In this document: positions 1 through 64,000 of the stretch, piece after piece | Numbering within the stretch: the stretch's first letter is position 1 | Layout of the letters: every line of letters begins with the position of its first letter | NCBI RefSeq assembly: GCF_015711645.1 | Contig: NZ_JABTEX010000001.1 | Span: 2,356,001 to 2,420,000 of the forward strand | DNA: 64,000 bases | Direction: 5' to 3' | Source of the DNA: Planomonospora sp. ID82291 | Lineage (GTDB): Bacteria > Actinomycetota > Actinomycetes > Streptosporangiales > Streptosporangiaceae | The notes under the pieces: model-generated | Databases searched by the model: none | Told to the model about the DNA's origin: nothing | The model's input: the letters and a program-made list of their open reading frames with translations, nothing else | Made by a program: the position numbers and the translations under genes

Positions 1-1126
1 CTCCTCGCTTGTACGCGGTCTCGGCCTGCTGCTCCTCAGCGCTCAGTCTGAGTCCGAGCTGTTGTCGTAGGTAATTAACGGTCAGTACGACATTTTGATG
101 ATTCTTGGAGACGCGACCACCGATGATCGCGCGGCCTTCCCAGTCCGGATTCGATCTTGACCAGTCCACCTGACCTAGCGGAGCCAGCCGCGGCTTCCAG
201 TCTTCAGGATCAAGCGAGTCCTGCAGCAACGTGTTTCCCACCAGGCCGAGTGCATGGAGAGCGATGCCGTGGGTGTGCAGGTACTGCTTGCGTACCTCGG
301 ACGCTAGAAGCTGTCGCGATCGGACCTCCCGCCAGTCGGGGGTTAGCTCATCGATCGCGAGCCAGAAAGCTTCGGACACCGTCCGAGCTGCCTCGGTGCT
401 ATCGAGCTTCAGATCCTGCAGCAACGCCGTGGTGGCTGAGTACAGGGCGCTGAGCGTGAAGAGCTTGCGCGACTTCGCAGACAGGGTGCTGCGCTCCATC
501 TCAACCGAGTCCTTGAAGACCGGGGACTTTAGAGCCAGAAGCCGTGTGAGCTGGGAGACCTCGTCGCGATGATCGTAAAGAACGCCGATGGATCTCGCCG
601 GCCGTACAGCATGGCGATTGAGGTCGGCAAACATCTGCTGGCTTCGCTCGAGGCCAGCGTCATAGAAGAAGACTATGGCGATCGTCTCGTCACCCAGAGA
701 AGGGTTCTCGCGTAGTGCGGCTTCGATGGCCGCGCGACGATGCTGGCCGTCGTTGATCAGGAAGCGTGAAGTCATTGGGATGTGTAGCTGGCCAACGCGC
801 ATGCCAGGACCCTCGTCGGCGAAGCCGACGAACTTCATCACGCCATCGACCGAGGCTGTGAGCGCTGAGAAGACGTAGTCATCTGGATTGTCCAGGATGT
901 ACCGAGTCAGGGCTGGAACTCGCCCCTTGTTCAAGATTCGCTGTGCGCGCACCTCGGGGGCAAGTTCGTCATCGTCGAACAGGAAGATCCTCGGGATGAG
1001 CCGGAGAGGGCACATCGATGCGTAGTATTCCCGTCCAGCCTGGACACCCCGGATCGCTGGGAAGATGTACTCGAACCCGGCGGTTGAGGTGTCACCGTTA
1101 CGTGTAGCCAGCCCGCGTGTTTCCAC
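1..1126 (-). CDS. dndB: DNA sulfur modification protein DndB (C-terminus beyond window)
   Basis: Reading the minus strand from a GTG at 1126 gives 375 codons that run off the left edge without a stop. The product begins FEYIFPAIRGVQAGREYY and carries the DGQHR signature at residues 126-130, the mark of the DndB/DGQHR family. In known dnd loci DndB is not needed for phosphorothioation itself but represses dnd transcription and limits modification frequency. An in-frame TAG lies just upstream, so the start is 1126 or another GTG at 1135; 1126 is chosen because AGGG lies upstream. It is divergent from dndA, the layout known from Streptomyces lividans, so dndC, dndD and dndE probably follow to the left, outside the window. 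Confidence 0.9.
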   Translation of the reverse strand, partial: METRGLATRNGDTSTAGFEYIFPAIRGVQAGREYYASMCPLRLIPRIFLFDDDELAPEVRAQRILNKGRVPALTRYILDNPDDYVFSALTASVDGVMKFVGFADEGPGMRVGQLHIPMTSRFLINDGQHRRAAIEAALRENPSLGDETIAIVFFYDAGLERSQQMFADLNRHAVRPARSIGVLYDHRDEVSQLTRLLALKSPVFKDSVEMERSTLSAKSRKLFTLSALYSATTALLQDLKLDSTEAARTVSEAFWLAIDELTPDWREVRSRQLLASEVRKQYLHTHGIALHALGLVGNTLLQDSLDPEDWKPRLAPLGQVDWSRSNPDWEGRAIIGGRVSKNHQNVVLTVNYLRQQLGLRLSAEEQQAETAYKRG

Positions 1127-1217
1127 TCGCAACACAGTACCCTACGTACGCATCTCTGACGTAAGAACGTCACTGTTTTAACGTTCCCAGCTGTCGACTT
1201 GGATCGAGGGTGAGTCT
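1127..1217. promoter_or_regulatory. Divergent dndB/dndA promoter with inverted repeat
   Basis: This 91-bp gap separates the divergent dndB and dndA starts, so both promoters must lie here or inside the genes. It contains a perfect inverted repeat at 1157-1172, TGACGT-AAGA-ACGTCA, and further ACGT cores at 1143-1149 and 1180-1184. The spacing suits an operator that controls both directions. Which regulator binds is not shown; DndB is the obvious candidate because it is a known transcriptional regulator of dnd genes elsewhere. Confidence 0.5.
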
Positions 1218-2366
1218 GTGGTCGTCTACCTTGACGCCGCCGCCACGACAAGGGTGTTCCCTGAGGTGGCTGAGATCGTCCTGCACTGGATGCGAGATGA
1301 GTTCGGCAACGCGGGATCCCGCACGCATGGGTACGGGACGCGCGCCAAGAAGGCGGTAGCACGTGCCAGAGAGGGGCTTGCGGCACACCTGATGGCTCGT
1401 CCGGATGAGCTGATCTTCACCAGCGGCGCTACAGAGTCGAACAACATCGCCATCCTCGGGCTGGCACCCTTCGGGGTAAAGTGTGACCGACGTCACATCA
1501 TCAGCACTGCCATCGAACATAAGGCGGTTCTAGAGCCCCTGGAGCACCTGGCGTCTCAGGGTTTCGAAATCGACCTGATTGAACCTGGCATCTCGGGCAG
1601 GGTAGAAGCCGAGGCGGTGATAGAGCGCCTTCGACCTGACACCCTGTTGGTCTCGGTTATGCAGGTCAACAACGAGACCGGCGTGATTCAGCCGGTCGCG
1701 GAGCTGGCTGAGCATCTACGAGGCACGCCAACCTACTTCCACGTTGACGCAGCTCAGGGGTTCGGCAAGTTCCCCGACGACCTCCGAGCACCGATCGATC
1801 TCATTAGCTTCAGCGGGCACAAGCTCGGTGCTCCGAAAGGAGTGGGTGGGCTCCTGGTACGACGGCGGGGTCATGACTCGGTTCCGCTAACCCCGCTCAT
1901 GTACGGCGGTGGCCAGGAACGCAAGCTCCGGCCTGGGACCCTTCCCGTCCCGCTGGTGATGGGCCTGGCAAAGGCTCTGGAGGTTTTCGAGCTTGATCGG
2001 GCTGACTGGTTCAAGGCTGCCAGTGATTTCCGAGCCCAACTCCTTACAGCGCTGGGGCGGACCAGGTTCCATCTGCACGGTGATCAGGACCATGTGGTCC
2101 CGCACATTCTCAACCTTTCCTTCGAAGGCGTCGATACCGAAGCGTTGATCCTTCAACTGAAGAATTACGCAGCTGTGGCAACCGGATCGGCATGCACAAG
2201 TGCCTCTTACACTCCCAGCCACGTCTTGGCGGCAATGGGATTGCCGGCTAAGCAGGCCTCGAACGGGCTCAGACTCTCTTGGTTCCCCGACCAGGTGCAG
2301 GAGCTGGACGTCGATGAGTTCGTCGACCTGATCGCCGGCTACCAAGCGGACGTCAGGTTCGCTTGA
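1218..2366 (+). CDS. dndA: Cysteine desulfurase DndA (IscS-like)
   Basis: A pyridoxal-phosphate cysteine desulfurase of 382 residues, the usual DndA length. It supplies sulfur for DNA backbone phosphorothioation. Seen in the sequence: SGATESNN near residue 69, a cofactor-stacking His at 101, Asp177 in HVDAAQ, the Schiff-base lysine K202 in SGHKLGAPKG, and the persulfide cysteine C326 in ATGSACTS on the flexible loop. The GTG start is preceded by GAGGG. It is divergent from dndB, and its last 14 bp overlap the convergent dnd-associated methyltransferase gene. A housekeeping IscS is the alternative, but the dndB and methyltransferase neighbours argue for DndA. Confidence 0.92.
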   Translation: MVVYLDAAATTRVFPEVAEIVLHWMRDEFGNAGSRTHGYGTRAKKAVARAREGLAAHLMARPDELIFTSGATESNNIAILGLAPFGVKCDRRHIISTAIEHKAVLEPLEHLASQGFEIDLIEPGISGRVEAEAVIERLRPDTLLVSVMQVNNETGVIQPVAELAEHLRGTPTYFHVDAAQGFGKFPDDLRAPIDLISFSGHKLGAPKGVGGLLVRRRGHDSVPLTPLMYGGGQERKLRPGTLPVPLVMGLAKALEVFELDRADWFKAASDFRAQLLTALGRTRFHLHGDQDHVVPHILNLSFEGVDTEALILQLKNYAAVATGSACTSASYTPSHVLAAMGLPAKQASNGLRLSWFPDQVQELDVDEFVDLIAGYQADVRFA

Positions 2367-3786
2367 TCAGCCGGTGACCACGTAGAACTCGACCGCAGCG
2401 GATCAACTCCGCCTCCCAGCCTTGCTCAGTGCCGATGAGGTGCGGGTTGGCGTAGAGGCCAGCCCGCACTTCGCGCTCGGTCAGCCGCCTGTACTTGGGC
2501 GCGTCTGGATCGTCCGGGGATAGGAACTCATGCTTGCGATGGAGCAGTGGGCGGTTAGACGACTCGTCATACGACGTGAACGACGTCTTTAGCGTGGTCA
2601 GATCAACCGTGTAGGAGGAACGGAGGCGTGGGTGGGGATCGGTATCAAACTCGGGATAATCCAACCAGCTCACCCCCCGTCCTTGATGACACAGCTTGAT
2701 CAATGACCAGGTGGGTGGACGCCCAGTAGCAATCGATGCGCAGTGCTCGTAGAGACGCAGCACGGTCGGTATCTGGTGGATCCAGCGTCTGTGTACGTAC
2801 AGGGCGGTGGGCGTTAGTTTTCCGATCTTCGACGCCTGCATGGCGCCTCTGACGTAGGCGTCGTCCCGCAGCTTCAGCAACAGTCGGTCAGCGCGTTGAC
2901 AGGCCTCCTTGTATGAGGAGAAGAAGGCTCTGATGTCCACCTGCAGCGACATTGGCAAGCTGCCGTACGGGCCGCGCCCGTTGAATAACTCGACGCCGAG
3001 CACCAGGAGCGTGGAGAGCGTCGATGCTCTGGCTCCTGCCTCAATCTTCTCCGCGGCTGCAGACCTTCGAACAATCCGTTGGAGCTCTGCAGGCTGGAGG
3101 TGTGAGAGGAGTTTGGCCATGTCCTCAGGCATCTCTTCCAGCCTCGGTAAGCGTCCGCGTCGCTCGGTGTAGTCCACCACAGCCGCGATTGCTGAGCCGG
3201 TGTCCTCGGAAGCGAGCCAGGAGGCATCCGGAGTGATCTTGCGTGCTATGTATCGAAGCCGTGCATCATCTCTCTTGAAAGCGTAAACCACGCCAGGAGC
3301 AGCAGCGACACACCGGACGCCGGTTGTCTCCTCGACGTAGGAGCGAAGGTCGGCCGGGCTGAATAGGTGTTGAAACGTCCGTCGGCTCGTCAGGACGCCG
3401 TCCTCGAATTGCTGCCCGCGGACCCGTGACCGATCCCAGGTGAGGCGACTCGTCACGACGAGGAGGCGCTCCGCGAATCCCCATGCCCGCCGTAGTGCCT
3501 CACGGCGCTCCTCCGCGTTCTCGATAACGTTGATGACGTAGGTCAACAGCACCACGTCTGCTGGCGCGGGGGATGCATCGGGGGCGTAGTAAGGATCCCA
3601 GCCTTGAGCGTTAACCTGCATCTCACACAGGGCGGCGACGTCGTCGCCGCGTCCGCTGCCGTAGTCCAGGACGCTGGTGGAGGCGTTGACCTCATCATCG
3701 ATGACGGCCTGTCGGGCAGCTACCGATAGCGTCGTGCGGCCGATCGCGGTGAGGCGTCGATCACTCTCCCAGTGCAGATCGGACAT
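2353..3786 (-). CDS. DNA phosphorothioation-associated putative methyltransferase
   Basis: A protein of 477 residues with a class I SAM-binding motif, VLDYGSGRGDDVAAL, at residues 39-53, followed by a long C-terminal region typical of the family named DNA phosphorothioation-associated putative methyltransferase. Members are found beside dnd genes; their substrate is not established. The gene is convergent with dndA and shares 14 bp at the stop codons. The start ATG at 3786 is followed by SDLHWESDRRLTAIGRTTLS, the usual family N-terminus. It may modify DNA, or the Dnd machinery, in a restriction-linked setting. Confidence 0.85.
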   Translation of the reverse strand: MSDLHWESDRRLTAIGRTTLSVAARQAVIDDEVNASTSVLDYGSGRGDDVAALCEMQVNAQGWDPYYAPDASPAPADVVLLTYVINVIENAEERREALRRAWGFAERLLVVTSRLTWDRSRVRGQQFEDGVLTSRRTFQHLFSPADLRSYVEETTGVRCVAAAPGVVYAFKRDDARLRYIARKITPDASWLASEDTGSAIAAVVDYTERRGRLPRLEEMPEDMAKLLSHLQPAELQRIVRRSAAAEKIEAGARASTLSTLLVLGVELFNGRGPYGSLPMSLQVDIRAFFSSYKEACQRADRLLLKLRDDAYVRGAMQASKIGKLTPTALYVHRRWIHQIPTVLRLYEHCASIATGRPPTWSLIKLCHQGRGVSWLDYPEFDTDPHPRLRSSYTVDLTTLKTSFTSYDESSNRPLLHRKHEFLSPDDPDAPKYRRLTEREVRAGLYANPHLIGTEQGWEAELIRCGRVLRGHRLIKRT

Positions 3787-3930
3787 ACTGCTCCTGTCGG
3801 CGCCAGGCTTATCCTCAGCTATTCATCCTGAGTTTCGCTGTGAAGATCGGTAGCTGAAGAAGGTGCCTCCGACCTGCGATGATCGGATTGCTGAGATCAC
3901 GGAACCGCAGAGAACGGATGCAACTTCCGA

Positions 3931-4480
3931 GTGAACGCTACGGCATGGGACCGCCACTTGTCAGTCCGCGGCGATGGCAAGGGACTCATCAGGCACGCCG
4001 GTGCTGTGCTCTTACGTAAATGCGTTGATCAGGCCGGGTTGACCGGCGCGCTCGATGTCGTGTTCGCCCGACTGGGCGGCTCGCCGGTGTGGGACCGGGG
4101 CGTCGTCCTGGTGCAGCTCACGGTAGCGATCATCCTCGGGCCAGCAGCATGCGGCAGGTCGCATTACTCGTCTACCAAGAGTCACTCTTCGGCGCCGCTC
4201 TCGGACTCGACCGTCCGGCGAACCCTGGAAGCGGTCGGCGCCGATGAACTGCTGCGCATCAGGCTCGCCCGCGCACAGGCACGCATCCGACGACAGGCGT
4301 GGGACCTGATCGCCGTCACCGAGACCGGATTTCCCTGGCTGCGCGTCGTCGGCAAGGTCGTACGCCAACCGACATCAGAGGCCGTACGCGGACACCGTCT
4401 ACCGCGACCACACCGAGGTCGAGGACCGCGTGCACCAACAAGGCGACGGGGCTGCGGAACCTGCAGCCCAAAACGTGGAA
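3931..4480 (+). pseudogene. Decayed IS1380-type transposase fragment
   Basis: From 3931 the translation gives LSVRGDGKGLIRHAGAVLLR, then SDSTVRRTLEA and ETGFPWLRVVGKV, which is the N-terminal part of an IS1380-family DDE transposase. Between about 4147 and 4200 the conserved residues (MRQVALLVYQESLFGAA) are in another frame, so two compensating frameshifts have occurred. After about 4370 the catalytic region is missing; only scraps of a C-terminal part (TGLRNL, YRDHTEVEDRV) follow in mixed frames before the ISKra4-type element begins. It cannot encode a working transposase. The segment 3787-3930 upstream holds the presumed IS left flank and no gene. Confidence 0.75.
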
Positions 4481-4511
4481 GGGTGTAGCTCTTTCTCAGG
4501 GACTGGCCTGA

Positions 4512-6053
4512 TCAAGCGGTGAGGTCGAGTTCCTCCTGGTAGCGGGCCTGGTGAACCCGACGGTGGTCTTGAGCGAGATGGAACCGCCAGTAGGCGTCGA
4601 AGTCACCGTTCGCGATCACGGCCCGGAGCGTGAGGATCGCTTCGGCACCCGCAAGACCCCAGCGGGCACCGGTGATATCGAGGCGATCGTTGACCAGATG
4701 GCGGCAGGCTCCCTCGATGACGCCGGTGGCGATCGGCCATCCGGCCGCCAACGCCTCGTCATAGCGCAGGAACGCGGCGTTGCCACGCAGATAACGGATC
4801 GCCGCGTCCACCCCGCCGCGGCGATCACGAGCCAGACCCGCGGTAGTGGCCTGGGCGTCGATGACGGCCGCAGCATCCTCGACACGGCCGGCCAGCACGG
4901 ACAGCGCATGGGTGGCGACCCAGTCCTCGGCGGCCGGATCACCGCCCGCATGCAGGCACCACGCCGCCTTCCACAGATACTCCAGGACGTGGATCACATC
5001 GATGACGACGTTGATCCGCACCCCGCGGCGCCCGGCCTCGGTATGGATGAGATCCATCTGGTGGCGGGCGCCGTCGATGAGGACCACCCAGGTCCGCGCG
5101 TGCAGCGGGTCGCGGGCCTCGGCCTGGTCGAACACCTTGGCGATCACCTCGCCGGGATCAGCGGACACCGAAGCGCACAGCCACTTGCCGCGGGCCTTGG
5201 GTCCGGGACGAGCGGGCCGGTCCCCGCTGCGGCCACCCGGGACGGCGATCACATCATGGGGCCGGCGGGGCGCGGGAGCGGCGTCGTAGACCACGCCCAG
5301 GGTGGCCATGCGCTTGCGGCAGGGCTTCTCCCCGGAGGCCAGCCGGGTGCGGAAGGTGCGCCTGCGCCGCTCGGCCGCTTTACGGGTGTCCGACCGCAAG
5401 CCCTCGGGGCGCATCACCACCCCCTTGCCGTCCACACTGATGACCAGCAGCTCCTCAGGAGTGCGCGGTAGCACGATCCGCCGGGCGTAGAAGGCGTCGA
5501 TGTCGGCCGCTCCGGCCACCACCGCCTCCTCCAGCTGCCGTTTGCCGATCACCGGCCCGCACCGGGAGACGATCGCCGCCTTGGCCGCGTCGAAGCTCCC
5601 GCGCACCGCCTCACACACCGCCAGCCGGGCCAGCCCTTGGCTATGCCGTCCGGCCGGCAGCGACAGCGCCGCATCGGCCGGGTACACATTCGGCGCGCCC
5701 GCAGCGCGCCAGGCGCACCGCGTGACGGTCACCGTCCCCACCAGCGTGGACAGCAGCCGGTGATGGCCGGTCTCCAGGCGGCGCCGCGCCACCCCGTCGG
5801 TGCCGGCCACGGCGGCGCCGGCATCGTGACGGGAGCGGACCGCCGCCCGCCGCTCCCGCTCGGCCCGCAGGTCCAGGTGGGCCTGCAGCAGCAGGCGCAG
5901 CAGCTCGCGGCCCTGCTGCACGAGCATCTCCTCCAGCACGTCATGAGTGAGCGCCGCGGTCGCGGGACCGGTGAGCTGTCCGATCAGACAGTTGAAGGTG
6001 TTCTTCGCGGATGCAAAGCAGTCAGCCATCGCGGCCGTGTCGTACTGTTCCAC
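4512..6053 (-). CDS. ISKra4-family transposase
   Basis: About 513 residues from a GTG at 6053, preceded by GGAAGAG; in-frame codons extend to 6167, and ATG 6029 is another possible start. Family features: FASAKNTFNCLIGQLTGPA near the N-terminus, ETGHHRLLSTLVGTVTVTRC, NVYPADAALSLPAGRHSQGL, a core containing LLVISVDGKGVVMRPEG (probable first catalytic Asp), WVVLIDGARHQMDLI, and a C-terminal TGVIEGACRHLVNDRLDITG block. It would move the surrounding insertion sequence. The stop codon lies just inside the left inverted repeat. The gene looks intact. Confidence 0.88.
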   Translation of the reverse strand: MEQYDTAAMADCFASAKNTFNCLIGQLTGPATAALTHDVLEEMLVQQGRELLRLLLQAHLDLRAERERRAAVRSRHDAGAAVAGTDGVARRRLETGHHRLLSTLVGTVTVTRCAWRAAGAPNVYPADAALSLPAGRHSQGLARLAVCEAVRGSFDAAKAAIVSRCGPVIGKRQLEEAVVAGAADIDAFYARRIVLPRTPEELLVISVDGKGVVMRPEGLRSDTRKAAERRRRTFRTRLASGEKPCRKRMATLGVVYDAAPAPRRPHDVIAVPGGRSGDRPARPGPKARGKWLCASVSADPGEVIAKVFDQAEARDPLHARTWVVLIDGARHQMDLIHTEAGRRGVRINVVIDVIHVLEYLWKAAWCLHAGGDPAAEDWVATHALSVLAGRVEDAAAVIDAQATTAGLARDRRGGVDAAIRYLRGNAAFLRYDEALAAGWPIATGVIEGACRHLVNDRLDITGARWGLAGAEAILTLRAVIANGDFDAYWRFHLAQDHRRVHQARYQEELDLTA

Positions 6054-6199
6054 CGGGCTCTTCCTTCTCCACCGGCTCCGGCCGGGTTCGACATGGTTGG
6101 CACCTTCGAACCTGAAGAGGAAGAGCCCTCCTGCGCAATCACCCGCCCGGTGACGCCGCGGTATCACACCCCGACGACCCGGCCGAGCCGGACCGTCCG

Positions 6200-6257
6200 C
6201 CGAGCCGGATGCGGACCTGCCCGGTCATCCGAGCCGGGTGCGGACCTGCCCGGTCAT
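6200..6257. repeat. 29-bp tandem duplication across a stop codon
   Basis: Two copies of a 29-bp unit, 6200-6228 and 6229-6257, differing at one base. The copy at 6229-6257 is the last coding segment of the IS accessory gene; the second copy lies beyond the stop codon and repeats it, including the stop triplet. Confidence 0.85.
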
Positions 6258-6743
6258 CGTGAACACCCCCGGGATGTCCTCGCTCAGCCAGCCCCGCTCC
6301 ACCAGCCGCTTCAATTTCGAGCGCAGGCCCTCGACCTTGGCCGCCTCGACCGGCAGCCCCAGCGCCGCCACGATCTTCCCCGCCCGCATACCGCCACCGG
6401 CATCGGCCAGCACCTCCAGCACATCCTGATACGCCCGCGGCAGCACCGAGGAGTTCATGCCCGGACGCCACCGCGGCACCGTCACCACCCCGATCGGCGA
6501 CCCGCCCGTCCCCGCCACCCGGTTCCCGCCGGCCGTGTCGTGATCGTCTGGTTCATCACCTGCGCCGGTCTGCGGCCGTTGCACCGGTGAAGCCGTCTCG
6601 CCCAGGATCTCCTCCACCGTCTGGCGGGTGACCACCAGCCGCGACAGCGTCTGTTCCTCGGCCGCCAGCCGCTCACGCAACCGCTCGACCCGTTCCCGGG
6701 CCGCCGCTTCCCGCCGGGCCAGCTCCTCCAGCAACGAACCCAT
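6225..6743 (-). CDS. IS accessory protein (coiled coil plus winged helix)
   Basis: A protein of 172 residues from the ATG at 6743, which is preceded by GGAGG at 8-bp spacing; upstream GTG codons at 6758-6761 are alternatives. The N-terminal 50 residues form a charged coiled coil (LARREAAARERVERLRERL). The C-terminal 80 residues look like a winged-helix domain (VLEVLADAGGGMRAGKIVAA, LVERGWLSEDIPGVFTMTG). Such genes accompany ISKra4-type transposases in actinomycetes; a DNA-binding or regulatory role is inferred. It is transcribed towards the transposase gene. Its 3' end is tandemly duplicated. Confidence 0.7.
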   Translation of the reverse strand: MGSLLEELARREAAARERVERLRERLAAEEQTLSRLVVTRQTVEEILGETASPVQRPQTGAGDEPDDHDTAGGNRVAGTGGSPIGVVTVPRWRPGMNSSVLPRAYQDVLEVLADAGGGMRAGKIVAALGLPVEAAKVEGLRSKLKRLVERGWLSEDIPGVFTMTGQVRTRLG

Positions 6744-6840
6744 CGCGATCGCCTCCACCACGCACGGTAGACAACCCGGGCGACCACGACCAGACCCTCA
6801 AAATCCCAGATCAACCAGTCCCTACAGAAGAGCTACACCC

Positions 6841-7644
6841 TTAGAAGAACTCGTCCAGCAGCCGGTAGAAGGCGATGCGGCCGGGGTCGGGCGTGATGCC
6901 GTAACGGGCCAGGAATCGTTTCGCGTAGGCGGGGCCGTACTGCGGGTTCAGGTCTTCCTCGGCCAGGCTGCGGGTGGCCAGGGCCAGGTCGGCGTAGCGG
7001 TCGGCGACCCCGAGCCGGCCGGCGTCGATCACCCCGGTGACCTCCAGCGTCTCCGGGTCCAGCAGGACGTTGGGCAGGCACAGGTCGCCGTGGCAGACGA
7101 CCCGGTCCTCGACGGCGGGGACACTCGCCTCCAGGGCGGTGAGCAGCTGTTCGGCGTCCCAGCCGCGGCGCTCGTCATCGAGGTCGTCGAGGTCCACCAG
7201 ACCGGCGGTCGCAGCCTGACGGGCATGCGCGAGAGTCACCGCCAAGCCCCGGTCGAACGGACAGTCGTCGATCGGGAGCGCGTGCAGCGTGCGGGCCAGG
7301 TCGGCGAGGGCATCGACCACCGCGTCCCGCTGCCCCTGCGGCCAGGGGGCCGCGGCCGATCGGCCCGGGACCACGGTCGTCACCAGCCACATCACGCCGT
7401 CGCGGGTGCCGTGCTCGACGACCTCGGGGGCGGGGATGCCTCGGTCGCGCAGCCAGATGAGGCGCTCGGCCTCGGCGCTGAGGCAGAAGCCGCTGTCGGG
7501 GTGCTCCGGCTGCGAGGCGATCTTCGCGAAGTAGGCCGGTCGGCCGTCCAGCCGCCACACGGCCGCGCCGGACATGCCTTCCTGCACCGGGTTCCACTCG
7601 TGCCGGTGGTAGCGGCGGCGCAGCAGTCCGGGTATGCCTTCCAT
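6841..7644 (-). CDS. Aminoglycoside 3'-phosphotransferase, APH(3') type
   Basis: A protein of 267 residues that would phosphorylate the 3'-OH of kanamycin/neomycin-type aminoglycosides with ATP. Motifs: HEWNPVQEGMSGAAVWRL near the N-terminus, the catalytic loop VCHGDLCLPNVLLD, the metal-binding GVIDAGRLGVADRYADLAL, and the ending FYRLLDEFF shared with Tn5 neo and the Streptomyces fradiae enzyme. The ATG at 7644 gives the family length; in-frame codons upstream are not conserved. The TAA stop (6843-6841) touches the ISKra4 element's inverted repeat. It lies outside the AICE, next to attL. Resistance is inferred; an intact active site is visible. Confidence 0.9.
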   Translation of the reverse strand: MEGIPGLLRRRYHRHEWNPVQEGMSGAAVWRLDGRPAYFAKIASQPEHPDSGFCLSAEAERLIWLRDRGIPAPEVVEHGTRDGVMWLVTTVVPGRSAAAPWPQGQRDAVVDALADLARTLHALPIDDCPFDRGLAVTLAHARQAATAGLVDLDDLDDERRGWDAEQLLTALEASVPAVEDRVVCHGDLCLPNVLLDPETLEVTGVIDAGRLGVADRYADLALATRSLAEEDLNPQYGPAYAKRFLARYGITPDPGRIAFYRLLDEFF

Positions 7645-8123
7645 AATGATCAGCGTGCCAGACCGGCCGCACGGTCCGGAGCCGCTTCGGCAAGGAGATC
7701 GGCTCGGTGGCGGGGGAAGGATACGGCCAAGGGCTTCCCCGCGGCCGAGCGGCTGAGAAGGGGCGTGGAATCTGCCCAGCTCATCGCTGTATATCCGGAT
7801 AAGAACACCAGCTGCGGGAGAAGCGGTCCACAACCTGTGGACTACTTGCCGTTCCTGGCCGCAGAACCCGCCGTCTGGAGAAGCGGCGGCTTGGACAAGA
7901 CCCGGCCGCCGTTATGGCCTTTCCGGGCGTGGCGGCCCGGTGGGGTCTTCTGCCGTGGTCTTCCGGTGCCCGTCTGCGGGGTCTGACCTGAAGAAACGGC
8001 TCTAAATGATCTTCCGTGTGCCCGGTCCGTGCCCGCGAGCAAACATGGAGCAAACATCGCCGTTCTCCGGCTCGCGCCGAGCCCGTCTGAACCGAGAAAG
8101 CGCAGGTCAGACGGGGTGCGAGT
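7645..8123. other. Gene-free stretch left of attL
   Basis: I see no credible gene in these 479 bp. The part nearest attL resembles the integrase-side end of an integrating element. A 10-bp direct repeat GAGCAAACAT occurs at 8037-8046 and 8048-8057, and an inverted repeat CCCGTCTGA/TCAGACGGG at 8082-8090 and 8107-8115 could be a terminator. No integrase sequence precedes them. The aph promoter should lie near 7645-7750. Confidence 0.6.
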
Positions 8124-8167
8124 GGTAGGGCGCCTGGGACTCGAACCCAGAACCTACGGATTAAAAG
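8124..8167. repeat. attL, 44-bp tRNA-Lys core duplicate
   Basis: Forty-four bases identical to 19930-19973, covering the tRNA-Lys(UUU) gene from its anticodon loop to its 3' end. The sequence diverges at the next base, 8168. This fragment cannot form a tRNA; it is the duplicate left by site-specific integration. Confidence 0.92.
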
Positions 8168-8252
8168 CTCGGGCACGGGCTGTTCCGGGCAGTTCAATGC
8201 AGGTCAGAGAGTATGAGCGGTCTCTCCTGAACGACGTTGAACGCCCTGGAAC

Positions 8253-8272
8253 TGCAACGGGGATTGCAACTG
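8253..8272. promoter_or_regulatory. Candidate integrase arm-type site, left
   Basis: TGCAACGGGGATTGCAACTG is 85 bp inside attL and nearly matches 19862-19881, which lies 49 bp inside attR. Each contains two TGCAAC half-sites with 11-bp centre spacing, as expected for arm sites bound by the N-terminal domain of a tyrosine integrase. Confidence 0.5.
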
Positions 8273-8281
8273 ATCCCCGGT

Positions 8282-8545
8282 TCACCAAGGACGGGGAGGG
8301 ATGCGTCCACCGACTATCGTCCATGCGTAGTTGCATCCCCTTCCTTCCGGGCGCCACATAGTGCAGCCAAGGAAGGGGCCGTGTTCGACGCTGAACCGCT
8401 CGATGATCGTTCCGTAACCACAGAGACAGGGCATGCCTGGCGCCGCGTCGTGCCGGGGGCGTGCTGGTTGGAATGAGTAGTTCGCCGAACGAGGCCGCCG
8501 TGATCGAGAGCGGGGGTCGCCGAAGAGGATGCGGAAGAGGCCCAA
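8282..8545 (-). CDS. Small topoisomerase-type zinc-ribbon protein
   Basis: An 87-residue frame from a TTG at 8545 with GGAG at 6-bp spacing. It begins with GLFRILFGDPRSRSRRP, followed by a flexible stretch and a C-terminal module CLCGYGTIIERFSVEHGPFL-GC-x8-GC, the pattern of the C4 zinc finger at the C-terminus of type I topoisomerases (C-x-C, G-x-F-x-G-C, C). No catalytic domain is present. It sits just inside attL on the strand opposite the cargo. It may be a DNA-binding accessory protein or the remnant of a longer gene; function unknown. Confidence 0.5.
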   Translation of the reverse strand: MGLFRILFGDPRSRSRRPRSANYSFQPARPRHDAAPGMPCLCGYGTIIERFSVEHGPFLGCTMWRPEGRGCNYAWTIVGGRIPPRPW

Positions 8546-8901
8546 TGTGATCTCCGGGGAAGTCGCTACGTCCCTTACAGAGATCCTTACTGGGATCGCC
8601 ACGGTATGCAACCGCAGTGCCTCGCGGCCGTTCGGCAACCCGGCGGGCGGATGAGCGGGCCGCACGTATGGCGTTCAGTGGGCCGGTGCTGAGGAACGAA
8701 GCTCCGGACCGTCGATCGCCCCCGACCCTGGGCGGAGATCAGCCGCAGTCAGGCGATCGTGAGGGCGGTACCGGCTTCCTCGCTGGACCTGCCCGGGAGT
8801 GGCGGGGCCTGCCAAATGCCGTAGGCACCCGAAGGGCGAGTTTGGCCGGCCACGGCACGGCGGAGAGATGACCTCTGACAACAAGCCGCGATACTGAACC
8901 G
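8546..8901. other. Non-coding stretch between zinc-ribbon and APH genes
   Basis: I find no convincing gene in these 356 bp. Open frames exist but have arginine- and proline-rich, low-information translations. The divergent promoters for the flanking genes should lie here; I could not place a clear -10/-35 pair. Confidence 0.5.
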
Positions 8902-9900
8902 ATGACGATAGACGCGGCGCTGGTTGCGAGGATGTTCGACCTCGGTGAGGTCTGCTCGTCACCGCTGCTTCTTCCCGGCCACAGCCCCGCGGGTACCTGG
9001 AAGCTGCACACGACAACCGGACGGTGGGTGGTCAAGACTCTGCGGCCGTCTGAGGGCTGGGAGTTCGAGGCCATGCAGCAGGCCGGAGACCTTGAGAGGG
9101 CGGTTCTTTCGGCAGGCGTCTTGACCCCGCGCCCCGTCGAAGCGTGCGGCATCTCCGGGGGCTACTGGCTGGCCATGTCGGAAGAGCCGAAGTACGTCCG
9201 GGTCAGCGAATGGCTGGAAGGCACACAGCCGGAGATCCCGGCAAGCGAGGACCTGGCCGCCTGGCTGGGACGGAGCGTGGCGGCTATGGCGGCGGTGTCC
9301 CTGCCCGTCACCGTCGATGAGGGGCGGGGCTATCCCCTCTATCCTCTCGCCGTCTGGCATGAGTGGCTGGACAAGGCGTACGCAATGGAGATCGTCACCG
9401 CCAAGCAGCGCGCTCAACTCCTGGCGGCCGTGGCGGACGGTACGCAGCTCGTTGAAGCGGGACTTGCCACGGACTCGTCTTTCCTGCTCTGCCACCGGGA
9501 CATCAACCACCGGAACATCCTGCTCACCGCGCGGGGACCGGCGCTCATCGACTTCGACCACTCGGGGCCGGAGGTGCCGTGGTGGGAGCTGGTGCACTTC
9601 GCGTTGCTGCTGGCCTGCCGCAGTCTCGGGGATGACGAGCCTGATCCTCGTTTGGTGAAGACCGCCGTGTCGGCCTTCGTCGAGAACGGCGGTGAGGTGG
9701 GGACGGATGACGAGATCGCTTTCGCGGGCCTGATCCGCGGGATGATGGAGTGGCCGGCGTGCAGACTCATGACGCTTCTCGGCAGTGCTGAGACAGCCTC
9801 GCCGACGTGGGCTGACACCGTCGCCCAGGTGCACGAAGCCGCGGAACTCCTTCCGGTGATGGTGCGCTCTGTCGGACGATGGACCGCGCTCCTTCGCTGA
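8902..9900 (+). CDS. APH-fold kinase (phosphotransferase family)
   Basis: A protein of 332 residues with the choline/aminoglycoside kinase fold. The catalytic loop is FLLCHRDINHRNILL (Asp in HRD, Asn downstream) and the metal-binding Asp lies in ALIDFDHSG; GRWVVKTLRP near residue 40 holds the probable ATP-contacting lysine. The substrate cannot be read from sequence; it may be an antibiotic or a small metabolite. No Shine-Dalgarno sequence is obvious before the ATG. It is AICE cargo, followed by a strong hairpin at 10011-10033, so it is probably monocistronic. Confidence 0.75.
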   Translation: MTIDAALVARMFDLGEVCSSPLLLPGHSPAGTWKLHTTTGRWVVKTLRPSEGWEFEAMQQAGDLERAVLSAGVLTPRPVEACGISGGYWLAMSEEPKYVRVSEWLEGTQPEIPASEDLAAWLGRSVAAMAAVSLPVTVDEGRGYPLYPLAVWHEWLDKAYAMEIVTAKQRAQLLAAVADGTQLVEAGLATDSSFLLCHRDINHRNILLTARGPALIDFDHSGPEVPWWELVHFALLLACRSLGDDEPDPRLVKTAVSAFVENGGEVGTDDEIAFAGLIRGMMEWPACRLMTLLGSAETASPTWADTVAQVHEAAELLPVMVRSVGRWTALLR

Positions 9901-10010
9901 GAGAGTTATGAATGGGGGCATGACTGTCCTGCGCGCCGCGTGCCCGAGTGCGGCCCCGGCCGTGACCGGCCCCCAGGCCGCATGCGCGGCCGGGGTCCGC
10001 GACGAGGGCC

Positions 10011-10033
10011 GCGGCGGCGCGCAGCGCCGCCGC
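10011..10033 (+). terminator. Hairpin terminator after the APH-fold gene
   Basis: A perfect 10-bp stem, GCGGCGGCGC / GCGCCGCCGC, with a 3-nt loop, followed by CTTGATA. It separates the APH-fold gene from the TPR-membrane gene. The rest of 9901-10192 shows no gene; codons in frame with the next gene extend to 9908 but look non-coding. Confidence 0.55.
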
Positions 10034-10192
10034 CTTGATACCCATAAGAACAATTCGGCAGTGGTAGAAGTCGCGCCGTGGAAGTCGTGCGGTGCGTGTG
10101 GCGGTCCGAGGGAACCGGGGCTGTTGCGCGTAGTAGTAGGCCATGCTTTGGTGTATGGGTTGGTTGCCAAGAGAGGGAGTCAGCGTCACACC

Positions 10193-11353
10193 ATGCCGGA
10201 GAGCTCGGTCACTGAAGAGAACGGCCCCCAAGTCGGCAAGCCCAAGACACCTCAGGTGGAAATAGGCGATATCGATCAAATTTTGCTCGATGCGCAGAAG
10301 AATCAGCGGGCATCCCTGATCAAGGATTACCTTGCGAAGAATGTCGGTGATGACTCGTTAGACTGGATCGGGGAGCTTTGCGTTAAGGCCGTGAAGTATG
10401 GCCTGTCGATTCAGGAGATCCGATCGGTAGTTACGGACCTGGCTTGGATAAGTCGTGAAAAGGGTGAGCGGCTTCCTTCGGAAGCGGTTCCCATCCCCGT
10501 CTCGGCGCATCAGCACTATGACCTATACCGATTGGTGCGAGCGTACGCGCTGGGTCAGCGACTGAGGTTTGATTTCAAGTTCGATTCCCTCAGAGATGTG
10601 TCTCAGGGATGGCTGAATGATTTCGACAGCGACGCGCTGATCCTGAGCTTCGTTGCCTTTGCCGCGCTCGGCCTTCGTCAGCCTCATGGGCTCGATCTCT
10701 ATCAGAGGGCACTCGACGCTCCGGATGCCGATCGGCGGAGTCGTCATGTCTGCCTCTCCGGCATGTGGCTGGCCTATCAGGTCGAGGGGCAAGCGGAGAA
10801 GATGCTAGAGCTCTCCGGCCAGATGATGGCGAAGGGGGAGATCGATGAAAACGTCTTCTTCCGCAGGGCCTCGGCGCTCCGGAAGCTCGGGAAGTATGAA
10901 CAGGCGCTAGAAGAGATAGACCACGCAATCCACATGCTTGGAATCGGCAACAATGCTGTGCACCAAGATTATGTGCGTGAACGCGAGTCAATCATAGTCA
11001 GTATGCAGATGCGGCAGTATGCGGAATCTCTGGCTAAGTCGATCGGCAATGAGGTCGTAGAGATCGCAGAAAAAAGGATCGAGGAGGCTTCTCGATCCTT
11101 AACCCATAAAATCGAGACCGCCCAACGAGTGGTTTCGGAATCTCTGCTCAAGATCGTTGAAATCTTGGGCCTCTTTGTGACGCTCTCCGGCTTCCTGGTA
11201 GGCTCGGGAGTGGTTGTGTTCAAGGCGACTACGTTCAGTGAGCGGGCCATAGTAATGACCCTGTTCGTTGTCGGGTCGTTGATCTTCTTTACCCTGCTCC
11301 GGTTGGTGACAGGGTTCCGTAGGAGAGAGCGCCGTGAGCGACGGATCAAATAA
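10193..11353 (+). CDS. TPR/coiled-coil protein with two C-terminal membrane helices
   Basis: A protein of 386 residues from the ATG at 10193, preceded by GAGAGGGAG. I do not recognise the family. The N-terminal two thirds is helical; FFRRASALRKLGKYEQALEE is a clear TPR helix pair. Residues about 275-320 form a coiled coil (EVVEIAEKRIEEASRSLTHK). Two hydrophobic segments follow, near ILGLFVTLSGFLVGSGVVVF and VMTLFVVGSLIFFTLLRLV, with a basic tail. Both soluble parts are predicted cytoplasmic. It overlaps the DHPS-like gene by 20 bp, so the two are probably translated together. Base composition is less GC-biased than the AICE backbone, suggesting separate acquisition. Confidence 0.75.
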   Translation: MPESSVTEENGPQVGKPKTPQVEIGDIDQILLDAQKNQRASLIKDYLAKNVGDDSLDWIGELCVKAVKYGLSIQEIRSVVTDLAWISREKGERLPSEAVPIPVSAHQHYDLYRLVRAYALGQRLRFDFKFDSLRDVSQGWLNDFDSDALILSFVAFAALGLRQPHGLDLYQRALDAPDADRRSRHVCLSGMWLAYQVEGQAEKMLELSGQMMAKGEIDENVFFRRASALRKLGKYEQALEEIDHAIHMLGIGNNAVHQDYVRERESIIVSMQMRQYAESLAKSIGNEVVEIAEKRIEEASRSLTHKIETAQRVVSESLLKIVEILGLFVTLSGFLVGSGVVVFKATTFSERAIVMTLFVVGSLIFFTLLRLVTGFRRRERRERRIK

Positions 11354-12242
11354 GATTTTCTATCCCGAAATCATCTCTCCTGTTCGGAGGATCGGACAGA
11401 GGGAATTCAACTTCGATCGCCAGGTTGCGGTAATGGCGATTATTAATCGGACGCCGAACTCATTCCATGATCAAGGGCGTACGTTTGAGCTTTCAAGTGC
11501 CGTCGAAGCCGCTGAAAAGGCGGTATCCGACGGGGCGGACTGGGTCGATATCGGTGGATTCGCCTTCAGTGCGGCTCAAGCTGAGATAAGCGTTTCCGAA
11601 GAGATTGATAGAGTCGTTCCCGTCATTGAGGGGATCAGAGGTGTCACGGATGCGGTTATCTCCGTGGACACTCATCGGGCCGAAGTTGCTCGGGCGGCCT
11701 TCGCGGCCGGCGCGGATGTCCTCAACGACACGAACGGACTTCGTGATCCTGAGATCGCAGCGGCGGCGGCGGAAGCCGGGGTCAGTGTCATTGTGACTCA
11801 CAGCCTGGGCGGGCCTGGCAAGATGGTCTTCCGCCCCAGCTACAACGATGTCGTCTCCGAGGTCGCCGACTTCCTGCGGCAACGGGTCTTCCATGCACTG
11901 AACGCGGGAATCCCCGCCGATCGAATCATCATCGATCCTGGGCATGATCTGAACAAGAACACGCATCACTCGTTGGAGCTGACGAGACGGCTCACTGAGA
12001 TCACGTCGATCGGCTATCCGACCTTGGTTGCCATTTCAAACAAGGACTTCATCGGGGAGACGCTCGATCTTCCGCGAGACCAACGGCGAGAAGGAACGAT
12101 TGCGGCCAACGTCGTTTGCATCTTGCAGGGTGCTCGGATTCTCCGTGTCCATGACGTTCGCGATACCGTCGCGGCGGTTCGCATGACTGAGGCCATGCTG
12201 GGTTGGCGGGGGCCGATGGCTCCTCGCCACAACCTGGTGTGA
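11334..12242 (+). CDS. Dihydropteroate synthase homologue (FolP2-like)
   Basis: A protein of 302 residues with all main DHPS motifs: MAIINRTPNSFHDQG (canonical N-x-TPDSF with D changed to N), ISVDTHRAEVARAA, VLNDTNGL, IIIDPGHDLNKNTHHSLEL, LVAISNKDFIGETLDL and RVHDV. The GHDLNKN and SNKDFIGE variants resemble the mycobacterial FolP2 branch rather than true FolP1. It may be a sulfonamide-insensitive pterin enzyme or have another role. The GTG start has AGGAGA upstream and lies inside the TPR-membrane gene. It is AICE cargo, lower in GC than the backbone. Confidence 0.82.
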   Translation: MSDGSNKIFYPEIISPVRRIGQREFNFDRQVAVMAIINRTPNSFHDQGRTFELSSAVEAAEKAVSDGADWVDIGGFAFSAAQAEISVSEEIDRVVPVIEGIRGVTDAVISVDTHRAEVARAAFAAGADVLNDTNGLRDPEIAAAAAEAGVSVIVTHSLGGPGKMVFRPSYNDVVSEVADFLRQRVFHALNAGIPADRIIIDPGHDLNKNTHHSLELTRRLTEITSIGYPTLVAISNKDFIGETLDLPRDQRREGTIAANVVCILQGARILRVHDVRDTVAAVRMTEAMLGWRGPMAPRHNLV

Positions 12243-12598
12243 ACATTGCGACTCAGGTCGTTGAAGCAGGGGTCAACGTCGATTCCGACCAGCTATTCAG
12301 GCTTTCGGCAATGAAGACGTGGCGTTGTCCTGCATGACCAGGGGAAGATGCCGCCTGGATTTCACTCCTTCCCCGTCCCCGCGGTCTCCTCGCTTCTCTC
12401 GCTCGGTCTCGACTCCGTCTTGGGTGGGGTGGGCGGTGTGCGTCGGGGTGAACGGACACGCGCTGACGGAGTCGGGCCTTGCTCGGATTGCGAGATCGAG
12501 CACCGCGGGGGCGGGGAAGAAGGTGATCAGGAGTCGTGACGAACTCCTGATGAGGCGTGGCGGCGCCGTCCCTCCATGGCCCACGCCGCCACGCCCGT
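12243..12598. other. Convergent intergenic region
   Basis: A 356-bp stretch without a credible gene, between the ends of the DHPS-like gene (+) and the GntR operon (-). A perfect 12-bp inverted repeat at its right end is listed separately. Confidence 0.6.
12554..12595 (-). terminator. Inverted repeat ending the GntR operon
   Basis: Perfect arms GGCGTGGCGGCG (12554-12565) and CGCCGCCACGCC (12584-12595) with an 18-nt loop, 4 bp beyond the stop of the small gene that ends at 12599. No T-run, as is usual in high-GC actinomycetes. Confidence 0.5.
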
Positions 12599-12886
12599 CT
12601 ATCGGGCTCGTCCGGACAATAGGTCCGCCCAGATCGCCCGCGCTTCGTTGAGCGACCACCTCGGGGACTCGTGGATCTGGTGGCCGCCATCGGATTGGAT
12701 GGTCTTCCGGATGAACGCCTGTCCACCGCCCTCGCAGAGCTCGTAGACGGTGGCGAGACATTTGCATGTCCAGCTCACCGGGCGCACTCGTTCAAGCGTC
12801 CGGTACGGCTCTCGCCAGTCCAGCCGCGTGTGATTCCGCTGCGCCGTGGCTACGTGAGGGCTCAGGCACTCATCAAGAGCGATCAC
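12599..12886 (-). CDS. Small hypothetical protein of the AICE
   Basis: A protein of 95 residues with VSWTCKCLATVYELCEGGGQ AFIRKT in its middle (a Cys-x-Cys pair and a further Cys) and SPRWSLNEARAIWADLLSGRAR at the end. I recognise the style of a conserved small protein of actinomycete mobile elements but know no function. It overlaps the upstream gene by 14 bp, making it the third gene of the gntR operon. A metal-binding role for the cysteines is possible. Confidence 0.6.
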   Translation of the reverse strand: MIALDECLSPHVATAQRNHTRLDWREPYRTLERVRPVSWTCKCLATVYELCEGGGQAFIRKTIQSDGGHQIHESPRWSLNEARAIWADLLSGRAR

Positions 12887-13283
12887 GCGCCGTGCTCCTG
12901 ACGAGCTCGAACAAGGCGTGTTCGTCTTCCGGGTTCTTCGCGTACCGCTCCCGGCGGAGTGCTCCGTACCGGCTCGCGATGCGCTGTGCCGCGGTCAGGG
13001 GGTCCTTCGCATCGTGGTAGGCGTAGCTCCGCCGATTCGTCCTCGGGCAGTGCCGGCCGGACCACCACAGGTAGTAATCGCCGTTCGTCCACACCACGAG
13101 GTCAGCCCAGAGGGAGACCAGGGCCAGACCGTAGCCGTCGTGAACGTCGCCGATGATGCCGAGAGACCTCAGCTCGTACACGAGGGCGTCGGTGGCGAGA
13201 AGGGCCGGCGACTTCGGGGAGATGCGAGGCGGGCGCGCGTGGAACTGGGGGAGAACGAGCTCCGGGGGCGATTGGATGGTCAT
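12873..13283 (-). CDS. Hypothetical protein in gntR operon
   Basis: A protein of 136 residues from the ATG at 13283, which overlaps the gntR stop as ATGA, a sign of translational coupling. The sequence has ALLATDALVYELRSLGIIGD, GYGLALVSLWADLVVWTNGD and YYLWWSGRHCPRTNRRSYAY, then a basic helical tail. I do not recognise a domain. Its place downstream of the repressor suggests control of element maintenance or copy number, by inference only. Confidence 0.65.
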   Translation of the reverse strand: MTIQSPPELVLPQFHARPPRISPKSPALLATDALVYELRSLGIIGDVHDGYGLALVSLWADLVVWTNGDYYLWWSGRHCPRTNRRSYAYHDAKDPLTAAQRIASRYGALRRERYAKNPEDEHALFELVRSTARDRS

Positions 13284-14026
13284 TTCACAGGCACCACCTG
13301 TGTGTTGTCGATCACGAACCGGTCGCACCTGAGGATGATGATCGCGGTCTCGACGGGTACCCGGCTGTAGTGCGTCCGCTCGATCTCGAACACGGGGACG
13401 CCGACAGGAACCCTCATTTCGTGGACCTCGTCCGGGGTGGGCATGCGGGAGCGGATGCGCTCGCGTACCTCGTCCACGGGAAGGCCGATGGAGTCGAACC
13501 GAGCGATGACGTCGGGCTCATCCACGAGACCGGAAGACGGCTTCTCGATCGGCGTTCCCCTGGTCAGTGAGAGCGGTTCCCACTGGGTGCTGACCTGGAC
13601 GGTCTCCCCGTCGACGCGCCAGCGGTAGACCACTTCACTGACCATGTCGCCGTGGGGGATGTGCAGGCGGTCGGCCACCTCCGGAGACGCCTGGACCTGG
13701 CGGAACTCGGCGCTCACGTCGGCCTGCCACCCTCCGTCCTTCTCCTCCAGGCGGTTGGGCTTCTGGTCTCGGCTGTAGCGGGTGCCGGTGTAGCGAACGA
13801 GCTCGGCCCCTCCCCGGACGAAGCTGCCGCGCCCCTGCTGACTGACAACCAGTCCTTCAGCACGAAGTTGGGCGACGGCCTGCCTTGCCACGGGCTGGGA
13901 GACCCCGAACTCCTCGCGGATCTCACGCTCGGTCGGGACCTGGTCCCCCGGCGCGAGCTCCCCGCTCTTGATGCGTCGCCGTAGATGATCAGCGATCACG
14001 GCGTACTGCGGCGGTGTGATAGCCAT
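13280..14026 (-). CDS. GntR/HutC-family regulator (KorSA-like)
   Basis: About 248 residues: an N-terminal winged helix (PQYAVIADHLRRRIKSGEL, VPTEREIREEFGVSQPVARQ) and a C-terminal UTRA ligand domain of the HutC subfamily. AICE regulators of this type (KorSA in pSAM2) repress their own gene and the pra gene, keeping the element integrated. The ATG at 14026 is preferred over the adjacent GTG at 14029 because AGGAGG lies 9 bp before it. The divergent 14117 gene shares its promoter region, which holds a long palindrome. Confidence 0.85.
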   Translation of the reverse strand: MAITPPQYAVIADHLRRRIKSGELAPGDQVPTEREIREEFGVSQPVARQAVAQLRAEGLVVSQQGRGSFVRGGAELVRYTGTRYSRDQKPNRLEEKDGGWQADVSAEFRQVQASPEVADRLHIPHGDMVSEVVYRWRVDGETVQVSTQWEPLSLTRGTPIEKPSSGLVDEPDVIARFDSIGLPVDEVRERIRSRMPTPDEVHEMRVPVGVPVFEIERTHYSRVPVETAIIILRCDRFVIDNTQVVPVK

Positions 14027-14061
14027 CACACTTCACCTCCTTGTTGTTTAGATTAGCCGTA

Positions 14062-14093
14062 GTGTACTCATTAGGTTATTGTAATAAGTACAC
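14062..14093. promoter_or_regulatory. Operator palindrome for the GntR regulator
   Basis: Twelve-base arms GTGTACTCATTA and TAATAAGTACAC pair at 11 of 12 positions around an 8-bp spacer. The site lies between the divergent gntR and Pra-like genes in an AT-rich patch, the expected position for auto-repression and control of excision and replication. Confidence 0.65.
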
Positions 14094-14116
14094 GAACCCA
14101 GCATCACGGAGGACAG

Positions 14117-14542
14117 ATGGCTCTGCAAGGTCCGATCCCGGTCAACTTCGACCAGGTCTTCCCGCACGGCTGCTACCTCGTCGGGGAGGTGGAGCAGGTC
14201 AAGGACTTCACCGCCTCGACCAACGGCCGGACCGTCTACGCCAAGGACAAGACGACCGGCGAACTCGTCTGGCAGGTCGCGGTGATGGACGCCGACCCGG
14301 CCGTGAAGATCAGCCAGAAGACGGTTGCGGTCAAGATCCTCGCCCCGGTCCAGCCGGTTCCGCCGTCCCCGGTGCCCGGTCTACCGATCATCCCCGTCGA
14401 GTTCGACGGCATGACCGTCACGCCGTACGTCGCTCAGACCACGGGGCGGCTGGCCTACTCGATCCGGGCCACGGGCATGCGGGCTCCCCGCGCTGCTGCG
14501 GCCCCGGCGAAGGCTCCGGCCGGCAAGGACGTGGCGGCATGA
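14117..14542 (+). CDS. Pra-like replication/integration/excision activator
   Basis: A protein of 141 residues beginning MALQGPIPVNFDQVFPHGCY and containing VMDADPAVK, KTVAVKILAPVQPVPP, IIPVEFDGMTVTPYV and AYSIRATGMRAP. This is a conserved family of actinomycete AICEs, commonly annotated as activator of plasmid replication, integration and excision (Pra in pSAM2). That assignment is from memory of the family and less certain than the conservation. A good ribosome site (GGAGGAC) precedes the ATG. It overlaps the next gene by ATGA. Confidence 0.65.
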   Translation: MALQGPIPVNFDQVFPHGCYLVGEVEQVKDFTASTNGRTVYAKDKTTGELVWQVAVMDADPAVKISQKTVAVKILAPVQPVPPSPVPGLPIIPVEFDGMTVTPYVAQTTGRLAYSIRATGMRAPRAAAAPAKAPAGKDVAA

Positions 14543-14847
14543 AGAAGCGCAAGCCGTACACCTACGTCACTGCATCGATCGACGAGGAGGGAACCCGGTT
14601 CAGCATCGCCTTCCACACGCCTGACCTGTCGGTCGCAGCGATGGGAGCCGAGAGCGGTCGGCCCTTCCTGAACATCTCCAGCGCTGAGGCGGCCGTGGTG
14701 ATCACGGTTCCGGGCTGTGAGGAGGTCACCGAGCAGGACGTGACCCTGGCGCGCGAGATCGTCAACGCGGCCACGCGCTACCTGGCCGACTGCGAGCGCC
14801 TGCACGCCGAACAGTTCGCCGTCTCCGCCGACGAGAACGCGGCCTGA
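14539..14847 (+). CDS. Small AICE protein, unknown function
   Basis: A protein of 102 residues whose ATG overlaps the Pra-like stop codon (ATGA). The N-terminus KKRKPYTYVTASIDEEGTRF is followed by a beta-rich centre and a helical end, EIVNAATRYLADCERLHAEQ. I do not recognise a domain. It is followed by a perfect hairpin at 14857-14888. Confidence 0.65.
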   Translation: MKKRKPYTYVTASIDEEGTRFSIAFHTPDLSVAAMGAESGRPFLNISSAEAAVVITVPGCEEVTEQDVTLAREIVNAATRYLADCERLHAEQFAVSADENAA

Positions 14848-14856
14848 CATGCAAGC

Positions 14857-14888
14857 GGGGCCGCTGGAACTGGCATTCCGGCGGCCCC
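14857..14888 (+). terminator. Hairpin between the Pra operon and the transfer gene
   Basis: Arms GGGGCCGC (14857-14864) and GCGGCCCC (14881-14888) around a 16-nt loop that can extend the stem. It probably ends or attenuates transcription before the FtsK-like gene. Confidence 0.45.
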
Positions 14889-14934
14889 TCGGTTCTCCCC
14901 AGACACCAAATCAAGGAAGAGGACTCAAGCTTAG

Positions 14935-16356
14935 ATGCTCCGAAGACTGCCCGGTGAAGAGGCCCGCGGCCTCGTCTCAACGACTCCTGACACGGCGGTG
15001 GTGTTCCGTCCGGCCGTCGTCCGCACTCCCGCGATCGTCACCATCGTCATCTTCCTCTGGCGGGTGCTCGCCGGCCTGGTCCGCCTGGTCTGGCGTCACC
15101 CGATCGCGGTCTCTGCCGTCGCCGTACCCGCCGCGGTGGCGTGGCTGTACGGCTGGCGCCTCGGCCTGGTCGTGCTCTGGGCTCCCTTCGCGGTCCTGGC
15201 GGTCTGGGCGCTGGTTCACCGGGACTCGTTCAAGAGCTGGGTCGGCTGGCGGCTCGTCGCCTTCTGGCGGCTGCTGTGGGTCTACCGGAGGCACTGGCAA
15301 CCGGTGATGGTGGTCTCCGGCCTGAGCCGTTCCCACAAGGGCCGTGACTACATGCCGGGCCTCGTGCGGGTCCGCTGCACCTCGTGGGCCGATCTCGTCA
15401 CGGTCAAGATGCTGCACGGTCAGGCGGTCAAGGACTGGGCCGACCGGATCGAACACCTCGCGCACGGCTTCGGCGCGACCTCCTGCCGGGTCACCGTGCA
15501 ACGGTCGGGCCGTCTGGTGCTGACCTTCCCCCGGCATGACCCGCTGGCCGAACCGCTGCCCGCCGTCCCGCTACCTGACGTGGCCTCGGTCGGACCGGTT
15601 GAGATCGGGCGGTGCGAGGACGGCACGCCGTACCGGCTCAACGTCCACGGCACTCACGTTCTCATCGCCGGTGCGACCGGGTCGGGTAAGGGCTCCTTCC
15701 TGTGGTCGGCGGTCCGCGGTCTCATTCCGGCCATGTGGACGGGCCTGGCTGAGGTCTGGGCGCTGGACCCCAAACGGATGGAACTGTCCTTCGGCCGTGA
15801 GCTGTTCGGGAAGCGCTACGCCGCCGATCCGGCCGCTTGCGCCGATCTCCTCGATGAGGCCGTGAGGATCATGCAGGAGCGGGCCGACCGGTTCGCCGGA
15901 GTCCGGCGCAACCACATCCCCACCGTGGAAGACCCGTTCATCCTCGTCATCGTTGACGAGGTCGCGTTCCTGACCGCCTACCAGTCCGACCGGACCTTGA
16001 AACAGCGCATCTCCGCGGCCCTGGCCACCCTGACCACGCAGGGGCGGGCGGTCGGCATCGGTGTCATGGCGGCTCTCCAGGACCCGCGTAAGGACGTGCT
16101 CACGATCCGGAACCTGTTCCCCGACAAGATCGCGCTTCGGCTGGACGAGTCCGAACAGGTGGACATGGTCCTCGGCGACGGCGCTCGGGACCGCGGCGCG
16201 CTGGCCGATCACATCTCGTCCATCCCCGAGCGGGGCGCGGGTGTCGGCTACGTGCGGCGGGAGACCTCGCCCGACCCGATCCGGGTCCGCGCGGCCTACG
16301 TCTCCGACACCGACATCCGCGACATGGTCGCCCTGTTCACAGAGGACGCAGCCTGA
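14935..16356 (+). CDS. FtsK/SpoIIIE-like transfer ATPase (TraB-type)
   Basis: A protein of 473 residues. Two hydrophobic segments lie near residues 32-52 and 58-92. The ATPase domain has Walker A GATGSGKG at 246-253 and Walker B FILVIVDEVAF at 335-345, then TLTTQGRAVGIGVMAALQDP and RNLFPDKIALRLDE, typical of FtsK/SpoIIIE motors. In AICEs a single such protein moves double-stranded DNA between mycelial cells. The downstream small gene overlaps by one base (TGATG). It is the only evident transfer gene in the element; no Spd spread genes are recognised. Confidence 0.85.
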   Translation: MLRRLPGEEARGLVSTTPDTAVVFRPAVVRTPAIVTIVIFLWRVLAGLVRLVWRHPIAVSAVAVPAAVAWLYGWRLGLVVLWAPFAVLAVWALVHRDSFKSWVGWRLVAFWRLLWVYRRHWQPVMVVSGLSRSHKGRDYMPGLVRVRCTSWADLVTVKMLHGQAVKDWADRIEHLAHGFGATSCRVTVQRSGRLVLTFPRHDPLAEPLPAVPLPDVASVGPVEIGRCEDGTPYRLNVHGTHVLIAGATGSGKGSFLWSAVRGLIPAMWTGLAEVWALDPKRMELSFGRELFGKRYAADPAACADLLDEAVRIMQERADRFAGVRRNHIPTVEDPFILVIVDEVAFLTAYQSDRTLKQRISAALATLTTQGRAVGIGVMAALQDPRKDVLTIRNLFPDKIALRLDESEQVDMVLGDGARDRGALADHISSIPERGAGVGYVRRETSPDPIRVRAAYVSDTDIRDMVALFTEDAA

Positions 16357-16550
16357 TGAAGATCACCATTCACGGCACTCAGGCCGACATCGACGCCCTG
16401 CCCTTCCGCCGGCTGCGGGCCTCCGACGGCTCCGACCTCGGTGAGGTCGTCTTGGTCATCGATCTGAACTCCGCCCAGCTTCGCAAAGACCCCTACAGCG
16501 ATGCCTACCGGCTCTGCGTCGATCTGGTGGACCCTCAGGAGGTCATGTGA
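16356..16550 (+). CDS. Small protein between transfer ATPase and rep
   Basis: A protein of 64 residues, beginning MKITIHGTQADIDALPFRRL. The start overlaps the ATPase stop as TGATG, and its own stop overlaps the rep start as GTGA, so all three genes are translationally coupled. Small proteins of this position and length are common in actinomycete AICEs; the function is unknown. Confidence 0.65.
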   Translation: MKITIHGTQADIDALPFRRLRASDGSDLGEVVLVIDLNSAQLRKDPYSDAYRLCVDLVDPQEVM

Positions 16551-18280
16551 CCGACCTGGCCCCCGTCCCTCCTACCTCCCCGATCGAGACCTTGCCGGAC
16601 GCCTCTGATCGGAACCTTCCCCGCCTCGTCCGCGGCAGCCTCCCTCTGGCCCTGGACGTGGCGGTGGAGGTCGCCAAGCTCAACGGCGTGTGCATCCGCC
16701 CGATCGAGATGCGGCGGCTCGACACCCTGACCGGCAAGAGCGAACCGTTCGACATCCCCTGCGGGGCCACGCAGGAGGCGAAGTGCCCGCCGTGCGCCAA
16801 GCGGAACAAGCAGCTCCGCAAGGCCCAGTGTCGGGAGGGCTGGCACCTGGACGCCGAACCGATCAGCGAACCGAACCCCTCGACGGAGGAGCAGCGGTGG
16901 CTGATCGAGTTCCGGGCCGACGTGCAGGCCAAGCGCGATGCGGCCGAACGCGACGGCGAAGAGGTCGCCGACTGGGACGAGGCGATCCAGGCCGTTGACG
17001 CCGAGATCAACGCCGCGGGCATGCGGGGCAACGTGCTGGGCGGGCGGACGGTCCCCAAGCGCTCCCGCTCGACCCGGAGGCGGCAGGATGCCCCGGACCT
17101 GCCCAAGCGGGCCAGGGAGAACACCACGCTCGGCCGGACCTTCATCGACCAGGGCGGCAGGGTCTACCGGCCGTCGATGTTCATCACGCTGACCCTGCCC
17201 TCCTACGGGCGGATCTGGTCCGGACAAGGCGTGCCGGCAGACCCGGCGAACTACGACTACGCCCGTGCCGCGCGCGACGCCCTGCACTTCTCCAAGCTGG
17301 TGGACCGGTTCGTGCAGAACCTCCGGCGCGTGGCGGGCTATGACGTGCAGTACTTCGCCACCGTGGAGCCTCAGAAGCGGCTCGCCCCCCATCTGCACAT
17401 GGCGATCCGGGGCACCCTGCCCCGTGCGGAGATCAAGCAGATCGCCGCCGCGACGTACCACCAAGTGTGGTGGCCGGCGGTTGATGAAGTCCGCTTCGAG
17501 GGTGACCACCTCCCGGTCTGGACCCCGCGGGCCGACCTGGGCGACGGCACGGTCTACCCGGACGGGCAGAGCGGCGACTACCTCGACCCTGAAACGGGGG
17601 AACTGCTGCCCACCTGGGATGACGCGCTCGACCAGCTCGACCAGGACGACGACGCCGAACCCCTGCACGTCCTGCGCTTCGGCTCGCAGGTCGATGTTCA
17701 AGGCGTGCTCGCCGGAACCCCGGATGCCGACCAGTGCATCCGCTACCTGTCCAAGTACCTGACCAAGAGCCTCGGTGACACCCTCGACCCCGACGAGCCT
17801 GGTTATAAGGCACGGCGCGACCACGCGGCCCGCATGGTGGAAGCGCTGCGCTACGAACCCTGCTCGCCGACGTGCCCGAACTGGCTGCGCTACGGCGTGC
17901 AGCCCAAGGGCGCCAAGGCCGGGATGGCTCCGGGCCGGTGCCGGGGCAAGGCGCACAAGCCCGAACACCTCGGCTACGCGGGCCGCCGCGTGCTCGTCTC
18001 CCGCAAGTGGTCGAACAAGACGCTCCGGGAGCACAAGGCCGACCGGCGGGCCTGGGTCCTCGACATGCTCGGCCTCGCCGACGACTCCGCCGAGAACGAC
18101 CCGCACCGCTACATCTGGCGGCCGGTCTCCACGAAAGATCCGACCCGTACCCCGCTTGCTCTGCGGCTCCTGCGAGGTGTCGCCGACCGGCAACGCACCC
18201 GCGCGCGGCTCCTCGAACTCCAGGCCAGAGCTGAAGGAAAACCGATCGGAGATCTTTCGGCAATCGGAGAGGCGGCCTGA
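16547..18280 (+). CDS. HUH rolling-circle replication initiator (RepSA-like)
   Basis: A protein of 577 residues. The catalytic core is in order: MFITLTLPSYG at 211-221, the metal-binding HUH motif PHLHMAIRG (H282 and H284), and the tyrosine motif RYLSKYLTKS (Y399 and Y403). Near the N-terminus a cysteine pair, CPPC, and later CSPTCPNW may bind zinc. This is the plasmid-type initiator of pSAM2-like AICEs, which replicate by rolling circle after excision. The GTG start overlaps the upstream stop and has AGGAGG before it. The excisionase follows after one base. Confidence 0.85.
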   Translation: MTDLAPVPPTSPIETLPDASDRNLPRLVRGSLPLALDVAVEVAKLNGVCIRPIEMRRLDTLTGKSEPFDIPCGATQEAKCPPCAKRNKQLRKAQCREGWHLDAEPISEPNPSTEEQRWLIEFRADVQAKRDAAERDGEEVADWDEAIQAVDAEINAAGMRGNVLGGRTVPKRSRSTRRRQDAPDLPKRARENTTLGRTFIDQGGRVYRPSMFITLTLPSYGRIWSGQGVPADPANYDYARAARDALHFSKLVDRFVQNLRRVAGYDVQYFATVEPQKRLAPHLHMAIRGTLPRAEIKQIAAATYHQVWWPAVDEVRFEGDHLPVWTPRADLGDGTVYPDGQSGDYLDPETGELLPTWDDALDQLDQDDDAEPLHVLRFGSQVDVQGVLAGTPDADQCIRYLSKYLTKSLGDTLDPDEPGYKARRDHAARMVEALRYEPCSPTCPNWLRYGVQPKGAKAGMAPGRCRGKAHKPEHLGYAGRRVLVSRKWSNKTLREHKADRRAWVLDMLGLADDSAENDPHRYIWRPVSTKDPTRTPLALRLLRGVADRQRTRARLLELQARAEGKPIGDLSAIGEAA

Positions 18281-18281
18281 C

Positions 18282-18485
18282 ATGGAACCACTGTTCTACC
18301 GGGCGAAGGACGCGGCCCTCATCCTCGGCATCAGCCGTACGGCCGTCTTCCGCCTGATCAAGACGGGTGAACTCAAGTCGATCAAGAAGGAGGGATACCG
18401 CCTGGTCCCTCGGTGGGCGCTCTACGAGTTCGCCCGTGAGCTGGAGGCCAAGGCGGGCCTTTCACCGGAGGAGGAGGCGGCCTGA
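18282..18485 (+). CDS. xis: Excisionase (MerR-type helix-turn-helix)
   Basis: A protein of 67 residues: [20 protein letters not shown] is the helix-turn-helix, followed by [20 protein letters not shown], the wing of the excisionase family. It should bend DNA at the attachment site and favour excision by the integrase. It starts one base after the rep stop and overlaps the int start as TGATG, the standard rep-xis-int order. Confidence 0.9.
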
Positions 18486-19840
18486 TGGCCACGAGGAAGC
18501 CCAACAGCCGGTCCTCGATCTACCTCGGCAAGGACGGCAAGTGGCACGGCTGGGTGACGATGGGCGTCAAGGACGACGGCACCCCCGATCGCCGACACCG
18601 TGAGGGCAAGACGGAAGCCGAGGTCACCGCGAAGGTTCGGGAACTGGAGCAGAAACGCGACTCCGGGAAGACGACCAAGTCGGGGAAGGTGCCCACGGTC
18701 GGCCAGTGGATGCGGACCTACATCAACGAGATCGCTCCCATGCGGGTCAGTCAGCTCACGATCGACAGCACGTATCGGCCGAAGGTGGAACGGTGGATCA
18801 TTCCCCGGCTCGGCGCGCACCGGCTGGACCGTCTCCGGCCGGAGCACCTGGACGCCTTCTATACCGGGCTCGTCAAGGAGGGTTTGGCGCCCAACACGAT
18901 CGTGCAGATTCACCGCATCCTGTCGCGGGCTCTCAAGCTCGCCGTCCGGAGAGAGCTCGTCGCGCGCAACGTCTGCAGCATGATCGACGCGCCGACCGGT
19001 GAGGACACCGAGATAGAGCCGCTTCTCCGGGAGGAGGCACAAGACATCCTCGACGTGGTCAAGGAGCGGCGCAACGGCACGCGCTGGTCGGTGGCTCTGG
19101 CGCTGGGACTTCGGCAATCGGAGTCGCTGGGCATGCGCTGGAAGTATGTGGACCTGGACAAGGGCGTGATCCGGGTCTTCTGGCAGATCAAGCGACTTCG
19201 CTACCGGCACGGCTGCAAGGACCCGAACGCCTGCGGCGCTCGCCTCCACCGCTACCCGTGCCCGAAGGACTGCCCCAAGGCCAAGCGCACCTCTGGCCGG
19301 CGGCACACCTGCCTCACCGCGTGCCGCAAGAACTGCACGAAGCACGGGGGAGCGTGCCCGAAGTTCTGCGCCCCGGACTGCGCCAACCACGCCGTGGCCT
19401 GTCCGGACCGTACCGGCGGTTGGACGTTCATCAAGCCGAAGGGCAAGGGCAAGCGCTCCATCGCCCTGCCGTCTCCTCTCGTGGCGCTCCTCAAGCTCCA
19501 CCGTCAGGCGCAGGACGTCGAACGTGAGGCGGCGGGGGACAAGTGGCAGGACTGGGACCTCGTGTGGTGCATGCCGGACGGGAGCCCCATCGACGCCGGG
19601 GACGACTGGGACGAGTGGAAAGAGATCCTTGGACTCGCCGAGATCGACAAGGACGCCCGCGTTCACGACGCGCGCCACACCGCGGCGACGCTCCTCCTCG
19701 AACAGGGCGTGGACATCCGGGTGGTTCAGGCGGTGCTCGGGCACTCCCAGCTCACCACGACGAAGCGGTACACCCACATCACGGAGACCCTGGCGAGTGA
19801 GGCGGCGGCTCGGATGGGGCGGGCGCTGTGGGACGCCTGA
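18485..19840 (+). CDS. int: Tyrosine integrase with cysteine-rich insertion
   Basis: A protein of 451 residues catalysing integration at tRNA-Lys. The N-terminal arm-binding domain ([15 protein letters not shown]) is followed by a SAM-like core ([20 protein letters not shown]) and the catalytic domain with R210, H394, R397, H420 and the nucleophile Y429 (TTTKRYTHI). Between the first catalytic block and the beta-sheet lysine region, residues about 244-306 form an insertion with 11 cysteines in C-x2-5-C spacings, a likely zinc-binding module. The gene ends 89 bp before attR. Confidence 0.92.
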
Positions 19841-19861
19841 CGGCAACGTGACAGCAACGAA

Positions 19862-19881
19862 TGCAACGGGAAATGCAACTG
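19862..19881. promoter_or_regulatory. Candidate integrase arm-type site, right
   Basis: TGCAACGGGAAATGCAACTG matches the left site at 8253-8272 except in the three central bases. A further AGCAAC precedes it at 19852. It lies between int and attR. Confidence 0.5.
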
Positions 19882-19921
19882 GGCGGGCTCCCCGATCAAG
19901 AAGATTGGGGAGTCCGCCCAG
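19879..19921 (+). terminator. Terminator after integrase
   Basis: Fifteen-base arms (19879-19893 and 19907-19921) pair at 14 positions around a 13-nt loop. It ends the rep-xis-int transcript just before the tRNA-Lys gene, which is on the other strand. Confidence 0.75.
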
Positions 19922-19929
19922 TTCAGCGA

Positions 19930-19973
19930 GGTAGGGCGCCTGGGACTCGAACCCAGAACCTACGGATTAAAAG
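19930..19973. repeat. attR, 44-bp core within tRNA-Lys
   Basis: Identical to attL at 8124-8167. It covers the tRNA from anticodon loop to 3' end, so the tRNA stays intact after integration. Confidence 0.92.
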
Positions 19974-20004
19974 TCCGCAGCTCTAACCATTGAGCTAACG
20001 CCCC
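19932..20004 (-). tRNA. tRNA-Lys (anticodon UUU)
   Basis: A 73-nt cloverleaf on the minus strand. The acceptor stem GGGGCGT pairs with GCGCCCT with end G-U pairs, the anticodon loop is CTTTTAA and the T-arm is CTGGGTTCGAGTCCCAG. CC follows the discriminator A, but the last A of CCA is not encoded. It is the attachment site of the AICE. Confidence 0.95.
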
Positions 20005-20154
20005 GCTGGAGACAGGGTACAGAGGATAGTGACCGTTGGTGTTCGTCGCCAGGCCTGCGGCAGGTCGCTCATCCGTCGGGGAAGGCGGTCGTCCGCGAAG
20101 CCGTTCGCCCGAGAAGCGGGCGAGCACCGCCGTTCTCTTCCTACAGTGGCATCT

Positions 20155-20781
20155 GTGACGAGATCAGGACCGGAGCTGGACCGCTCCCTCCGCCTGCCCG
20201 CGCGGGGCGGCTATGTCGTGGTGGACGTGGAGACCACGGGCTTCTCCCCGGCCAAGGGCGACCGGATCTGCGAGATCGCGCTGGTCTCCCTGGACGAGGG
20301 CGGCGCCACCGTCGACGAGTGGCACTCGCTGGTCAACCCCCTCCGGAACACCGGGGCAGCGCACGTCCACCGCATCACCGACGCGATGGTCGCCGACGCT
20401 CCGGTGATCGACGAGGTGCTGGACGAGGTCTGGCAGCGGATCGCCGGACGGGTCCTGGTCGCCCACAACGCCTCCTTCGACCTCCGCTTCCTCAAGGTCC
20501 TCCCCGGCAGCCACTGGGTGACGGAGACCCTGTGCACCCAGCGGCTCGCCCCCGGCTTCCTCCCGGACGGCAAGTGGACCCTCGCAGCCTGCTGCGAGCG
20601 GGCGGGCATCCCGCTCCGGAACGCCCACTCCGCGCTCGCGGACGCCCGGGCGACCGCCGAGCTGTTGCGCCACTTCATGAGCCGGGGCGCGTCCTGGGAG
20701 GAGCACCTGGGCCGGGCGGCGGCGCAGGCCCCCGAGTGGAGGCCGTGCGGCCTGCCCCAGCGGGCTCCGCACCGGCGGTAG
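20155..20781 (+). CDS. DnaQ-like 3'-5' exonuclease (DEDDh)
   Basis: A protein of 208 residues from the GTG at 20155; codons upstream are not conserved in style. The DEDDh motifs are complete: VVDVETTGF (Asp and Glu), HVHRITDAMV, LVAHNASFDLRFL and HSALADARATAELL with the final His and Asp. It resembles the epsilon proofreading subunit or a stand-alone exonuclease. It is the first chromosomal gene beyond the AICE. Confidence 0.85.
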   Translation: MTRSGPELDRSLRLPARGGYVVVDVETTGFSPAKGDRICEIALVSLDEGGATVDEWHSLVNPLRNTGAAHVHRITDAMVADAPVIDEVLDEVWQRIAGRVLVAHNASFDLRFLKVLPGSHWVTETLCTQRLAPGFLPDGKWTLAACCERAGIPLRNAHSALADARATAELLRHFMSRGASWEEHLGRAAAQAPEWRPCGLPQRAPHRR

Positions 20782-20864
20782 GCCGGAGGCCCGGCGGAAA
20801 GGCGGGCCGGAGGCGGACCGGGAGATCAGAAGACCGAGGGCGAAGGCGCCGGCGGGGGCGCCGG

Positions 20865-22022
20865 TCAGCGGTAGGCGGGGATGCCGGTCAGGGCCTCGCC
20901 GAGGACGAGCGTGTGGATCTCCTGGGTCCCCTCGTAGGTCAGCACCGACTCCAGGTTGTTCATGTGCCTGATCACGGGGTACTCCAGCGTGATCCCGTTG
21001 CCGCCGAGGATCGAGCGGGCCTGGCGGGCGATGTCCAGCGCGGCGCGGACGTTGGCCAGCTTGCCGAAGCTGACCTGCTGCGGGGTGATCTTCCCCTCGT
21101 CCTTCAGCCGGCCCAGGTGCAGGGCGGTCAGCTGCGACTGGCCGAGCCCGACGTACATCCAGGCGAGCTTCTCCTGGGTCAGCTGGAAACCGCCGATGGG
21201 CCGGCCGAACTGGACGCGGCTCCCGGCGTAGTCGACGGCGGACTCCAGGCAGGCGCGGGCCGCGCCGACGACGCCCCACAGGATGCCGAACCGGGCCTCC
21301 GACAGGCAGGACAGCGGGCCCTTCAGCCCGCGCACCTCCGGCAGTACGGCGGAGGCCGGCAGCCGGACGTCGTCGAGGTACAGGGACGAGGTCACCGAGG
21401 CGCGCAGGGACATCTTCTTGTGGATCTCCGGGGCGGAGAAACCCGGCGTGTCAGTGGGCACCACGAAGCCGCGCACGCCCTCCTCGGTCTGCGCCCAGAC
21501 CACGGCGACGTCGGCCACCGAGCCGTTGGTGATCCACATTTTGGCGCCGTTGAGGATCCAGTCACCGGAGGGGTCCTGCTTGGCGTGGGTGCGCATGCCG
21601 GCCGGGTCGGAGCCGTGGTCGGGCTCGGTCAGGCCGAAGCAGCCGATCGCCTCCCCGGCCGCCATCCGGGGCAGCCACTCCTCCTTCTGCTCCGCCGAGC
21701 CGTACTTCCAGATCGGGAACATGGCCAAAGACCCCTGGACCGACACGAACGAGCGCAGGCCGGAGTCGCCGGCCTCCAGTTCGCGGCAGGCCACGCCGTA
21801 GGAGACCGCGTCGAGCCCGGCGCAGCCGTACCCCTGCAGGTGCATGCCGAGCAGGCCGAGTCCGCCGAGCACGGGGGCCAGCTCGCGGGCCGGGAAGACG
21901 GCCTCCTCGAACCAGTCGCCGACGTGGGGGAGGATCCGGTCGCCGACGAACCCCTTCACGGTGTCGCGGATGAGCCGCTGCTCCTCGGAGAGCGTGTCGT
22001 CGGTGCGCAGGAGATCGTCCAT
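20865..22022 (-). CDS. Acyl-CoA dehydrogenase, glutaryl-CoA dehydrogenase type
   Basis: A protein of 385 residues, FAD-dependent, oxidising and probably decarboxylating glutaryl-CoA to crotonyl-CoA in lysine/tryptophan breakdown. Visible: GCFGLTEPDHGSDPAGM (FAD-binding), WITNGSVADVAVVWAQ, RVQFGRPIGGFQLTQ, and SVLTYEGTQEIHTLVLG, which includes the catalytic glutamate YEGT of this branch. The ATG at 22022 has GAGG upstream. It is transcribed alone. Confidence 0.85.
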   Translation of the reverse strand: MDDLLRTDDTLSEEQRLIRDTVKGFVGDRILPHVGDWFEEAVFPARELAPVLGGLGLLGMHLQGYGCAGLDAVSYGVACRELEAGDSGLRSFVSVQGSLAMFPIWKYGSAEQKEEWLPRMAAGEAIGCFGLTEPDHGSDPAGMRTHAKQDPSGDWILNGAKMWITNGSVADVAVVWAQTEEGVRGFVVPTDTPGFSAPEIHKKMSLRASVTSSLYLDDVRLPASAVLPEVRGLKGPLSCLSEARFGILWGVVGAARACLESAVDYAGSRVQFGRPIGGFQLTQEKLAWMYVGLGQSQLTALHLGRLKDEGKITPQQVSFGKLANVRAALDIARQARSILGGNGITLEYPVIRHMNNLESVLTYEGTQEIHTLVLGEALTGIPAYR

Positions 22023-22133
22023 GGCAGGGTCCTCTCGTCCGTGATGACCCTGCCAGGGTATTGCGGGGAGTTCAGGGTCGGGCCAGGGGGAATCCCGATG
22101 TGACGGGGAGGTCTCACCGGGCAGGCTGAAGAC

Positions 22134-22634
22134 ATGAACGAAAACGACTTCTCGGGCATCAAGCAGCTCCGCCGGACCAGGGACGGGCGCATCGTCGCGG
22201 GGGTGGCCTCGGGCCTCGGCCGCTACGTCGGAATCGATCCGAACATCATCCGCGCGGTCCTGGCCGCCTCCTGCCTCTTCGGCGGGCTCGGCCTGGGCGT
22301 CTACGCGATCGGTTGGCTCCTCCTGCCCGAGGAGGGCAAGGAGACCTCGATCCTGCAGGACCTGGTGAACAACAACAAGGACAACCCGGTCTGGCAGGAC
22401 GCCAGGGCCAAGGCCGAACAGGGCTGGGCGAAGGCCGAGCGGAGCTGGAACGACAGGACCGGCGGCCGGTCGACCGGGTACGGCCCGGACTACCCGGTTC
22501 CGCCGCAGGACTCCCAGGCCTCGCCGTACGCGGGGCAGCACCCGGCGCCGTACCCGACGCACCAGGACCCGGCGCAGCCGTACCCCGCGTCGGTGCCGCC
22601 GCGGGGCGAGGACGAGTCCAAGCCGCAGGCGTGA
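22134..22634 (+). CDS. PspC-domain membrane protein
   Basis: A protein of 166 residues. An N-terminal PspC domain (KQLRRTRDGRIVAGVASGLG RYVGIDPNIIR) runs into one membrane helix, CLFGGLGLGVYAIGWLLLPEE. A cytoplasmic or surface tail rich in Pro, Gln and Tyr follows. PspC proteins are linked to envelope stress. It is divergent from the acyl-CoA dehydrogenase gene and has no evident operon partner. Confidence 0.8.
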   Translation: MNENDFSGIKQLRRTRDGRIVAGVASGLGRYVGIDPNIIRAVLAASCLFGGLGLGVYAIGWLLLPEEGKETSILQDLVNNNKDNPVWQDARAKAEQGWAKAERSWNDRTGGRSTGYGPDYPVPPQDSQASPYAGQHPAPYPTHQDPAQPYPASVPPRGEDESKPQA

Positions 22635-22635
22635 G

Positions 22636-23931
22636 TCAGGCGGGCGCCTCGGCGCGCACCCTCTCGATGATCTCCCTGCGGGAGTCGGTCCAGAGTACGG
22701 CCAGCGCGGCGGCGACGAGCAGTCCCGCCGCGCCGGCCAGTGCGACGACGGGCTCGGGGCCGAGCTCGTCGGCGGCGGCGCCGCCGACGAGGATGCCGAG
22801 GCCCTGGGCGGCCAGCAGGCCCGACTGGACGAGTCCGAAGGCCTGGCCCCGCCGTTCGGCGGGCACACACCGCACGAAGGCGGCGTTGGCGGCCAGCTGG
22901 TAGGCGCCGCCGACGCCCGAGACGAACCAGAGCACCAGCACCACGGCGAGCGGCGGCCGCAGCGCGCAGAGGATCAGCGGCGCGCAGGTCAGCATCGCCA
23001 TCCAGCCCATGGAGCGGAGTCTCCCGGAAGGGCTGACGTACCGGCTGAACAGGAAGGCGCCGACGACCGTCCCGGTCGGGATGGAGCCCATCAGCAGCCC
23101 GGCGACGAACGAGACCCGCTGCGGGTCGTCGGTCAGGGCGGCGGCGTACGGGGTCGCGATGCCCTCGGGGAGCACGTAGAAGCCGCACAGCCAGGCGAAG
23201 AGCACCAGGGTCCGCAACCGGGGGTCGCCGAAGACCAGCTTGGCCCCGGCGTGCGTCATCTTCCACATCGAGGGGCGGCCGGAGCCGCTGCGGGCGGGGG
23301 CGGGTCGCCGCCGGACCCCCGAGACGAGGATCAGCGCGGAGGCCATGAACGTCGCCGCGTCCAGGGCCAGCGCGCGGTACGGCCCCATCCCCATGATCAG
23401 GGCGCCGCCGATGGCGAAGCCGAGCATCTGGGCGGCCTGGTTGGTCATGTTCTGCAGGGCCGAGCCCGCGACGTACCGGTCGCCTTCGAGGAGTTCGGGC
23501 AGGAGCGCCGCGCGGGCGGCCGAGAACGGCGCGCTGAGCAGCACCACGCAGAAGACCAGCGCGCACAGGGCCGTGAACGAGGTGCCGGGGATCGCCATGA
23601 ACGCGACCAGGAGGGCCCGGAGCATGTCGCAGACGATCATGATGCGCCGCCGGGCGTAGTGGTCGGCGAGGCCCGACAGCAGCGGCCCGCCGACGATCGG
23701 CGGCAGGTAGGTGAGCGCATAGACCGACGCGGTGGCCAGGGGCGACTCGGTCCGCTCGAAGACGAGGACGGACAGCGCGACCCGGGAGAGCTGGTCGCCG
23801 AGGAGGGAGAGCGCCTGGCCGGCCCAGAGCGCGCGGAACTCGCCGATGGCGAGGACCTCGCCGTAGGTGGCTTGACGTTCGGCTGGGCGACGGTGCCGAC
23901 CGCCTGGCCGCCCGGGCTTGATGGCCGCCAT
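22636..23931 (-). CDS. MFS transporter
   Basis: About 431 residues from the ATG at 23931 (GGAG upstream; in-frame codons reach 24051 and a start at 23958 is possible). Twelve hydrophobic segments are visible. The loop between helices 2 and 3 is LADHYARRRIMIVCDMLRA, a motif-A variant, and the second half repeats it near RFLFSRYVSPSGRLRSM. It resembles the MFS exporters of the enterobactin/macrolide efflux type; the substrate is unknown. The stop lies 1 bp beyond the pspC stop on the opposite strand. Confidence 0.8.
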   Translation of the reverse strand: MAAIKPGRPGGRHRRPAERQATYGEVLAIGEFRALWAGQALSLLGDQLSRVALSVLVFERTESPLATASVYALTYLPPIVGGPLLSGLADHYARRRIMIVCDMLRALLVAFMAIPGTSFTALCALVFCVVLLSAPFSAARAALLPELLEGDRYVAGSALQNMTNQAAQMLGFAIGGALIMGMGPYRALALDAATFMASALILVSGVRRRPAPARSGSGRPSMWKMTHAGAKLVFGDPRLRTLVLFAWLCGFYVLPEGIATPYAAALTDDPQRVSFVAGLLMGSIPTGTVVGAFLFSRYVSPSGRLRSMGWMAMLTCAPLILCALRPPLAVVLVLWFVSGVGGAYQLAANAAFVRCVPAERRGQAFGLVQSGLLAAQGLGILVGGAAADELGPEPVVALAGAAGLLVAAALAVLWTDSRREIIERVRAEAPA

Positions 23932-24203
23932 GGGACTCCGGTGAGCTTGCAGGCGCATCTGACTGTTGGTGTTTGCTACGTGACCTACAGTGCCCGGTGA
24001 GGGGCGGCTTCGCAACCCAAAGCGACCAAGCGCATCCGGTGCGTATCGCAAATCGTGAAATGTCGTCTATCGAGCGTCCAGGAAGCCGACGGCGCTCCGG
24101 CACCGCCCCGGTCGTCGTCGCTCCGTGCCATCGCCGCTCTGGTCGTCGCCATCCCGGTCGTCGTCGTGCCGCCGCAGCGCCGTACGCCGCCCGGTTCCGG
24201 GCG

Positions 24204-24545
24204 TCACCAGCCGAGTTCGTGCAGCCTGTCGTCGTCGATGCCGAAATGGTGGGCGATCTCGTGGACGACGGTGATCTGGACCTCCTCCACCACGTCGTCC
24301 TCGGTCTCGCAGATCGCGCAGATGGGATTCCGGTAGATCTCGATCCGGTCGGGCAGCACGCCCGCGTACCAGTCGCCGCGCTCGGTGAGGGGGATGCCCG
24401 TGTAGAGGCCCAGCAGATCGGGCTCCGGGGGGTCGTCCACGACCGTCACCACGACGTTGTCCATGACGTTCGTCAGCTCCGGGGGAATCGTGTCCAGAGC
24501 CTCGGCCACCAGCTCCTCGAACTTCTCCCGCGAGACCTCGATCAC
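24204..24545 (-). CDS. Small zincin metallopeptidase (MMP family)
   Basis: A protein of 113 residues with VVHEIAHHFGIDDDRLHELG, an HExxH zinc motif with a third His/Asp ligand, and YAGVLPDRIEIYRNPI in the middle. This matches the short predicted Zn-dependent proteases found throughout actinomycetes. The GTG at 24545 gives the usual family length. The interval 23932-24203 upstream of the MFS gene holds no recognisable gene. Confidence 0.8.
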   Translation of the reverse strand: MIEVSREKFEELVAEALDTIPPELTNVMDNVVVTVVDDPPEPDLLGLYTGIPLTERGDWYAGVLPDRIEIYRNPICAICETEDDVVEEVQITVVHEIAHHFGIDDDRLHELGW

Positions 24546-24611
24546 ACTGTCATTCTGCCCTGCTTTTCCGGGTAACCGACTTGTCGGGACTTCGGGTAGA
24601 CAGGAAGACGC

Positions 24612-26123
24612 ATGCATCTCACGCGCTGGACCCAGGCCATCCGCCGTGTCGCCATGGGGCGGACGATGCGGTTGATCGCGCGCGCCGTGGCGGGCTCGGT
24701 GGTCGCGGCCGTCGGCGTCTGGCTGGGCATGGCCCTGGGCGGCCCGGTGCTGGCCACCGTGGGGCCGGTGGACGTCGGGATGTCCGCGGAGCTGTCCCCG
24801 CGGGGGGAGACCGTCGTCGACGCCCACCCGCTGGGCAGCCTGCTGTTCGACACCCACGACGCCCCGGTACGGCTGCGCGTCACCCTGGAGAACATCGACT
24901 CCAACCAGGCGCGCGCCATGCTGGAGGACCCCCGCCTCTCCGACCGGCTCCCCGCACTGCTGGAGAAGGAGCTGCGGGAGGGGGTGAGCGCCCTGGCCCT
25001 GCGCTCCATCGCCTGCGGTCTGGCCGGCGCCCTGATCTTCTCCCTCATCGTCTTCCGCGGCCTCAGGGCGGCGCTGGCGGGCCTGCTGGCCGGCATCGTG
25101 ATGATCGCCGGCATCGGCACGACCGCCCTGCTGACGTTCCGGCCGGACTCGGTGGTCGAGCCGGAGTACACCGGCCTGCTCGCCGGGGCGCCGTCCCTGG
25201 TCGGCGACGCCGAGTCCATCGTGACCAGGTTCGAGTCCTACCGCGGGCAGCTCGTCAAGCTGGTCGACAACGTCTCCCAGCTCTACGACGTGGTCTCCTC
25301 CCTGCCGATCTACGACGCCGACCCCACCTCGATCCGGGTCCTGCACGTCTCCGACATCCACCTCAACCCCATCGCGTGGAACCTCATCCGCTCGGTCACC
25401 GCCCAGTTCAAGATCGATGCGGTGGTCGACACCGGTGACCTGACCGACCACGGAACCGGTCCCGAGGACAACTTCGTCGAGGAGATCGGCAGGCTCGGCG
25501 TGCCGTACGTCTTCGTCCGCGGGAACCACGACTCCAAGGCCACCCAGCGGGCGGTGGCCAGGCAGAAGGGCGCGATCGTCCTGGACGACTCGGTCGAGGA
25601 GGTGGCGGGCCTGCGCGTCTACGGGCTGGGCGACCCCCGGTTCACCCCCGACAAGTCCGTGCCGGTCGACTCCGATCTGGAGTCCCTCGCCGCCCTCGGC
25701 CGCGCCCACGCCGGACGGCTGTCGCAGGCGCTCGGGCCGGTCGACCTGGTGGCGGTGCACGACCCGACGATCGCCAAGGGGTTCTCCGGCTCGGCGCCCA
25801 TGGTCCTGACGGGCCACTCCCACGCCCGCTCCACCGAACTGCTCCCCTCGGGCACCCGCGTGCTGGTCCAGGGCTCGACCGGCGGCGCCGGGCTGCGCGC
25901 CCTGGAGCACGACGAGCCCACCCCGGTCATGGCCTCGGTCCTGTACTTCGACCGGGAGACGCGCCGCCTGCGGGCCTGGGACGACATCACCCTCGGAGGG
26001 CTGGGCGAGCAGTCGGTGCAGATCCAGCGTCACGTCGAGAACGACCCGGGGCGTACAATTTCACCGGAGCCGACGATCGCCCCGTCCCCGACGGGTTCGC
26101 CCGTCGGCACCGCGACGCCGTGA
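24612..26123 (+). CDS. Membrane-anchored metallophosphoesterase
   Basis: A protein of 503 residues. An N-terminal anchor (residues about 17-50) precedes an extracytoplasmic segment, then a helical hairpin near 133-180 and a calcineurin-like phosphoesterase domain: LHVSDIHLN, VVDTGDLTDHG, VRGNHDSK and TGHSHARS supply the five metal-ligand blocks. A Thr/Pro-rich tail ends the protein. The substrate is unknown. The gene begins 66 bp after the divergent metallopeptidase start. Confidence 0.82.
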   Translation: MHLTRWTQAIRRVAMGRTMRLIARAVAGSVVAAVGVWLGMALGGPVLATVGPVDVGMSAELSPRGETVVDAHPLGSLLFDTHDAPVRLRVTLENIDSNQARAMLEDPRLSDRLPALLEKELREGVSALALRSIACGLAGALIFSLIVFRGLRAALAGLLAGIVMIAGIGTTALLTFRPDSVVEPEYTGLLAGAPSLVGDAESIVTRFESYRGQLVKLVDNVSQLYDVVSSLPIYDADPTSIRVLHVSDIHLNPIAWNLIRSVTAQFKIDAVVDTGDLTDHGTGPEDNFVEEIGRLGVPYVFVRGNHDSKATQRAVARQKGAIVLDDSVEEVAGLRVYGLGDPRFTPDKSVPVDSDLESLAALGRAHAGRLSQALGPVDLVAVHDPTIAKGFSGSAPMVLTGHSHARSTELLPSGTRVLVQGSTGGAGLRALEHDEPTPVMASVLYFDRETRRLRAWDDITLGGLGEQSVQIQRHVENDPGRTISPEPTIAPSPTGSPVGTATP

Positions 26124-26227
26124 TGACGCCGTGATCCGGGAAGCCGCTTTGGCATCAGGGGCAAACGTCCCCTATGCTTCAGAGGTCTCCAGCGGAAGAC
26201 GGCGACGGAACGGGATGAGAATCCTGA

Positions 26228-26300
26228 GCCCCCATCGTCTAGTGGCCTAGGACACCGCCCTTTCAAGGCGGCGACACGGGTTCGAATCCCGTTGGGGGCA
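26228..26300 (+). tRNA. tRNA-Glu (anticodon UUC)
   Basis: A 73-nt cloverleaf: acceptor GCCCCCA/TGGGGGC, anticodon loop CTTTCAA, T-arm CACGGGTTCGAATCCCGT. CCA is not encoded. Confidence 0.95.
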
Positions 26301-26407
26301 CGGTCGAGCGAAAGCTCACCAGGGAAACGGCAGGTCGAAGACCTCCGAAGAGCTGGTAAGCTAAGCGAGGCAGAAAGAACGGAAACGCAAGTTTCCGACA
26401 AAAGCAA

Positions 26408-26482
26408 GGTCCTGTAGAGCAGTTTGGAGTGCTCGCCACCCTGTCAAGGTGGAGGTCGCGGGTTCAAGTCCCGTCAGGACCG
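26408..26482 (+). tRNA. tRNA-Asp (anticodon GUC)
   Basis: A 75-nt cloverleaf: acceptor GGTCCTG/CAGGACC, anticodon loop CTGTCAA, discriminator G. It is second in a three-tRNA cluster. Confidence 0.95.
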
Positions 26483-26510
26483 CTCTGGTAGGTGTTCGAT
26501 CCACCACCGA

Positions 26511-26584
26511 GGTCAGGTAGCTCAGTCGGTACGAGCGTCCGCCTGAAAAGCGGAAGGTCGGCGGTTCGACCCCGCCCCTGACCA
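26511..26584 (+). tRNA. tRNA-Phe (anticodon GAA)
   Basis: A 74-nt cloverleaf: acceptor GGTCAGG/CCTGACC, anticodon loop CTGAAAA, discriminator A. It is the last of the Glu-Asp-Phe cluster and is followed by a terminator. Confidence 0.95.
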
Positions 26585-26603
26585 CATCAGCTGAGCAGCA
26601 CAG

Positions 26604-26633
26604 AAGCCCCGAACGATCACCGTTCGGGGCTTT
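26604..26633 (+). terminator. Terminator of the tRNA cluster
   Basis: Perfect arms AAGCCCCGAACG and CGTTCGGGGCTT around ATCAC, followed by T residues: a classic intrinsic terminator. Confidence 0.9.
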
Positions 26634-26753
26634 CCCGTTCTCTGGGGACAGCGGTGATCGGGGAGATCCGGCGTCGGGCGGCTGCCCGGGCGGACGCGGG
26701 GCCCGCGACCGGGGCCGCCGTCCGTCGTGGCGGACGGCGGCCTCCGGGCGCCG

Positions 26754-28793
26754 CTACCGGGTCGTGCAGACGGTTCCGTTGAGGGTGAAGACGGCGGGCA
26801 GCACGTTCGGGCCGCTGTAGTTGCCGACGAAGCCGACCGTGGTCGATCCGCCGGTGGGCAGTGAGCCGTTGCCGGAGTCGTTGACGACCCTGACGTCCCG
26901 TCCGTCCTGTGTCCAGACGGCGCTCCAGCCGCTGCCCAGGCTCTGCCACGCCCGGGGCCAGCTGAAGTCCAGGGTCCACCCGTTGATCGGCGCACCGTGG
27001 TTGGTGATCTCGATGGCGCCGACGTAGCCGCTGGCCCAGTCGGACTGCTTGGCCAGCCGTACCGAGCACGGGCCGGAGGCGGGCGTGCCGGTGGTGAACG
27101 TCAGAGGGGCGGAGGGCGGCGAGGCGCCGCCGCCGCCGTCCCGCGCGATCACGTTGACCGTGTAGTCCGTGCCCGGCTTCAGGTTGCCCACGGTGAGCGA
27201 GGTGCCGGCGGTCTCGCCGAGCTGCTCGCTGACGGCTCCGTTCTGCCGGTGGACCTCGTACTTCACCACCGGGTGCGCGCCGGCGGAGGCGGCGGGCCAG
27301 GAGATCGTGGCGGCCCTGTCCGTCACGTCCGAGACGACCGGCTGTCCCGGTGTGCCGGGCAGACCGGTCGGGGCGGTGGCGGGCCGCAGGACGATCGTGG
27401 TCATCGAGAGCGGGGGCAGCGTCCGGTCGGTCGCGCTGCCCGCGGTCGCGCTGGTGACGGCCGTGGCGCCGTTGGTGTGGGTCAGCACGGTGGGGGCCCC
27501 GGCCGCCGGGCTGAAGCCGGCGTAGTCGATCGTGACGGGGTAGGACGTGTCGGACGAGGTGTTGATCAGCAGGACGGCCAGGCCGCCGTCGGCGCGGCGC
27601 ACGGCGTGCGCGGCGACCTTCGCCTGGTCGGTCGCGGCCCGGACGAACCGGTCGCCGGGGCGGGCGAACCTGCTCACCATCTGCAGCGCGTAGTACGGCG
27701 CGAAGGGCGTGTTCACCTGCGGTTCGCAGACGCTGCCGTCGGAGGTGCACGTCCCGCTCGACAGCAGTCCGAAGTCGCCGTAGTCGGTGTGCCCCTCGAC
27801 CTGCGTGACGTTGCCGATGCCGTTGCGGACGTTCCACCAGTCGACGGTGAAGACCCCGTTCGCCAGCAGCGTCGCGTAGGCGTCGGCGGCGGCCAGCGCG
27901 CCGGGCTGGGTGTTCGTGCCGTTGCTGCTGCTGCCGGTGTTGAACTCGGTCATCGCGATGCCGATCCGCTCGGAGCCGGGCCCCGCGTGCTTCGCGATCT
28001 GCCGCCGGGTGAGGCGGATCATGTCGGGGATGTGCGCGGCCTTGTCGAGGGCGCCGGGGTACCAGTGCAGGATCACGAAGTCGATCTTCGATCCGGCGGC
28101 CGACAGGACGACCTCGTTCCAGGTTCCGGCGTCACCTTCGGCGACCAGTCCGTCGGGCCAGTCGGCCGGAGTGGTCAGCACCGCGCCGATCTTGATGGTC
28201 GGGTCGACGGCCTTCATCGCGTCGGCGTAGGCGACGACGTGGCGGGCGTACTCGGCCGGGCTCTTGTCGGCGTGCTCGTCCGCCTCCCAGGCGGTGCCGT
28301 AGCGGCCGTTGCCGTAGTTCTCGTTGCCGATCTCCCAGTACGTGACGCCGTAGCCCTTGGTGACGTTGGCGTACCGCACCCAGGCGGCGGCCTCCTGCGC
28401 CGTCCCGGTGCCGTAGTTGGCGGTCACCATCGGCTGCGCCCCGGTGCGCCGGACGCCGCGCATGAAGGTGTCGAAGTCGGTGTCGGGGGCCACGTACCCG
28501 CCGGGAGCGGTGTGGTCGGCCCAGTGGTAGATGTCGGAGTACGAGCCGCCGGGATAGCGCAGCAGCTTCACGCCCGCGTCCTTGAGCAGGTCGGCGGTCT
28601 CGTCGGTGCCCAGGCGGCTGTCCCAGATCGCGTGGTTGGTGCCGATGCCGGTCTCGGGGACCGGGGCCAGCGCGGCGCGGGCGTTGACGGTCACCGCGAC
28701 CGGGGCGCCCTCCTCGGCGTGCGCCGCAGGGGCGTTCAGGGCGGCCAGCGTCAGCAGGACGGCGGACACGGTCCGTAACAGGGTTCTCGGCAT
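26754..28793 (-). CDS. Secreted arabinofuranosidase-like glycosidase with FN3 and CBM2
   Basis: A protein of 679 residues. A signal peptide ends at AHA (residue 26). The catalytic (beta/alpha)8 domain of clan GH-A type, resembling GH51/GH39 enzymes, has the acid/base Glu158 in YWEIGNENYG and the nucleophile Glu283 in AMTEFNTGS. An all-beta region follows, then an FN3 domain (about 477-562) and a C-terminal CBM2 cellulose-binding module with paired cysteines (CSVRL...CTTR) and conserved Trp. It should degrade plant cell-wall polysaccharide outside the cell. A GAAA-N-TTTC palindrome lies upstream. Confidence 0.85.
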   Translation of the reverse strand: MPRTLLRTVSAVLLTLAALNAPAAHAEEGAPVAVTVNARAALAPVPETGIGTNHAIWDSRLGTDETADLLKDAGVKLLRYPGGSYSDIYHWADHTAPGGYVAPDTDFDTFMRGVRRTGAQPMVTANYGTGTAQEAAAWVRYANVTKGYGVTYWEIGNENYGNGRYGTAWEADEHADKSPAEYARHVVAYADAMKAVDPTIKIGAVLTTPADWPDGLVAEGDAGTWNEVVLSAAGSKIDFVILHWYPGALDKAAHIPDMIRLTRRQIAKHAGPGSERIGIAMTEFNTGSSSNGTNTQPGALAAADAYATLLANGVFTVDWWNVRNGIGNVTQVEGHTDYGDFGLLSSGTCTSDGSVCEPQVNTPFAPYYALQMVSRFARPGDRFVRAATDQAKVAAHAVRRADGGLAVLLINTSSDTSYPVTIDYAGFSPAAGAPTVLTHTNGATAVTSATAGSATDRTLPPLSMTTIVLRPATAPTGLPGTPGQPVVSDVTDRAATISWPAASAGAHPVVKYEVHRQNGAVSEQLGETAGTSLTVGNLKPGTDYTVNVIARDGGGGASPPSAPLTFTTGTPASGPCSVRLAKQSDWASGYVGAIEITNHGAPINGWTLDFSWPRAWQSLGSGWSAVWTQDGRDVRVVNDSGNGSLPTGGSTTVGFVGNYSGPNVLPAVFTLNGTVCTTR

Positions 28794-28891
28794 CGGCGCA
28801 CCTCGCAGTGGGAAGCGGTATTCACTCGACGCCCCCCCTGACCGGAGGCAAGATGATCGTGGACGGCCGCCTCACATCCGTCAACCGGCGC

Positions 28892-28902
28892 TGAAACTTT
28901 CA
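28892..28902. promoter_or_regulatory. GAAA-N-TTTC palindrome upstream of the glycosidase
   Basis: TGAAACTTTCA is a perfect odd palindrome 99 bp upstream of the start codon. Similar GAAA-N-TTTC sites are known in front of xylanase and other plant-polymer hydrolase genes in streptomycetes, where they mediate repression. Nothing else of note is seen in 28794-29010. Confidence 0.5.
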
Positions 28903-29010
28903 CGCTCCGGCCCGATCCGAGGTGATCGCATGATCCGGCGCGGGCGCGGGGCGTTCCGCGTCGAGTTCGGCGGCGGCCTCACGGCGGCGTGCGAGCCTCT
29001 CCGTCCGCGT

Positions 29011-30483
29011 TCACTTTCCGCGTCTCAGGAGCTCTCCGGTCATCAGGTCGAGGCTGTAGACGCGTTCGCTCTCGTAGCCGCGGAGCAGGAAACGGCCCTG
29101 CTTCGACCAGCCGAGGCCGACGTCGACGAAGTCGTCACCGGGGAACTCGGGCGTGACCCGGGACAGCCGATCGCCGGTCTCCGGATCGTAGGTCTCGACG
29201 CGCCCTTCGTAATGCCGGATGACCACGAAGCGCTCGCCGTCCCGCCGGAGGTGGTAGGTGTCCTCGGAAGCGTCCTGCGGCAGCTTCCTGAGGGGGATGC
29301 TCATCCGGGTCCTGCCCCGATGGTCGAGCACGAGCACCCGGGTGGCCGTCGTGGCCACGATCCCGCTCCGGTTGAGGTCGTGGACCCGCCGGACACCGGG
29401 GACCGACACCGTCTTCCAGGTCTCGGTGTCGGTGATCCGCGTGCCGCCCTCCCCGGTCAGGGCGACGTACCTGTTCTGACCGGCGAACGTGGTCACGGGC
29501 ACTTCGGTGTCGGCCAGGCGGCCGGTGAGGGGGTGGACGCCCCCGGCGTCCTGATACATCATGCGGCGGCTGTGCCTGTCCAGATAGACGACGGCCTTCT
29601 CGTCGGGGCGGACCGCGAACGGCGCCCGCCCGGGTGCTCCGCCCTTTCTGACGACGTACGGCGCGGCCTGCGGGAACGGCTCCTCGTTCACCAGCCACGA
29701 TCGGCAGGGAGCGTCCATCTCGTCGAACCACGGGCAGGTGGGTCCCTTGTGGTTCTCCACCGTCGTGAACACGGCCGTGTGCTCAGGGAACGATCGGGGC
29801 ATCGAGTACTCGGGCAGTTCGCGCCGGGGCGGCTGGCCGGGGGTGAGCAGCGCGCCCGCCAGCACGATCGCGGTTCCCGCGAGATAGAGCGCCCGCGTCG
29901 ACCAGCGGCGGACGGCGAGTTCGGCCCGGGCGGTGTCATCCGCCGTGTCATCCGCCGTGTCGAGTGCCGTGTCGAGTGCCGTGTCATCCGTCGTGTCGGG
30001 CGCCGGTCCGGCGGCCGGGTTCCGGGCGGCGAGCGGTACGGCCACCGCCACGGCGACGACGACGGCGGCATGGGCCAGCCACGTCGGTGTGGCCCCCCTG
30101 TCCAGCAGCTGATGGGCGGCGGCCACCACGGCTCCGCCCAGACCGAGCAGCCACGCCCTCCGGTAGATCCTCATGCCGCCGTGGAGGTGCGGTGCCCGGC
30201 TCGGCGACCGTACGTCACGGAGGACGGAGACGGCACACCAGCCCACGACCAGGTAGAACGGGTCGTCGGTGAGGCAGGCCAGGGGAACGGCCGGGGCGAG
30301 GGAGACCAACCGCCACCGGCGCAGGGCGGTGAAGTGGTCGATGACCCGGCGGGCGTTGGCCGGGGTGACGGAGAGACCGGTCAGCGCGGTGAACCTGGTG
30401 AGCCGTTCGGATGTGACCGGTACGGCCGCCACGAGTATGGCGGCCGCGGCGACCGCCCAGAGGACCGCCGGGGATATCGTCAC
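29011..30483 (-). CDS. Membrane protein with C-terminal beta-propeller-like domain
   Basis: A protein of 490 residues from a GTG. Four to five membrane helices occupy residues 1-165 and 200-222. Between them is a low-complexity acidic stretch of TxDD/ALD repeats (about 165-187), coded by an imperfect tandem repeat at 29930-30000. The extracytoplasmic C-terminal half has repeated short beta-blades (VYLDRHSRRMMYQD, VLVLDHRGRTRMSIPLR, VETYDPETGDRLSRV, VYSLDLMTGELLRRG) like a WD40/PQQ propeller. I do not recognise the family. Confidence 0.6.
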   Translation of the reverse strand: MTISPAVLWAVAAAAILVAAVPVTSERLTRFTALTGLSVTPANARRVIDHFTALRRWRLVSLAPAVPLACLTDDPFYLVVGWCAVSVLRDVRSPSRAPHLHGGMRIYRRAWLLGLGGAVVAAAHQLLDRGATPTWLAHAAVVVAVAVAVPLAARNPAAGPAPDTTDDTALDTALDTADDTADDTARAELAVRRWSTRALYLAGTAIVLAGALLTPGQPPRRELPEYSMPRSFPEHTAVFTTVENHKGPTCPWFDEMDAPCRSWLVNEEPFPQAAPYVVRKGGAPGRAPFAVRPDEKAVVYLDRHSRRMMYQDAGGVHPLTGRLADTEVPVTTFAGQNRYVALTGEGGTRITDTETWKTVSVPGVRRVHDLNRSGIVATTATRVLVLDHRGRTRMSIPLRKLPQDASEDTYHLRRDGERFVVIRHYEGRVETYDPETGDRLSRVTPEFPGDDFVDVGLGWSKQGRFLLRGYESERVYSLDLMTGELLRRGK

Positions 30484-30511
30484 GACACGACACCATATAT
30501 GGTTTTAGATC

Positions 30512-31093
30512 ATGGATTCAGGCGACATATGGCAGCAATTCGGTGTTGCTACATGGCGTGGCAGGCATATGCGCCAGTTGTCGCTGGTCGCGGTCTCCGG
30601 TTTCCTGTCGCTGGTGATCCTGTCGGCGTTCCTGTGGTGGTCGGGGGCCGTCACTCCGTACATCCGCTGGAGTGTCGACGATTTCTTCCTCCATGCCCAG
30701 GTGGACGAGAACGGCGTGCTTTCGGCCGTGGTGCTCATCGAGCTGGAGAACGAAGGGCCGGCCTCCTTCACACTCACCGGCATCTCGATGGAAATTCCGG
30801 GTCTCCGGTTGCTGCCCGCCGACGAGAAGAAAGGCGAGCGTTCGGTGGTCACCGTGGAAAGCGGTGGCTACGAGACCCTGGAGAGGCGTGTCGTCATCAC
30901 CGACTGCGCGGCCGTGCCACACGAGCCCCAGCCGGTCGGCTTCACCTACCGCACCTGGATCGGCTCGGGGTCGGCGGAGGTCACCTGGAACTCGTGGTGG
31001 GTGACGGGCCCCGAGGAGAGGCTCCCGATCGCCTGGCAGCGCGGCCTCGCCGTCAAGGTCTGCAGCGACGCGGTGAACCCGGACCTGTTCTGA
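30512..31093 (+). CDS. Hypothetical single-pass membrane protein
   Basis: A protein of 193 residues (173 if the ATG at 30569 is used). A signal anchor, LSLVAVSGFLSLVILSAFLW, is followed by an extracytoplasmic beta-rich domain with SAVVLIELENEGPASFTLTG, as in Ig-like/DUF11-type folds, and two cysteines that may pair. I do not recognise the family. It is divergent from the propeller protein and followed after 56 bp by another membrane protein, so the three may be related in function. Confidence 0.6.
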   Translation: MDSGDIWQQFGVATWRGRHMRQLSLVAVSGFLSLVILSAFLWWSGAVTPYIRWSVDDFFLHAQVDENGVLSAVVLIELENEGPASFTLTGISMEIPGLRLLPADEKKGERSVVTVESGGYETLERRVVITDCAAVPHEPQPVGFTYRTWIGSGSAEVTWNSWWVTGPEERLPIAWQRGLAVKVCSDAVNPDLF

Positions 31094-31149
31094 CGGCGGA
31101 CCCGTCCCCGGACCCGCCGGACGACGACACACCTGGAAGGCCATGGCGC

Positions 31150-31704
31150 ATGCGACCCGTCACGAAGATCGCCACCGGTTTCGTTCTCGCCTTCGGCGCC
31201 CTCCGTATCAACGGCTTCGACCTGCTGCTCGACCCCGTCGGGTGGGCTCTGTGCGCGTCGGGGGCGTCCGCGCTGCGGCGAACCGTCGATGACCCCTTCA
31301 GCCGGGTCGGGCTCGCCGCCGTCACCATGGTCTGGACCTCGCTGGTCATCATGGCCACGTATTTCGTGGATGAGGATCGTCCCCTGATGGATTCACCTGT
31401 CGGACACATGATGGGCGTCGCCGGCACGGTGGGCGCCCTGATCACCGTCTGGCTGGCGGCCGACGCCGTCATCAGGCGGATCCGCTTCTGCGGAGACGTC
31501 TCCAGGGCCGGCCTCCTCGACGTGTTGCGCTGGGCCGTGGCCGGCCTGGGAGCGCTCGGCGTGCCGGCCGGGTACGGCTACGCGGATCCAGGGGTCGTCC
31601 TGCCCATCGTCTGGTTCGCGGCCCTCGTGGCCCTGATCGTCGTGCTCTACCGCGCGGCCCGCCTGCCGTGCCTTTCTGAGGAGTGGGAACCCGCGGCGGT
31701 TTAG
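31150..31704 (+). CDS. Small multi-spanning membrane protein
   Basis: A protein of 184 residues with four or five hydrophobic segments (GFVLAFGALRINGFDLLLDP, AAVTMVWTSLVIMATYFV, GTVGALITVWLAADAVI, IVWFAALVALIVVLYRAA). I do not recognise the family. GGAAGG lies upstream of the ATG. It probably shares a transcript with the preceding gene. Confidence 0.6.
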   Translation: MRPVTKIATGFVLAFGALRINGFDLLLDPVGWALCASGASALRRTVDDPFSRVGLAAVTMVWTSLVIMATYFVDEDRPLMDSPVGHMMGVAGTVGALITVWLAADAVIRRIRFCGDVSRAGLLDVLRWAVAGLGALGVPAGYGYADPGVVLPIVWFAALVALIVVLYRAARLPCLSEEWEPAAV

Positions 31705-31739
31705 GCACGCGTCATCCCCGCCCGTCGCGGGCCGCCGGG

Positions 31740-33335
31740 TCAGCCGCCCGGCGGCGGTCCCGCTGGTCCCGGGTCCGCGACGGGGAGGACCACCCGGAAG
31801 GCGGCGCCCCGGCCGGGGGCCGTACGGAGCTCCACCCGGCCGCCGTGGGCGGTGACGACGGAGCGGGCGATGGACAGGCCCAGGCCCGTTCCACCGCCCG
31901 TGGCGCGGCTGCGCGAGGCGTCCGCGCGGTAGAAGCGGTCGAACACGCGGGCCGCCTGCTCGGCGGTCATTCCGGGGCCGGTGTCCTCGATGACGAGCAC
32001 GGCCTCGTCCCCGGCCGTGCCGACGCCGATCCGCACCGGGGTGCCCGGCGGGGTGTGGGCGACCGCGTTGCCGACGAGGTTGCTCGTCACCTGCCGGAGC
32101 CGAGCCTCGTCGCCGTGGACCGGGGCCGCCGACGGAGGACCTCCGTCCGGGCCGGTCAGCGTGACCCGGCGGGCGGGGTCCAGGGCGTGCAGGTCGTGGC
32201 GGGCGTCGGCGGCGAGTGTGCGCAGGTCCATGGGTGCGAGATTCATCGGCAGGACGCTCTCGCCCTCGTCCAGCCGGGCCAGCAGGAGCAGGTCCTCGAT
32301 CAGCCGGGCCAGGCGGGACGCCTCGCTCTCGATCCGGCTCATCGCCCGGTCGGTGTCGGGCAGGCCGCCCATCCGGTGCAGCTCGGAGAAGCCCTTGATG
32401 CCGAAGAGCGGTGTGCGCAGTTCATGGCTGGCGTCCGCGACGAAGCGCCGCATCCGGGCCTCCGACGCCTCCCTCTCGGCGAAGGCCGTCTCGAGCTGGC
32501 CGAGCATGCCGTTGAGCGCGGCCGACAGGCGGCCCACCTCGGTGCCCGGCGGGGCCGTGCCGGGCACCCGCCGGGACAGGTCGCCTCCGGCGATGGCCGC
32601 CGCGGTCTCCTCGATCTCGCGCAGCGGCCGCAGTCCCTTGCCCACGGCGAACCAGCCGGCACCGGTCAGCAGAGCCAGCAGCACGACCGCGGTGACCAGG
32701 CAGACCAGAGCGAGGCGGGTGATCGTGGACCGCACGCCGTTCAACGGCGCGGCCACGACGACGGCACCGTTCTCCGCAGAGGCCGGCCGTTCCGAGGCCG
32801 GCCGTCCCGGGGACGGGTGCGGTCCGGTCCGCGGCACCACGATCACCCGCCAGTTCGCGGTGCCCGTCCACCCGGGAGCGTCGAAGGGTCGTCCGGAGAG
32901 CCGGGCGACGGCTCCGGCGTCGAGCGTAGGCAGCCGAGGAGTATCGCCCGAGCCCCGGGCCGACAGGTTCCCCCGGTCCAGGACGGTCCCGTCCGGGGCG
33001 AGGTGGGCGACGTGCACCTGGTCGATCAGACCCATGCCGGGAAGCGCCGGCAGGACTCCGTCGCCCTCGTCGGCCGGGGACCGTCCGAGGAGGGCGGCGG
33101 GGAGACGCGCCAGCAGCGTCGCGAGCGGTCTCAGCTGCTCGTCCACGCGGTCGACCAGGTGGGCGCGGAGGGTGGCGATCGCGACCGTGCCGCTGACCAG
33201 CAGACCCACCGCCAGCAGAGCCGAGGCGATCAGCAGGAGGCGCCCGCGGAGTGAGAGGCCCCCGGACCGCCGTCCGGCCCGGGATCCCGCCGGTGCGCCC
33301 GTTCGGATCCTGCCCGCGTCGGCCGATGCGCTCAT
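31740..33335 (-). CDS. Sensor histidine kinase
   Basis: A protein of 531 residues from the ATG at 33335; in-frame codons upstream are repeat-derived. Two membrane helices (about 30-55 and 205-230) flank an extracytoplasmic sensor domain of roughly 150 residues. HAMP, then HisKA with FVADASHELRTPL (H304), and HATPase with SNLVGNAVAHTPPG, VIEDTGPGM and GGGTGLGLSIARS. It pairs with the OmpR-type regulator just upstream. The signal is unknown; the neighbouring ABC exporter suggests an envelope-acting compound. Confidence 0.88.
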   Translation of the reverse strand: MSASADAGRIRTGAPAGSRAGRRSGGLSLRGRLLLIASALLAVGLLVSGTVAIATLRAHLVDRVDEQLRPLATLLARLPAALLGRSPADEGDGVLPALPGMGLIDQVHVAHLAPDGTVLDRGNLSARGSGDTPRLPTLDAGAVARLSGRPFDAPGWTGTANWRVIVVPRTGPHPSPGRPASERPASAENGAVVVAAPLNGVRSTITRLALVCLVTAVVLLALLTGAGWFAVGKGLRPLREIEETAAAIAGGDLSRRVPGTAPPGTEVGRLSAALNGMLGQLETAFAEREASEARMRRFVADASHELRTPLFGIKGFSELHRMGGLPDTDRAMSRIESEASRLARLIEDLLLLARLDEGESVLPMNLAPMDLRTLAADARHDLHALDPARRVTLTGPDGGPPSAAPVHGDEARLRQVTSNLVGNAVAHTPPGTPVRIGVGTAGDEAVLVIEDTGPGMTAEQAARVFDRFYRADASRSRATGGGTGLGLSIARSVVTAHGGRVELRTAPGRGAAFRVVLPVADPGPAGPPPGG

Positions 33336-33344
33336 GTCGATCCC

Positions 33345-33424
33345 GTCCCGTCGAGGTCCGCGTCCGTCCCGTCGAGGTCCGCGTCCGTGCCGTTCCCGTC
33401 CGCGCCGTGCCGTTCCCGTCCGCG
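33345..33424. repeat. Tandem repeats between kinase and regulator
   Basis: Two kinds of short tandem copies: CGTCCCGTCGAGGTCCG twice with a 21-bp period, then CGTGCCGTTCCCGTCCG twice. They fill the gap between the two-component genes. Confidence 0.7.
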
Positions 33425-33456
33425 CCCGCGCCAGGGTCCGGCTCCGGGGACGGCGC

Positions 33457-34167
33457 TCACGTCCTGGGCCTGCGCAGGACGTATCCGACACCGTGCACGG
33501 TGTGGATGAGCTTGGGGTCGGTGGTGTCGGCCTTGCGCCGCACGTAGCTCACGTAGGTGTCGACGATGCTGGAGTCGCCCGCGAAGTCGTACTGCCAGAC
33601 GTGCTCCAGGATCTGGGCCTTGGAGACCACCCTCCCCGTGTTCAGGATCAGATAGTGCAGCAGCCGGAACTCCGTGGGCGAGAGCCGTACCGGGCGGCCG
33701 GCCTTGAGGACCTGGTGGCCGTCGGGGTCGACCTCCAGGTCACCCGCGCGCAGCGTCCGGTCGTCGGGCGCGGGCCCGGTGCGGCGGAGCACGGCCTGGA
33801 TCCGGGCGAGCAGCTCCTCCAGGTCGAACGGCTTCGTCACGTAGTCGTCGCCGCCCAGCCGGAGCCCGTTGACCTTGTCCGCCGCGGCGTCGCGGGCGGT
33901 GAGGAACAGCACGGGGATCCGGCCCGGGCGACCGGCGCCCAGCGGCCGGGGGAGCTCCCGGAGGCGGCGGACGACCTCGAAGCCGTCCATGTCCGGCAGC
34001 ATCACGTCCAGCAGCACCAGGTCGGGAGGTTCGTGCCGGGCGGCGTCCAGCGCCTCGGATCCGGTGGCGGCGGAGCCGACCGTGTATCCGGCGAAGCGCA
34101 GGGTGGCCGAGAGCAGCTCCCGCACCACGGGCTCGTCGTCGACCACCAGCAACCGGTTCCCGTCCAT
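33457..34167 (-). CDS. OmpR/PhoB-family response regulator
   Basis: A protein of 236 residues: receiver domain with the acidic pair D10/D11, phosphoacceptor D54 in VLLDVMLPDMDG, and K112 in YVTKPF; then a winged-helix effector domain (VRLSPTEFRLLHYLILNTGR, TYVSYVRRKAD, HTVHGVGYVLR). The ATG at 34167 is preceded by GGAGGGAG. It is transcribed in front of the histidine kinase with a 121-bp repeat-filled gap. Confidence 0.92.
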   Translation of the reverse strand: MDGNRLLVVDDEPVVRELLSATLRFAGYTVGSAATGSEALDAARHEPPDLVLLDVMLPDMDGFEVVRRLRELPRPLGAGRPGRIPVLFLTARDAAADKVNGLRLGGDDYVTKPFDLEELLARIQAVLRRTGPAPDDRTLRAGDLEVDPDGHQVLKAGRPVRLSPTEFRLLHYLILNTGRVVSKAQILEHVWQYDFAGDSSIVDTYVSYVRRKADTTDPKLIHTVHGVGYVLRRPRT

Positions 34168-34421
34168 CGGTCTCCCTCCAACGCCGGTGTTCTCTTCCGG
34201 AGGCGTTCCGCCCGGGGCGGGTGTGCCGCCTCCGAGGATAGGGAGCGGCGCGGTTCGCGGGACCCGGCATGGGCTCCGTACGGCGCCTTCCCGGTGCGGG
34301 CTCCGGGCTCCGGTACGGGCGTTCCTCCCGGTGCGGGCTCCGAACCGGCAGGGGCGCCTTCCCGGTGCGGGCGCCCCTCCCCACGCGCGCCTCCGGAGCC
34401 CGGCGGGACCCGGTGCGGGCG

Positions 34422-35237
34422 TCAGACGTCCCGTGCGCGGAAGAGGGCCGACGCGGCCAGCAGCAGGGCGAGCACGGTCGCGGCGAGTACGGCGAACCCG
34501 GCCCGGGGCGGGAGTCCGTCGGCGTTCAGTCCGGCCCAGAAGAGCTGGGCGCCCGCGGAGGTCGGCCAGTACGTCAGGACCGCCCGGGCCAGCCATTCGG
34601 GGAACAGGGAGGCCATCGCGGGCAGGATCAGCAGGAACGTGCCGAGGGTGACCGCTCCCGCCGTCCTGCGGAGCAGGAACCCCATGGCGACGCCGTACAG
34701 GCCGATCAGGGTGATGTACAGCCCGGCGCCGGCGATCGCGCCCGGCACGCCCGGATCCGTCAGGGCGAGGCCGGGGGCGCCCTGGGCGGTGAGCGTCGCC
34801 TGGCTGGTCAGGAAGGACGCGAGCGCGAGCAACGGCCCGCAGGGCAGCATGAGCAGGGCGACGAGGGCCGCCTTGCCCGCCAGGAGGCGCCCCCGCCGGG
34901 GCACGGCGGTCACGCTGGTCCGCATCGTCCCCGAGGCGTACTCGGAGGTGACGGTGAGCGCCCCCGCGGCGCTGACGAGCAGCTGCGCGAGCATGAGGGC
35001 GCGGAACGCGGTCTGGCGGGGGTCGAAGGAGGCCTGCTCCCCGGGCGGGGCGCCCAGGTACTCCCTGCCGTTCGCGGTGCCGAACAGCAGGCCGTAGCAG
35101 ACGACGACCACGAAGGCGCCGGCCAGCGTGCCCACGGTGGCGCGGACGGTGCGGAACTTGGTCCACTCCGAGCGCAGGACGGCGGCGGGACCCGGCGTCG
35201 TCCCCGGGCGCGGGGCGACGGGACGGAGGGCCGTCAT
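34422..35237 (-). CDS. ABC-2 type transporter permease
   Basis: A protein of 271 residues with six membrane segments and the N-terminal LRSEWTKFRTVRATVGTLA common to actinomycete ABC-2 permeases. Its ATG overlaps the ATPase stop as ATGA. Together they form an exporter, perhaps for a lipid, peptide or drug. The next genes downstream on the strand are a response regulator and kinase, separated by a 254-bp gap (34168-34421) containing three copies of CCCGGTGCGGG and no gene. Confidence 0.85.
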   Translation of the reverse strand: MTALRPVAPRPGTTPGPAAVLRSEWTKFRTVRATVGTLAGAFVVVVCYGLLFGTANGREYLGAPPGEQASFDPRQTAFRALMLAQLLVSAAGALTVTSEYASGTMRTSVTAVPRRGRLLAGKAALVALLMLPCGPLLALASFLTSQATLTAQGAPGLALTDPGVPGAIAGAGLYITLIGLYGVAMGFLLRRTAGAVTLGTFLLILPAMASLFPEWLARAVLTYWPTSAGAQLFWAGLNADGLPPRAGFAVLAATVLALLLAASALFRARDV

Positions 35238-36169
35238 CGCTCCCCCTCCGGGCCGGACTCCGCGCCGCCGAACTCCACGCTGTCGCGGGTGAGCTCCATG
35301 TACGCCTCCTCCAGGGAGGTCCGGTGCGGCGTCAGCTCGTGCAGCACCACCCCGTGCGCCATCGCGACCTTCCCGATCACCGCGCTCTCCATCCCCGTCA
35401 CCACCAGGGCGTCCGGCGCCTGTGCGACGCCGGGCCGTACGGTCCCGCCGGCGTCGCGCAGCCGGTGGGCGAGCTCCTCTGCGTCCGGGGTGCGCACCAG
35501 GACGGTCTCCCGCGAGTTCGCGCGGATGAACGCGTCGAGCCCGGCGTCGGCGAGCAGCCGACCCCGGCCGATGACGACCAGGTGGTCGGCGGTCAGCGCC
35601 GTCTCGCTCATCAGGTGGCTGGAGACCAGCACCGTCCGGCCCTCCGCGGCGAGGTCGCGCATGAGGGTGCGGATCCACACGACGCCCTCCGGGTCGAGCC
35701 CGTTGACCGGCTCGTCGAACACCAGCACGGCCGGGTCCCCGAGCAGGGCCGCGGCGATGCCGAGTCGCTGGCTCATGCCCAGGGACAGGTCGCCCGCCCG
35801 CCGGCCGGCGACCCGGGAGAGGCCGACGGCGCCGAGCACCTCGTCGACCCGGCTCCGCGCGATGCCGCTGCTCTGCGCCAGGGACAGCAGATGGGCGCGC
35901 ACGCTCCGGTTCGGGTGCGCGGCGCGGGCGTCCAGCAGCGCGCCGACCTCGCGCATCGGGAAGGGGAGGTCGGCGTACCGGCGTCCGCGGATCGTGGCCG
36001 TGCCGCTCGTCGGCGCGTCCAGGCCCAGGATCATCCGCATCGTGGTGGTCTTGCCCGCGCCGTTCGGGCCGAGGAAACCGGTGACCGCACCCGGTCTGAC
36101 GTCGAAGCTCAGGTCGCTCACCGCCGTGGTCCGGCCGTGGCGTTTGGTCAATCGCCGTAACTCGATCAT
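35234..36169 (-). CDS. ABC transporter ATP-binding protein
   Basis: A protein of 311 residues from the ATG at 36169. Walker A GPNGAGKT at 34-41, signature LSLGMSQRL, Walker B VLVFDEPVNGLDP and the H-loop SSHLM are all present. The C-terminal 90 residues match the DrrA-like drug-resistance exporter type. It is translationally coupled to the permease. Confidence 0.9.
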   Translation of the reverse strand: MIELRRLTKRHGRTTAVSDLSFDVRPGAVTGFLGPNGAGKTTTMRMILGLDAPTSGTATIRGRRYADLPFPMREVGALLDARAAHPNRSVRAHLLSLAQSSGIARSRVDEVLGAVGLSRVAGRRAGDLSLGMSQRLGIAAALLGDPAVLVFDEPVNGLDPEGVVWIRTLMRDLAAEGRTVLVSSHLMSETALTADHLVVIGRGRLLADAGLDAFIRANSRETVLVRTPDAEELAHRLRDAGGTVRPGVAQAPDALVVTGMESAVIGKVAMAHGVVLHELTPHRTSLEEAYMELTRDSVEFGGAESGPEGER

Positions 36170-36350
36170 GTGACCGATCCTGGGCCGGGCGGCTGGACGG
36201 CCCGTGAGAGGTTCTGTGAGCTCTCTGTGAGGTCCCCGGTTCGGACCGGGCGCCGCGGCGGTGCACGGGCCGGACGGCAGGCCCGGCCGTGCCGATCTCA
36301 CAGGAGATTCACGCCGGACGGCGGCATTCCGGCAGGCGGAGCGCCCCCGC

Positions 36351-36489
36351 TCCGGGCCGACGGGGTCAGCGCTCTGCGGTCCGGGCCGACGGGGTCAGCG
36401 CTCTGCGGTCCGGGCCGACGGGGTCAGCGCTCTGCGGTCCGGGCCGACGGGGTCAGCGCTCTGCGGTCCGGGCCGACGGGGTCAGCGCT
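36351..36489. repeat. 29-bp tandem repeat, 4.8 copies
   Basis: A 29-bp unit beginning TCCGGGCCGACGGGGTCAGC is repeated at 36351, 36380, 36409 and 36438, with a partial copy from 36467. The copies are identical. The last copy overlaps the stop codon and final codons of the O-methyltransferase gene, and every copy contains that stop triplet. There are no spacers, so it is not a CRISPR array. Confidence 0.95.
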
Positions 36490-37129
36490 TGCGGGCGAGG
36501 GTGACGCCGTCGCGCACGGGCAGCATCACCGAGTCGACGCGGCCGTCCGCGACGACGGTCGCGTTCATCCGGCGCATGGCCGCGTCGCCCTCGTCCTGGC
36601 AGCCCGGGTCGAGCACGCGGCCCGCCCGCAGCACGTTGTCCAGGACGATCAGCCCGCCCGGCCGGAGCCGGGGGACCAGCTCCTCGTAGTAGAGCGGGTA
36701 GCCGGTCTTGTCGGCGTCGACGAACGCGAAGTCGAGGTGCGGCTCGGCGGGCAGCGCGCGGAGCGTCTCCAGTGCGGGGGCGATCCGCAGGTCGATCCGG
36801 TCGGCGACGCCGGCCCGCTTCCAGTAGCGCCGGGCGATCGACGTCCACTCCTCGCTGACGTCGCACGCCAGCAGGCGGCCGCCCTCGGACAGCCCCCGGG
36901 CGATGCAGATCGACGAGTAGCCGGTGAACACCCCCACCTCGACGGCGTGCCGTGCGCCGGTGAGCCGGACGAGCATGGTGAGCAGTTCGCCCTCGTCATG
37001 GGAGATCTGCATGCCCGCGGAGCGGGGGAACGCCTCCCGGGTCTCGGCGGCCAGCTCGCGCAGCAGGTCGTCGGCGGGGGTGCAGTGGGAGAGCAGGTAG
37101 TCGCTCACCCCGGGGTCGATGATGTCCAT
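36482..37129 (-). CDS. SAM-dependent O-methyltransferase (CCoAOMT-like)
   Basis: A protein of 215 residues. SAM-binding AVEVGVFTGYSSICIARGL, LLACDVSEEWTSIARRYW and the metal-binding region FAFVDADKTGYPLYYEELVP with LIVLDNVL show the cation-dependent O-methyltransferase family of caffeoyl-CoA/catechol type. The substrate is unknown. The ATG at 37129 gives the family length. Its 3' end is expanded by the 29-bp tandem repeat, and a 28-bp duplication (37141-37196) lies just upstream. Confidence 0.85.
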   Translation of the reverse strand: MDIIDPGVSDYLLSHCTPADDLLRELAAETREAFPRSAGMQISHDEGELLTMLVRLTGARHAVEVGVFTGYSSICIARGLSEGGRLLACDVSEEWTSIARRYWKRAGVADRIDLRIAPALETLRALPAEPHLDFAFVDADKTGYPLYYEELVPRLRPGGLIVLDNVLRAGRVLDPGCQDEGDAAMRRMNATVVADGRVDSVMLPVRDGVTLARKR

Positions 37130-37140
37130 GCGCTGTCCGC

Positions 37141-37196
37141 TCCTCCGTGTCGTCCGCCGGGCGGGGACTCCTCCGTGTCGTCCGCCGGGCGGGGAC
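37141..37196. repeat. 28-bp tandem duplication
   Basis: Two identical 28-bp copies (37141-37168 and 37169-37196) beginning TCCTCCGTGTCGTCCGCCGG, directly upstream of the O-methyltransferase start. Confidence 0.9.
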
Positions 37197-37299
37197 GCGG
37201 TCCGGTCGGTGGTGTCCGCCCAGACGATGATCGCCGGTCGGGTGGGTACCGGCAAGCGGTTTCCCTCACCGGCGTGTTAAGCGGATCAAGCGGCTCCCC

Positions 37300-37441
37300 T
37301 CACCGGTGCGCGGCGTCCCGGAAGCACTCCGCGAGCCGGTGCGCCCCCGCCTCGATCCGCCCCGGCGGGATCGCCCCGCACCCGATGACGAGTCCCGTCG
37401 CGTACGGAGCGGCCGAAACGCTTCCCCGGATCGGTGTTTCG
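37300..37441 (-). pseudogene. Remnant of a MocR-type regulator C-terminus
   Basis: The minus strand encodes SAAPYATGLVIGCGAIPPGR followed by a helix ending FRDAAHR and a stop at 37300, the typical last 40 residues of a MocR/GntR-aminotransferase regulator. An in-frame stop lies just upstream near 37447, so only the tail survives. The next gene's start region follows immediately, suggesting a deletion joined them. Confidence 0.5.
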
Positions 37442-37456
37442 AACTAGAGTTCACAT

Positions 37457-37972
37457 GTGAGACAAGTCCTTCTCGTGTTCGACGCCCGGCGCAGCCCGCT
37501 CCGGACGCCCGCGCCGGGGGCCGGAGCGGCGCCCGATGAGCGGTCGGCCGCGGACACGATCGCCGTGCTGCTGGAACGTGCCCGTGCCGCCGGGGCCCCC
37601 GTTGTCTTCGTCCGCGGTGACGGCTCCGCGGGTGATCCCGGCCGTTCCGGGACGCCCGGTGGGGAGCCGGTCCACGAGGCGCTGCCCGGGGAGCACGTGA
37701 TCGACGGGCACGCGCCGGACGCGTTCGACGGGACCGACCTGGCCTGGGTGCTCCCGCCGGTGGCCTCGGTCGTGGTGGCCGGGATGCGGAGCGAGCGGTC
37801 CGTCCGGGAGACCTCCCTGGCGGCGCTGGCGCGCGGGCACGCCGTCACGCTCGTCCGGGGGGTCCGCGCCGCCTGCGACGGCGACGAGCCCGCCGCGGTC
37901 GTCTCCCGGAGGGTGGAGGAGGAGCTGACCGCGGCGGGAGCCATGGTGGCTACGCCGTACGAGCTGTTCTGA
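37457..37972 (+). CDS. Isochorismatase-like protein lacking the catalytic cysteine
   Basis: A protein of 171 residues of the cysteine-hydrolase fold. The first catalytic Asp is present (LLVFDARRS, D9). The loop that normally reads GMQSE-x-C-VRETS here reads GMRSERSVRETS, putting Ser115 in place of the nucleophilic Cys, and the usual Lys before the conserved Phe (near residue 84) is Gly. Hydrolysis by the standard mechanism seems impossible; it may bind a ligand or use another chemistry. Its last 23 bp overlap the convergent PAP2 gene. Confidence 0.7.
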   Translation: MRQVLLVFDARRSPLRTPAPGAGAAPDERSAADTIAVLLERARAAGAPVVFVRGDGSAGDPGRSGTPGGEPVHEALPGEHVIDGHAPDAFDGTDLAWVLPPVASVVVAGMRSERSVRETSLAALARGHAVTLVRGVRAACDGDEPAAVVSRRVEEELTAAGAMVATPYELF

Positions 37973-38666
37973 GTCCTCCGGATCCCGCCGCGTTCCGCTC
38001 CCGGCGCCGCGGGCGCAGGAGCAGCGCGTTGGCGGCCACCGCGACGCAGACCAGGCCGAGCAGGAAGCCCCAGCTCACGTCGCTCAGGTGGTGCATGCCG
38101 CGGTACATCCGCGAGTAGGCGATCCCGAGCGGGACGCCCAGGCCGACCAGCCACCACAGCACACTCAGGATCCTGTGGCGGTGGGTGTGCAGGGTGAGCA
38201 CCAGCGCGACGCCGCAGTAGAAGGCGACCGCCGCACTGGTGTGCCCGGAGGGGAAGCTGGAGGTGGGCGGCGCGGGGTCCAGATGCTGGACCGCGGGCCG
38301 CTTGCGCTCCGCCAGGACGGTGGAGAGCAGGAAGATCAGCGACTGCGACCAGACGGCCGTCACCAGGAAGAGCGACTCGTTCCAGCGCTTGAAGGCCAGC
38401 CGGAACACGATCACGAGCACGGCGGTGGCGCCGACGATCACCGGGGTGTCCGACAGGTCGGAGACCACGTCGGTGACGTCGCTCCAGAAGGTCGTGCGCT
38501 CCCGGGCCATCTCCTCGTTGACCCCGCGGTCGTTCGCGCCGATGGTCGTCGGCTCCAGCACCTTGGTGATCAGCAGCCCGACGCCGACCGTCAGGGCGGC
38601 CATGAGGGAGAGCGGGAGCAGGATGAGCCGTACGGCGCCCCGGACATCGATCGGCAATTTCGACAT
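37950..38666 (-). CDS. PAP2-family membrane phosphatase
   Basis: A protein of 238 residues with six hydrophobic segments. The phosphatase triad motifs are LAERKRPAV, SSFPSGHTSAA and SRMYRGMHHLSDV. Members remove phosphate from lipids such as undecaprenyl pyrophosphate or phosphatidate. It is convergent with the isochorismatase-like gene and followed in the same direction by a second PAP2 gene upstream. Confidence 0.85.
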   Translation of the reverse strand: MSKLPIDVRGAVRLILLPLSLMAALTVGVGLLITKVLEPTTIGANDRGVNEEMARERTTFWSDVTDVVSDLSDTPVIVGATAVLVIVFRLAFKRWNESLFLVTAVWSQSLIFLLSTVLAERKRPAVQHLDPAPPTSSFPSGHTSAAVAFYCGVALVLTLHTHRHRILSVLWWLVGLGVPLGIAYSRMYRGMHHLSDVSWGFLLGLVCVAVAANALLLRPRRRERNAAGSGGLRTARTA

Positions 38667-38714
38667 GGGGCGCGGACTACCCCGAAAACGACCGCGGGAA
38701 CGTCCGCGAGGCGT

Positions 38715-39479
38715 TCACTCCGCGCGGCCGGGACTCTCCCGGCCGTCCTCCTCCATCTCCGGCTCCACGCCCTCCTCGTACGGCACGGCGGGCCTGCGGC
38801 CCTCGTCGCGTCGCCAGGTCTCGTACCCCGCGGCCGTCGCCGCCACGGTCGCCAGCCCCAGGGTGACGCCCGCCACCACGTCGCTCACCCAGTGCACGCC
38901 GAGCGCCACCCGGCTGTAGGCCACGAACGCGGTGACGGCCGCGGCGCAGCCCCAGGCGGCCAGATGGGCGGCCCGGCTCCGCAGGAAGGGGAGCAGGAGG
39001 AGTACGGCCATGCTCGCCCCCGTCGCCGCGGCCATCGCGTGTCCGGAGGGGAAGGACGCGCCCGGCGCCCAGGAGATCGGGTCGGGCAGCGCCGGCCGGG
39101 CCCGGTCCACGAGCTCCTTGACCGCGAGGTTCAGCAGGCCGCTGACGGTGATCGTGACGATGGTCCAGACGGCCAGGCGCCGCCGCCCCCGGCGCCAGAG
39201 CCAGATCGCGGCCAGCACCATCAGGACGCGCCATGTCGTCGGGCCGAACACCTCCGTCGCCACGTTGAGGAAGTCCCCGTAGCCGGGTTGGGAGAGCGTG
39301 TGCGCGTGCGCCCGCTCGGCGATCCGCTGATCGAAGTCGTTGAGCGGGGAGAAGGACGAGACCACCAGTGCCAGCAGCAGGACGAACGGTGCCGAGAACA
39401 GCGCCACGGCCACCACCGCGACGGTGAGCCGCATGCCCAGACGGCGATCCGAGTCCTGGTGTTCGAGGAAAGCGACCAT
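38715..39479 (-). CDS. PAP2-family membrane phosphatase
   Basis: A protein of 254 residues from the ATG at 39479 (a TTG at 39485 is in frame). Motifs: VKELVDRARPALP, SFPSGHAMAAATG and SRVALGVHWVSDV. It has six membrane segments and an acidic tail. It lies 48 bp before the other PAP2 gene, in tandem, but the two proteins are not close copies. Confidence 0.85.
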   Translation of the reverse strand: MVAFLEHQDSDRRLGMRLTVAVVAVALFSAPFVLLLALVVSSFSPLNDFDQRIAERAHAHTLSQPGYGDFLNVATEVFGPTTWRVLMVLAAIWLWRRGRRRLAVWTIVTITVSGLLNLAVKELVDRARPALPDPISWAPGASFPSGHAMAAATGASMAVLLLLPFLRSRAAHLAAWGCAAAVTAFVAYSRVALGVHWVSDVVAGVTLGLATVAATAAGYETWRRDEGRRPAVPYEEGVEPEMEEDGRESPGRAE

Positions 39480-39634
39480 CGTCAATGGCTACCCGCTGAG
39501 ACGCGTCCATGCGCGGAAACGGGGACGCGATCGGGACCCGGGCGGCGTGCCGGACCTGCCGGCGGACGGCTCCGAGCTGCCGGGTCTTCCCCGCGGGCGG
39601 CCGGATCGGCGCACCGGGCCCTCGGTGACTGCCG

Positions 39635-39733
39635 GGCGCGTCGTATCCCGTGGCGGGCGGCTCAGGCGGCGCGTCGTATCCCGTGGCGGGCGGCTCAGGC
39701 GGCGCGTCGTATCCCGTGGCGGGCGGCTCAGGC
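39635..39733. repeat. 33-bp tandem repeat, 3 copies
   Basis: Copies at 39635, 39668 and 39701 of a 33-bp unit beginning GGCGCGTCGTATCCCGTGGC. The last copy includes the stop codon (39728-39730) of the adjacent minus-strand gene; the others repeat that stop into the 3' flank. No gene is seen in 39486-39634. Confidence 0.9.
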
Positions 39734-40111
39734 GGCGTGCCGTGCCTCCCGGCGGGCGGTCCAGCGCAGCACGTCGCAGTGGCGGCGCTCGGCCTCGGCG
39801 AGGGCGGGTTCACCGGCATAGGCGTCGAGCACGAGCCGCAGGTACGGCAGCTGCTCCGTCACGTCGGCCCACGCCTGCCCGGGATCCCCCGCGCCGAGTT
39901 CGATCAGCGCGTCCAGGTGCACGGCGTAGGCCGTCCACCACTGGCGGCTCAGCTCCGCCAGGAACCCGTCCAGCCCGCCGAACTCGCGTGCGATCTCGTC
40001 CTCCCACCATGGCGGGACGGTGGTGTGCCCGGTCTCCGCCAGGTCGCGCAGCACGACGTGGGCCAGGGTGCGGCGGCGGCGGACGGCGGTGGAACGTGAA
40101 GGAATGTTCAT
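39728..40111 (-). CDS. Hypothetical helical protein
   Basis: A protein of 127 residues from the ATG at 40111, mostly helical and rich in Trp and acidic residues (PPWWEDEIAREFGGLDGFLA, SRQWWTAYAVHLDALIELG, LRLVLDAYAGEPALAEAERR). I do not recognise it. The coding 3' end runs into the 33-bp tandem repeat. The interval 40112-40382 holds GGGCCGGTCCCGA-type imperfect repeats and no gene. Confidence 0.6.
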   Translation of the reverse strand: MNIPSRSTAVRRRRTLAHVVLRDLAETGHTTVPPWWEDEIAREFGGLDGFLAELSRQWWTAYAVHLDALIELGAGDPGQAWADVTEQLPYLRLVLDAYAGEPALAEAERRHCDVLRWTARREARHAA

Positions 40112-40382
40112 GCGAACAGCGTGCCGATCTTCACTTGCCGAATTCTTAACGCCGCATTGACGCCGGTTGCCGGATCCTCCGGCCGCTCCGAACCGGTCCC
40201 GAGCCGCTCCCCGAACCGGGCCCCGGGCCGGTCCCGAACCGGGCCTCGGGCCGGTCCCGAGCCGCCGTCCGCGGGACCGGCGGTCACGGTCCGGTGAATT
40301 CCCGCCCATGAATCCTCCGTTTCTGGGCAGCCGGGGATCCCGAGTCAGGTGGTGGGACGTCACGGCGAAAGGCGTAGCGCAC

Positions 40383-41108
40383 ATGTCGTATCTCGATCCG
40401 GAAGCATTGGTCGCGGGTCTGCGGCGGGCCCGTGCGGAGGCCCCCGAGACGGGGATCGTCCAGCAGCTCGAACGGGCCGTCGGGGTCGTGGACACGTTGC
40501 TGGGCTATTCGGGCGCGGGTCTGATGTTCGCCGAGGAGGGCAAGGAACTGCGCTACCTGGTCGCCACCGACGACCCCGGGCGCAGCCTGGAGGGAGCCCA
40601 GCTCCACCTCGGCCAGGGCCCGTGCGTGTCCGCCTACGAGCAGGACACGGCGATCACCTGCGCCGACGTGCGCACGGATCCGCGCTGGCCGGAGCTGGCC
40701 GTACGGCTCCACCCCGGGGTGCGGGCGGTCGCCGGGGTGCCCGTACGGCTCGGCGGCCGACCGGTGGGCACGCTGAACGTCTACCAGTCCACCCCCTACG
40801 CGTGGACCGGGGCCGACGTCCAGACCCTGCACGCCTACGCCGATGTGATCGAGCAGCTGCTCACCGCCGCGACGGCGGCCGAGGAGAAGAGCGTCCTGGC
40901 CGGTCAGCTCCAGCACGCCCTCGACTACCGGGTCCTCATCGAGCGCGCCATCGGCTACCTGATGGGCAAGCACGACCTCACCGCCGCCCAGGCGTTCACC
41001 GGGCTGCGCAAGCGGGCCAGGGACAGCCGCCGCAAGGTCGCCGACCTGGCGGCCGAGGTGCTCGGCGAGGGGCCGGTCGGCGCGGGCGGCGCCCGGCCGG
41101 GGGACTAA
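40383..41108 (+). CDS. GAF-ANTAR transcription antiterminator
   Basis: A protein of 241 residues. An N-terminal GAF domain (LHLGQGPCVSAYEQDTAITC, AGVPVRLGGRPVGTLNVY) is followed by an ANTAR RNA-binding domain, QLQHALDYRVLIERAIGYLM GKHDLTAAQAF. Such proteins bind paired stem-loops in mRNA and prevent termination in response to a signal. An in-frame ATG at 40308 would add 25 residues. It ends 11 bp before pyrD. Confidence 0.85.
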   Translation: MSYLDPEALVAGLRRARAEAPETGIVQQLERAVGVVDTLLGYSGAGLMFAEEGKELRYLVATDDPGRSLEGAQLHLGQGPCVSAYEQDTAITCADVRTDPRWPELAVRLHPGVRAVAGVPVRLGGRPVGTLNVYQSTPYAWTGADVQTLHAYADVIEQLLTAATAAEEKSVLAGQLQHALDYRVLIERAIGYLMGKHDLTAAQAFTGLRKRARDSRRKVADLAAEVLGEGPVGAGGARPGD

Positions 41109-41119
41109 CCTGGCCGGTG

Positions 41120-42187
<1,068 letters not shown>

Positions 42188-42190
42188 TTG

Positions 42191-42210
42191 ATACCCTGGG
42201 GGGGTAGTAT
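42191..42210. promoter_or_regulatory. CsoR-like copper operator
   Basis: ATACCCTGGGGGGGTAGTAT, an imperfect palindrome with ATACCC/GGGTA(G)TAT ends around a G tract, the form of CsoR operators. It lies 33 bp before the copper-chaperone start, where a copper-responsive repressor would block transcription. Confidence 0.65.
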
Positions 42211-42243
42211 CGGGCCGTTGAGATCATCGAGATCGGAGCCATC

Positions 42244-42447
42244 ATGAGCGTCGCCACCTACACCGTCACCGGCATGACCTGCGGCCACTGCGTGAGCTCG
42301 GTCAAGGAAGAGGTCGGCGAGGTCCCCGGCGTCACCGCGGTCGAGGTCGACCTGGAGTCCGGCCGGGTGGACGTCACCGCCGACCCCCTCGACGACGCGG
42401 CCGTCCGCGCCGCGATCAAGGAGGCCGGCTACGAGGTGGCCGGCTGA
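42244..42447 (+). CDS. copZ: Copper chaperone, HMA domain
   Basis: A protein of 67 residues: a complete heavy-metal-associated domain with the copper-binding GMTCGHC at residues 10-16 and the ferredoxin-like fold ending EAGYEVAG. It carries Cu(I) to an exporting P-type ATPase, which is not in the window. A CsoR-like operator precedes it and a GC-rich hairpin (about 42464-42500) follows. Confidence 0.9.
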   Translation: MSVATYTVTGMTCGHCVSSVKEEVGEVPGVTAVEVDLESGRVDVTADPLDDAAVRAAIKEAGYEVAG

Positions 42448-42463
42448 CGTCCGTACATCCCGC

Positions 42464-42500
42464 GCCCCGGCCCGGCGGCGTCCGTGCCGCCGGGGCCGGG
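42464..42500. terminator. GC-rich hairpin after copZ
   Basis: CCCGGCCCGGCGGC pairs with GCCGCCGGGGCCGGG around TCCGT with one bulge. It lies between the convergent copZ and hexosaminidase genes, so it may end both. Confidence 0.55.
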
Positions 42501-42572
42501 AGTGTCACCGGGCCGGGAGCGTCACCGGCCTTCCCCGCCCGTCACGGGCGGCGCCCCTGAGGGAGAAGGCGG

Positions 42573-44294
42573 TCAGAGGCTCGTGCTGGGGCGGGTGGAG
42601 TCGGCGCTGCGGGTCAGCTCCTCCACGTGCTTCACGGCGTCCTCGACCCTGACGACGCCCGGCCGGTGGCGGCGCCACCCGGTCCCGCCCCGCTGCCAGG
42701 GGCGTGGGCCGGAGAGCGGCCGGTACTCCACGCCCAGCGCGTCCAGCCGTCCGAGGTGCCGCTCCAGCCGGGCGCCGAACGAGGCGTCGGCGGAGCCCGA
42801 CCAGGCGACCTCCGCCAGCGCGCACCCCCGGGGCCACGCCCGGTAGTCGACGGCCCGCCCGTCGGGAAGCCGTTCGCTCCACAGCTGGAACTGCGCGCCC
42901 AGCACCCGCCCGGCCTCCTCGGGCCCCCACGCCCCCGGAACCGGGGCGAACCCCGCCACGTCCGCCACCGTGATCGCCTCCCCGATGGCGACGGGCTCGT
43001 CCTCCGACGCCGCCTCCGCATAGTCGAAGTAGAGCGGGAAGATCGGCGTCTGCACCACGTCGTGCCCGGCCGCGGCGGCCCGGCGGGCCACCTCGGGACC
43101 GCGCCAGGGCATCACGACCGTGTCCGGCCGGAGCGCGCCGCTGACGAACGCCTCGTCCCAGACGACCGCCCGGCCGCCCCGCTCCGCCAGCGCGTCCGCG
43201 AGCCGCCGCAGGAACCACGCGTGCAGCTCGCCCGGGCCGGACAGGCCCAGCTCCGCCTGGAAGGCGGTGATCCGCGCGGACGCCGCCCAGTCGTCGAGCA
43301 CGCACTCGTCCCCGCCGATGTGCACGTACGGCGTCTCGCCCAGCGCGCCGAGCAGTTCGTCGAGGACGGTGGTCAGGAAGTCGATCGTCGGGGGGAGCGG
43401 GGAGAGGATCGCGGGGGAGATGCCCCAGCGGTCCAGCACCCCGAACGGTTCCGGCACCCGCCCGTCCGCGGCCCGCGCGCCGAGCTCCGGATGGGCGGCG
43501 AGGATCGCCGAGGCGTGCCCCGGCACGTCGATCTCCGGGACGACCGTCACGGCCCGGTCCCGCGCGTAGGCGGCGATCTCGGCCAGGTCCGCCAGCGTGT
43601 AGTACCCGCCGTGGGGGACGCCGTCGAAGGTCTCCTCCTCGTGGTAGTGGCTGGTGACCGTCCGCGGCCGGTGCGAGGCCACCTCGTGCAGCCGGGGGTA
43701 CGCCCGGCTCTCGATCCGCCACCCCTGGTCGTCCACCAGGTGCAGGTGGAGCCGGTTCAGCTTGTGCGCGGCCATGAGGTCGATCATCCGCAACACCTCC
43801 CGCTTCGGCAGGAAGTGCCGGGCCACGTCCAGGTGCGCGCCGCGCCAGGAGAACCGCGGCGCGTCCTCGATCCGCACCGCCGGGACGCTCCCGCCGGCCG
43901 GGACGGCGCGGAAGGCCGTGTCGGGCAGGAGCTGGCGCAGGGTCTGCGCGGCGTAGAACGCCCCCGCCTGTCCGGCCACCGCGATCCGCACGCCCCGGTC
44001 CGACACCTCCAGACGGTAGGCCTCGGGGCCCAGCGCCGCGTCCCGCTCGGTCACGACCGCCGCCGTGCCCGCCGCATCGACGGCCGTTCCCGCCGCCGTG
44101 CCGCCCGCCTCCGGAGGGACTCCCCGCCCCGCCGGGCCCGTGCCGTCCCCGGCGGGGCGCAGGTCCAGGGTCGGAAGCGCCCGCCGTACGGCGGCCACCA
44201 GGTCGGCGGGCCCGCAGATCGGGTCGCCGGGGGACAGGTCGAAGGAGCCGGGGCCGTACTCGGCGGACACGGGACGGGGAAGCAGGTCGGTCAT
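42573..44294 (-). CDS. Beta-N-acetylhexosaminidase, GH20
   Basis: A protein of 573 residues from the ATG at 44294. A GH20b N-terminal domain precedes the TIM barrel: FSWRGAHLDVARHF, HKLNRLHLHLVDDQGWRIE, VTVVPEIDVPGHASA, and the catalytic Asp-Glu pair in YVHIGGDECVLDDW, with the late VVWDEAF. There is no signal peptide, so it probably cleaves imported chitobiose or peptidoglycan fragments in the cytoplasm. A GGAAGG-AAA-CCTTCC palindrome lies upstream. Confidence 0.88.
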   Translation of the reverse strand: MTDLLPRPVSAEYGPGSFDLSPGDPICGPADLVAAVRRALPTLDLRPAGDGTGPAGRGVPPEAGGTAAGTAVDAAGTAAVVTERDAALGPEAYRLEVSDRGVRIAVAGQAGAFYAAQTLRQLLPDTAFRAVPAGGSVPAVRIEDAPRFSWRGAHLDVARHFLPKREVLRMIDLMAAHKLNRLHLHLVDDQGWRIESRAYPRLHEVASHRPRTVTSHYHEEETFDGVPHGGYYTLADLAEIAAYARDRAVTVVPEIDVPGHASAILAAHPELGARAADGRVPEPFGVLDRWGISPAILSPLPPTIDFLTTVLDELLGALGETPYVHIGGDECVLDDWAASARITAFQAELGLSGPGELHAWFLRRLADALAERGGRAVVWDEAFVSGALRPDTVVMPWRGPEVARRAAAAGHDVVQTPIFPLYFDYAEAASEDEPVAIGEAITVADVAGFAPVPGAWGPEEAGRVLGAQFQLWSERLPDGRAVDYRAWPRGCALAEVAWSGSADASFGARLERHLGRLDALGVEYRPLSGPRPWQRGGTGWRRHRPGVVRVEDAVKHVEELTRSADSTRPSTSL

Positions 44295-44326
44295 GGCCCC
44301 GATCATGCCGAACCCGCACGGAAATA

Positions 44327-44341
44327 GGAAGGAAACCTTCC
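44327..44341. promoter_or_regulatory. Palindrome upstream of the hexosaminidase
   Basis: GGAAGG-AAA-CCTTCC, perfect arms, 33 bp before the GH20 start codon. Its position suits an operator for a sugar-responsive regulator of the ROK or similar type; the regulator is not identified. Confidence 0.45.
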
Positions 44342-44424
44342 GGATATGCCGCAGGGCGGACCGCGCCCGGGAGCGGCGCCGGTACGGGCCGGAGCCCGGC
44401 CGCGGGGCGCTCCGCGACCGGAGC

Positions 44425-45387
44425 CTATGTGAGGTAGTCCTGCACCCCGTTGGCGAGGGAGAGCGCGATCCTCTTCCGGAACTCCGCGTTCCGGAACTTC
44501 CGCGCCTCGGCGGCGTTGCGCATGTTCCCGCACTCGATGAAGACCTTCGGGACCGTGGAGAGGTTCAACCCGCCGAGGTCGTTGCGGAAGCTCATCGCGT
44601 TGCGTCCGATGTAGGTGGAGTACGGCAGGCCGGTGCCGCTCCTGAAGGCCTTCCGCACGGCGCGGCCGAGCCTCTCGGAGTCGTCCACGACCGGGTCCAC
44701 CGGACCGTTGATCTTCTTCGGCATGATCACGTGGAAGCCGTGGTCGGCGGCGCCCGCCCCGTCGGCGTGCACCGAGATGGCCGCGTCCGCCCGCGCCCGG
44801 TTGCCGATGGCCGCCCGTTCGGTGATGCACGGGCCGACGCCCGTGTTGCTTGTGCGGGTCAGCTTCACCGTGGCGCCCCTGGACTCCAGGATCGCCTTCA
44901 GCTGCCGGGACACGTCCCAGGTGAAGGCCGCCTCGGCATAGCCGTCGTTGGTGGCGGTCCCGGTGGTGTCGCACGCCTTCTTGTGGGTCAGGACGTCGAC
45001 CTGCCGGTTGATCGCCGAGGGGTTGCGGTAGTTGTGTCCGTTGTGGCCGGGGTCGATGACCACGATCTTGCCGCTCAGCGGCTTGACCGCGGAGCTCCCG
45101 GCCGGCGCGGGGACCGTCGAGTCGGAGGTCGCGGTGGTCTCGTCGGCGGGGGAACCGGTGTCCTCCTCGGCGGGAGGGGCCGACGACTCGGCGCCGGGGT
45201 CCGGGGAACCGGAGTCAGAGCCGGAGGAGTCCGGTGAACCGGCAGGTGAGGAGGGGCCGGGGTCCGCCGGGCCCGTGGCGGGTCCGGAGGCCGCCGGGCC
45301 CGCCGTCCCGTCGTCCGGGGCGCCGCCGCAGGCGGCGACGCCCAGGCAGCACAGGACGAGGGCCGTCGCGAGTGCTCTGCTGGTCAC
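44425..45387 (-). CDS. Lipoprotein N-acetylmuramoyl-L-alanine amidase (Amidase_3)
   Basis: A protein of 320 residues from the GTG at 45387 with AGGGA upstream. The signal peptide ends in the lipobox LGVAAC, predicting attachment to the outer face of the membrane. A Ser/Pro/Asp-rich linker of about 80 residues follows, then a zinc amidase domain: IVVIDPGHNGHN (zinc His), a glutamate near TERAAIGNRA, ISVHADG and KVFIECGNMRN. It would cut the peptide from peptidoglycan glycan strands. Confidence 0.88.
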   Translation of the reverse strand: MTSRALATALVLCCLGVAACGGAPDDGTAGPAASGPATGPADPGPSSPAGSPDSSGSDSGSPDPGAESSAPPAEEDTGSPADETTATSDSTVPAPAGSSAVKPLSGKIVVIDPGHNGHNYRNPSAINRQVDVLTHKKACDTTGTATNDGYAEAAFTWDVSRQLKAILESRGATVKLTRTSNTGVGPCITERAAIGNRARADAAISVHADGAGAADHGFHVIMPKKINGPVDPVVDDSERLGRAVRKAFRSGTGLPYSTYIGRNAMSFRNDLGGLNLSTVPKVFIECGNMRNAAEARKFRNAEFRKRIALSLANGVQDYLT

Positions 45388-45477
45388 GTTCTTCCCTTCG
45401 CGCGGAACCGTCGGCACCCCAACCTACGCGGCCGGGTGCCGTGATCGGCGCCGTCTCCGGTCCTGGACGCGCTCAGG

Positions 45478-45738
45478 TCACCAGGCGCGCTCGCCCGTCT
45501 CCTGCCGCTGCAGGAGCGCGGCGAGCTCCTGAGCCTCCTCGGCGTCCACGCCCAGCACCACGCGCGGGCGTCCCCAGGGATGGTCGATCGAATGGGCGAC
45601 GTAGCTGGCCACGGAACCCGCCGTGGCGTCGGCTCCGGCCTCCGCGCCGCGGCCCCGGGCGCTCCGCCACAGCGTCCACGCCCGCTCCAGGTCGGAGGCG
45701 GCGCGCTGGGCGCATGACACCAGTTCTGGATCACGCAT
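45478..45738 (-). CDS. Small hypothetical protein
   Basis: A protein of 86 residues from an ATG preceded by AAGGGGG. It is helical (CAQRAASDLERAWTLWRSAR, DAEEAQELAALLQRQ) with no recognised domain. It stands alone between the amidase and LacI genes. Confidence 0.6.
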   Translation of the reverse strand: MRDPELVSCAQRAASDLERAWTLWRSARGRGAEAGADATAGSVASYVAHSIDHPWGRPRVVLGVDAEEAQELAALLQRQETGERAW

Positions 45739-45830
45739 GATTACCCCCTTGTCACGCCAGAGTCAACACCAGGGACGCGAGGCGGCTTCGGAGGTTTGCC
45801 CAGCCTTGGTGCCCGCCTGGGAACGGGGTG

Positions 45831-45912
45831 ACCCTCCCGGCGGGTCTTCTCGGCGGGTCTTCCCGGCGGGGATGTTTCGCGGCGGGGATGTTTCGCGGCG
45901 GGACCCCTCCCG
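45831..45912. repeat. Imperfect CGGCGGG-based tandem repeats
   Basis: Units of 12-15 bp: CGGCGGGTCTTC twice and GGGATGTTTCGCGGC twice, then CGGCGGG copies. They lie directly downstream of the LacI-type gene. Confidence 0.7.
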
Positions 45913-45921
45913 GCGGGCGCC

Positions 45922-47004
45922 CTACGCCTCCGCGGGTCCCGTGCTGCGCCGTACCACCAGTGCGGGGGTGACCTGCCGCAGGCGGGACGCCTTGCGGGGG
46001 TCGCCGATCCGGTCGCTGAGCAGTGCCGCGGCGGAGCGGCCCATGGCCCGCCGGGGCTGGCCGACGGTGGTGAGGGAGATCGCGGGCACGCCCGCCAGGT
46101 GGGTGTCGTCGTATCCGACGACGGACAGGTCCTCGGGGACCCGCAGGCCGAGCTCGGCCGCGGCGGCCAGCACGCCCATGGCCACCATGTCGTCGGCGGC
46201 GAAGATCGCGGTGGGCCGGGGGTCGCGGGTCAGCAGGCTCCGCGCGGCCCGGGCGCCGCCCTCCTCGGTGGGGTCGCTCTGCTCGACCATGATGTACGGC
46301 GCCAGCGCGTGCCGGCGCATCGCCACCAGATAGCCCTCGCACCGGAACCGGCCGGAGGAGGACCGGGTGCCCTCGATGTGGGCGATCCGGCGATGGCCCA
46401 GCTCCACGAGGTGGTCGACGGCCAGGCGCGCGCCCAGCCGGTCGTCGTCCACCACGGCGTCCACGCCGTCGAGATCGATGTCGCGCTCGCCCACCACGAC
46501 CATGGGCGTGTATCCGGTGGCCTCGATGAGCGTCTCGCTGGTCGGCGGGATGCCGAGCAGGACGAGCCCGTCCACCCGCAGTTCCAGGAAGGCCTCGACG
46601 GCCTCGTCCTCGAAGGCCGGGTCCCACTGGCTGTTGCCGATGAGCAGCCGCAGCCCGTCGCCGTGCAGGCTCTCCTGCAGGCCCTCCAGGAACTCGGCGT
46701 AGAAGGGGTTGTGCAGGTCGGCGACGAGCGCCCCGACCAGGTGGGTGCGGCCCTCGACCAGGCTCCGCGCGACCGCGTTGGGCCGGTAGCCGAGGTCTCG
46801 GGCGGCCTGCAGCACGGCCTGCCTGCGGTGCTCGCTGACGTGCGGAGAGCCGCGGAGCACGAGCGAGACCAGCGATTTGGAGACACCGGCTCGTTCGGCG
46901 ACGTTGCGGATGGTCGGGCGCGGGCGCGGCCCGCCGTCCGGCGGGACGGCGGCGGCGAACGCCCGGGCTCGGGTGACGGTGGTGTCGACCGGCGGTCCTG
47001 ACAT
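45922..47004 (-). CDS. LacI-family transcriptional regulator
   Basis: A protein of 360 residues. The helix-turn-helix is TIRNVAERAGVSKSLVSLVL (about 31-50), followed by a hinge helix YRPNAVARSLVEGR and a periplasmic-binding-like sugar domain (LVGALVADLHNPFYAEFLEG, AIFAADDMVAMGVLAAAAEL, LSVVGYDDTHLAGVPAISLT). GGGGAGAG precedes the ATG. It probably controls sugar uptake or catabolism genes, but no target is adjacent; it is divergent from a TetR gene. Confidence 0.9.
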   Translation of the reverse strand: MSGPPVDTTVTRARAFAAAVPPDGGPRPRPTIRNVAERAGVSKSLVSLVLRGSPHVSEHRRQAVLQAARDLGYRPNAVARSLVEGRTHLVGALVADLHNPFYAEFLEGLQESLHGDGLRLLIGNSQWDPAFEDEAVEAFLELRVDGLVLLGIPPTSETLIEATGYTPMVVVGERDIDLDGVDAVVDDDRLGARLAVDHLVELGHRRIAHIEGTRSSSGRFRCEGYLVAMRRHALAPYIMVEQSDPTEEGGARAARSLLTRDPRPTAIFAADDMVAMGVLAAAAELGLRVPEDLSVVGYDDTHLAGVPAISLTTVGQPRRAMGRSAAALLSDRIGDPRKASRLRQVTPALVVRRSTGPAEA

Positions 47005-47187
47005 GGCTCTCCCCCGGAATGGTGGGTGGGCACCTGCGGAGGGTGTCCTGACGCCCTCTCACTCCAAACGATCGAGTTCCGGATGGGGTACGGCTTCCGC
47101 GGAACGGAACCGGATCCGACCTCCGCGGGGCGGAACCCGGATCCCGACGGGGCCGCCGCCGGTTCCCACTCCGATAGTGTGCGCACT

Positions 47188-47871
47188 GTGGGTTCGAGAT
47201 CCGGGGCCGCGAGGCAGGAGAAGTCCGGCGACGCGCGACCGGCGCGGCGCAGGCTCAGCGTGGACCGGCGCCGCGAGGAGCTCATGGCCGCGGCGCTGGA
47301 GCTGTTCAGCAGGCACGACGCCGAGGACGTCTCCATCGACGACGTCGCCGCGGCGGCGGGGGCGTCACGAGCCCTGGTCTACCACTACTTCGGCGGCAAG
47401 CAGGAGCTGTACGTCGCCGCGCTGAAGAGCGCCGCCGCGCAGTTGGAGGCGCGGCTGCGCCCCCAGGGGAACGGCCGCCCGATGGATGAGCTGGCCCTGG
47501 GACTGGAGCGCTACTTCGACTTCGTCGAGGAGCACGCGGCGGGCTTCGCCGCCCTCCTCAAGGGCGGCCCGGCCGACCGCAGCGGCGAGATCGGCGAGAT
47601 CGTCGACAGCGTCCGGCACCGTCTGCTCCGCCTCATCATGCGGCAGATGCGGGTCGAGGAGCCCGGCCCGGCCCTGCGCATCACGCTGCGCTCGTGGATC
47701 GCCTCGGTCGAGACGGCCGGCCTCGACTGGCTGGAGCACCGGGACATCGAGCGGCCCACACTGGAACGCATGCTGGTCGACCACATGGTGGCGCTGCTCG
47801 GGGTCGCCGCCAACCACGACCCGCAGGTCGAGGGGCTGCTTGAGGAACTGGCCCGGGACCAGCTGTTCTGA
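47188..47871 (+). CDS. TetR-family transcriptional regulator
   Basis: About 227 residues if the GTG at 47188 is used; GTG 47179 is equally possible and in-frame codons reach 47026. The helix-turn-helix is VSIDDVAAAAGASRALVYHY FGGKQEL. The C-terminal ligand domain is all helical, with WIASVETAGLDWLEHRDIER as in TetR_C domains of actinomycete regulators. It is divergent from the LacI-family gene. Its last codons are tandemly duplicated past the stop. Confidence 0.85.
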   Translation: MGSRSGAARQEKSGDARPARRRLSVDRRREELMAAALELFSRHDAEDVSIDDVAAAAGASRALVYHYFGGKQELYVAALKSAAAQLEARLRPQGNGRPMDELALGLERYFDFVEEHAAGFAALLKGGPADRSGEIGEIVDSVRHRLLRLIMRQMRVEEPGPALRITLRSWIASVETAGLDWLEHRDIERPTLERMLVDHMVALLGVAANHDPQVEGLLEELARDQLF

Positions 47872-47925
47872 CGGGACCGGTTGTTCCACCGGGACCGGTT
47901 GTCCCGTCGGGACCCGGAGGGGAGC
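47854..47925. repeat. 18-bp tandem repeat from the TetR 3' end
   Basis: An 18-bp unit starting CGGGACC occurs at 47854, 47872, 47890 and (partly) 47908. The first copy is the end of the TetR coding sequence including TGA; the later copies diverge slightly. Confidence 0.8.
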
Positions 47926-48171
47926 CTCACCGACCGACGAGTGGGGCCGGCCGATCGGACGGCATTCGGCGGAGCGAGCCGCCCCTTGACGGAGCGTGAT
48001 CGATCGCTCCACGTCACCGGTGACGGAGCGTCACGACCGACGGAGCGTCACCGGCCGGTGGGGCGGCGCCGGGCGGGCGGCGCCGCTCTCCACAGAGCCT
48101 GTGCGGTCCACGCGCCCACACTCCCGGTGAGCGCGCGATGTGATCCCCCGGATCCGAGTACGGCCCCCGCC
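47926..48171. other. Gene-free stretch before bldC
   Basis: No gene is seen. GACGGAGCGT recurs at about 47993, 48020 and 48038, with CACCGG copies, partly as an inverted arrangement around GATCGATC (47998-48005). It lies between the convergent TetR and bldC genes and may contain their terminators. Confidence 0.5.
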
Positions 48172-48375
48172 CTACTCGGAGCGCTGCTGCGGAATCCCCG
48201 CGAGCAGCGCGCGAACCTCGGTCTCCCTGTAGCGGCGGTGCCCACCCAGCGTGCGGATGGACGTCAACTTGCCCGCCTTCGCCCACCGTGTGACGGTCTT
48301 GGGGTCGACGCGGAACATGGTTGCGACCTCCGCCGGGGTGAGCAGCGGCTCGGCCTCAGGTGTACGAGCTGACAT
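48172..48375 (-). CDS. bldC: Developmental regulator BldC (MerR-type HTH)
   Basis: A protein of 67 residues: LLTPAEVATMFRVDPKTVTR WAKAGKLTSIRTLGGHRRYR then EVRALLAGIPQQRS, nearly identical to streptomycete BldC. BldC binds DNA cooperatively at AT-rich direct repeats and delays entry into development. GGAGGAG precedes the ATG. Upstream lies an AT-richer promoter with an inverted repeat. Confidence 0.95.
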   Translation of the reverse strand: MSARTPEAEPLLTPAEVATMFRVDPKTVTRWAKAGKLTSIRTLGGHRRYRETEVRALLAGIPQQRSE

Positions 48376-48695
48376 TTGTGCGGCCTCTCCTCCGTGTGGA
48401 CCGACGACAGCGATCCTGCGACTTGACGCTTGTCACGGATGTCCCCCTATGGTCCTTTGCGTGCGGCAGTTCGGACCATATGCGGCATCACCCGATGTGA
48501 CCATACAGCCACACAGAGCGATTGGCGAGTCTTTGGGGCGACTCATCTCTCTTGTGTATGCGGCGTTGTCACGCTCGGTGATTCTAGCGACACGTTTCGT
48601 GGTATCGCAGTGAAAACGGCAAATTACTCAGTTCGCAGATGCGTCCCCGGACGTTGACAGCCTCACTTATGCAGGTCAGAGGGGTGATATGCGAC
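48376..48695. promoter_or_regulatory. bldC upstream region with inverted repeat
   Basis: A 320-bp region without a gene and richer in A/T than its surroundings. It contains TATGGTCC (48448-48455) and its exact inverse GGACCATA (48473-48480), with a third half-site TGACCATA at 48498-48505. This is a candidate operator or autoregulatory site for bldC. Confidence 0.45.
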
Positions 48696-49553
48696 TCAGT
48701 TTGCTGATTCGAGAAGTTGTATTGACCGCCAGCGGGTGATCACCCTCTGATACATGGCGAAGGCCAGCTCTTCCTGGCCGGTGTCCAGACCCGTCAGCGC
48801 GGCGGCGAGCTCGGCCACGGACTGGTCGGCCCGGAGCCTCTCGTCGTCCATCAGGTGGACGATGCCGCCGTAGTCCAGCTCCACCAGCGAGTGCGGGTGG
48901 AACTCCTCCAGCCAGCGGGCCACATCCTCCACCTCCTCGGTGATGCCGACGTCGCCGACCTGGCGGCGGAGGATCTGCAGTGCGCGGGCCACGCGGCGGC
49001 GGGCGTGCGCCATGGAGGTGACGTAGATCAGGTTTCGGGTGGTGGTCGTGCCCCCGGCCGCCGCCTCGCCGTCGAGGGCCAGCCAGCGCTCGCCCCCGTC
49101 GAAGGGCAGGAACCAGGACGTCGGGATGTGCCAGGTCGAGGTGCGGATGTGGGTGCGCAGCGCGGACGCCCCGCCGCGCCGCTTGAACCGGTCGAAGTCG
49201 TCGGCGGTCTGCTCGGCGATCGACAGCGGCACGAACCGCTCCGCCACCGTGGTCGGAGTCGTCCCGCGGAAGCGCGAGAAGGCCAGCCACGAGCGCAGCC
49301 TGCTCTGCCAGGGGCAGACGTACAGCACGTCGTCCACGCGCCTCAGGTAGGCGTTGGAGCTCTCGTGGACCGGGGCCGGGACGGGCGGGACGCCGATGAG
49401 GCGCGCGACCGCCTCGCCGTGTTCGGTGTGGAGCGCGCTCGCCCGCCGGGGCCGGTCGGACGTCTCGGCGTAGGCCTGCCAGGAGACGCGCTCGGTGGGG
49501 CTGAACGCGGTCAGAGGTTCATAGACGCGGAGGTACGCGGCATAGGGCAGCAC
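48696..49553 (-). CDS. Conserved actinomycete protein, unknown function
   Basis: A protein of 285 residues from the GTG at 49553, beginning LPYAAYLRVYEPLTAF, the start I expect for a conserved protein found next to bldC in actinomycetes. Blocks include CPWQSRLRSWLAFSRFR, STWHIPTSWFLPFDGGERWL and RNLIYVTSMAHARRRVARAL. No known domain is recognised. In-frame codons to 49745 encode only TAAG repeats from the flanking tandem array and are not taken as protein. Confidence 0.75.
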   Translation of the reverse strand: MLPYAAYLRVYEPLTAFSPTERVSWQAYAETSDRPRRASALHTEHGEAVARLIGVPPVPAPVHESSNAYLRRVDDVLYVCPWQSRLRSWLAFSRFRGTTPTTVAERFVPLSIAEQTADDFDRFKRRGGASALRTHIRTSTWHIPTSWFLPFDGGERWLALDGEAAAGGTTTTRNLIYVTSMAHARRRVARALQILRRQVGDVGITEEVEDVARWLEEFHPHSLVELDYGGIVHLMDDERLRADQSVAELAAALTGLDTGQEELAFAMYQRVITRWRSIQLLESAN

Positions 49554-49632
49554 GCTCGCATCGTGCCATGAAGAGGCGGTCCTTGTCCGGTACCGGCCCG
49601 TGCCGGGCTCCCACCTCCCGGCGCGGCCTGAT

Positions 49633-49707
49633 GCGGCGTGACCCGCCGCGGCGTGACCCGCCGCGGTGCGGCCCGCCGCGGTGCGGCCCGCCGCGGTGCG
49701 GTCGCGG
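49633..49707. repeat. 15-bp GC-rich tandem repeat
   Basis: About five copies of a 15-bp unit (GCGTGACCCGCCGCG changing to GTGCGGCCCGCCGCG), upstream of the 48696-49553 gene and 126 bp or more before valine dehydrogenase. Confidence 0.85.
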
Positions 49708-49832
49708 TGCGGCGCGCCGTTCCCGGCCAGTGAAGGGGCGCTCACCGGTCGTCACACTCGGGGGGTTGTGGTTACCCTGAGGCTGATCTCCGCCGCGACG
49801 GAGCGGCGGACCGGACGACGGGAGTCACCACC

Positions 49833-50948
49833 GTGACGGACGTCTTCGGGCTCTCCCACAAGGACAGCAGCCCGGTGAGCACCCCGATGAGCGGCCAGGC
49901 CGGACACGAGCAGGTCGTCTTCTGCTCCGACGAGCGCAGCGGCCTCCGCGCGATCATCGCGATCCACAACACCGCCCTGGGCCCGGCCCTCGGGGGGACC
50001 CGGTTCTACCCCTACGAGAGCGAGCAGGCCGCGCTGGCGGACGTGCTCAACCTCTCGCGGGCGATGGCCTACAAGAACGCCCTGGCGGGTCTCGACCTCG
50101 GCGGGGGCAAGGCCGTCATCATCGGCGATCCGGAGACGGACAAGAACGAGGCGATGCTCCGGGCCTACGGCCGGTTCGTCCAGTCCCTGGGCGGGCGCTA
50201 CCTCACCGCGTGCGACGTCGGCACCTACAGCGAGGACATGGACCTCATCGCGCGCGAGACCCCCTACGTCACCGGTCGCACCCTGGCCCAGGGCGGCGCC
50301 GGCGACTCGTCCATCCTGACCGCCTTCGGCGTCTTCCAGGGCATGCGGGCCGCCTGCGAGCACGTCTTCGGCGCCTCGCCGCTGCGCGGCAGGCGGGTCG
50401 GGGTCGAGGGCGTCGGCAAGGTGGGCCACCGGCTGGTCGACCACCTCGTCGAGGACGGCGCGGAGGTGGTGGTCTGCGACGTGAACGAGCGGGCGGTCGA
50501 ACTCGTCCGGCGCAGGCACCCCGGGGTGGAGGTCGTGGCCGATCGGTCCGCCCTGACCTCGGCCGACATCGACGTCTACGCGCCGTGCGCCCTCGGCGGG
50601 GCACTGGACGACGGGACGGTCGCCCGGCTGCGGGCCTCGATCGTCTGCGGCGGGGCGAACAACCAGCTCGCCCACCCCGGGGTGGAGAAGCAGCTCGCCG
50701 ACCGCGGCATCCTGTACGCGCCCGACTACGTCGTCAACTCCGGCGGAGTCATCCAGGTCGCCGACGAGATCCAGGGGTTCGACATGGACCGGGCGAGGGC
50801 AAAGGCCGAGAAGATCTACGCTACGACTCTCAAGATTTTCACCACGGCGACGGAGGACGGCGTCCCACCGGCCGTCGCAGCAGATAGGCTGGCCGAGCGC
50901 AGAATGTCGGAAGTCGGGCGGATTAGGGGCATTTGGCTAGGTCGCTAG
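49833..50948 (+). CDS. vdh: Valine (Leu/Phe/Val) dehydrogenase
   Basis: A protein of 371 residues, NAD-dependent, deaminating branched-chain amino acids. The catalytic lysines lie in [12 protein letters not shown]-x-ALADVL and [18 protein letters not shown]; the dinucleotide fold has [25 protein letters not shown] and [13 protein letters not shown] are typical of this dehydrogenase group. The GTG start has GGGAG upstream. In actinomycetes it feeds acyl-CoA precursors for secondary metabolism. Confidence 0.9.
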
Positions 50949-51011
50949 CCCTCATGCCCCCGCGGCGTACCGAGGCGGGCGCAAAACAGGTACGGTTGTA
51001 GTCGAACGAGA

Positions 51012-51077
51012 ACTGACGCCTCAGTCAGGTGGCGTCAGTGCGTGGTGCGTTAGCGACGAGGGGTCGGGCACGACCCC
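51012..51077 (+). promoter_or_regulatory. Two hairpins in the DUF3073 leader
   Basis: ACTGACGCC (51012-51020) pairs with GGCGTCAGT (51031-51039), and GGGGTCG (51060-51066) pairs with CGACCCC (51071-51077). The first may end the vdh transcript; the second lies 20 bp before the next start codon and could affect translation. Confidence 0.5.
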
Positions 51078-51096
51078 ACACGAGGGGGTCGAGCCA

Positions 51097-51330
51097 ATGG
51101 GGCGCGGCCGAGCAAAGGCCAAGCAGGTCAAGGTTGCTCGCCAGCTGAAGTACAACAGCGGTGGCACTGATCTTGAGCGTCTTCGCAACGAGCTCGGAGT
51201 CAGAGACGACTCCGTCCACAAGGACGACGCTGACGACTCCTACGATGATCTCGCGGATCGGTATGCCGATTACGCCGATGACTTCGACCCCGGAGACGAC
51301 CGGGACAACGGGACGTCCGGCCGCCGTTAG
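51097..51330 (+). CDS. DUF3073 protein
   Basis: A protein of 77 residues: MGRGRAKAKQVKVARQLKYN SG at the N-terminus (basic), then a strongly acidic tail (DDADDSYDDLADRYADYADD). This is the actinobacterial DUF3073 family of unknown function, often near vdh/bldC. The charge split suggests nucleic-acid or ribosome association. It is followed by a strong terminator. Confidence 0.9.
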   Translation: MGRGRAKAKQVKVARQLKYNSGGTDLERLRNELGVRDDSVHKDDADDSYDDLADRYADYADDFDPGDDRDNGTSGRR

Positions 51331-51355
51331 GCGGTCCGCACACTGAGCGGGTGGG

Positions 51356-51388
51356 AACGCCCGGCGGCCGACCGCCGGGCGTTCTTTC
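51356..51388. terminator. Terminator after DUF3073
   Basis: Perfect 12-bp arms AACGCCCGGCGG (51356-51367) and CCGCCGGGCGTT (51372-51383) around CCGA, then CTTTCC. Confidence 0.9.
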
Positions 51389-51493
51389 CGCGTCCGCCCC
51401 TGTCCGCCGGCTCGCCGGGCGTTCCAGGATCCGTCCGGAGCGCCTCCCGGTCCGCCCGCGGACGTCCGCCATCCCCAGGGACGGTCTCCCTCG

Positions 51494-51546
51494 GCGGAAA
51501 GACGGCTTCACGACGGAAAGACGGCTTCACGAAAGACGGCTTCACG
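51494..51546. repeat. 19-bp tandem repeat, 2.8 copies
   Basis: CGGAAAGACGGCTTCACGA at 51494 and 51513, then a shortened copy to 51546. It lies in the gap 51389-51662, which holds no gene. Confidence 0.9.
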
Positions 51547-51662
51547 GCGGGGGCCGACCCGGGGAACGCGTCGCTTCGGCGGCCCGGGAGCAGCTTCCGG
51601 CGCCGCGACCGGCCCGGGCGCGCGGGGCCCGCCGGAGCGGGGACGGCACGCCCGGGGAGCGG

Positions 51663-52688
51663 CTAGCGGTACCGGGCGCGGCCGGCGCCGGGGACGATCT
51701 CACCCAGGACCCACGCGGGAAGGCCCCGCTCCTTCAGCAGCGCCAGGGCCGGGTCGACCGCGTCGGCGGGGACGATCGCCGCCATGCCCACACCCAGGTT
51801 GAAGGTGCGGTCCATGTCGGCCTGCGCGACCTTGCCGTGCCCGGCGAGCACGCCGAAGACCGCGGGCGGGGTCCATGACGACCGGTCCAGCAGGGCGTCC
51901 AGCTCCGGGGGGAGCGACCGCGACAGGTTGCCCTCCAGCCCGCCGCCGGTGATGTGGGCGTAGGCGTGCACCTCGACCGAGCGGGCGAGCGCCAGGCAGT
52001 CGAGGGCGTAGATCCGGGTCGGCTCCAGCAGTTCCTCGCCGAGCGTCCGGCCGAACTCCGGGACCTGGCGCTCCAGCGAGAGCCCGGCGAGCCTGATGAT
52101 GTGCCGGACCAGCGAGTAGCCGTTGGAGTGCACACCGGAGGAGGCCAGCGCCAGCACCACGTCGCCCGCGCGGACCCGGTCGCGGCCCAGCATGGCGTCG
52201 GCCTCCACCACACCGGTGGCCGCGCCCGCCAGGTCGTACTCGTCGGCGCCCATGGCCCCCGGGTGCTCGGCCGTCTCGCCGCCGATGAGCGCGGTGCCCG
52301 CCAGGCGGCAGCCCTCGGCGACCCCGCCCACGATCTCGGCGATCCGCTCCGGGACGACCTTGCCGCAGGCGATGTAGTCGGTCATGAACAGCGGCTCGGC
52401 GCCGCAGACCACCAGGTCGTCGACGACCATGCCGACCAGGTCGATGCCGATCGTGTCGTGCCTGCCCAGCTGCTGGGCCAGCATGACCTTGGTCCCGACC
52501 CCGTCGGTCGAGGTCGTCAGCAGCGGGCGGCGGTAGCCCAGCAGGGCCGAGGCGTCGAAGAGGCCGGCGAACCCGCTGGCGTCGTCGACGACCTCGGGCC
52601 GGCGCGACCGCGCGACCTTCGCCTTCATCAGCTCGACGGCGCGCTCGCCCGCGTCGATGTCCACCCCGGCCGCGGCGTAGCTCGTCAC
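51663..52688 (-). CDS. purM: Phosphoribosylformylglycinamidine cyclo-ligase (AIR synthetase)
   Basis: A protein of 341 residues catalysing step five of purine synthesis. Motifs: TTSTDGVGTKVMLA, IGIDLVGMVVDDLVVCGAEP, ALIGGETAEHPG, SSGVHSNGYSLVR, AYAHITGGGLEGNL and MDRTFNLGVGMAAIV. The GTG start at 52688 overlaps the stop of a small 41-codon frame, which in turn overlaps the purF stop, so purF, the small frame and purM appear translationally chained. Confidence 0.95.
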   Translation of the reverse strand: MTSYAAAGVDIDAGERAVELMKAKVARSRRPEVVDDASGFAGLFDASALLGYRRPLLTTSTDGVGTKVMLAQQLGRHDTIGIDLVGMVVDDLVVCGAEPLFMTDYIACGKVVPERIAEIVGGVAEGCRLAGTALIGGETAEHPGAMGADEYDLAGAATGVVEADAMLGRDRVRAGDVVLALASSGVHSNGYSLVRHIIRLAGLSLERQVPEFGRTLGEELLEPTRIYALDCLALARSVEVHAYAHITGGGLEGNLSRSLPPELDALLDRSSWTPPAVFGVLAGHGKVAQADMDRTFNLGVGMAAIVPADAVDPALALLKERGLPAWVLGEIVPGAGRARYR

Positions 52689-52810
52689 GCGTCCTCCTCC
52701 GTCGGTCGTACGGCCTCGGCGCCGCAGGTGATGGCCCGGACGCGCACGCCGCCGACGGGCCGCGTGTCCGGCGCGGCGGTGTCCCCGATGTCCCCGGCGC
52801 GGATGCTCAC
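52685..52810 (-). CDS. 41-codon open frame coupling purF to purM
   Basis: A GTG at 52810 overlaps the purF stop (GTGA), and the TGA at 52685 overlaps the purM GTG start (GTGA). The 41-residue product (VSIRAGDIGDTAAPDTRPVG ... AITCGAEAVRPTEEDA) matches nothing I know. Two exact 4-nt overlaps are unlikely by chance, so it is translated, either as a small protein or as a coupling leader that delivers ribosomes to purM. Confidence 0.6.
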   Translation of the reverse strand: MSIRAGDIGDTAAPDTRPVGGVRVRAITCGAEAVRPTEEDA

Positions 52811-54243
52811 GCCTTGGCCTCCAGGACGTACTTGCCCACGCTGTCGCGGTCGACGGCGATGGGGTACTCCCCGGTGAAGCAGGCCCGGCAGAGCCGCTCG
52901 GAGGGGATCGTGGTGGCCTCGGTCAGGCCCTCCAGCGAGATGTACCCCAGGGAGTCGGCGCCGAGGGAGTCGCGGATCTCCTCCACGCTGAGCGAACCGG
53001 CGATCAGCTCGGCCCTCGTGGCGAAGTCGATGCCGTAGAAGCACGGCCAGGCGACCGGGGGCGAGGAGATCCGGACGTGGACCTCGCGCGCACCCGCCTC
53101 GCGCAGCATCTTGACGATCGCCCGCTGGGTGTTGCCCCGCACGATCGAGTCGTCCACGACGACCAGGCGCTTGCCGGCGACGACCTCCTTCAGCGGGTTC
53201 AGCTTGAGCCGGATGCCCAGCTGGCGGATCGTCTGGGACGGCTGGATGAAGGTCCGGCCGACGTAGGAGTTCTTCACCAGGCCCTGGCCGTACGGGATCC
53301 CGCTCTCCTCGGCGTAGCCGACGGCGGCCGGGGTGCCGGACTCGGGCGTGGGGATGACCAGGTCGGCCTCGACGGGGTGCTCGCGGGCGAGCACCCGGCC
53401 GACCTCGACCCGGGTGGTCTGCACGCCGCGCCCGGCGATGGTGGTGTCGGGGCGGGCCAGGTAGACGTACTCGAACAGGCAGCCCTTGGGCTCGGCCAGC
53501 GCGAACCTGCGGGACCGCACGCCGCGCTCGTCGATGGTCAGCAGCTCGCCCGGCTCGATCTCCCGGACGAAGGTGGCGCCCACGATGTCCAGGGCGGCCG
53601 TCTCGGAGGCGACCGCCCAGCCGCGCTCCAGCCTGCCGAGGACCAGCGGGCGGATGCCCTGCGGGTCGCGGGCGGCGTAGAGCGTCTTCTCGTCCATGAA
53701 GACGAGCGAGTAGGCGCCCTTCACCTGGGGGAGCAGCTCGGCCGCCGCGTCCTCGACCGGCTGGGTGCGGTCCTGGGCCAGCAGCGCGGCCAGCACCTCG
53801 GTGTCGGTGGTCGCCCTGGTGGTGCCCGGCGCCAGCCGCTCGGCCAGCTCCCGGGTGTTGATCAGGTTGCCGTTGTGCGCGAGCGCGAGCCCGCCGCCGT
53901 CGGTGGAGCTCAGCGTCGGCTGGGCGTTCTCCCAGACGCTCGACCCGGTGGTCGAGTAGCGGCAGTGGCCGACGGCCAGGTGGCCGCGGAGGGTGCCCAG
54001 CACCGACTCGTCGAAGACCTGGGCCACCAGGCCCATGTCCTTGTAGACGAGGATGCGGCTGCCTTCGCTGACCGCGATGCCGGCGGATTCCTGTCCGCGG
54101 TGTTGCAACGCGTACAGCCCGTAGTAGGTGAGTTTGGAGACTTCCTCCCCGGGGGCCCATACGCCGAAGACACCGCACGCGTCTTTCGGGGGTCGGTCAT
54201 GGGGGTCAAGGTCATGGCTCAGATGGCCGTCGCCCTTCAGCAC
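52807..54243 (-). CDS. purF: Amidophosphoribosyltransferase
   Basis: A protein of 478 residues, first committed enzyme of purine synthesis. The GTG at 54243 gives a 22-residue propeptide (LKGDGHLSHDLDPH...) before the nucleophile Cys23 in DACGVFGVWAPGEE, as in streptomycete PurF; no other start precedes the Cys. LYALQHRGQESAGIA, GHCRYSTTGSS, HNGNLINT and the PRPP loop LVVVDDSIVRGNT are present. Cysteines in PKGCLFEYVY, AWPCFYGID and LCRACFTGE suit the B. subtilis-type Fe-S cluster. Confidence 0.95.
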   Translation of the reverse strand: MLKGDGHLSHDLDPHDRPPKDACGVFGVWAPGEEVSKLTYYGLYALQHRGQESAGIAVSEGSRILVYKDMGLVAQVFDESVLGTLRGHLAVGHCRYSTTGSSVWENAQPTLSSTDGGGLALAHNGNLINTRELAERLAPGTTRATTDTEVLAALLAQDRTQPVEDAAAELLPQVKGAYSLVFMDEKTLYAARDPQGIRPLVLGRLERGWAVASETAALDIVGATFVREIEPGELLTIDERGVRSRRFALAEPKGCLFEYVYLARPDTTIAGRGVQTTRVEVGRVLAREHPVEADLVIPTPESGTPAAVGYAEESGIPYGQGLVKNSYVGRTFIQPSQTIRQLGIRLKLNPLKEVVAGKRLVVVDDSIVRGNTQRAIVKMLREAGAREVHVRISSPPVAWPCFYGIDFATRAELIAGSLSVEEIRDSLGADSLGYISLEGLTEATTIPSERLCRACFTGEYPIAVDRDSVGKYVLEAKA

Positions 54244-54413
54244 GTGCCTCAGTCTAGGTCGGCCTCCCGGCTGCTCGTACCCCGGGGCCGCCCATCCGGC
54301 TTGCCACACCCTGACCGAACGATCGTCCGGGGTTTGCCGGGCCGGTCCGCACCGTTGGCGGAGGCCGGGAGAAAGTGGGGTCTCCGGCATCTCTACGCGT
54401 CGGGAGAGCGGAC

Positions 54414-55289
54414 GTGACGACACCTGTGGACCCAGACCAGCCCGAACCGCGGCGGGAACCGGGGGAGCCGAGGCCGCCGGAGGAGCCGAGGCCGCCGCAT
54501 CCGGACGTGCCGGACGCGCCGGAGGTGCCGGAGCCGTTCCGGGTCGAGCCGGACCCCGCCGAGGGCCCCTCCATCGGGGCGGGCGCCTCGGGACCGTCGC
54601 GGTACGAGCCGCCGACCCCTCCTCCGGGGCTCTCCCCGGTCCCGTCCCAGGCCACCGAGCCGGTGGGCGAGGACCTCCCGCCGGGGACGCCGCCCCTGCC
54701 GGGCCGGCCGCCGGCGCCCGGCGACCCCTACGGTGGTCCGTCCGCCGGGGGGACCGGTGGTCCGTACGGCGGTCCGCCGCCGGGGACGTCCGGCGGCGCA
54801 CACCCGTACACCCCCTCCGCTCCGCCGTCGGGCGGATCTCCATATGAGGCGCCGCCCGCGGGCGGGCCGTACTCCTCCGCCCCGCCGGGCTCGCCGCAGG
54901 CGTCCTGGCCGGGCGGTCCCACATATCCGGGAGGCCCGGCGCGGTATCCGGCGCCTCCCCCCGATGTCCGGGTCACGGCCGGGCGGGGCGGGGGCATCGG
55001 CACCGCCGCGCTCGTGTTCGGCGTCGTCAGCCTCTTCCTGCTGTTCGCCTGCGGGCTGGGGACGCTGACGGCGGTCGTGGGCCTGATCGTCGGTTTCGTC
55101 GCGGTCGCCAAGGACTCCAACCGGGGCCGCGCCTGGGTGGGCATCGGTCTGAGCGTCCTCACACTGATCGCGGCCGCGGCGTTCGTCGCCTGGTTCTTCA
55201 GCCGGGCGGGCGTCTGCATGGATCTGCCCCCGGGGGCCCGGGAGCGCTGCCTGGAGGAGAGGTTCGGGGTGCGCTTCGACGTGCCCTGA
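54414..55289 (+). CDS. Pro/Gly-rich DUF4190-type membrane protein
   Basis: A protein of 291 residues from the GTG at 54414 with GGGAG upstream. Residues 1-190 are low-complexity Pro/Gly/Glu. Two membrane helices follow (IGTAALVFGVVSLFLLFACG, AWVGIGLSVLTLIAAAAFVA) with VGLIVGFVAVAKDSNRGRAW between, the DUF4190 pattern. A short extracytoplasmic tail carries two Cys. The function is unknown. Confidence 0.7.
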   Translation: MTTPVDPDQPEPRREPGEPRPPEEPRPPHPDVPDAPEVPEPFRVEPDPAEGPSIGAGASGPSRYEPPTPPPGLSPVPSQATEPVGEDLPPGTPPLPGRPPAPGDPYGGPSAGGTGGPYGGPPPGTSGGAHPYTPSAPPSGGSPYEAPPAGGPYSSAPPGSPQASWPGGPTYPGGPARYPAPPPDVRVTAGRGGGIGTAALVFGVVSLFLLFACGLGTLTAVVGLIVGFVAVAKDSNRGRAWVGIGLSVLTLIAAAAFVAWFFSRAGVCMDLPPGARERCLEERFGVRFDVP

Positions 55290-55410
55290 ACCCGGGGATC
55301 CCGCGGAGGGGTGCCCCGACCGGGGCGAGGCGTCCGGGGCCGTGGGCTCCGGACGTCGGCGGGCGGGCGCCCGCCCGCCGACGCGCCCGGGCGACCGCCA
55401 GGCGGCCACG

Positions 55411-55518
55411 GCAGGTGGGCGGTGAGACCGGTTCAGGTGACCGGCGGGTGGCCGCGACCGGCAGGCGGGCGGTGAGACCGGTTCAGGCGACCGGCAGGTG
55501 GGCGGTGAGATCGGCCCG
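55411..55518. repeat. Tandem repeat over the 3' end of the carrier-protein gene
   Basis: Copies of GCAGGTGGGCGGTGAGACCG start at 55411, 55461 and 55494 (periods 50 and 33). The 55461 copy contains the stop codon (55483-55485) of the adjacent minus-strand gene, and the 55411 copy repeats it beyond the gene. Confidence 0.85.
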
Positions 55519-55929
55519 TGCCCCGCTCGCCGAGACCCGGCCCGCCGCCGTCGCGTCGGCCCACGTCAACCGGCCGGTGGCCAGCTCCAGCCAGGTCCGG
55601 GCGTCCGTCTCCACCACGTTCGGCGGGGTGCCCCGGGTGTGCCGGGGGCCCTCCACGCACTGCACGGCCGCGTACGGCGGGACCCGCACCTCGACGGTCC
55701 GCCCCGGGGCCGCGGCGGCGAGCCGGTCCAGCAGGTGCCGTACGGCCAGCCGCGCGGCCTCCCGCTCCGGCCGGATCCCCCGCTCGTAGGCGCGCAGGAC
55801 CGCCGCCGCGCACGCGCCCAGCAGGGCGCCGAGATCCTCCGGCCCGTCGTAGGACGGCTCGTCCAGGGCGGCCAGTTGGGCGTCCAGCGCGGTGCGGACC
55901 CTCTCGGGGTCGGGCTTGTGAGGTGGCAC
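55483..55929 (-). CDS. Sterol-carrier-like family protein
   Basis: A protein of 148 residues. The N-terminal half is helical (LGALLGACAAAVLRAYERGI); the C-terminal half, VEVRVPPYAAVQCVEGPRHT then NVVETDARTWLELATGRLTWA, resembles the SCP2-like bacterial carrier family found next to purine genes in actinomycetes. The ligand is unknown. Its last codons are part of a tandem duplication. Confidence 0.7.
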   Translation of the reverse strand: MPPHKPDPERVRTALDAQLAALDEPSYDGPEDLGALLGACAAAVLRAYERGIRPEREAARLAVRHLLDRLAAAAPGRTVEVRVPPYAAVQCVEGPRHTRGTPPNVVETDARTWLELATGRLTWADATAAGRVSASGARADLTAHLPVA

Positions 55930-55970
55930 GCCCCCATCATGCCCGCCCTCCCCGACGATCCGGCCCGTCA

Positions 55971-56110
55971 GTCCGCCCTTCCGGTCCGGCTCGCCGGTCG
56001 GTCCGCCCTTCCGGTCCGGCTCGCCGGTCGGTCCGCCCCGATGATCCGGCGGGGCGGCGGGGGCGGCGGGGCCGTCCGGTCGCAGGTCGATCGGTCGCAG
56101 GTCGATCGGA
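55971..56110. repeat. 30-bp and 15-bp tandem repeats upstream of the PhoX-like gene
   Basis: A 30-bp unit starting GTCCGCCCTTCCGGTCCGGC is repeated at 55971, 56001 and partly 56031. Near 56078-56109 CGGTCGCAGGTCGAT occurs twice. No gene is seen in 55930-56125. Confidence 0.85.
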
Positions 56111-56125
56111 CATCGACGACGAACG

Positions 56126-56165
56126 GTTCATCACTCGGGCAAACCACGTTCACCTCGGGTTCGGC
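56126..56165 (+). promoter_or_regulatory. PHO box (PhoP direct repeats)
   Basis: Seven-base units at exact 11-bp steps: GTTCATC (56126), GGGCAAA (56137), GTTCACC (56148) and GTTCGGC (56159). Three of the four match the streptomycete PHO-box unit GTTCACC. The site is 56 bp before the PhoX-like start codon and predicts induction by phosphate starvation through PhoP. Confidence 0.7.
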
Positions 56166-56220
56166 CGGCACCCGTAGCGTCCCCGCTCGGAAACGCCTGT
56201 GCACAATCTTGGAGGCCCCT

Positions 56221-58311
56221 GTGGCGAACCCGTCGCCGCGCCGAACGCTCCCGCTGCTCAGCACCCCGCACAAGAGCGGGCGCTCTGCGCTGACCTGCGA
56301 ATTCCGCTGCGGCAACGCCTGCGCGCACGATGTCCCGAACACCGGCGACAACACGTACTTCGGCGACGTGGTCACCTCGGTCCTGTCCCGCCGCGGAATG
56401 CTCCGGGCGGGGGCGCTCGGCGCCGTCGCGGTCGGGGCGGGCGCGCTCGGCGTGGCGGGAGCCGTACCCGCCGCCGCCGACCCCGGGGCGGAGGTCCAGG
56501 GTCTCGGCCACGGGAACGGCCATGGGAACGGCGGGCGGGGCGGCCTGCGCTTCGCGGCCGTCGCGCCGAACCGGGAGGACCGCGTCACGGTCCCCGACGG
56601 CTACGCGTCGGCCGCCGTCGTGCGCTGGGGCGACCCCGTCCTGCCCGACGCCCCGGCGTTCGACTACGAGAACCAGACCGCCGAGGCGCAGGCCAAGCAG
56701 TTCGGCTACAACTGCGACTTCGTGACGTTCTTCCCGATGGGCGGCCGCCGCGGCCTGCTCTGGGTGAACCACGAGTACTCCGACGAGGCGCTCATGTTCC
56801 GCGGCTACACCGGCGGGACCGCCGCGACCGAGGAGCAGATCAAGATCGCCATGGCCGCGCACGGCGGCTCGGTGGTCGAGATCGAGCGGGTGGGGAACAC
56901 CGGCCAGTGGAGGCTGGTCACCCGGGGCCGCCGCCGCTACAACCGGCGGATCACCGCGCAGACCCCCATGCGGTTCACCGGCCCGGCCGCGGGCAGCGAC
57001 CTGCTGAAGACCGCCGCCGACCCGTCCGGCACCGCCGTCCTCGGCATGCTGAACAACTGCGCGGGCGGCACCACCCCGTGGGGCACCGTGCTGACCGCCG
57101 AGGAGAACTTCAACCAGTACTTCGTGCTGGGCAGCGGCGCCCCCGAGGACCAGAAGGCCGGCCTCAAGCGGTACGGCATCGACATCGCCTCGACCACCCC
57201 GGGCGGGCGCCGCTTCGACCGGGTCGAGGAGCGCTTCGACCTGTCCAAGCACCCGCACGAGGCCAACCGCTTCGGCTGGATCGTGGAGATCGACCCGTTC
57301 GATCCCGACTCCACCCCGGTCAAGCGCACCGCCCTGGGCCGCTTCGCCCACGAGGGCGCCACCACCACCCTCGCCAGGGACGGCCGCCTCGTCGCCTACA
57401 TGGGTGACGACTCCCGCTTCGAGTACGTCTACAAGTTCGTCTCCAAGAAGCGCTACATCCCCGGCTTCGACCGCCACAACCGCACCCTGCTCGACGAGGG
57501 CACGCTGTACGTCGCGAAGTTCACCGGCGACAGCCCCGCCGAGATCGACGGCTCCGGCAGGCTCCCCGCCGACGGCGGGTTCGACGGTTCGGGCGAGTGG
57601 CTCCCGCTGGTCACCGGGAACGTCTCGCACGTGCCGGGCATGACCGCCGCGGAGGTCCTGGTCTTCACCCGCCTGGCCGCCGACAAGGCCGGGGCGACCA
57701 AGATGGACCGCCCCGAGGACATCGAGCGCAACCCCGTCACCGGCGGCGTCTACCTGGCGCTGACCAACAACTCCAACCGGACCCCGGCGCAGGTGGACGA
57801 GGCCAACCCGCGTCCCGCCAACAAGCACGGCCACGTGCTGGAGATCACCGAGCGCCGCAACGACGCCGCGGCCACGACCTTCGCCTGGTCGCTCCCGCTG
57901 GTCTGCGGCGACCCGGCCGACGCCTCGACGTACTTCGCCGGGTTCGACAAGGGCAGGGTCTCGCCGATCTCCTGCCCGGACAACGTCACCTTCGACCGCG
58001 ACGGCAACCTGTGGATCTCCACGGACGGCAACGCGCTCGGCTCCAACGACGGCCTGTTCGTCATGCCGGTCACCGGCCCCGAGCGCGGGTACCTGCGCCA
58101 GTTCCTCAGTGTGCCGATCGGCGCGGAGACCTGCGGCCCGTTCGTCACCGAGGACCAGCGCAGCGTCTTCGTCGCGGTGCAGCACCCGGGCGAGATCGAC
58201 GGCGCCTCGCCCGAGGCCCCCGCCAGCCACTGGCCCGACGGCGGCGAGAGCCAGCCCCGCCCGTCGGTGGCCGTGGCCTGGCACACCCGGGGCAAGAAGA
58301 TCGGCTCCTGA
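56221..58311 (+). CDS. PhoX-family (DUF839) phosphatase, Tat-exported
   Basis: A protein of 696 residues. After a 55-residue leader that is unusually long, the twin-arginine signal SRRGMLRAGALGAVAVGAGA leads to a cleavage region near AAADPG (about 86). The mature part has PhoX blocks: LWVNHEYSDE, GTVLTAEENFNQYF, RFGWIVEIDPFDP, RFAHEGATTTLARDGRLVAY MGDDSRFEYVYKFVS and RPEDIERNPVTGGVYLALTN, giving the calcium/iron-binding acidic residues. It should release phosphate from organic esters outside the cell. GGAGG precedes the GTG. A PHO box lies upstream. Confidence 0.88.
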   Translation: MANPSPRRTLPLLSTPHKSGRSALTCEFRCGNACAHDVPNTGDNTYFGDVVTSVLSRRGMLRAGALGAVAVGAGALGVAGAVPAAADPGAEVQGLGHGNGHGNGGRGGLRFAAVAPNREDRVTVPDGYASAAVVRWGDPVLPDAPAFDYENQTAEAQAKQFGYNCDFVTFFPMGGRRGLLWVNHEYSDEALMFRGYTGGTAATEEQIKIAMAAHGGSVVEIERVGNTGQWRLVTRGRRRYNRRITAQTPMRFTGPAAGSDLLKTAADPSGTAVLGMLNNCAGGTTPWGTVLTAEENFNQYFVLGSGAPEDQKAGLKRYGIDIASTTPGGRRFDRVEERFDLSKHPHEANRFGWIVEIDPFDPDSTPVKRTALGRFAHEGATTTLARDGRLVAYMGDDSRFEYVYKFVSKKRYIPGFDRHNRTLLDEGTLYVAKFTGDSPAEIDGSGRLPADGGFDGSGEWLPLVTGNVSHVPGMTAAEVLVFTRLAADKAGATKMDRPEDIERNPVTGGVYLALTNNSNRTPAQVDEANPRPANKHGHVLEITERRNDAAATTFAWSLPLVCGDPADASTYFAGFDKGRVSPISCPDNVTFDRDGNLWISTDGNALGSNDGLFVMPVTGPERGYLRQFLSVPIGAETCGPFVTEDQRSVFVAVQHPGEIDGASPEAPASHWPDGGESQPRPSVAVAWHTRGKKIGS

Positions 58312-58337
58312 CGCCGGGCGGCCTCCCGGCGCGGTCG

Positions 58338-58386
58338 GTCCCCGGTGGAGGGTCGGTCCCCGGTGGAGGGTCGGTCCCGGCCGGGT
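58338..58386. repeat. 18-bp tandem repeat, 2.7 copies
   Basis: GGTCGGTCCCCGGTGGAG is repeated at 58338 and 58356, with a partial copy from 58374, between the convergent PhoX-like and MFS genes. Confidence 0.85.
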
Positions 58387-58468
58387 AGGCGGGCGCCTCG
58401 CCGTTATCCCACGGGGTACGGCGGGGCGCCCGTCCCGGTCTCCGCCGGGGCCGCCTGCGGCCGCGCGG

Positions 58469-59956
58469 TCAGCCCTCCCCGGCGGCCGGATCCCGGCGCG
58501 GTCCGGCCAGGGCGGCCAGCAGGGCGCCGGTCAGGGCGACGGCGAACAGCACGCCGTACGTCTGCCGGAAGCCGTCCATGAGCTGCTGCACGGCGACCGG
58601 GGAGACGCGGGAGAGCGTGCCCGCGTAGACCTGGTCGCGCAGCCGCGGGCTGACCGAGCCGGTGAGCACGCTCAGCGTGACGGCGACGCTGAGCACGATC
58701 CCCACATTCATGATCATGAGCCGGAAGCCGTTCACCACGCCGAGGCTCCCCGGCGGCAGGGCCTGCATGACCTGGGTGGTGTTCCCGGTGAGGAACGTCC
58801 CGCTGCCGCAGCCGCACAGGAACAGCCCCGCGCCGATCACCCAGTACGGCGTGGCGGGCGCGGTGTTGAGCAGCAGGACCCCCAGTCCGGAGGCGCTGAA
58901 CAGGCAGCCGCCGACGGAGAGCGCGTAGGGGGAGATCCGGCGGCCGAGGGCGCCCGCGAGCGGGGAGGCGAGGGCCATGCCGACCGGGACCGGGAGCACG
59001 CCCAGGGCGGCGGTGACCGCGTCGACGCCCCGGGCCGCCTGGAAGTAGAGGGCGACCAGCAGGATCAGCGCCGAGCGGGCCAGCGCGTTGCAGAACGAGG
59101 CGAGGTTGGCGAAGGCCAGCACGCGTGCGCCGAACAGGCGCACGTCGAGCACCGGGTGGGCGGCGCGGCGCTCCACGACGACGAGGACCGGGACCAGCAG
59201 CACCGCCACCAGCGCGCCGGTGATCACGACCGGGCTGCCCGGACCGCGCGAACCGGCTTCGGAGAGGGCGATGAGCGCGGCGGACAGCAGCGCGAAGACC
59301 ACCAGGTTGCCCGGGGCGTCGACCGTCTCGCGGGGTGCGCGGGGGTCGCGGCCGGCCTTGCGCAGGATGAACGCGCCCCAGCCGAAGGCGATCAGCCCGG
59401 CCGGCACGTTCACCCAGAAGATCCACTGCCAGCCGGCCGTCTCGGCGATCAGGCCGCCCACGGTGGGGCCGGCGAGCTGGGCGACCGAGAGCGTGCCGAC
59501 GTAGACGCCCATGCCCTGGCTGAGCCGGTCGGGTGGGAAGGCGTCGGTGATGATCACGGTCCCGTTGGCCAGGATCATCGCCGCGCCGACCGCCTGGACC
59601 ACCCGCATCGCGATCAGGAACCAGACGCCGGGGGAGAGCCCCGCGAGCAGCGAGGCGGCGGTGAACAGGGCGAATCCGGCGAGGTAGACCTCCCGGCGGC
59701 CGAGGAGGTCGGCGACCCTGCCGAAGAACACCAGGGTCGCCGTGTTGACGAGCATGAACGAGAGCAGGATCCAGCCGGAGGCGAAGGCGTCGGCCCGGAA
59801 GTGCCGGACCACCGCGGGGAGGGCGACGTTCAGGGTGCTTCCGGAGACGCCGATCAGCACCAGTCCGAGGCTGGTGACCGAGCAGACGCGCCAGGCGTAG
59901 CGGAGCCGGGCGGAGTATTCGGGCGAGCCGGGCAGGTCCTGGGGGATCGCGACCAT
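58469..59956 (-). CDS. MFS drug-resistance transporter (DHA2, 14-helix type)
   Basis: A protein of 495 residues with about 14 hydrophobic segments. The motif A loop is GRVADLLGRREVYLAGF, motif C-like GGLIAETAGWQWIFWVNVPAG is typical of the EmrB/QacA group, and LNVALPAVVRHFRADAFASGW is the usual first-helix motif. It is probably a proton-driven multidrug exporter. It lies 55 bp downstream of the crp-like gene on the same strand. Confidence 0.88.
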   Translation of the reverse strand: MVAIPQDLPGSPEYSARLRYAWRVCSVTSLGLVLIGVSGSTLNVALPAVVRHFRADAFASGWILLSFMLVNTATLVFFGRVADLLGRREVYLAGFALFTAASLLAGLSPGVWFLIAMRVVQAVGAAMILANGTVIITDAFPPDRLSQGMGVYVGTLSVAQLAGPTVGGLIAETAGWQWIFWVNVPAGLIAFGWGAFILRKAGRDPRAPRETVDAPGNLVVFALLSAALIALSEAGSRGPGSPVVITGALVAVLLVPVLVVVERRAAHPVLDVRLFGARVLAFANLASFCNALARSALILLVALYFQAARGVDAVTAALGVLPVPVGMALASPLAGALGRRISPYALSVGGCLFSASGLGVLLLNTAPATPYWVIGAGLFLCGCGSGTFLTGNTTQVMQALPPGSLGVVNGFRLMIMNVGIVLSVAVTLSVLTGSVSPRLRDQVYAGTLSRVSPVAVQQLMDGFRQTYGVLFAVALTGALLAALAGPRRDPAAGEG

Positions 59957-60011
59957 ACCGATCAGTCTGACGCACGCGGTGCGCCCGATTTGTCTGGGGT
60001 CGTGCGGCCGG

Positions 60012-60701
60012 TCACCGCGCGCGCCGGCGCAGCCCCTCCATGTCGTGGATGATCACGCGGCGGCGGCCGGTCTCGATCAGGCCCCGGTCCCGGAGCGAGC
60101 GCAGGGCCTTGCTGACCGCCTCGCGGGAGGAGCCGGTCCACCCGGCCAGCTCGTCCTGGGAGAGCGGCAGCGCCACCCGCACCCCGCCGGCCGCCGGCTC
60201 GCCGTACCGGTCGGCCAGCTCCAGGAGGCGGGTGGCGACCCGGCCGGCGGTGTCGAACGCGCCGTACTCGATCCGCTTGCGGTCGGCGTCGCGCATCCGG
60301 CCGGTCACTATCTGCAGGAGCAGGACCGCCACCCGGCCGTGCGCGCGGAGGAAGGCCGTGAAGTCACGGACGACGATCCCCTCGACCGGCTCCAGCGCGG
60401 TCACCGTGGCCGACCTCGGCAGGCCGTCGATGACCGAGAACTCGCCGAGCAGCGCGCCGGTTCCCCGTACGGCCAGCACGACCTCGGTGCCGGAGGCGGT
60501 GTGCGAGGAGACCTTGACCCGGCCGGACGTCAGCACGAGCACCCAGTCGGCCGCGTCGCCCTCGGTCATCAGCGTCGTGCCCCGGTCCCACCGCCGGGGC
60601 CGTCCGGCCGCGCGCAGCCCGGCGGCCTCCTCGGGGGTGAGGAGGGAGAGGAACTCACCGGGCTCGGACACGGACGCGGCGGGGGGTGCGGACGGATTCA
60701 C
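60012..60701 (-). CDS. Crp/Fnr-family regulator
   Basis: A protein of 229 residues from the GTG at 60701, which has GAGGAGG at 4-bp spacing; the ATG at 60734 lacks such a site. The cyclic-nucleotide domain includes GDAADWVLVLTSGRVKV and GALLGEFSVIDGLPRSATV, close to the cAMP pocket motif. The helix-turn-helix is LSQDELAGWTGSSREAVSKA LRSLRDRGLI. It lies 100 bp downstream of a class III cyclase on the same strand, which suggests it responds to that cyclase's product. Confidence 0.9.
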   Translation of the reverse strand: MNPSAPPAASVSEPGEFLSLLTPEEAAGLRAAGRPRRWDRGTTLMTEGDAADWVLVLTSGRVKVSSHTASGTEVVLAVRGTGALLGEFSVIDGLPRSATVTALEPVEGIVVRDFTAFLRAHGRVAVLLLQIVTGRMRDADRKRIEYGAFDTAGRVATRLLELADRYGEPAAGGVRVALPLSQDELAGWTGSSREAVSKALRSLRDRGLIETGRRRVIIHDMEGLRRRAR

Positions 60702-60801
60702 GGGGGCCTCCTCGGAAAGGGGTGCGGGTGGCATGGGACGGCGGGCCGGTACGGCGCGCGGCGCGGCCGTACCGGTGCCCGGACACCCCGTCCCGGCCGG
60801 A

Positions 60802-62889
60802 TCAGGTCAGTCCGGACAGGACGTAGGCGTGCACGGGATGCTCCTTGCCCTTGAGGCTCAGCCCGCCCAGCGGCTGGACCTTCGCCCCGGGACCGATCCG
60901 GTCGAGCGTGCTCTGGCCGATCACGACGGTACCGGGTTCGGCCACGCCCTCCAGCCGGGCGGCCACGTTCACGCAGTCGCCCATCGCGTTGAACCCGCGC
61001 AGCTGGGGGCTGCCGATGTTGCCGACCAGCGCGGGCCCGGTGTTGATCCCGATCCTGAACCGGGGGTAGCCGGGCGTCCCGGTGGCGATCTCCTCGGCGG
61101 CCTCCTGCATGGCCAGCGCCGCCCGGGCCGCGGCCTCGGCGTGGTCGGGCTGCCGGGCCGGGGCGTTGAACAGCGCCAGCATCGCGTCGCCGACGAACTG
61201 CACGATCGTGCCGCCGTTGGCGAGCACGATCGGCACGGCCGCGCCGTGGTAGCGGTTCAGCATGTCCACGATCTCCCCGGGGGCGACCCGTTCGGAGAAG
61301 CTCGTGAAGCCCTTCAGGTCGGCGAAGAGCGCGGTCAGCTCGACCAGCTCGCCGCCCAGCTCGGCCCGGCGGGGGTCGGCCAGCAGCGCCTGCGCCACGT
61401 CCGGGGACATGTAGTTGCGGAAGAGCCCCTCCAGCTCCTGGTAGAGCCGGGCGTTCTCCAGGGAGATCGAGAGCTGCGCGGCCAGGGTCGCCGCGAGCGC
61501 CTCGTCCTGCGGAGTGCGGCCCACCGGGACCGTCAGCGCCCCGGCGAGGCGGCCCTTGACGGTCAGCGGGTGCAGGACCGCGTCACCGCGCCGGACCGGC
61601 CCGCCGCCGGGGAAGTCCCGGTCGGTGTAGGCGGCGGAGCCGACCGTGACCCGCCCGTCCGCGACCAGGCTGATGCGCACGTCGCCGTAGGCCTGCCGGA
61701 CCCGCTCCATCGCATGGGAGAGCAGCTCCCCCTCGGGCAGGCCCACCCGGGCCCGGTTGCCCAGGTCCACCAGGGCGGCCAGCCGTTCGGACAGCTCGCG
61801 CTCGGTGGCCAGCGCCTCGCCCGCCCGGTCGAGCACGGCGGCCTGCGCCTCGGTGAGCCCGAACCTGCCCGCGAGCCGGGTCGCGACCGGGACCCCGGCG
61901 CCGGTCCCGCCGCCCGCACCGCCGTCCCCCCGGCCGTCCTCGCGGCGGCGCAGGTGGGCGACGAGCTCCTCCAGCGCCTGGGTGTACTCGCCGCGCATCC
62001 TGCGGACGGTCGCGTTGAGCGCGACCGCGTCGAACAGCCCGGCGCCGGAGCCCTCGCGGCGGAACTGCAGGTGGGCGCTGTAGGCGACGAAGGCGAAGGC
62101 GAGGGTGAGCAGCACGTGCCAGAGCCACCAGGACAGGTGCCAGTTGTGGTGGGACATCCCCGCGACCACCGTCTCGGCGAGCAGGGCATAGGCGGTGACC
62201 AGGCTGATCAGCATCGCCGCCGGGCGCCTGCGGTGCAGCCGGAACACCATCACCGCGGCGGCGCCGTACAGGGCGACGGCGAGCAGTTCGGCCCCGCCGA
62301 GGTCCGCGCCGTGCGCGGGCGGCCTGGTGCTCAGCGGGGTGAGGCCCGGCACCAGGCAGGCCGCCGCCCAGCCGACGACCAGTACGGCGAGGCCGCCGCG
62401 CAGCAGGTTGCGCGACCGGAGCACGGCGCCGGCCGCCCGCTCGCCCAGCGGCAGCGCCGAGGCGAACGCGAAGGCGGCGGAGATCATGAGGCCGACCGGG
62501 TGGGACAGGTCGAACCCGTGGCTCGGGCCGTCGAGGACGACCTTCGGGGTGGTCAGTCCGTGCACGGAGAAGAAGCCCGCACTGCTCAGGAAGACCAGCG
62601 AGACCAGGAGCAGCCGGGCGTCCGCGCGCCGGGTGGAGGACCGGCTGACCAGCGCGCCCAGGACCAGGCTGATCCCGGCCACGGCGTTGATCAGCCAGAA
62701 GTGGGCGGGGTTGTCCTGCCATCGGGCGTTGAGATGGGGCTGGGCGAGCAGCAGCCAGAGCCCGAGCATCGGCAGGGCCAGGTGCAGCACCCAGACCACC
62801 GCGCGGACCGGCTGGGTCGCCGGAGGGAGGTACGGCTCGGGCCCGGCGCTGCCGGCGTCCGGCGCGGCCGTCGAGTGGTTCGTCGGCAC
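60802..62889 (-). CDS. Membrane class III nucleotide cyclase with GAF domain
   Basis: A protein of 695 residues. Seven to eight membrane helices fill residues 28-275, a coiled region follows, then a GAF-like domain (about 355-480) and a class III cyclase domain (about 512-680). Metal ligands are D524 (LFADLKGFTSFSE) and D568 (FVGDAMLALFN); N641 and R645 (GDCVNVAARLE) stabilise the transition state. The purine-selecting positions are Q564 instead of Lys and N634 instead of Asp/Thr, so substrate choice (ATP or GTP) is uncertain. The downstream crp-like gene favours cAMP. Confidence 0.88.
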   Translation of the reverse strand: MPTNHSTAAPDAGSAGPEPYLPPATQPVRAVVWVLHLALPMLGLWLLLAQPHLNARWQDNPAHFWLINAVAGISLVLGALVSRSSTRRADARLLLVSLVFLSSAGFFSVHGLTTPKVVLDGPSHGFDLSHPVGLMISAAFAFASALPLGERAAGAVLRSRNLLRGGLAVLVVGWAAACLVPGLTPLSTRPPAHGADLGGAELLAVALYGAAAVMVFRLHRRRPAAMLISLVTAYALLAETVVAGMSHHNWHLSWWLWHVLLTLAFAFVAYSAHLQFRREGSGAGLFDAVALNATVRRMRGEYTQALEELVAHLRRREDGRGDGGAGGGTGAGVPVATRLAGRFGLTEAQAAVLDRAGEALATERELSERLAALVDLGNRARVGLPEGELLSHAMERVRQAYGDVRISLVADGRVTVGSAAYTDRDFPGGGPVRRGDAVLHPLTVKGRLAGALTVPVGRTPQDEALAATLAAQLSISLENARLYQELEGLFRNYMSPDVAQALLADPRRAELGGELVELTALFADLKGFTSFSERVAPGEIVDMLNRYHGAAVPIVLANGGTIVQFVGDAMLALFNAPARQPDHAEAAARAALAMQEAAEEIATGTPGYPRFRIGINTGPALVGNIGSPQLRGFNAMGDCVNVAARLEGVAEPGTVVIGQSTLDRIGPGAKVQPLGGLSLKGKEHPVHAYVLSGLT

Positions 62890-63203
62890 AGGGGCCTCCG
62901 TGTTCGTCGGGGGTCCGGTGACCCCCTGTCGCGTCCGCCCCGCCCGCGGGCGGGTTCCCCCGAACGCCCCGATTATCCCGGCACACCGCCGTCGCCGCCA
63001 ACGCCTTTCCTTCCTCGGAAATCTCCGCTCGGTCCTCGCCGGTAAGCGTCCGTACCGGATGTGACCGGCGGCCCGCGGTCCGGCGCCGGATGAATGTCAT
63101 CGTCCGCCGGAAATGAGAAGGTGGACGGGCGAGGCATTCGTGGAAAGAGCTGAGATGAGCGGAGGTGCGCCGTAAAGTGACAACGGATTCGGAGGGGGAC
63201 GAG
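62890..63203. other. Divergent promoter region, cyclase and Uma2
   Basis: A 314-bp gap with no gene. GC-rich inverted repeats near 62935-62955 lie close to the cyclase start. A strong ribosome site, GGAGGGGGACGAG, is at the right end before the Uma2 start. Confidence 0.5.
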
Positions 63204-63782
63204 ATGACCGCTGAAGTGCTGCCTTCCTGGTTCTATCCGCCGGCCGACGGCTGGGTCGCGGAGGATCTGGACCGGCTCCCCCCCGAAGCGCCGCGCCGCC
63301 TCGAACTCGTCGATGGAGCCCTCATCGTGATGTCCCCGCAGACCAAGTTCCACATGAGGGTCATCGACAACCTCACCCGGGTGCTGCGGTCCTCGGCACC
63401 GGAAGGGCTCGACGTGGTGCGCGAGATGACGGTCACGCTGGGACGGCGTCAGCGGCCGGAGCCGGATGTCATGGTCGTCCGGGAACCCTCCGGGGCGGGA
63501 CTGGAGCGCACGACCTACCGGCCCGAGGAGGTCGTCCTCGCGGTCGAGGTGGTCTCACCCGACTCGGAGGAGCGCGACCGGAGGGTCAAGCCGGAGCGGT
63601 ACGCGCAGGCCGGTATCCGTCACTTCTGGCGGATCGAGAACGAGAACAGCCGCCCTGCCGTGCACGTGTACGAGCTGGACGACACCACCGGTGCCTACGT
63701 GCCGATCGGCATCGAGCGGGAGAAGCTCCGGCTCGCGGTGCCCTTTCCCATCACCGTCACGATGCGGGAACTGCTCTCCTGA
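63204..63782 (+). CDS. Uma2-family (DUF820) nuclease-like protein
   Basis: A protein of 192 residues from the ATG at 63204, chosen for its strong GGAGGGGG site. The PD-(D/E)xK-like core is visible: RRLELVDGALIVMSP, RPEPDVMVVREPSG (Asp), VLAVEVVSPDSEERDR (Glu) and a Lys in RRVKPERYAQAGIRHFWRIE. Uma2 proteins are expanded in actinomycetes and cyanobacteria; their role, possibly DNA cleavage, is unproven. It is convergent with purL. Confidence 0.85.
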   Translation: MTAEVLPSWFYPPADGWVAEDLDRLPPEAPRRLELVDGALIVMSPQTKFHMRVIDNLTRVLRSSAPEGLDVVREMTVTLGRRQRPEPDVMVVREPSGAGLERTTYRPEEVVLAVEVVSPDSEERDRRVKPERYAQAGIRHFWRIENENSRPAVHVYELDDTTGAYVPIGIEREKLRLAVPFPITVTMRELLS

Positions 63783-63818
63783 TCTCTTCGGCGCGCTCAC
63801 GGGCGTCGTCCGGCGGGA

Positions 63819-63864
63819 CACGGCGGAGGGGTACGGCTCGCGCGAGCCGTACCCCTCCGCCGTG
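63819..63864. terminator. 46-nt perfect palindrome between uma2 and purL
   Basis: Positions 63819-63864 form an uninterrupted perfect palindrome centred at 63841/63842, around GCTCGCGCGAGC. It lies between two convergent genes, 36 bp after one stop and 7 bp after the other, and should end transcription in both directions. Confidence 0.85.
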
Positions 63865-63870
63865 CGTGGA

Positions 63871-64000
63871 TCAGCCGAAGAGCGCCGGGAGCGCGCCGGT
63901 GTGGGTCTCCCGGAGCTCGGCGACCGGGATGTCCAGGACGCCCTCCACGACCAGCGCGGCGCCGCCGGTGGTGCCCAGGCCGTAGCAGGGCACCTCGTGG
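63871..64000 (-). CDS. purL: Phosphoribosylformylglycinamidine synthase II, C-terminal end
   Basis: The minus strand from the right edge encodes HEVPCYGLGTTGGAALVVEG, then a segment ending PVAELRETHTGALPALFG and a stop at 63871. This is the typical C-terminus of the actinobacterial large PurL subunit. Only about 42 residues are in the window. Together with purF and purM nearby it marks a purine synthesis region. Confidence 0.85.
   Translation of the reverse strand, partial: HEVPCYGLGTTGGAALVVEGVLDIPVAELRETHTGALPALFG

Follow-up and report, generated by a model that had tools for sequence, protein, structure and literature searches.

Two overlapping genes on the forward strand of the window, a 64,000-nucleotide stretch of the Planomonospora sp. 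ID82291 genome (contig NZ_JABTEX010000001.1, 2,356,001 to 2,420,000), encode a TPR-like protein, P0001, and a homologue of dihydropteroate synthase (DHPS), P0002, which we call FolP3 (Table 1). Both open reading frames and their overlap lie where a sequence-only reading of this DNA had placed them. The pair is cargo of an 11.85-kb AICE (8124-19973) delimited by two 44-bp att repeats, exact copies of each other, at a tRNA-Lys gene, and both genes are less GC-rich (~0.56-0.575) than the AICE backbone (0.65-0.72), as that reading had also held.

Table 1 Features of the TPR-FolP3 pair and of the element that carries it
Feature	Position	Strand	Basis
attL, 44-bp direct repeat of the tRNA-Lys 3' part	8124..8167	+	Exact repeat
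APH/choline-kinase-like phosphotransferase, second cargo gene	8902..9900	+	PF01636, 3.5e-19
TPR-like solenoid protein P0001, 386 aa	10193..11353	+	ORF; AlphaFold2 model; fold search; relatives in 16 other genomes of the order
Two predicted membrane helices of P0001, ~residues 320-372	11150..11308	+	Homologue hydropathy; model helices 254-344 and 348-385
20-bp overlap of the TPR and FolP3 genes	11334..11353	+	Sequence; same overlap in M. siamensis homologue
DHPS homologue FolP3, P0002, 302 aa, GTG start	11334..12242	+	Pterin_bind; NCBIfam DHPS; 2vp8; tree; active-site columns
GntR/UTRA regulator	13280..14029	-	PF00392, PF07702
FtsK/TraB-type transfer protein	14935..16356	+	NCBIfam TraB (weak, under the cut-off); seven pair-bearing genomes have relatives
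Replication-initiator-like protein	16547..18280	+	ORF; relatives beside other TraB genes
Tyrosine integrase beside attR	18485..19840	+	NCBIfam tyrosine recombinases
attR, 44-bp direct repeat inside tRNA-Lys (19930-20004)	19930..19973	+	Exact repeat

The carrier was classed as an AICE on the presence of an integrase, att repeats at a tRNA gene and a TraB-type gene, the last by a weak match below the cut-off. Its tRNA att repeats, tyrosine integrase, Rep, TraB and GntR are those of pSAM2-like AICEs, the replication-initiator-like protein being named after the established anatomy of these elements; the pair is cargo and not part of this backbone. The cargo consists of the pair and the APH-like kinase, which also adjoins the pair in Microbispora siamensis (86% at the amino acid level), in inverted orientation. 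The kinase gene shares 89% nucleotide identity with its M. siamensis counterpart (L024 6820-7818) compared with 70-71% for the pair, which marks an exchange later than that of the pair.

Within the overlap, GGAGAGAG precedes the GTG start of FolP3, and this arrangement suggests that the two genes are translationally coupled. The homologous M. siamensis genes (L024/L005) overlap by an identical length. Between the two copies, dN is 0.17 for the TPR gene and 0.13 for FolP3 while dS is saturated, which indicates purifying selection on both genes. Candidate sigma-70 promoters and terminators around the pair showed no excess over shuffles.

P0002 matches Pterin_bind (PF00809) at 6e-68 and the NCBIfam DHPS model (TIGR01496) with 272 bits (cut-off 162.6). 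Its closest solved relative is FolP2 of M. tuberculosis (PDB 2vp8), and its model compares with DHPS structures as a Pterin_bind TIM barrel (TM 0.74-0.82 by query length). The earlier assignment to the FolP2 branch holds insofar as FolP2 is the nearest relative, but not as regards membership. Specifically, a 100/100 branch of length 1.19 splits the FolP2 set from FolP3 in the tree, and a profile of TPR-paired copies sets the FolP3 clade (~395-570 bits) apart from ordinary FolP2 (~275-300 bits). By sequence comparison, FolP3 is best described as a FolP2-like clade that is sister to FolP2 and outside it. The window genome also carries a true FolP2 (L002, contig C10) and a canonical FolP1 (L003) elsewhere. 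FolP3 is present in 57 of 295 genomes of the family, mostly without the TPR gene, as well as in other families of the class.

Across 57 FolP3 sequences, N22, D56, N115, D185, K221, R255 and H257 on the pterin side are invariant, and position 96 varies between D and E, the window copy having D. On the p-aminobenzoate side, T62 is replaced by F in 56/57 and F188, G189, F190 and R220 by H, D, L and N, respectively, in 57/57; R63 is mostly lost, so that none of T62, R63, F190 and R220 is generally kept. These columns indicate an active site whose pterin side is intact and whose p-aminobenzoate side has been replaced. FolP (EC 2.5.1.15) has the same barrel and pterin-side residues and differs from FolP3 on the p-aminobenzoate side. 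FolP2 of the M. tuberculosis Rv1207 type is closer, sharing F188 to H, G189 to D, mostly R220 to N and the loss of T62 and R63. It differs, however, in having A at position 62 where FolP3 has F, in keeping F190 where FolP3 has L, and in forming a separate clade, whereas FolP3 is mobile and TPR-paired in the family of the window.

With regard to the partner protein, the AlphaFold2 model of P0001 (pLDDT 84.5) comprises a helical solenoid (residues 24-248), a 90-residue helix (254-344) and a second helix (348-385), these C-terminal helices bearing two hydrophobic segments. Hydropathy predicts two TM segments in nearly all TPR homologues, and two C-terminal hydrophobic segments are kept in most of the distant relatives (26-32%) from other families. 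The model and homologue hydropathy thus bear out the two C-terminal membrane helices that had been predicted from the sequence alone. Pfam TPR matches of P0001 are weak and below cut-off (17.8 bits vs a gathering score of 27.8). TPR chains top the fold search with the model (Z up to 12.2), although Z near 13 is nothing unusual for helical repeats, and for the TPR part the search returned generic TPR matches only. Modelling supports P0001 being a helical TPR-type solenoid. One scan of genome contigs for relatives gave M. siamensis as its sole match. Plasmid matches were rejected as shorter Streptomyces TPR proteins (~300 aa) with no DHPS gene among their annotated neighbours.

A full or near-full TPR relative occurs in 15 of 297 genomes of the family, one with a disturbed N-terminus, and an order-wide search added two genomes (G660 and G650) for a total of 17. 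If the two genes form a system, as had been proposed, they should recur together, and they do: FolP3 lies directly downstream of the TPR gene on the same strand in 13 of the 17. Among the 12 pairs found first, order and strand are constant (12/12) and the spacing runs from -26 to +201 bp. An Rv2671-type RibD_C gene is directly upstream of the TPR gene, on the same strand, in three of the other four (G109, G089 and G650), and the last genome (G269) has neither partner near its TPR gene and FolP3 with RibD_C elsewhere. The two later genomes, with the orders TPR-FolP3-RibD_C-GT2 (G660) and RibD_C-TPR (G650), played no part in defining the pattern, yet fit it.

The TPR and FolP3 distance matrices agree closely (Mantel r 0.90, p 5e-5, 11 loci, with no housekeeping-gene baseline). 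The window pair shares 55% and 62% identity with that of G283, whereas identity falls to 41% and 47% between G283 and G239, which belong to one genus. This agreement, together with cross-genus pairs that are closer than within-genus ones, suggests that the two genes moved between genera as a unit. A TraB gene lies within about 10 kb in 7/13 pair genomes; the pair also occurs in chromosomal loci without TraB within that distance (L056, L061, L062 and L065), and four g37 genomes have one chromosomal place in common. The TPR-FolP3 pair is therefore one conserved operon that is recurrent, co-evolving and often mobilised by AICEs.

The TPR-paired FolP3 copies do not form one clade. At least five changes are forced on the tree, a count inflated by about one: the tree leaves out one FolP3 (L006) and labels one FolP2 row (L053) as TPR-paired, both being right in the residue table. 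The TPR gene was thus gained or lost repeatedly, and TPR remnants in two FolP3 carriers (G223 and G271) indicate losses. As further observations, G239 has the pair and AICE genes on two contigs (L059 and L066) with equal match scores and a Tn3-type transposase near one, and a family of 100-140 aa without a Pfam match (c5; L056 11158-11568 and relatives) recurs beside FolP3, both with and without TPR.

In several relatives the system exceeds two genes, through a RibD_C reductase and a GT2 glycosyltransferase. Of the 20 class-wide loci, 12 have RibD_C beside FolP3, mostly in the absence of TPR, and four further TPR-free loci of this kind lie within the family. A large FolP3-RibD_C group occupies a fixed chromosomal place, where an FAD oxidoreductase gene lies upstream and genes for a two-component system and a helicase are close by. 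The closest solved relative of RibD_C is Rv2671 (1.6e-37), a 'pyrimidine reductase' type that the literature discusses as a DHFR analogue, and the RibD_C partner forms its own subclade below the NCBIfam pyrimidine-reductase cut-offs. GT2 lies by the TPR cassette in 7/17 TPR genomes and in none of the FolP3-only contexts examined; in other families it stands beside the TPR gene in 10/20 distant loci, without FolP3. Identity between the two GT2 groups is only about 34%, and GT2 is a large superfamily. In our synthesis, the cassettes of this family seem to unite two older associations, TPR-GT2 and FolP3-RibD_C. In one FolP2 locus (L116 1468-3188), a FolP2-type gene overlaps a RibD_C gene, so the link between DHPS paralogues and RibD_C reaches beyond FolP3. 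Among the distant TPR relatives, the TPR-2TM gene of L069 (7698-12196) shares an overlapping operon with genes for RibD_C, an asparagine-synthase-like protein and an alpha/beta hydrolase. The AICE of the window carries neither RibD_C nor GT2. In the rest of the genome, a single RibD_C (45%) occurs on a different contig and all GT2 matches are weak; the pair would thus need partners from the host. The proposal of a new two-gene system accordingly stands as to recurrence and co-evolution, and a literature search found no description of the combination, but not as to the limit of two genes.

We propose, at a probability of roughly 45%, that the pair is a membrane-tethered module of a pterin side pathway. 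FolP3 would still bind activated 7,8-dihydropterin and would condense it with an acceptor other than p-aminobenzoate, or act on the pterin otherwise. The TPR protein, anchored by its two C-terminal membrane helices, would hold FolP3 at the cytoplasmic membrane face and, in the fuller cassettes, the Rv2671-type reductase and GT2 as well, the whole forming a pterin route that would run alongside the DHPS and DHFR steps of folate synthesis. Physical contact, recruitment to the membrane, reaction chemistry and product are inferred here. In folate synthesis, DHFR follows DHPS with only a single glutamylation in between (PMC1971073), and a parallel route with another acceptor is suggested by the intact pterin side, the rebuilt second-substrate side and the adjacent DHFR-like reductase. 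M. leprae folP2 fails to complement folP, and a role of FolP2 in another pathway was already foreseen in 2007 (PMC1971073). Nonetheless, most FolP3 genes have no adjacent TPR gene, which counts against this reading, as do the missing RibD_C and GT2 genes on the window's AICE, the change of D96 to E in a FolP3 subclade and the low identity between the GT2 groups.

It is unlikely that FolP3 is instead a pterin/nucleotide sensor or signal maker, with the TPR-2TM protein as a membrane effector that depolarises or arrests the cell when phages attack or elements compete. A long helix followed by two C-terminal TM helices may recall membrane effectors in outline, the pair is AICE cargo in seven of the 13 pair genomes as judged by nearby TraB, and TPR copies are degenerate in some genomes. 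However, PADLOC-DB gave 0 families at E<=1 for P0001 and P0002, and a PADLOC scan of 46 neighbours yielded just a few matches of regulator and methyltransferase type, none to a specific known defence system. TPR relatives were also absent from the viral contigs and phage records searched, and the common chromosomal place in the g37 genomes is at odds with this explanation. Elsewhere the same FolP3 clade stands with RibD_C alone at a fixed chromosomal place, an arrangement that looks metabolic. The defence or toxin-like signalling that had been suggested for the pair thus gained no support; for a defence role, which is possible, only AICE carriage and the two-helix outline speak.

It is also unlikely that FolP3, though binding pterin, has no catalytic activity and serves the TPR protein as a regulatory or structural partner. 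The rebuilt p-aminobenzoate side would fit, as would the change of D96 to E in 7/12 TPR-paired copies; in a subclade with this change, catalysis could be altered or lost. All other catalytic-side residues are nevertheless invariant in the 57 sequences, and FolP3 shares an operon with a reductase in many genomes. We regard as quite unlikely a mobile signalling or immune module in which FolP3 (with RibD_C where present) would make or sense a non-folate pterin conjugate, a pterin messenger read by the TPR-2TM protein at the membrane.

Antifolate or sulfonamide resistance, with FolP3 replacing an inhibited DHPS and, in fuller cassettes, RibD_C replacing DHFR, is improbable. The cassette does bring together two folate-enzyme look-alikes on a mobile element, one of them of the type discussed as a DHFR analogue, and sulfa resistance evolved in E. 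coli maps most often to T62 (PMC10328974). Like Sul1-4, FolP3 is a mobile DHPS homologue. Sul enzymes, however, are defined by an inserted Phe-Gly that falls between positions 186 and 189 of the E. coli enzyme (PMC10328974), and FolP3 aligns with E. coli DHPS ungapped and therefore lacks it. P0002 also stays far below the NCBIfam Sul cut-offs (114 of 600 bits for Sul1, 188 of 600 for Sul4), and the loss of F190, R220 and mostly R63 goes beyond a change at T62. The failure of the related M. leprae FolP2 to complement folP points the same way, and resistance would leave the TPR protein unexplained. The idea of plain sulfonamide resistance is thus disfavoured. Finally, ordinary AICE upkeep (spread or entry exclusion) is highly improbable: the pair adjoins the GntR-TraB-Rep block in several elements, but the same pair occurs in the chromosomal loci without nearby TraB.

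All of the parts have known folds; the novelty lies in the mobile module that holds a FolP2-like paralogue and stops short of a proven new kind of system. The findings address the question of the physiological roles of actinobacterial FolP2-type DHPS paralogues and Rv2671-type DHFR look-alikes. Small mobile cassettes that tie a FolP2-like clade to a membrane TPR protein, a reductase and a glycosyltransferase offer a compact genetic handle on it, in the form of a two-gene operon, and the pterin side pathway that the pair hints at is one not yet described. A folP gene on a mobile element, moreover, is not necessarily a sulfonamide-resistance gene.

Gene lists beyond the pair are approximate, since low-GC genes escape the gene finder and some starts are placed too far upstream. 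Beyond attL and attR, three more copies of the att core occur up to 38 kb leftward, giving five tandem copies of the tRNA-Lys core over ~38 kb (G000:C7 2337755-2375973), so that this place is a tandem accretion array of integrated islands. To the left of the AICE, window positions 1-3786 hold dndB (TIGR03233), a divergent dndA cysteine desulfurase and a DNA-phosphorothioation-associated methyltransferase (TIGR04096). An ISKra4-family transposase (4512-6167) separates these from an APH(3')-family aminoglycoside phosphotransferase gene on the reverse strand (6841-7833; 293 bits vs an equivalog cut-off of 205, and below the APH(3')-V exception cut-off). Since the AICE starts at 8124, the dnd and APH(3') genes lie outside it, in the neighbouring segment.
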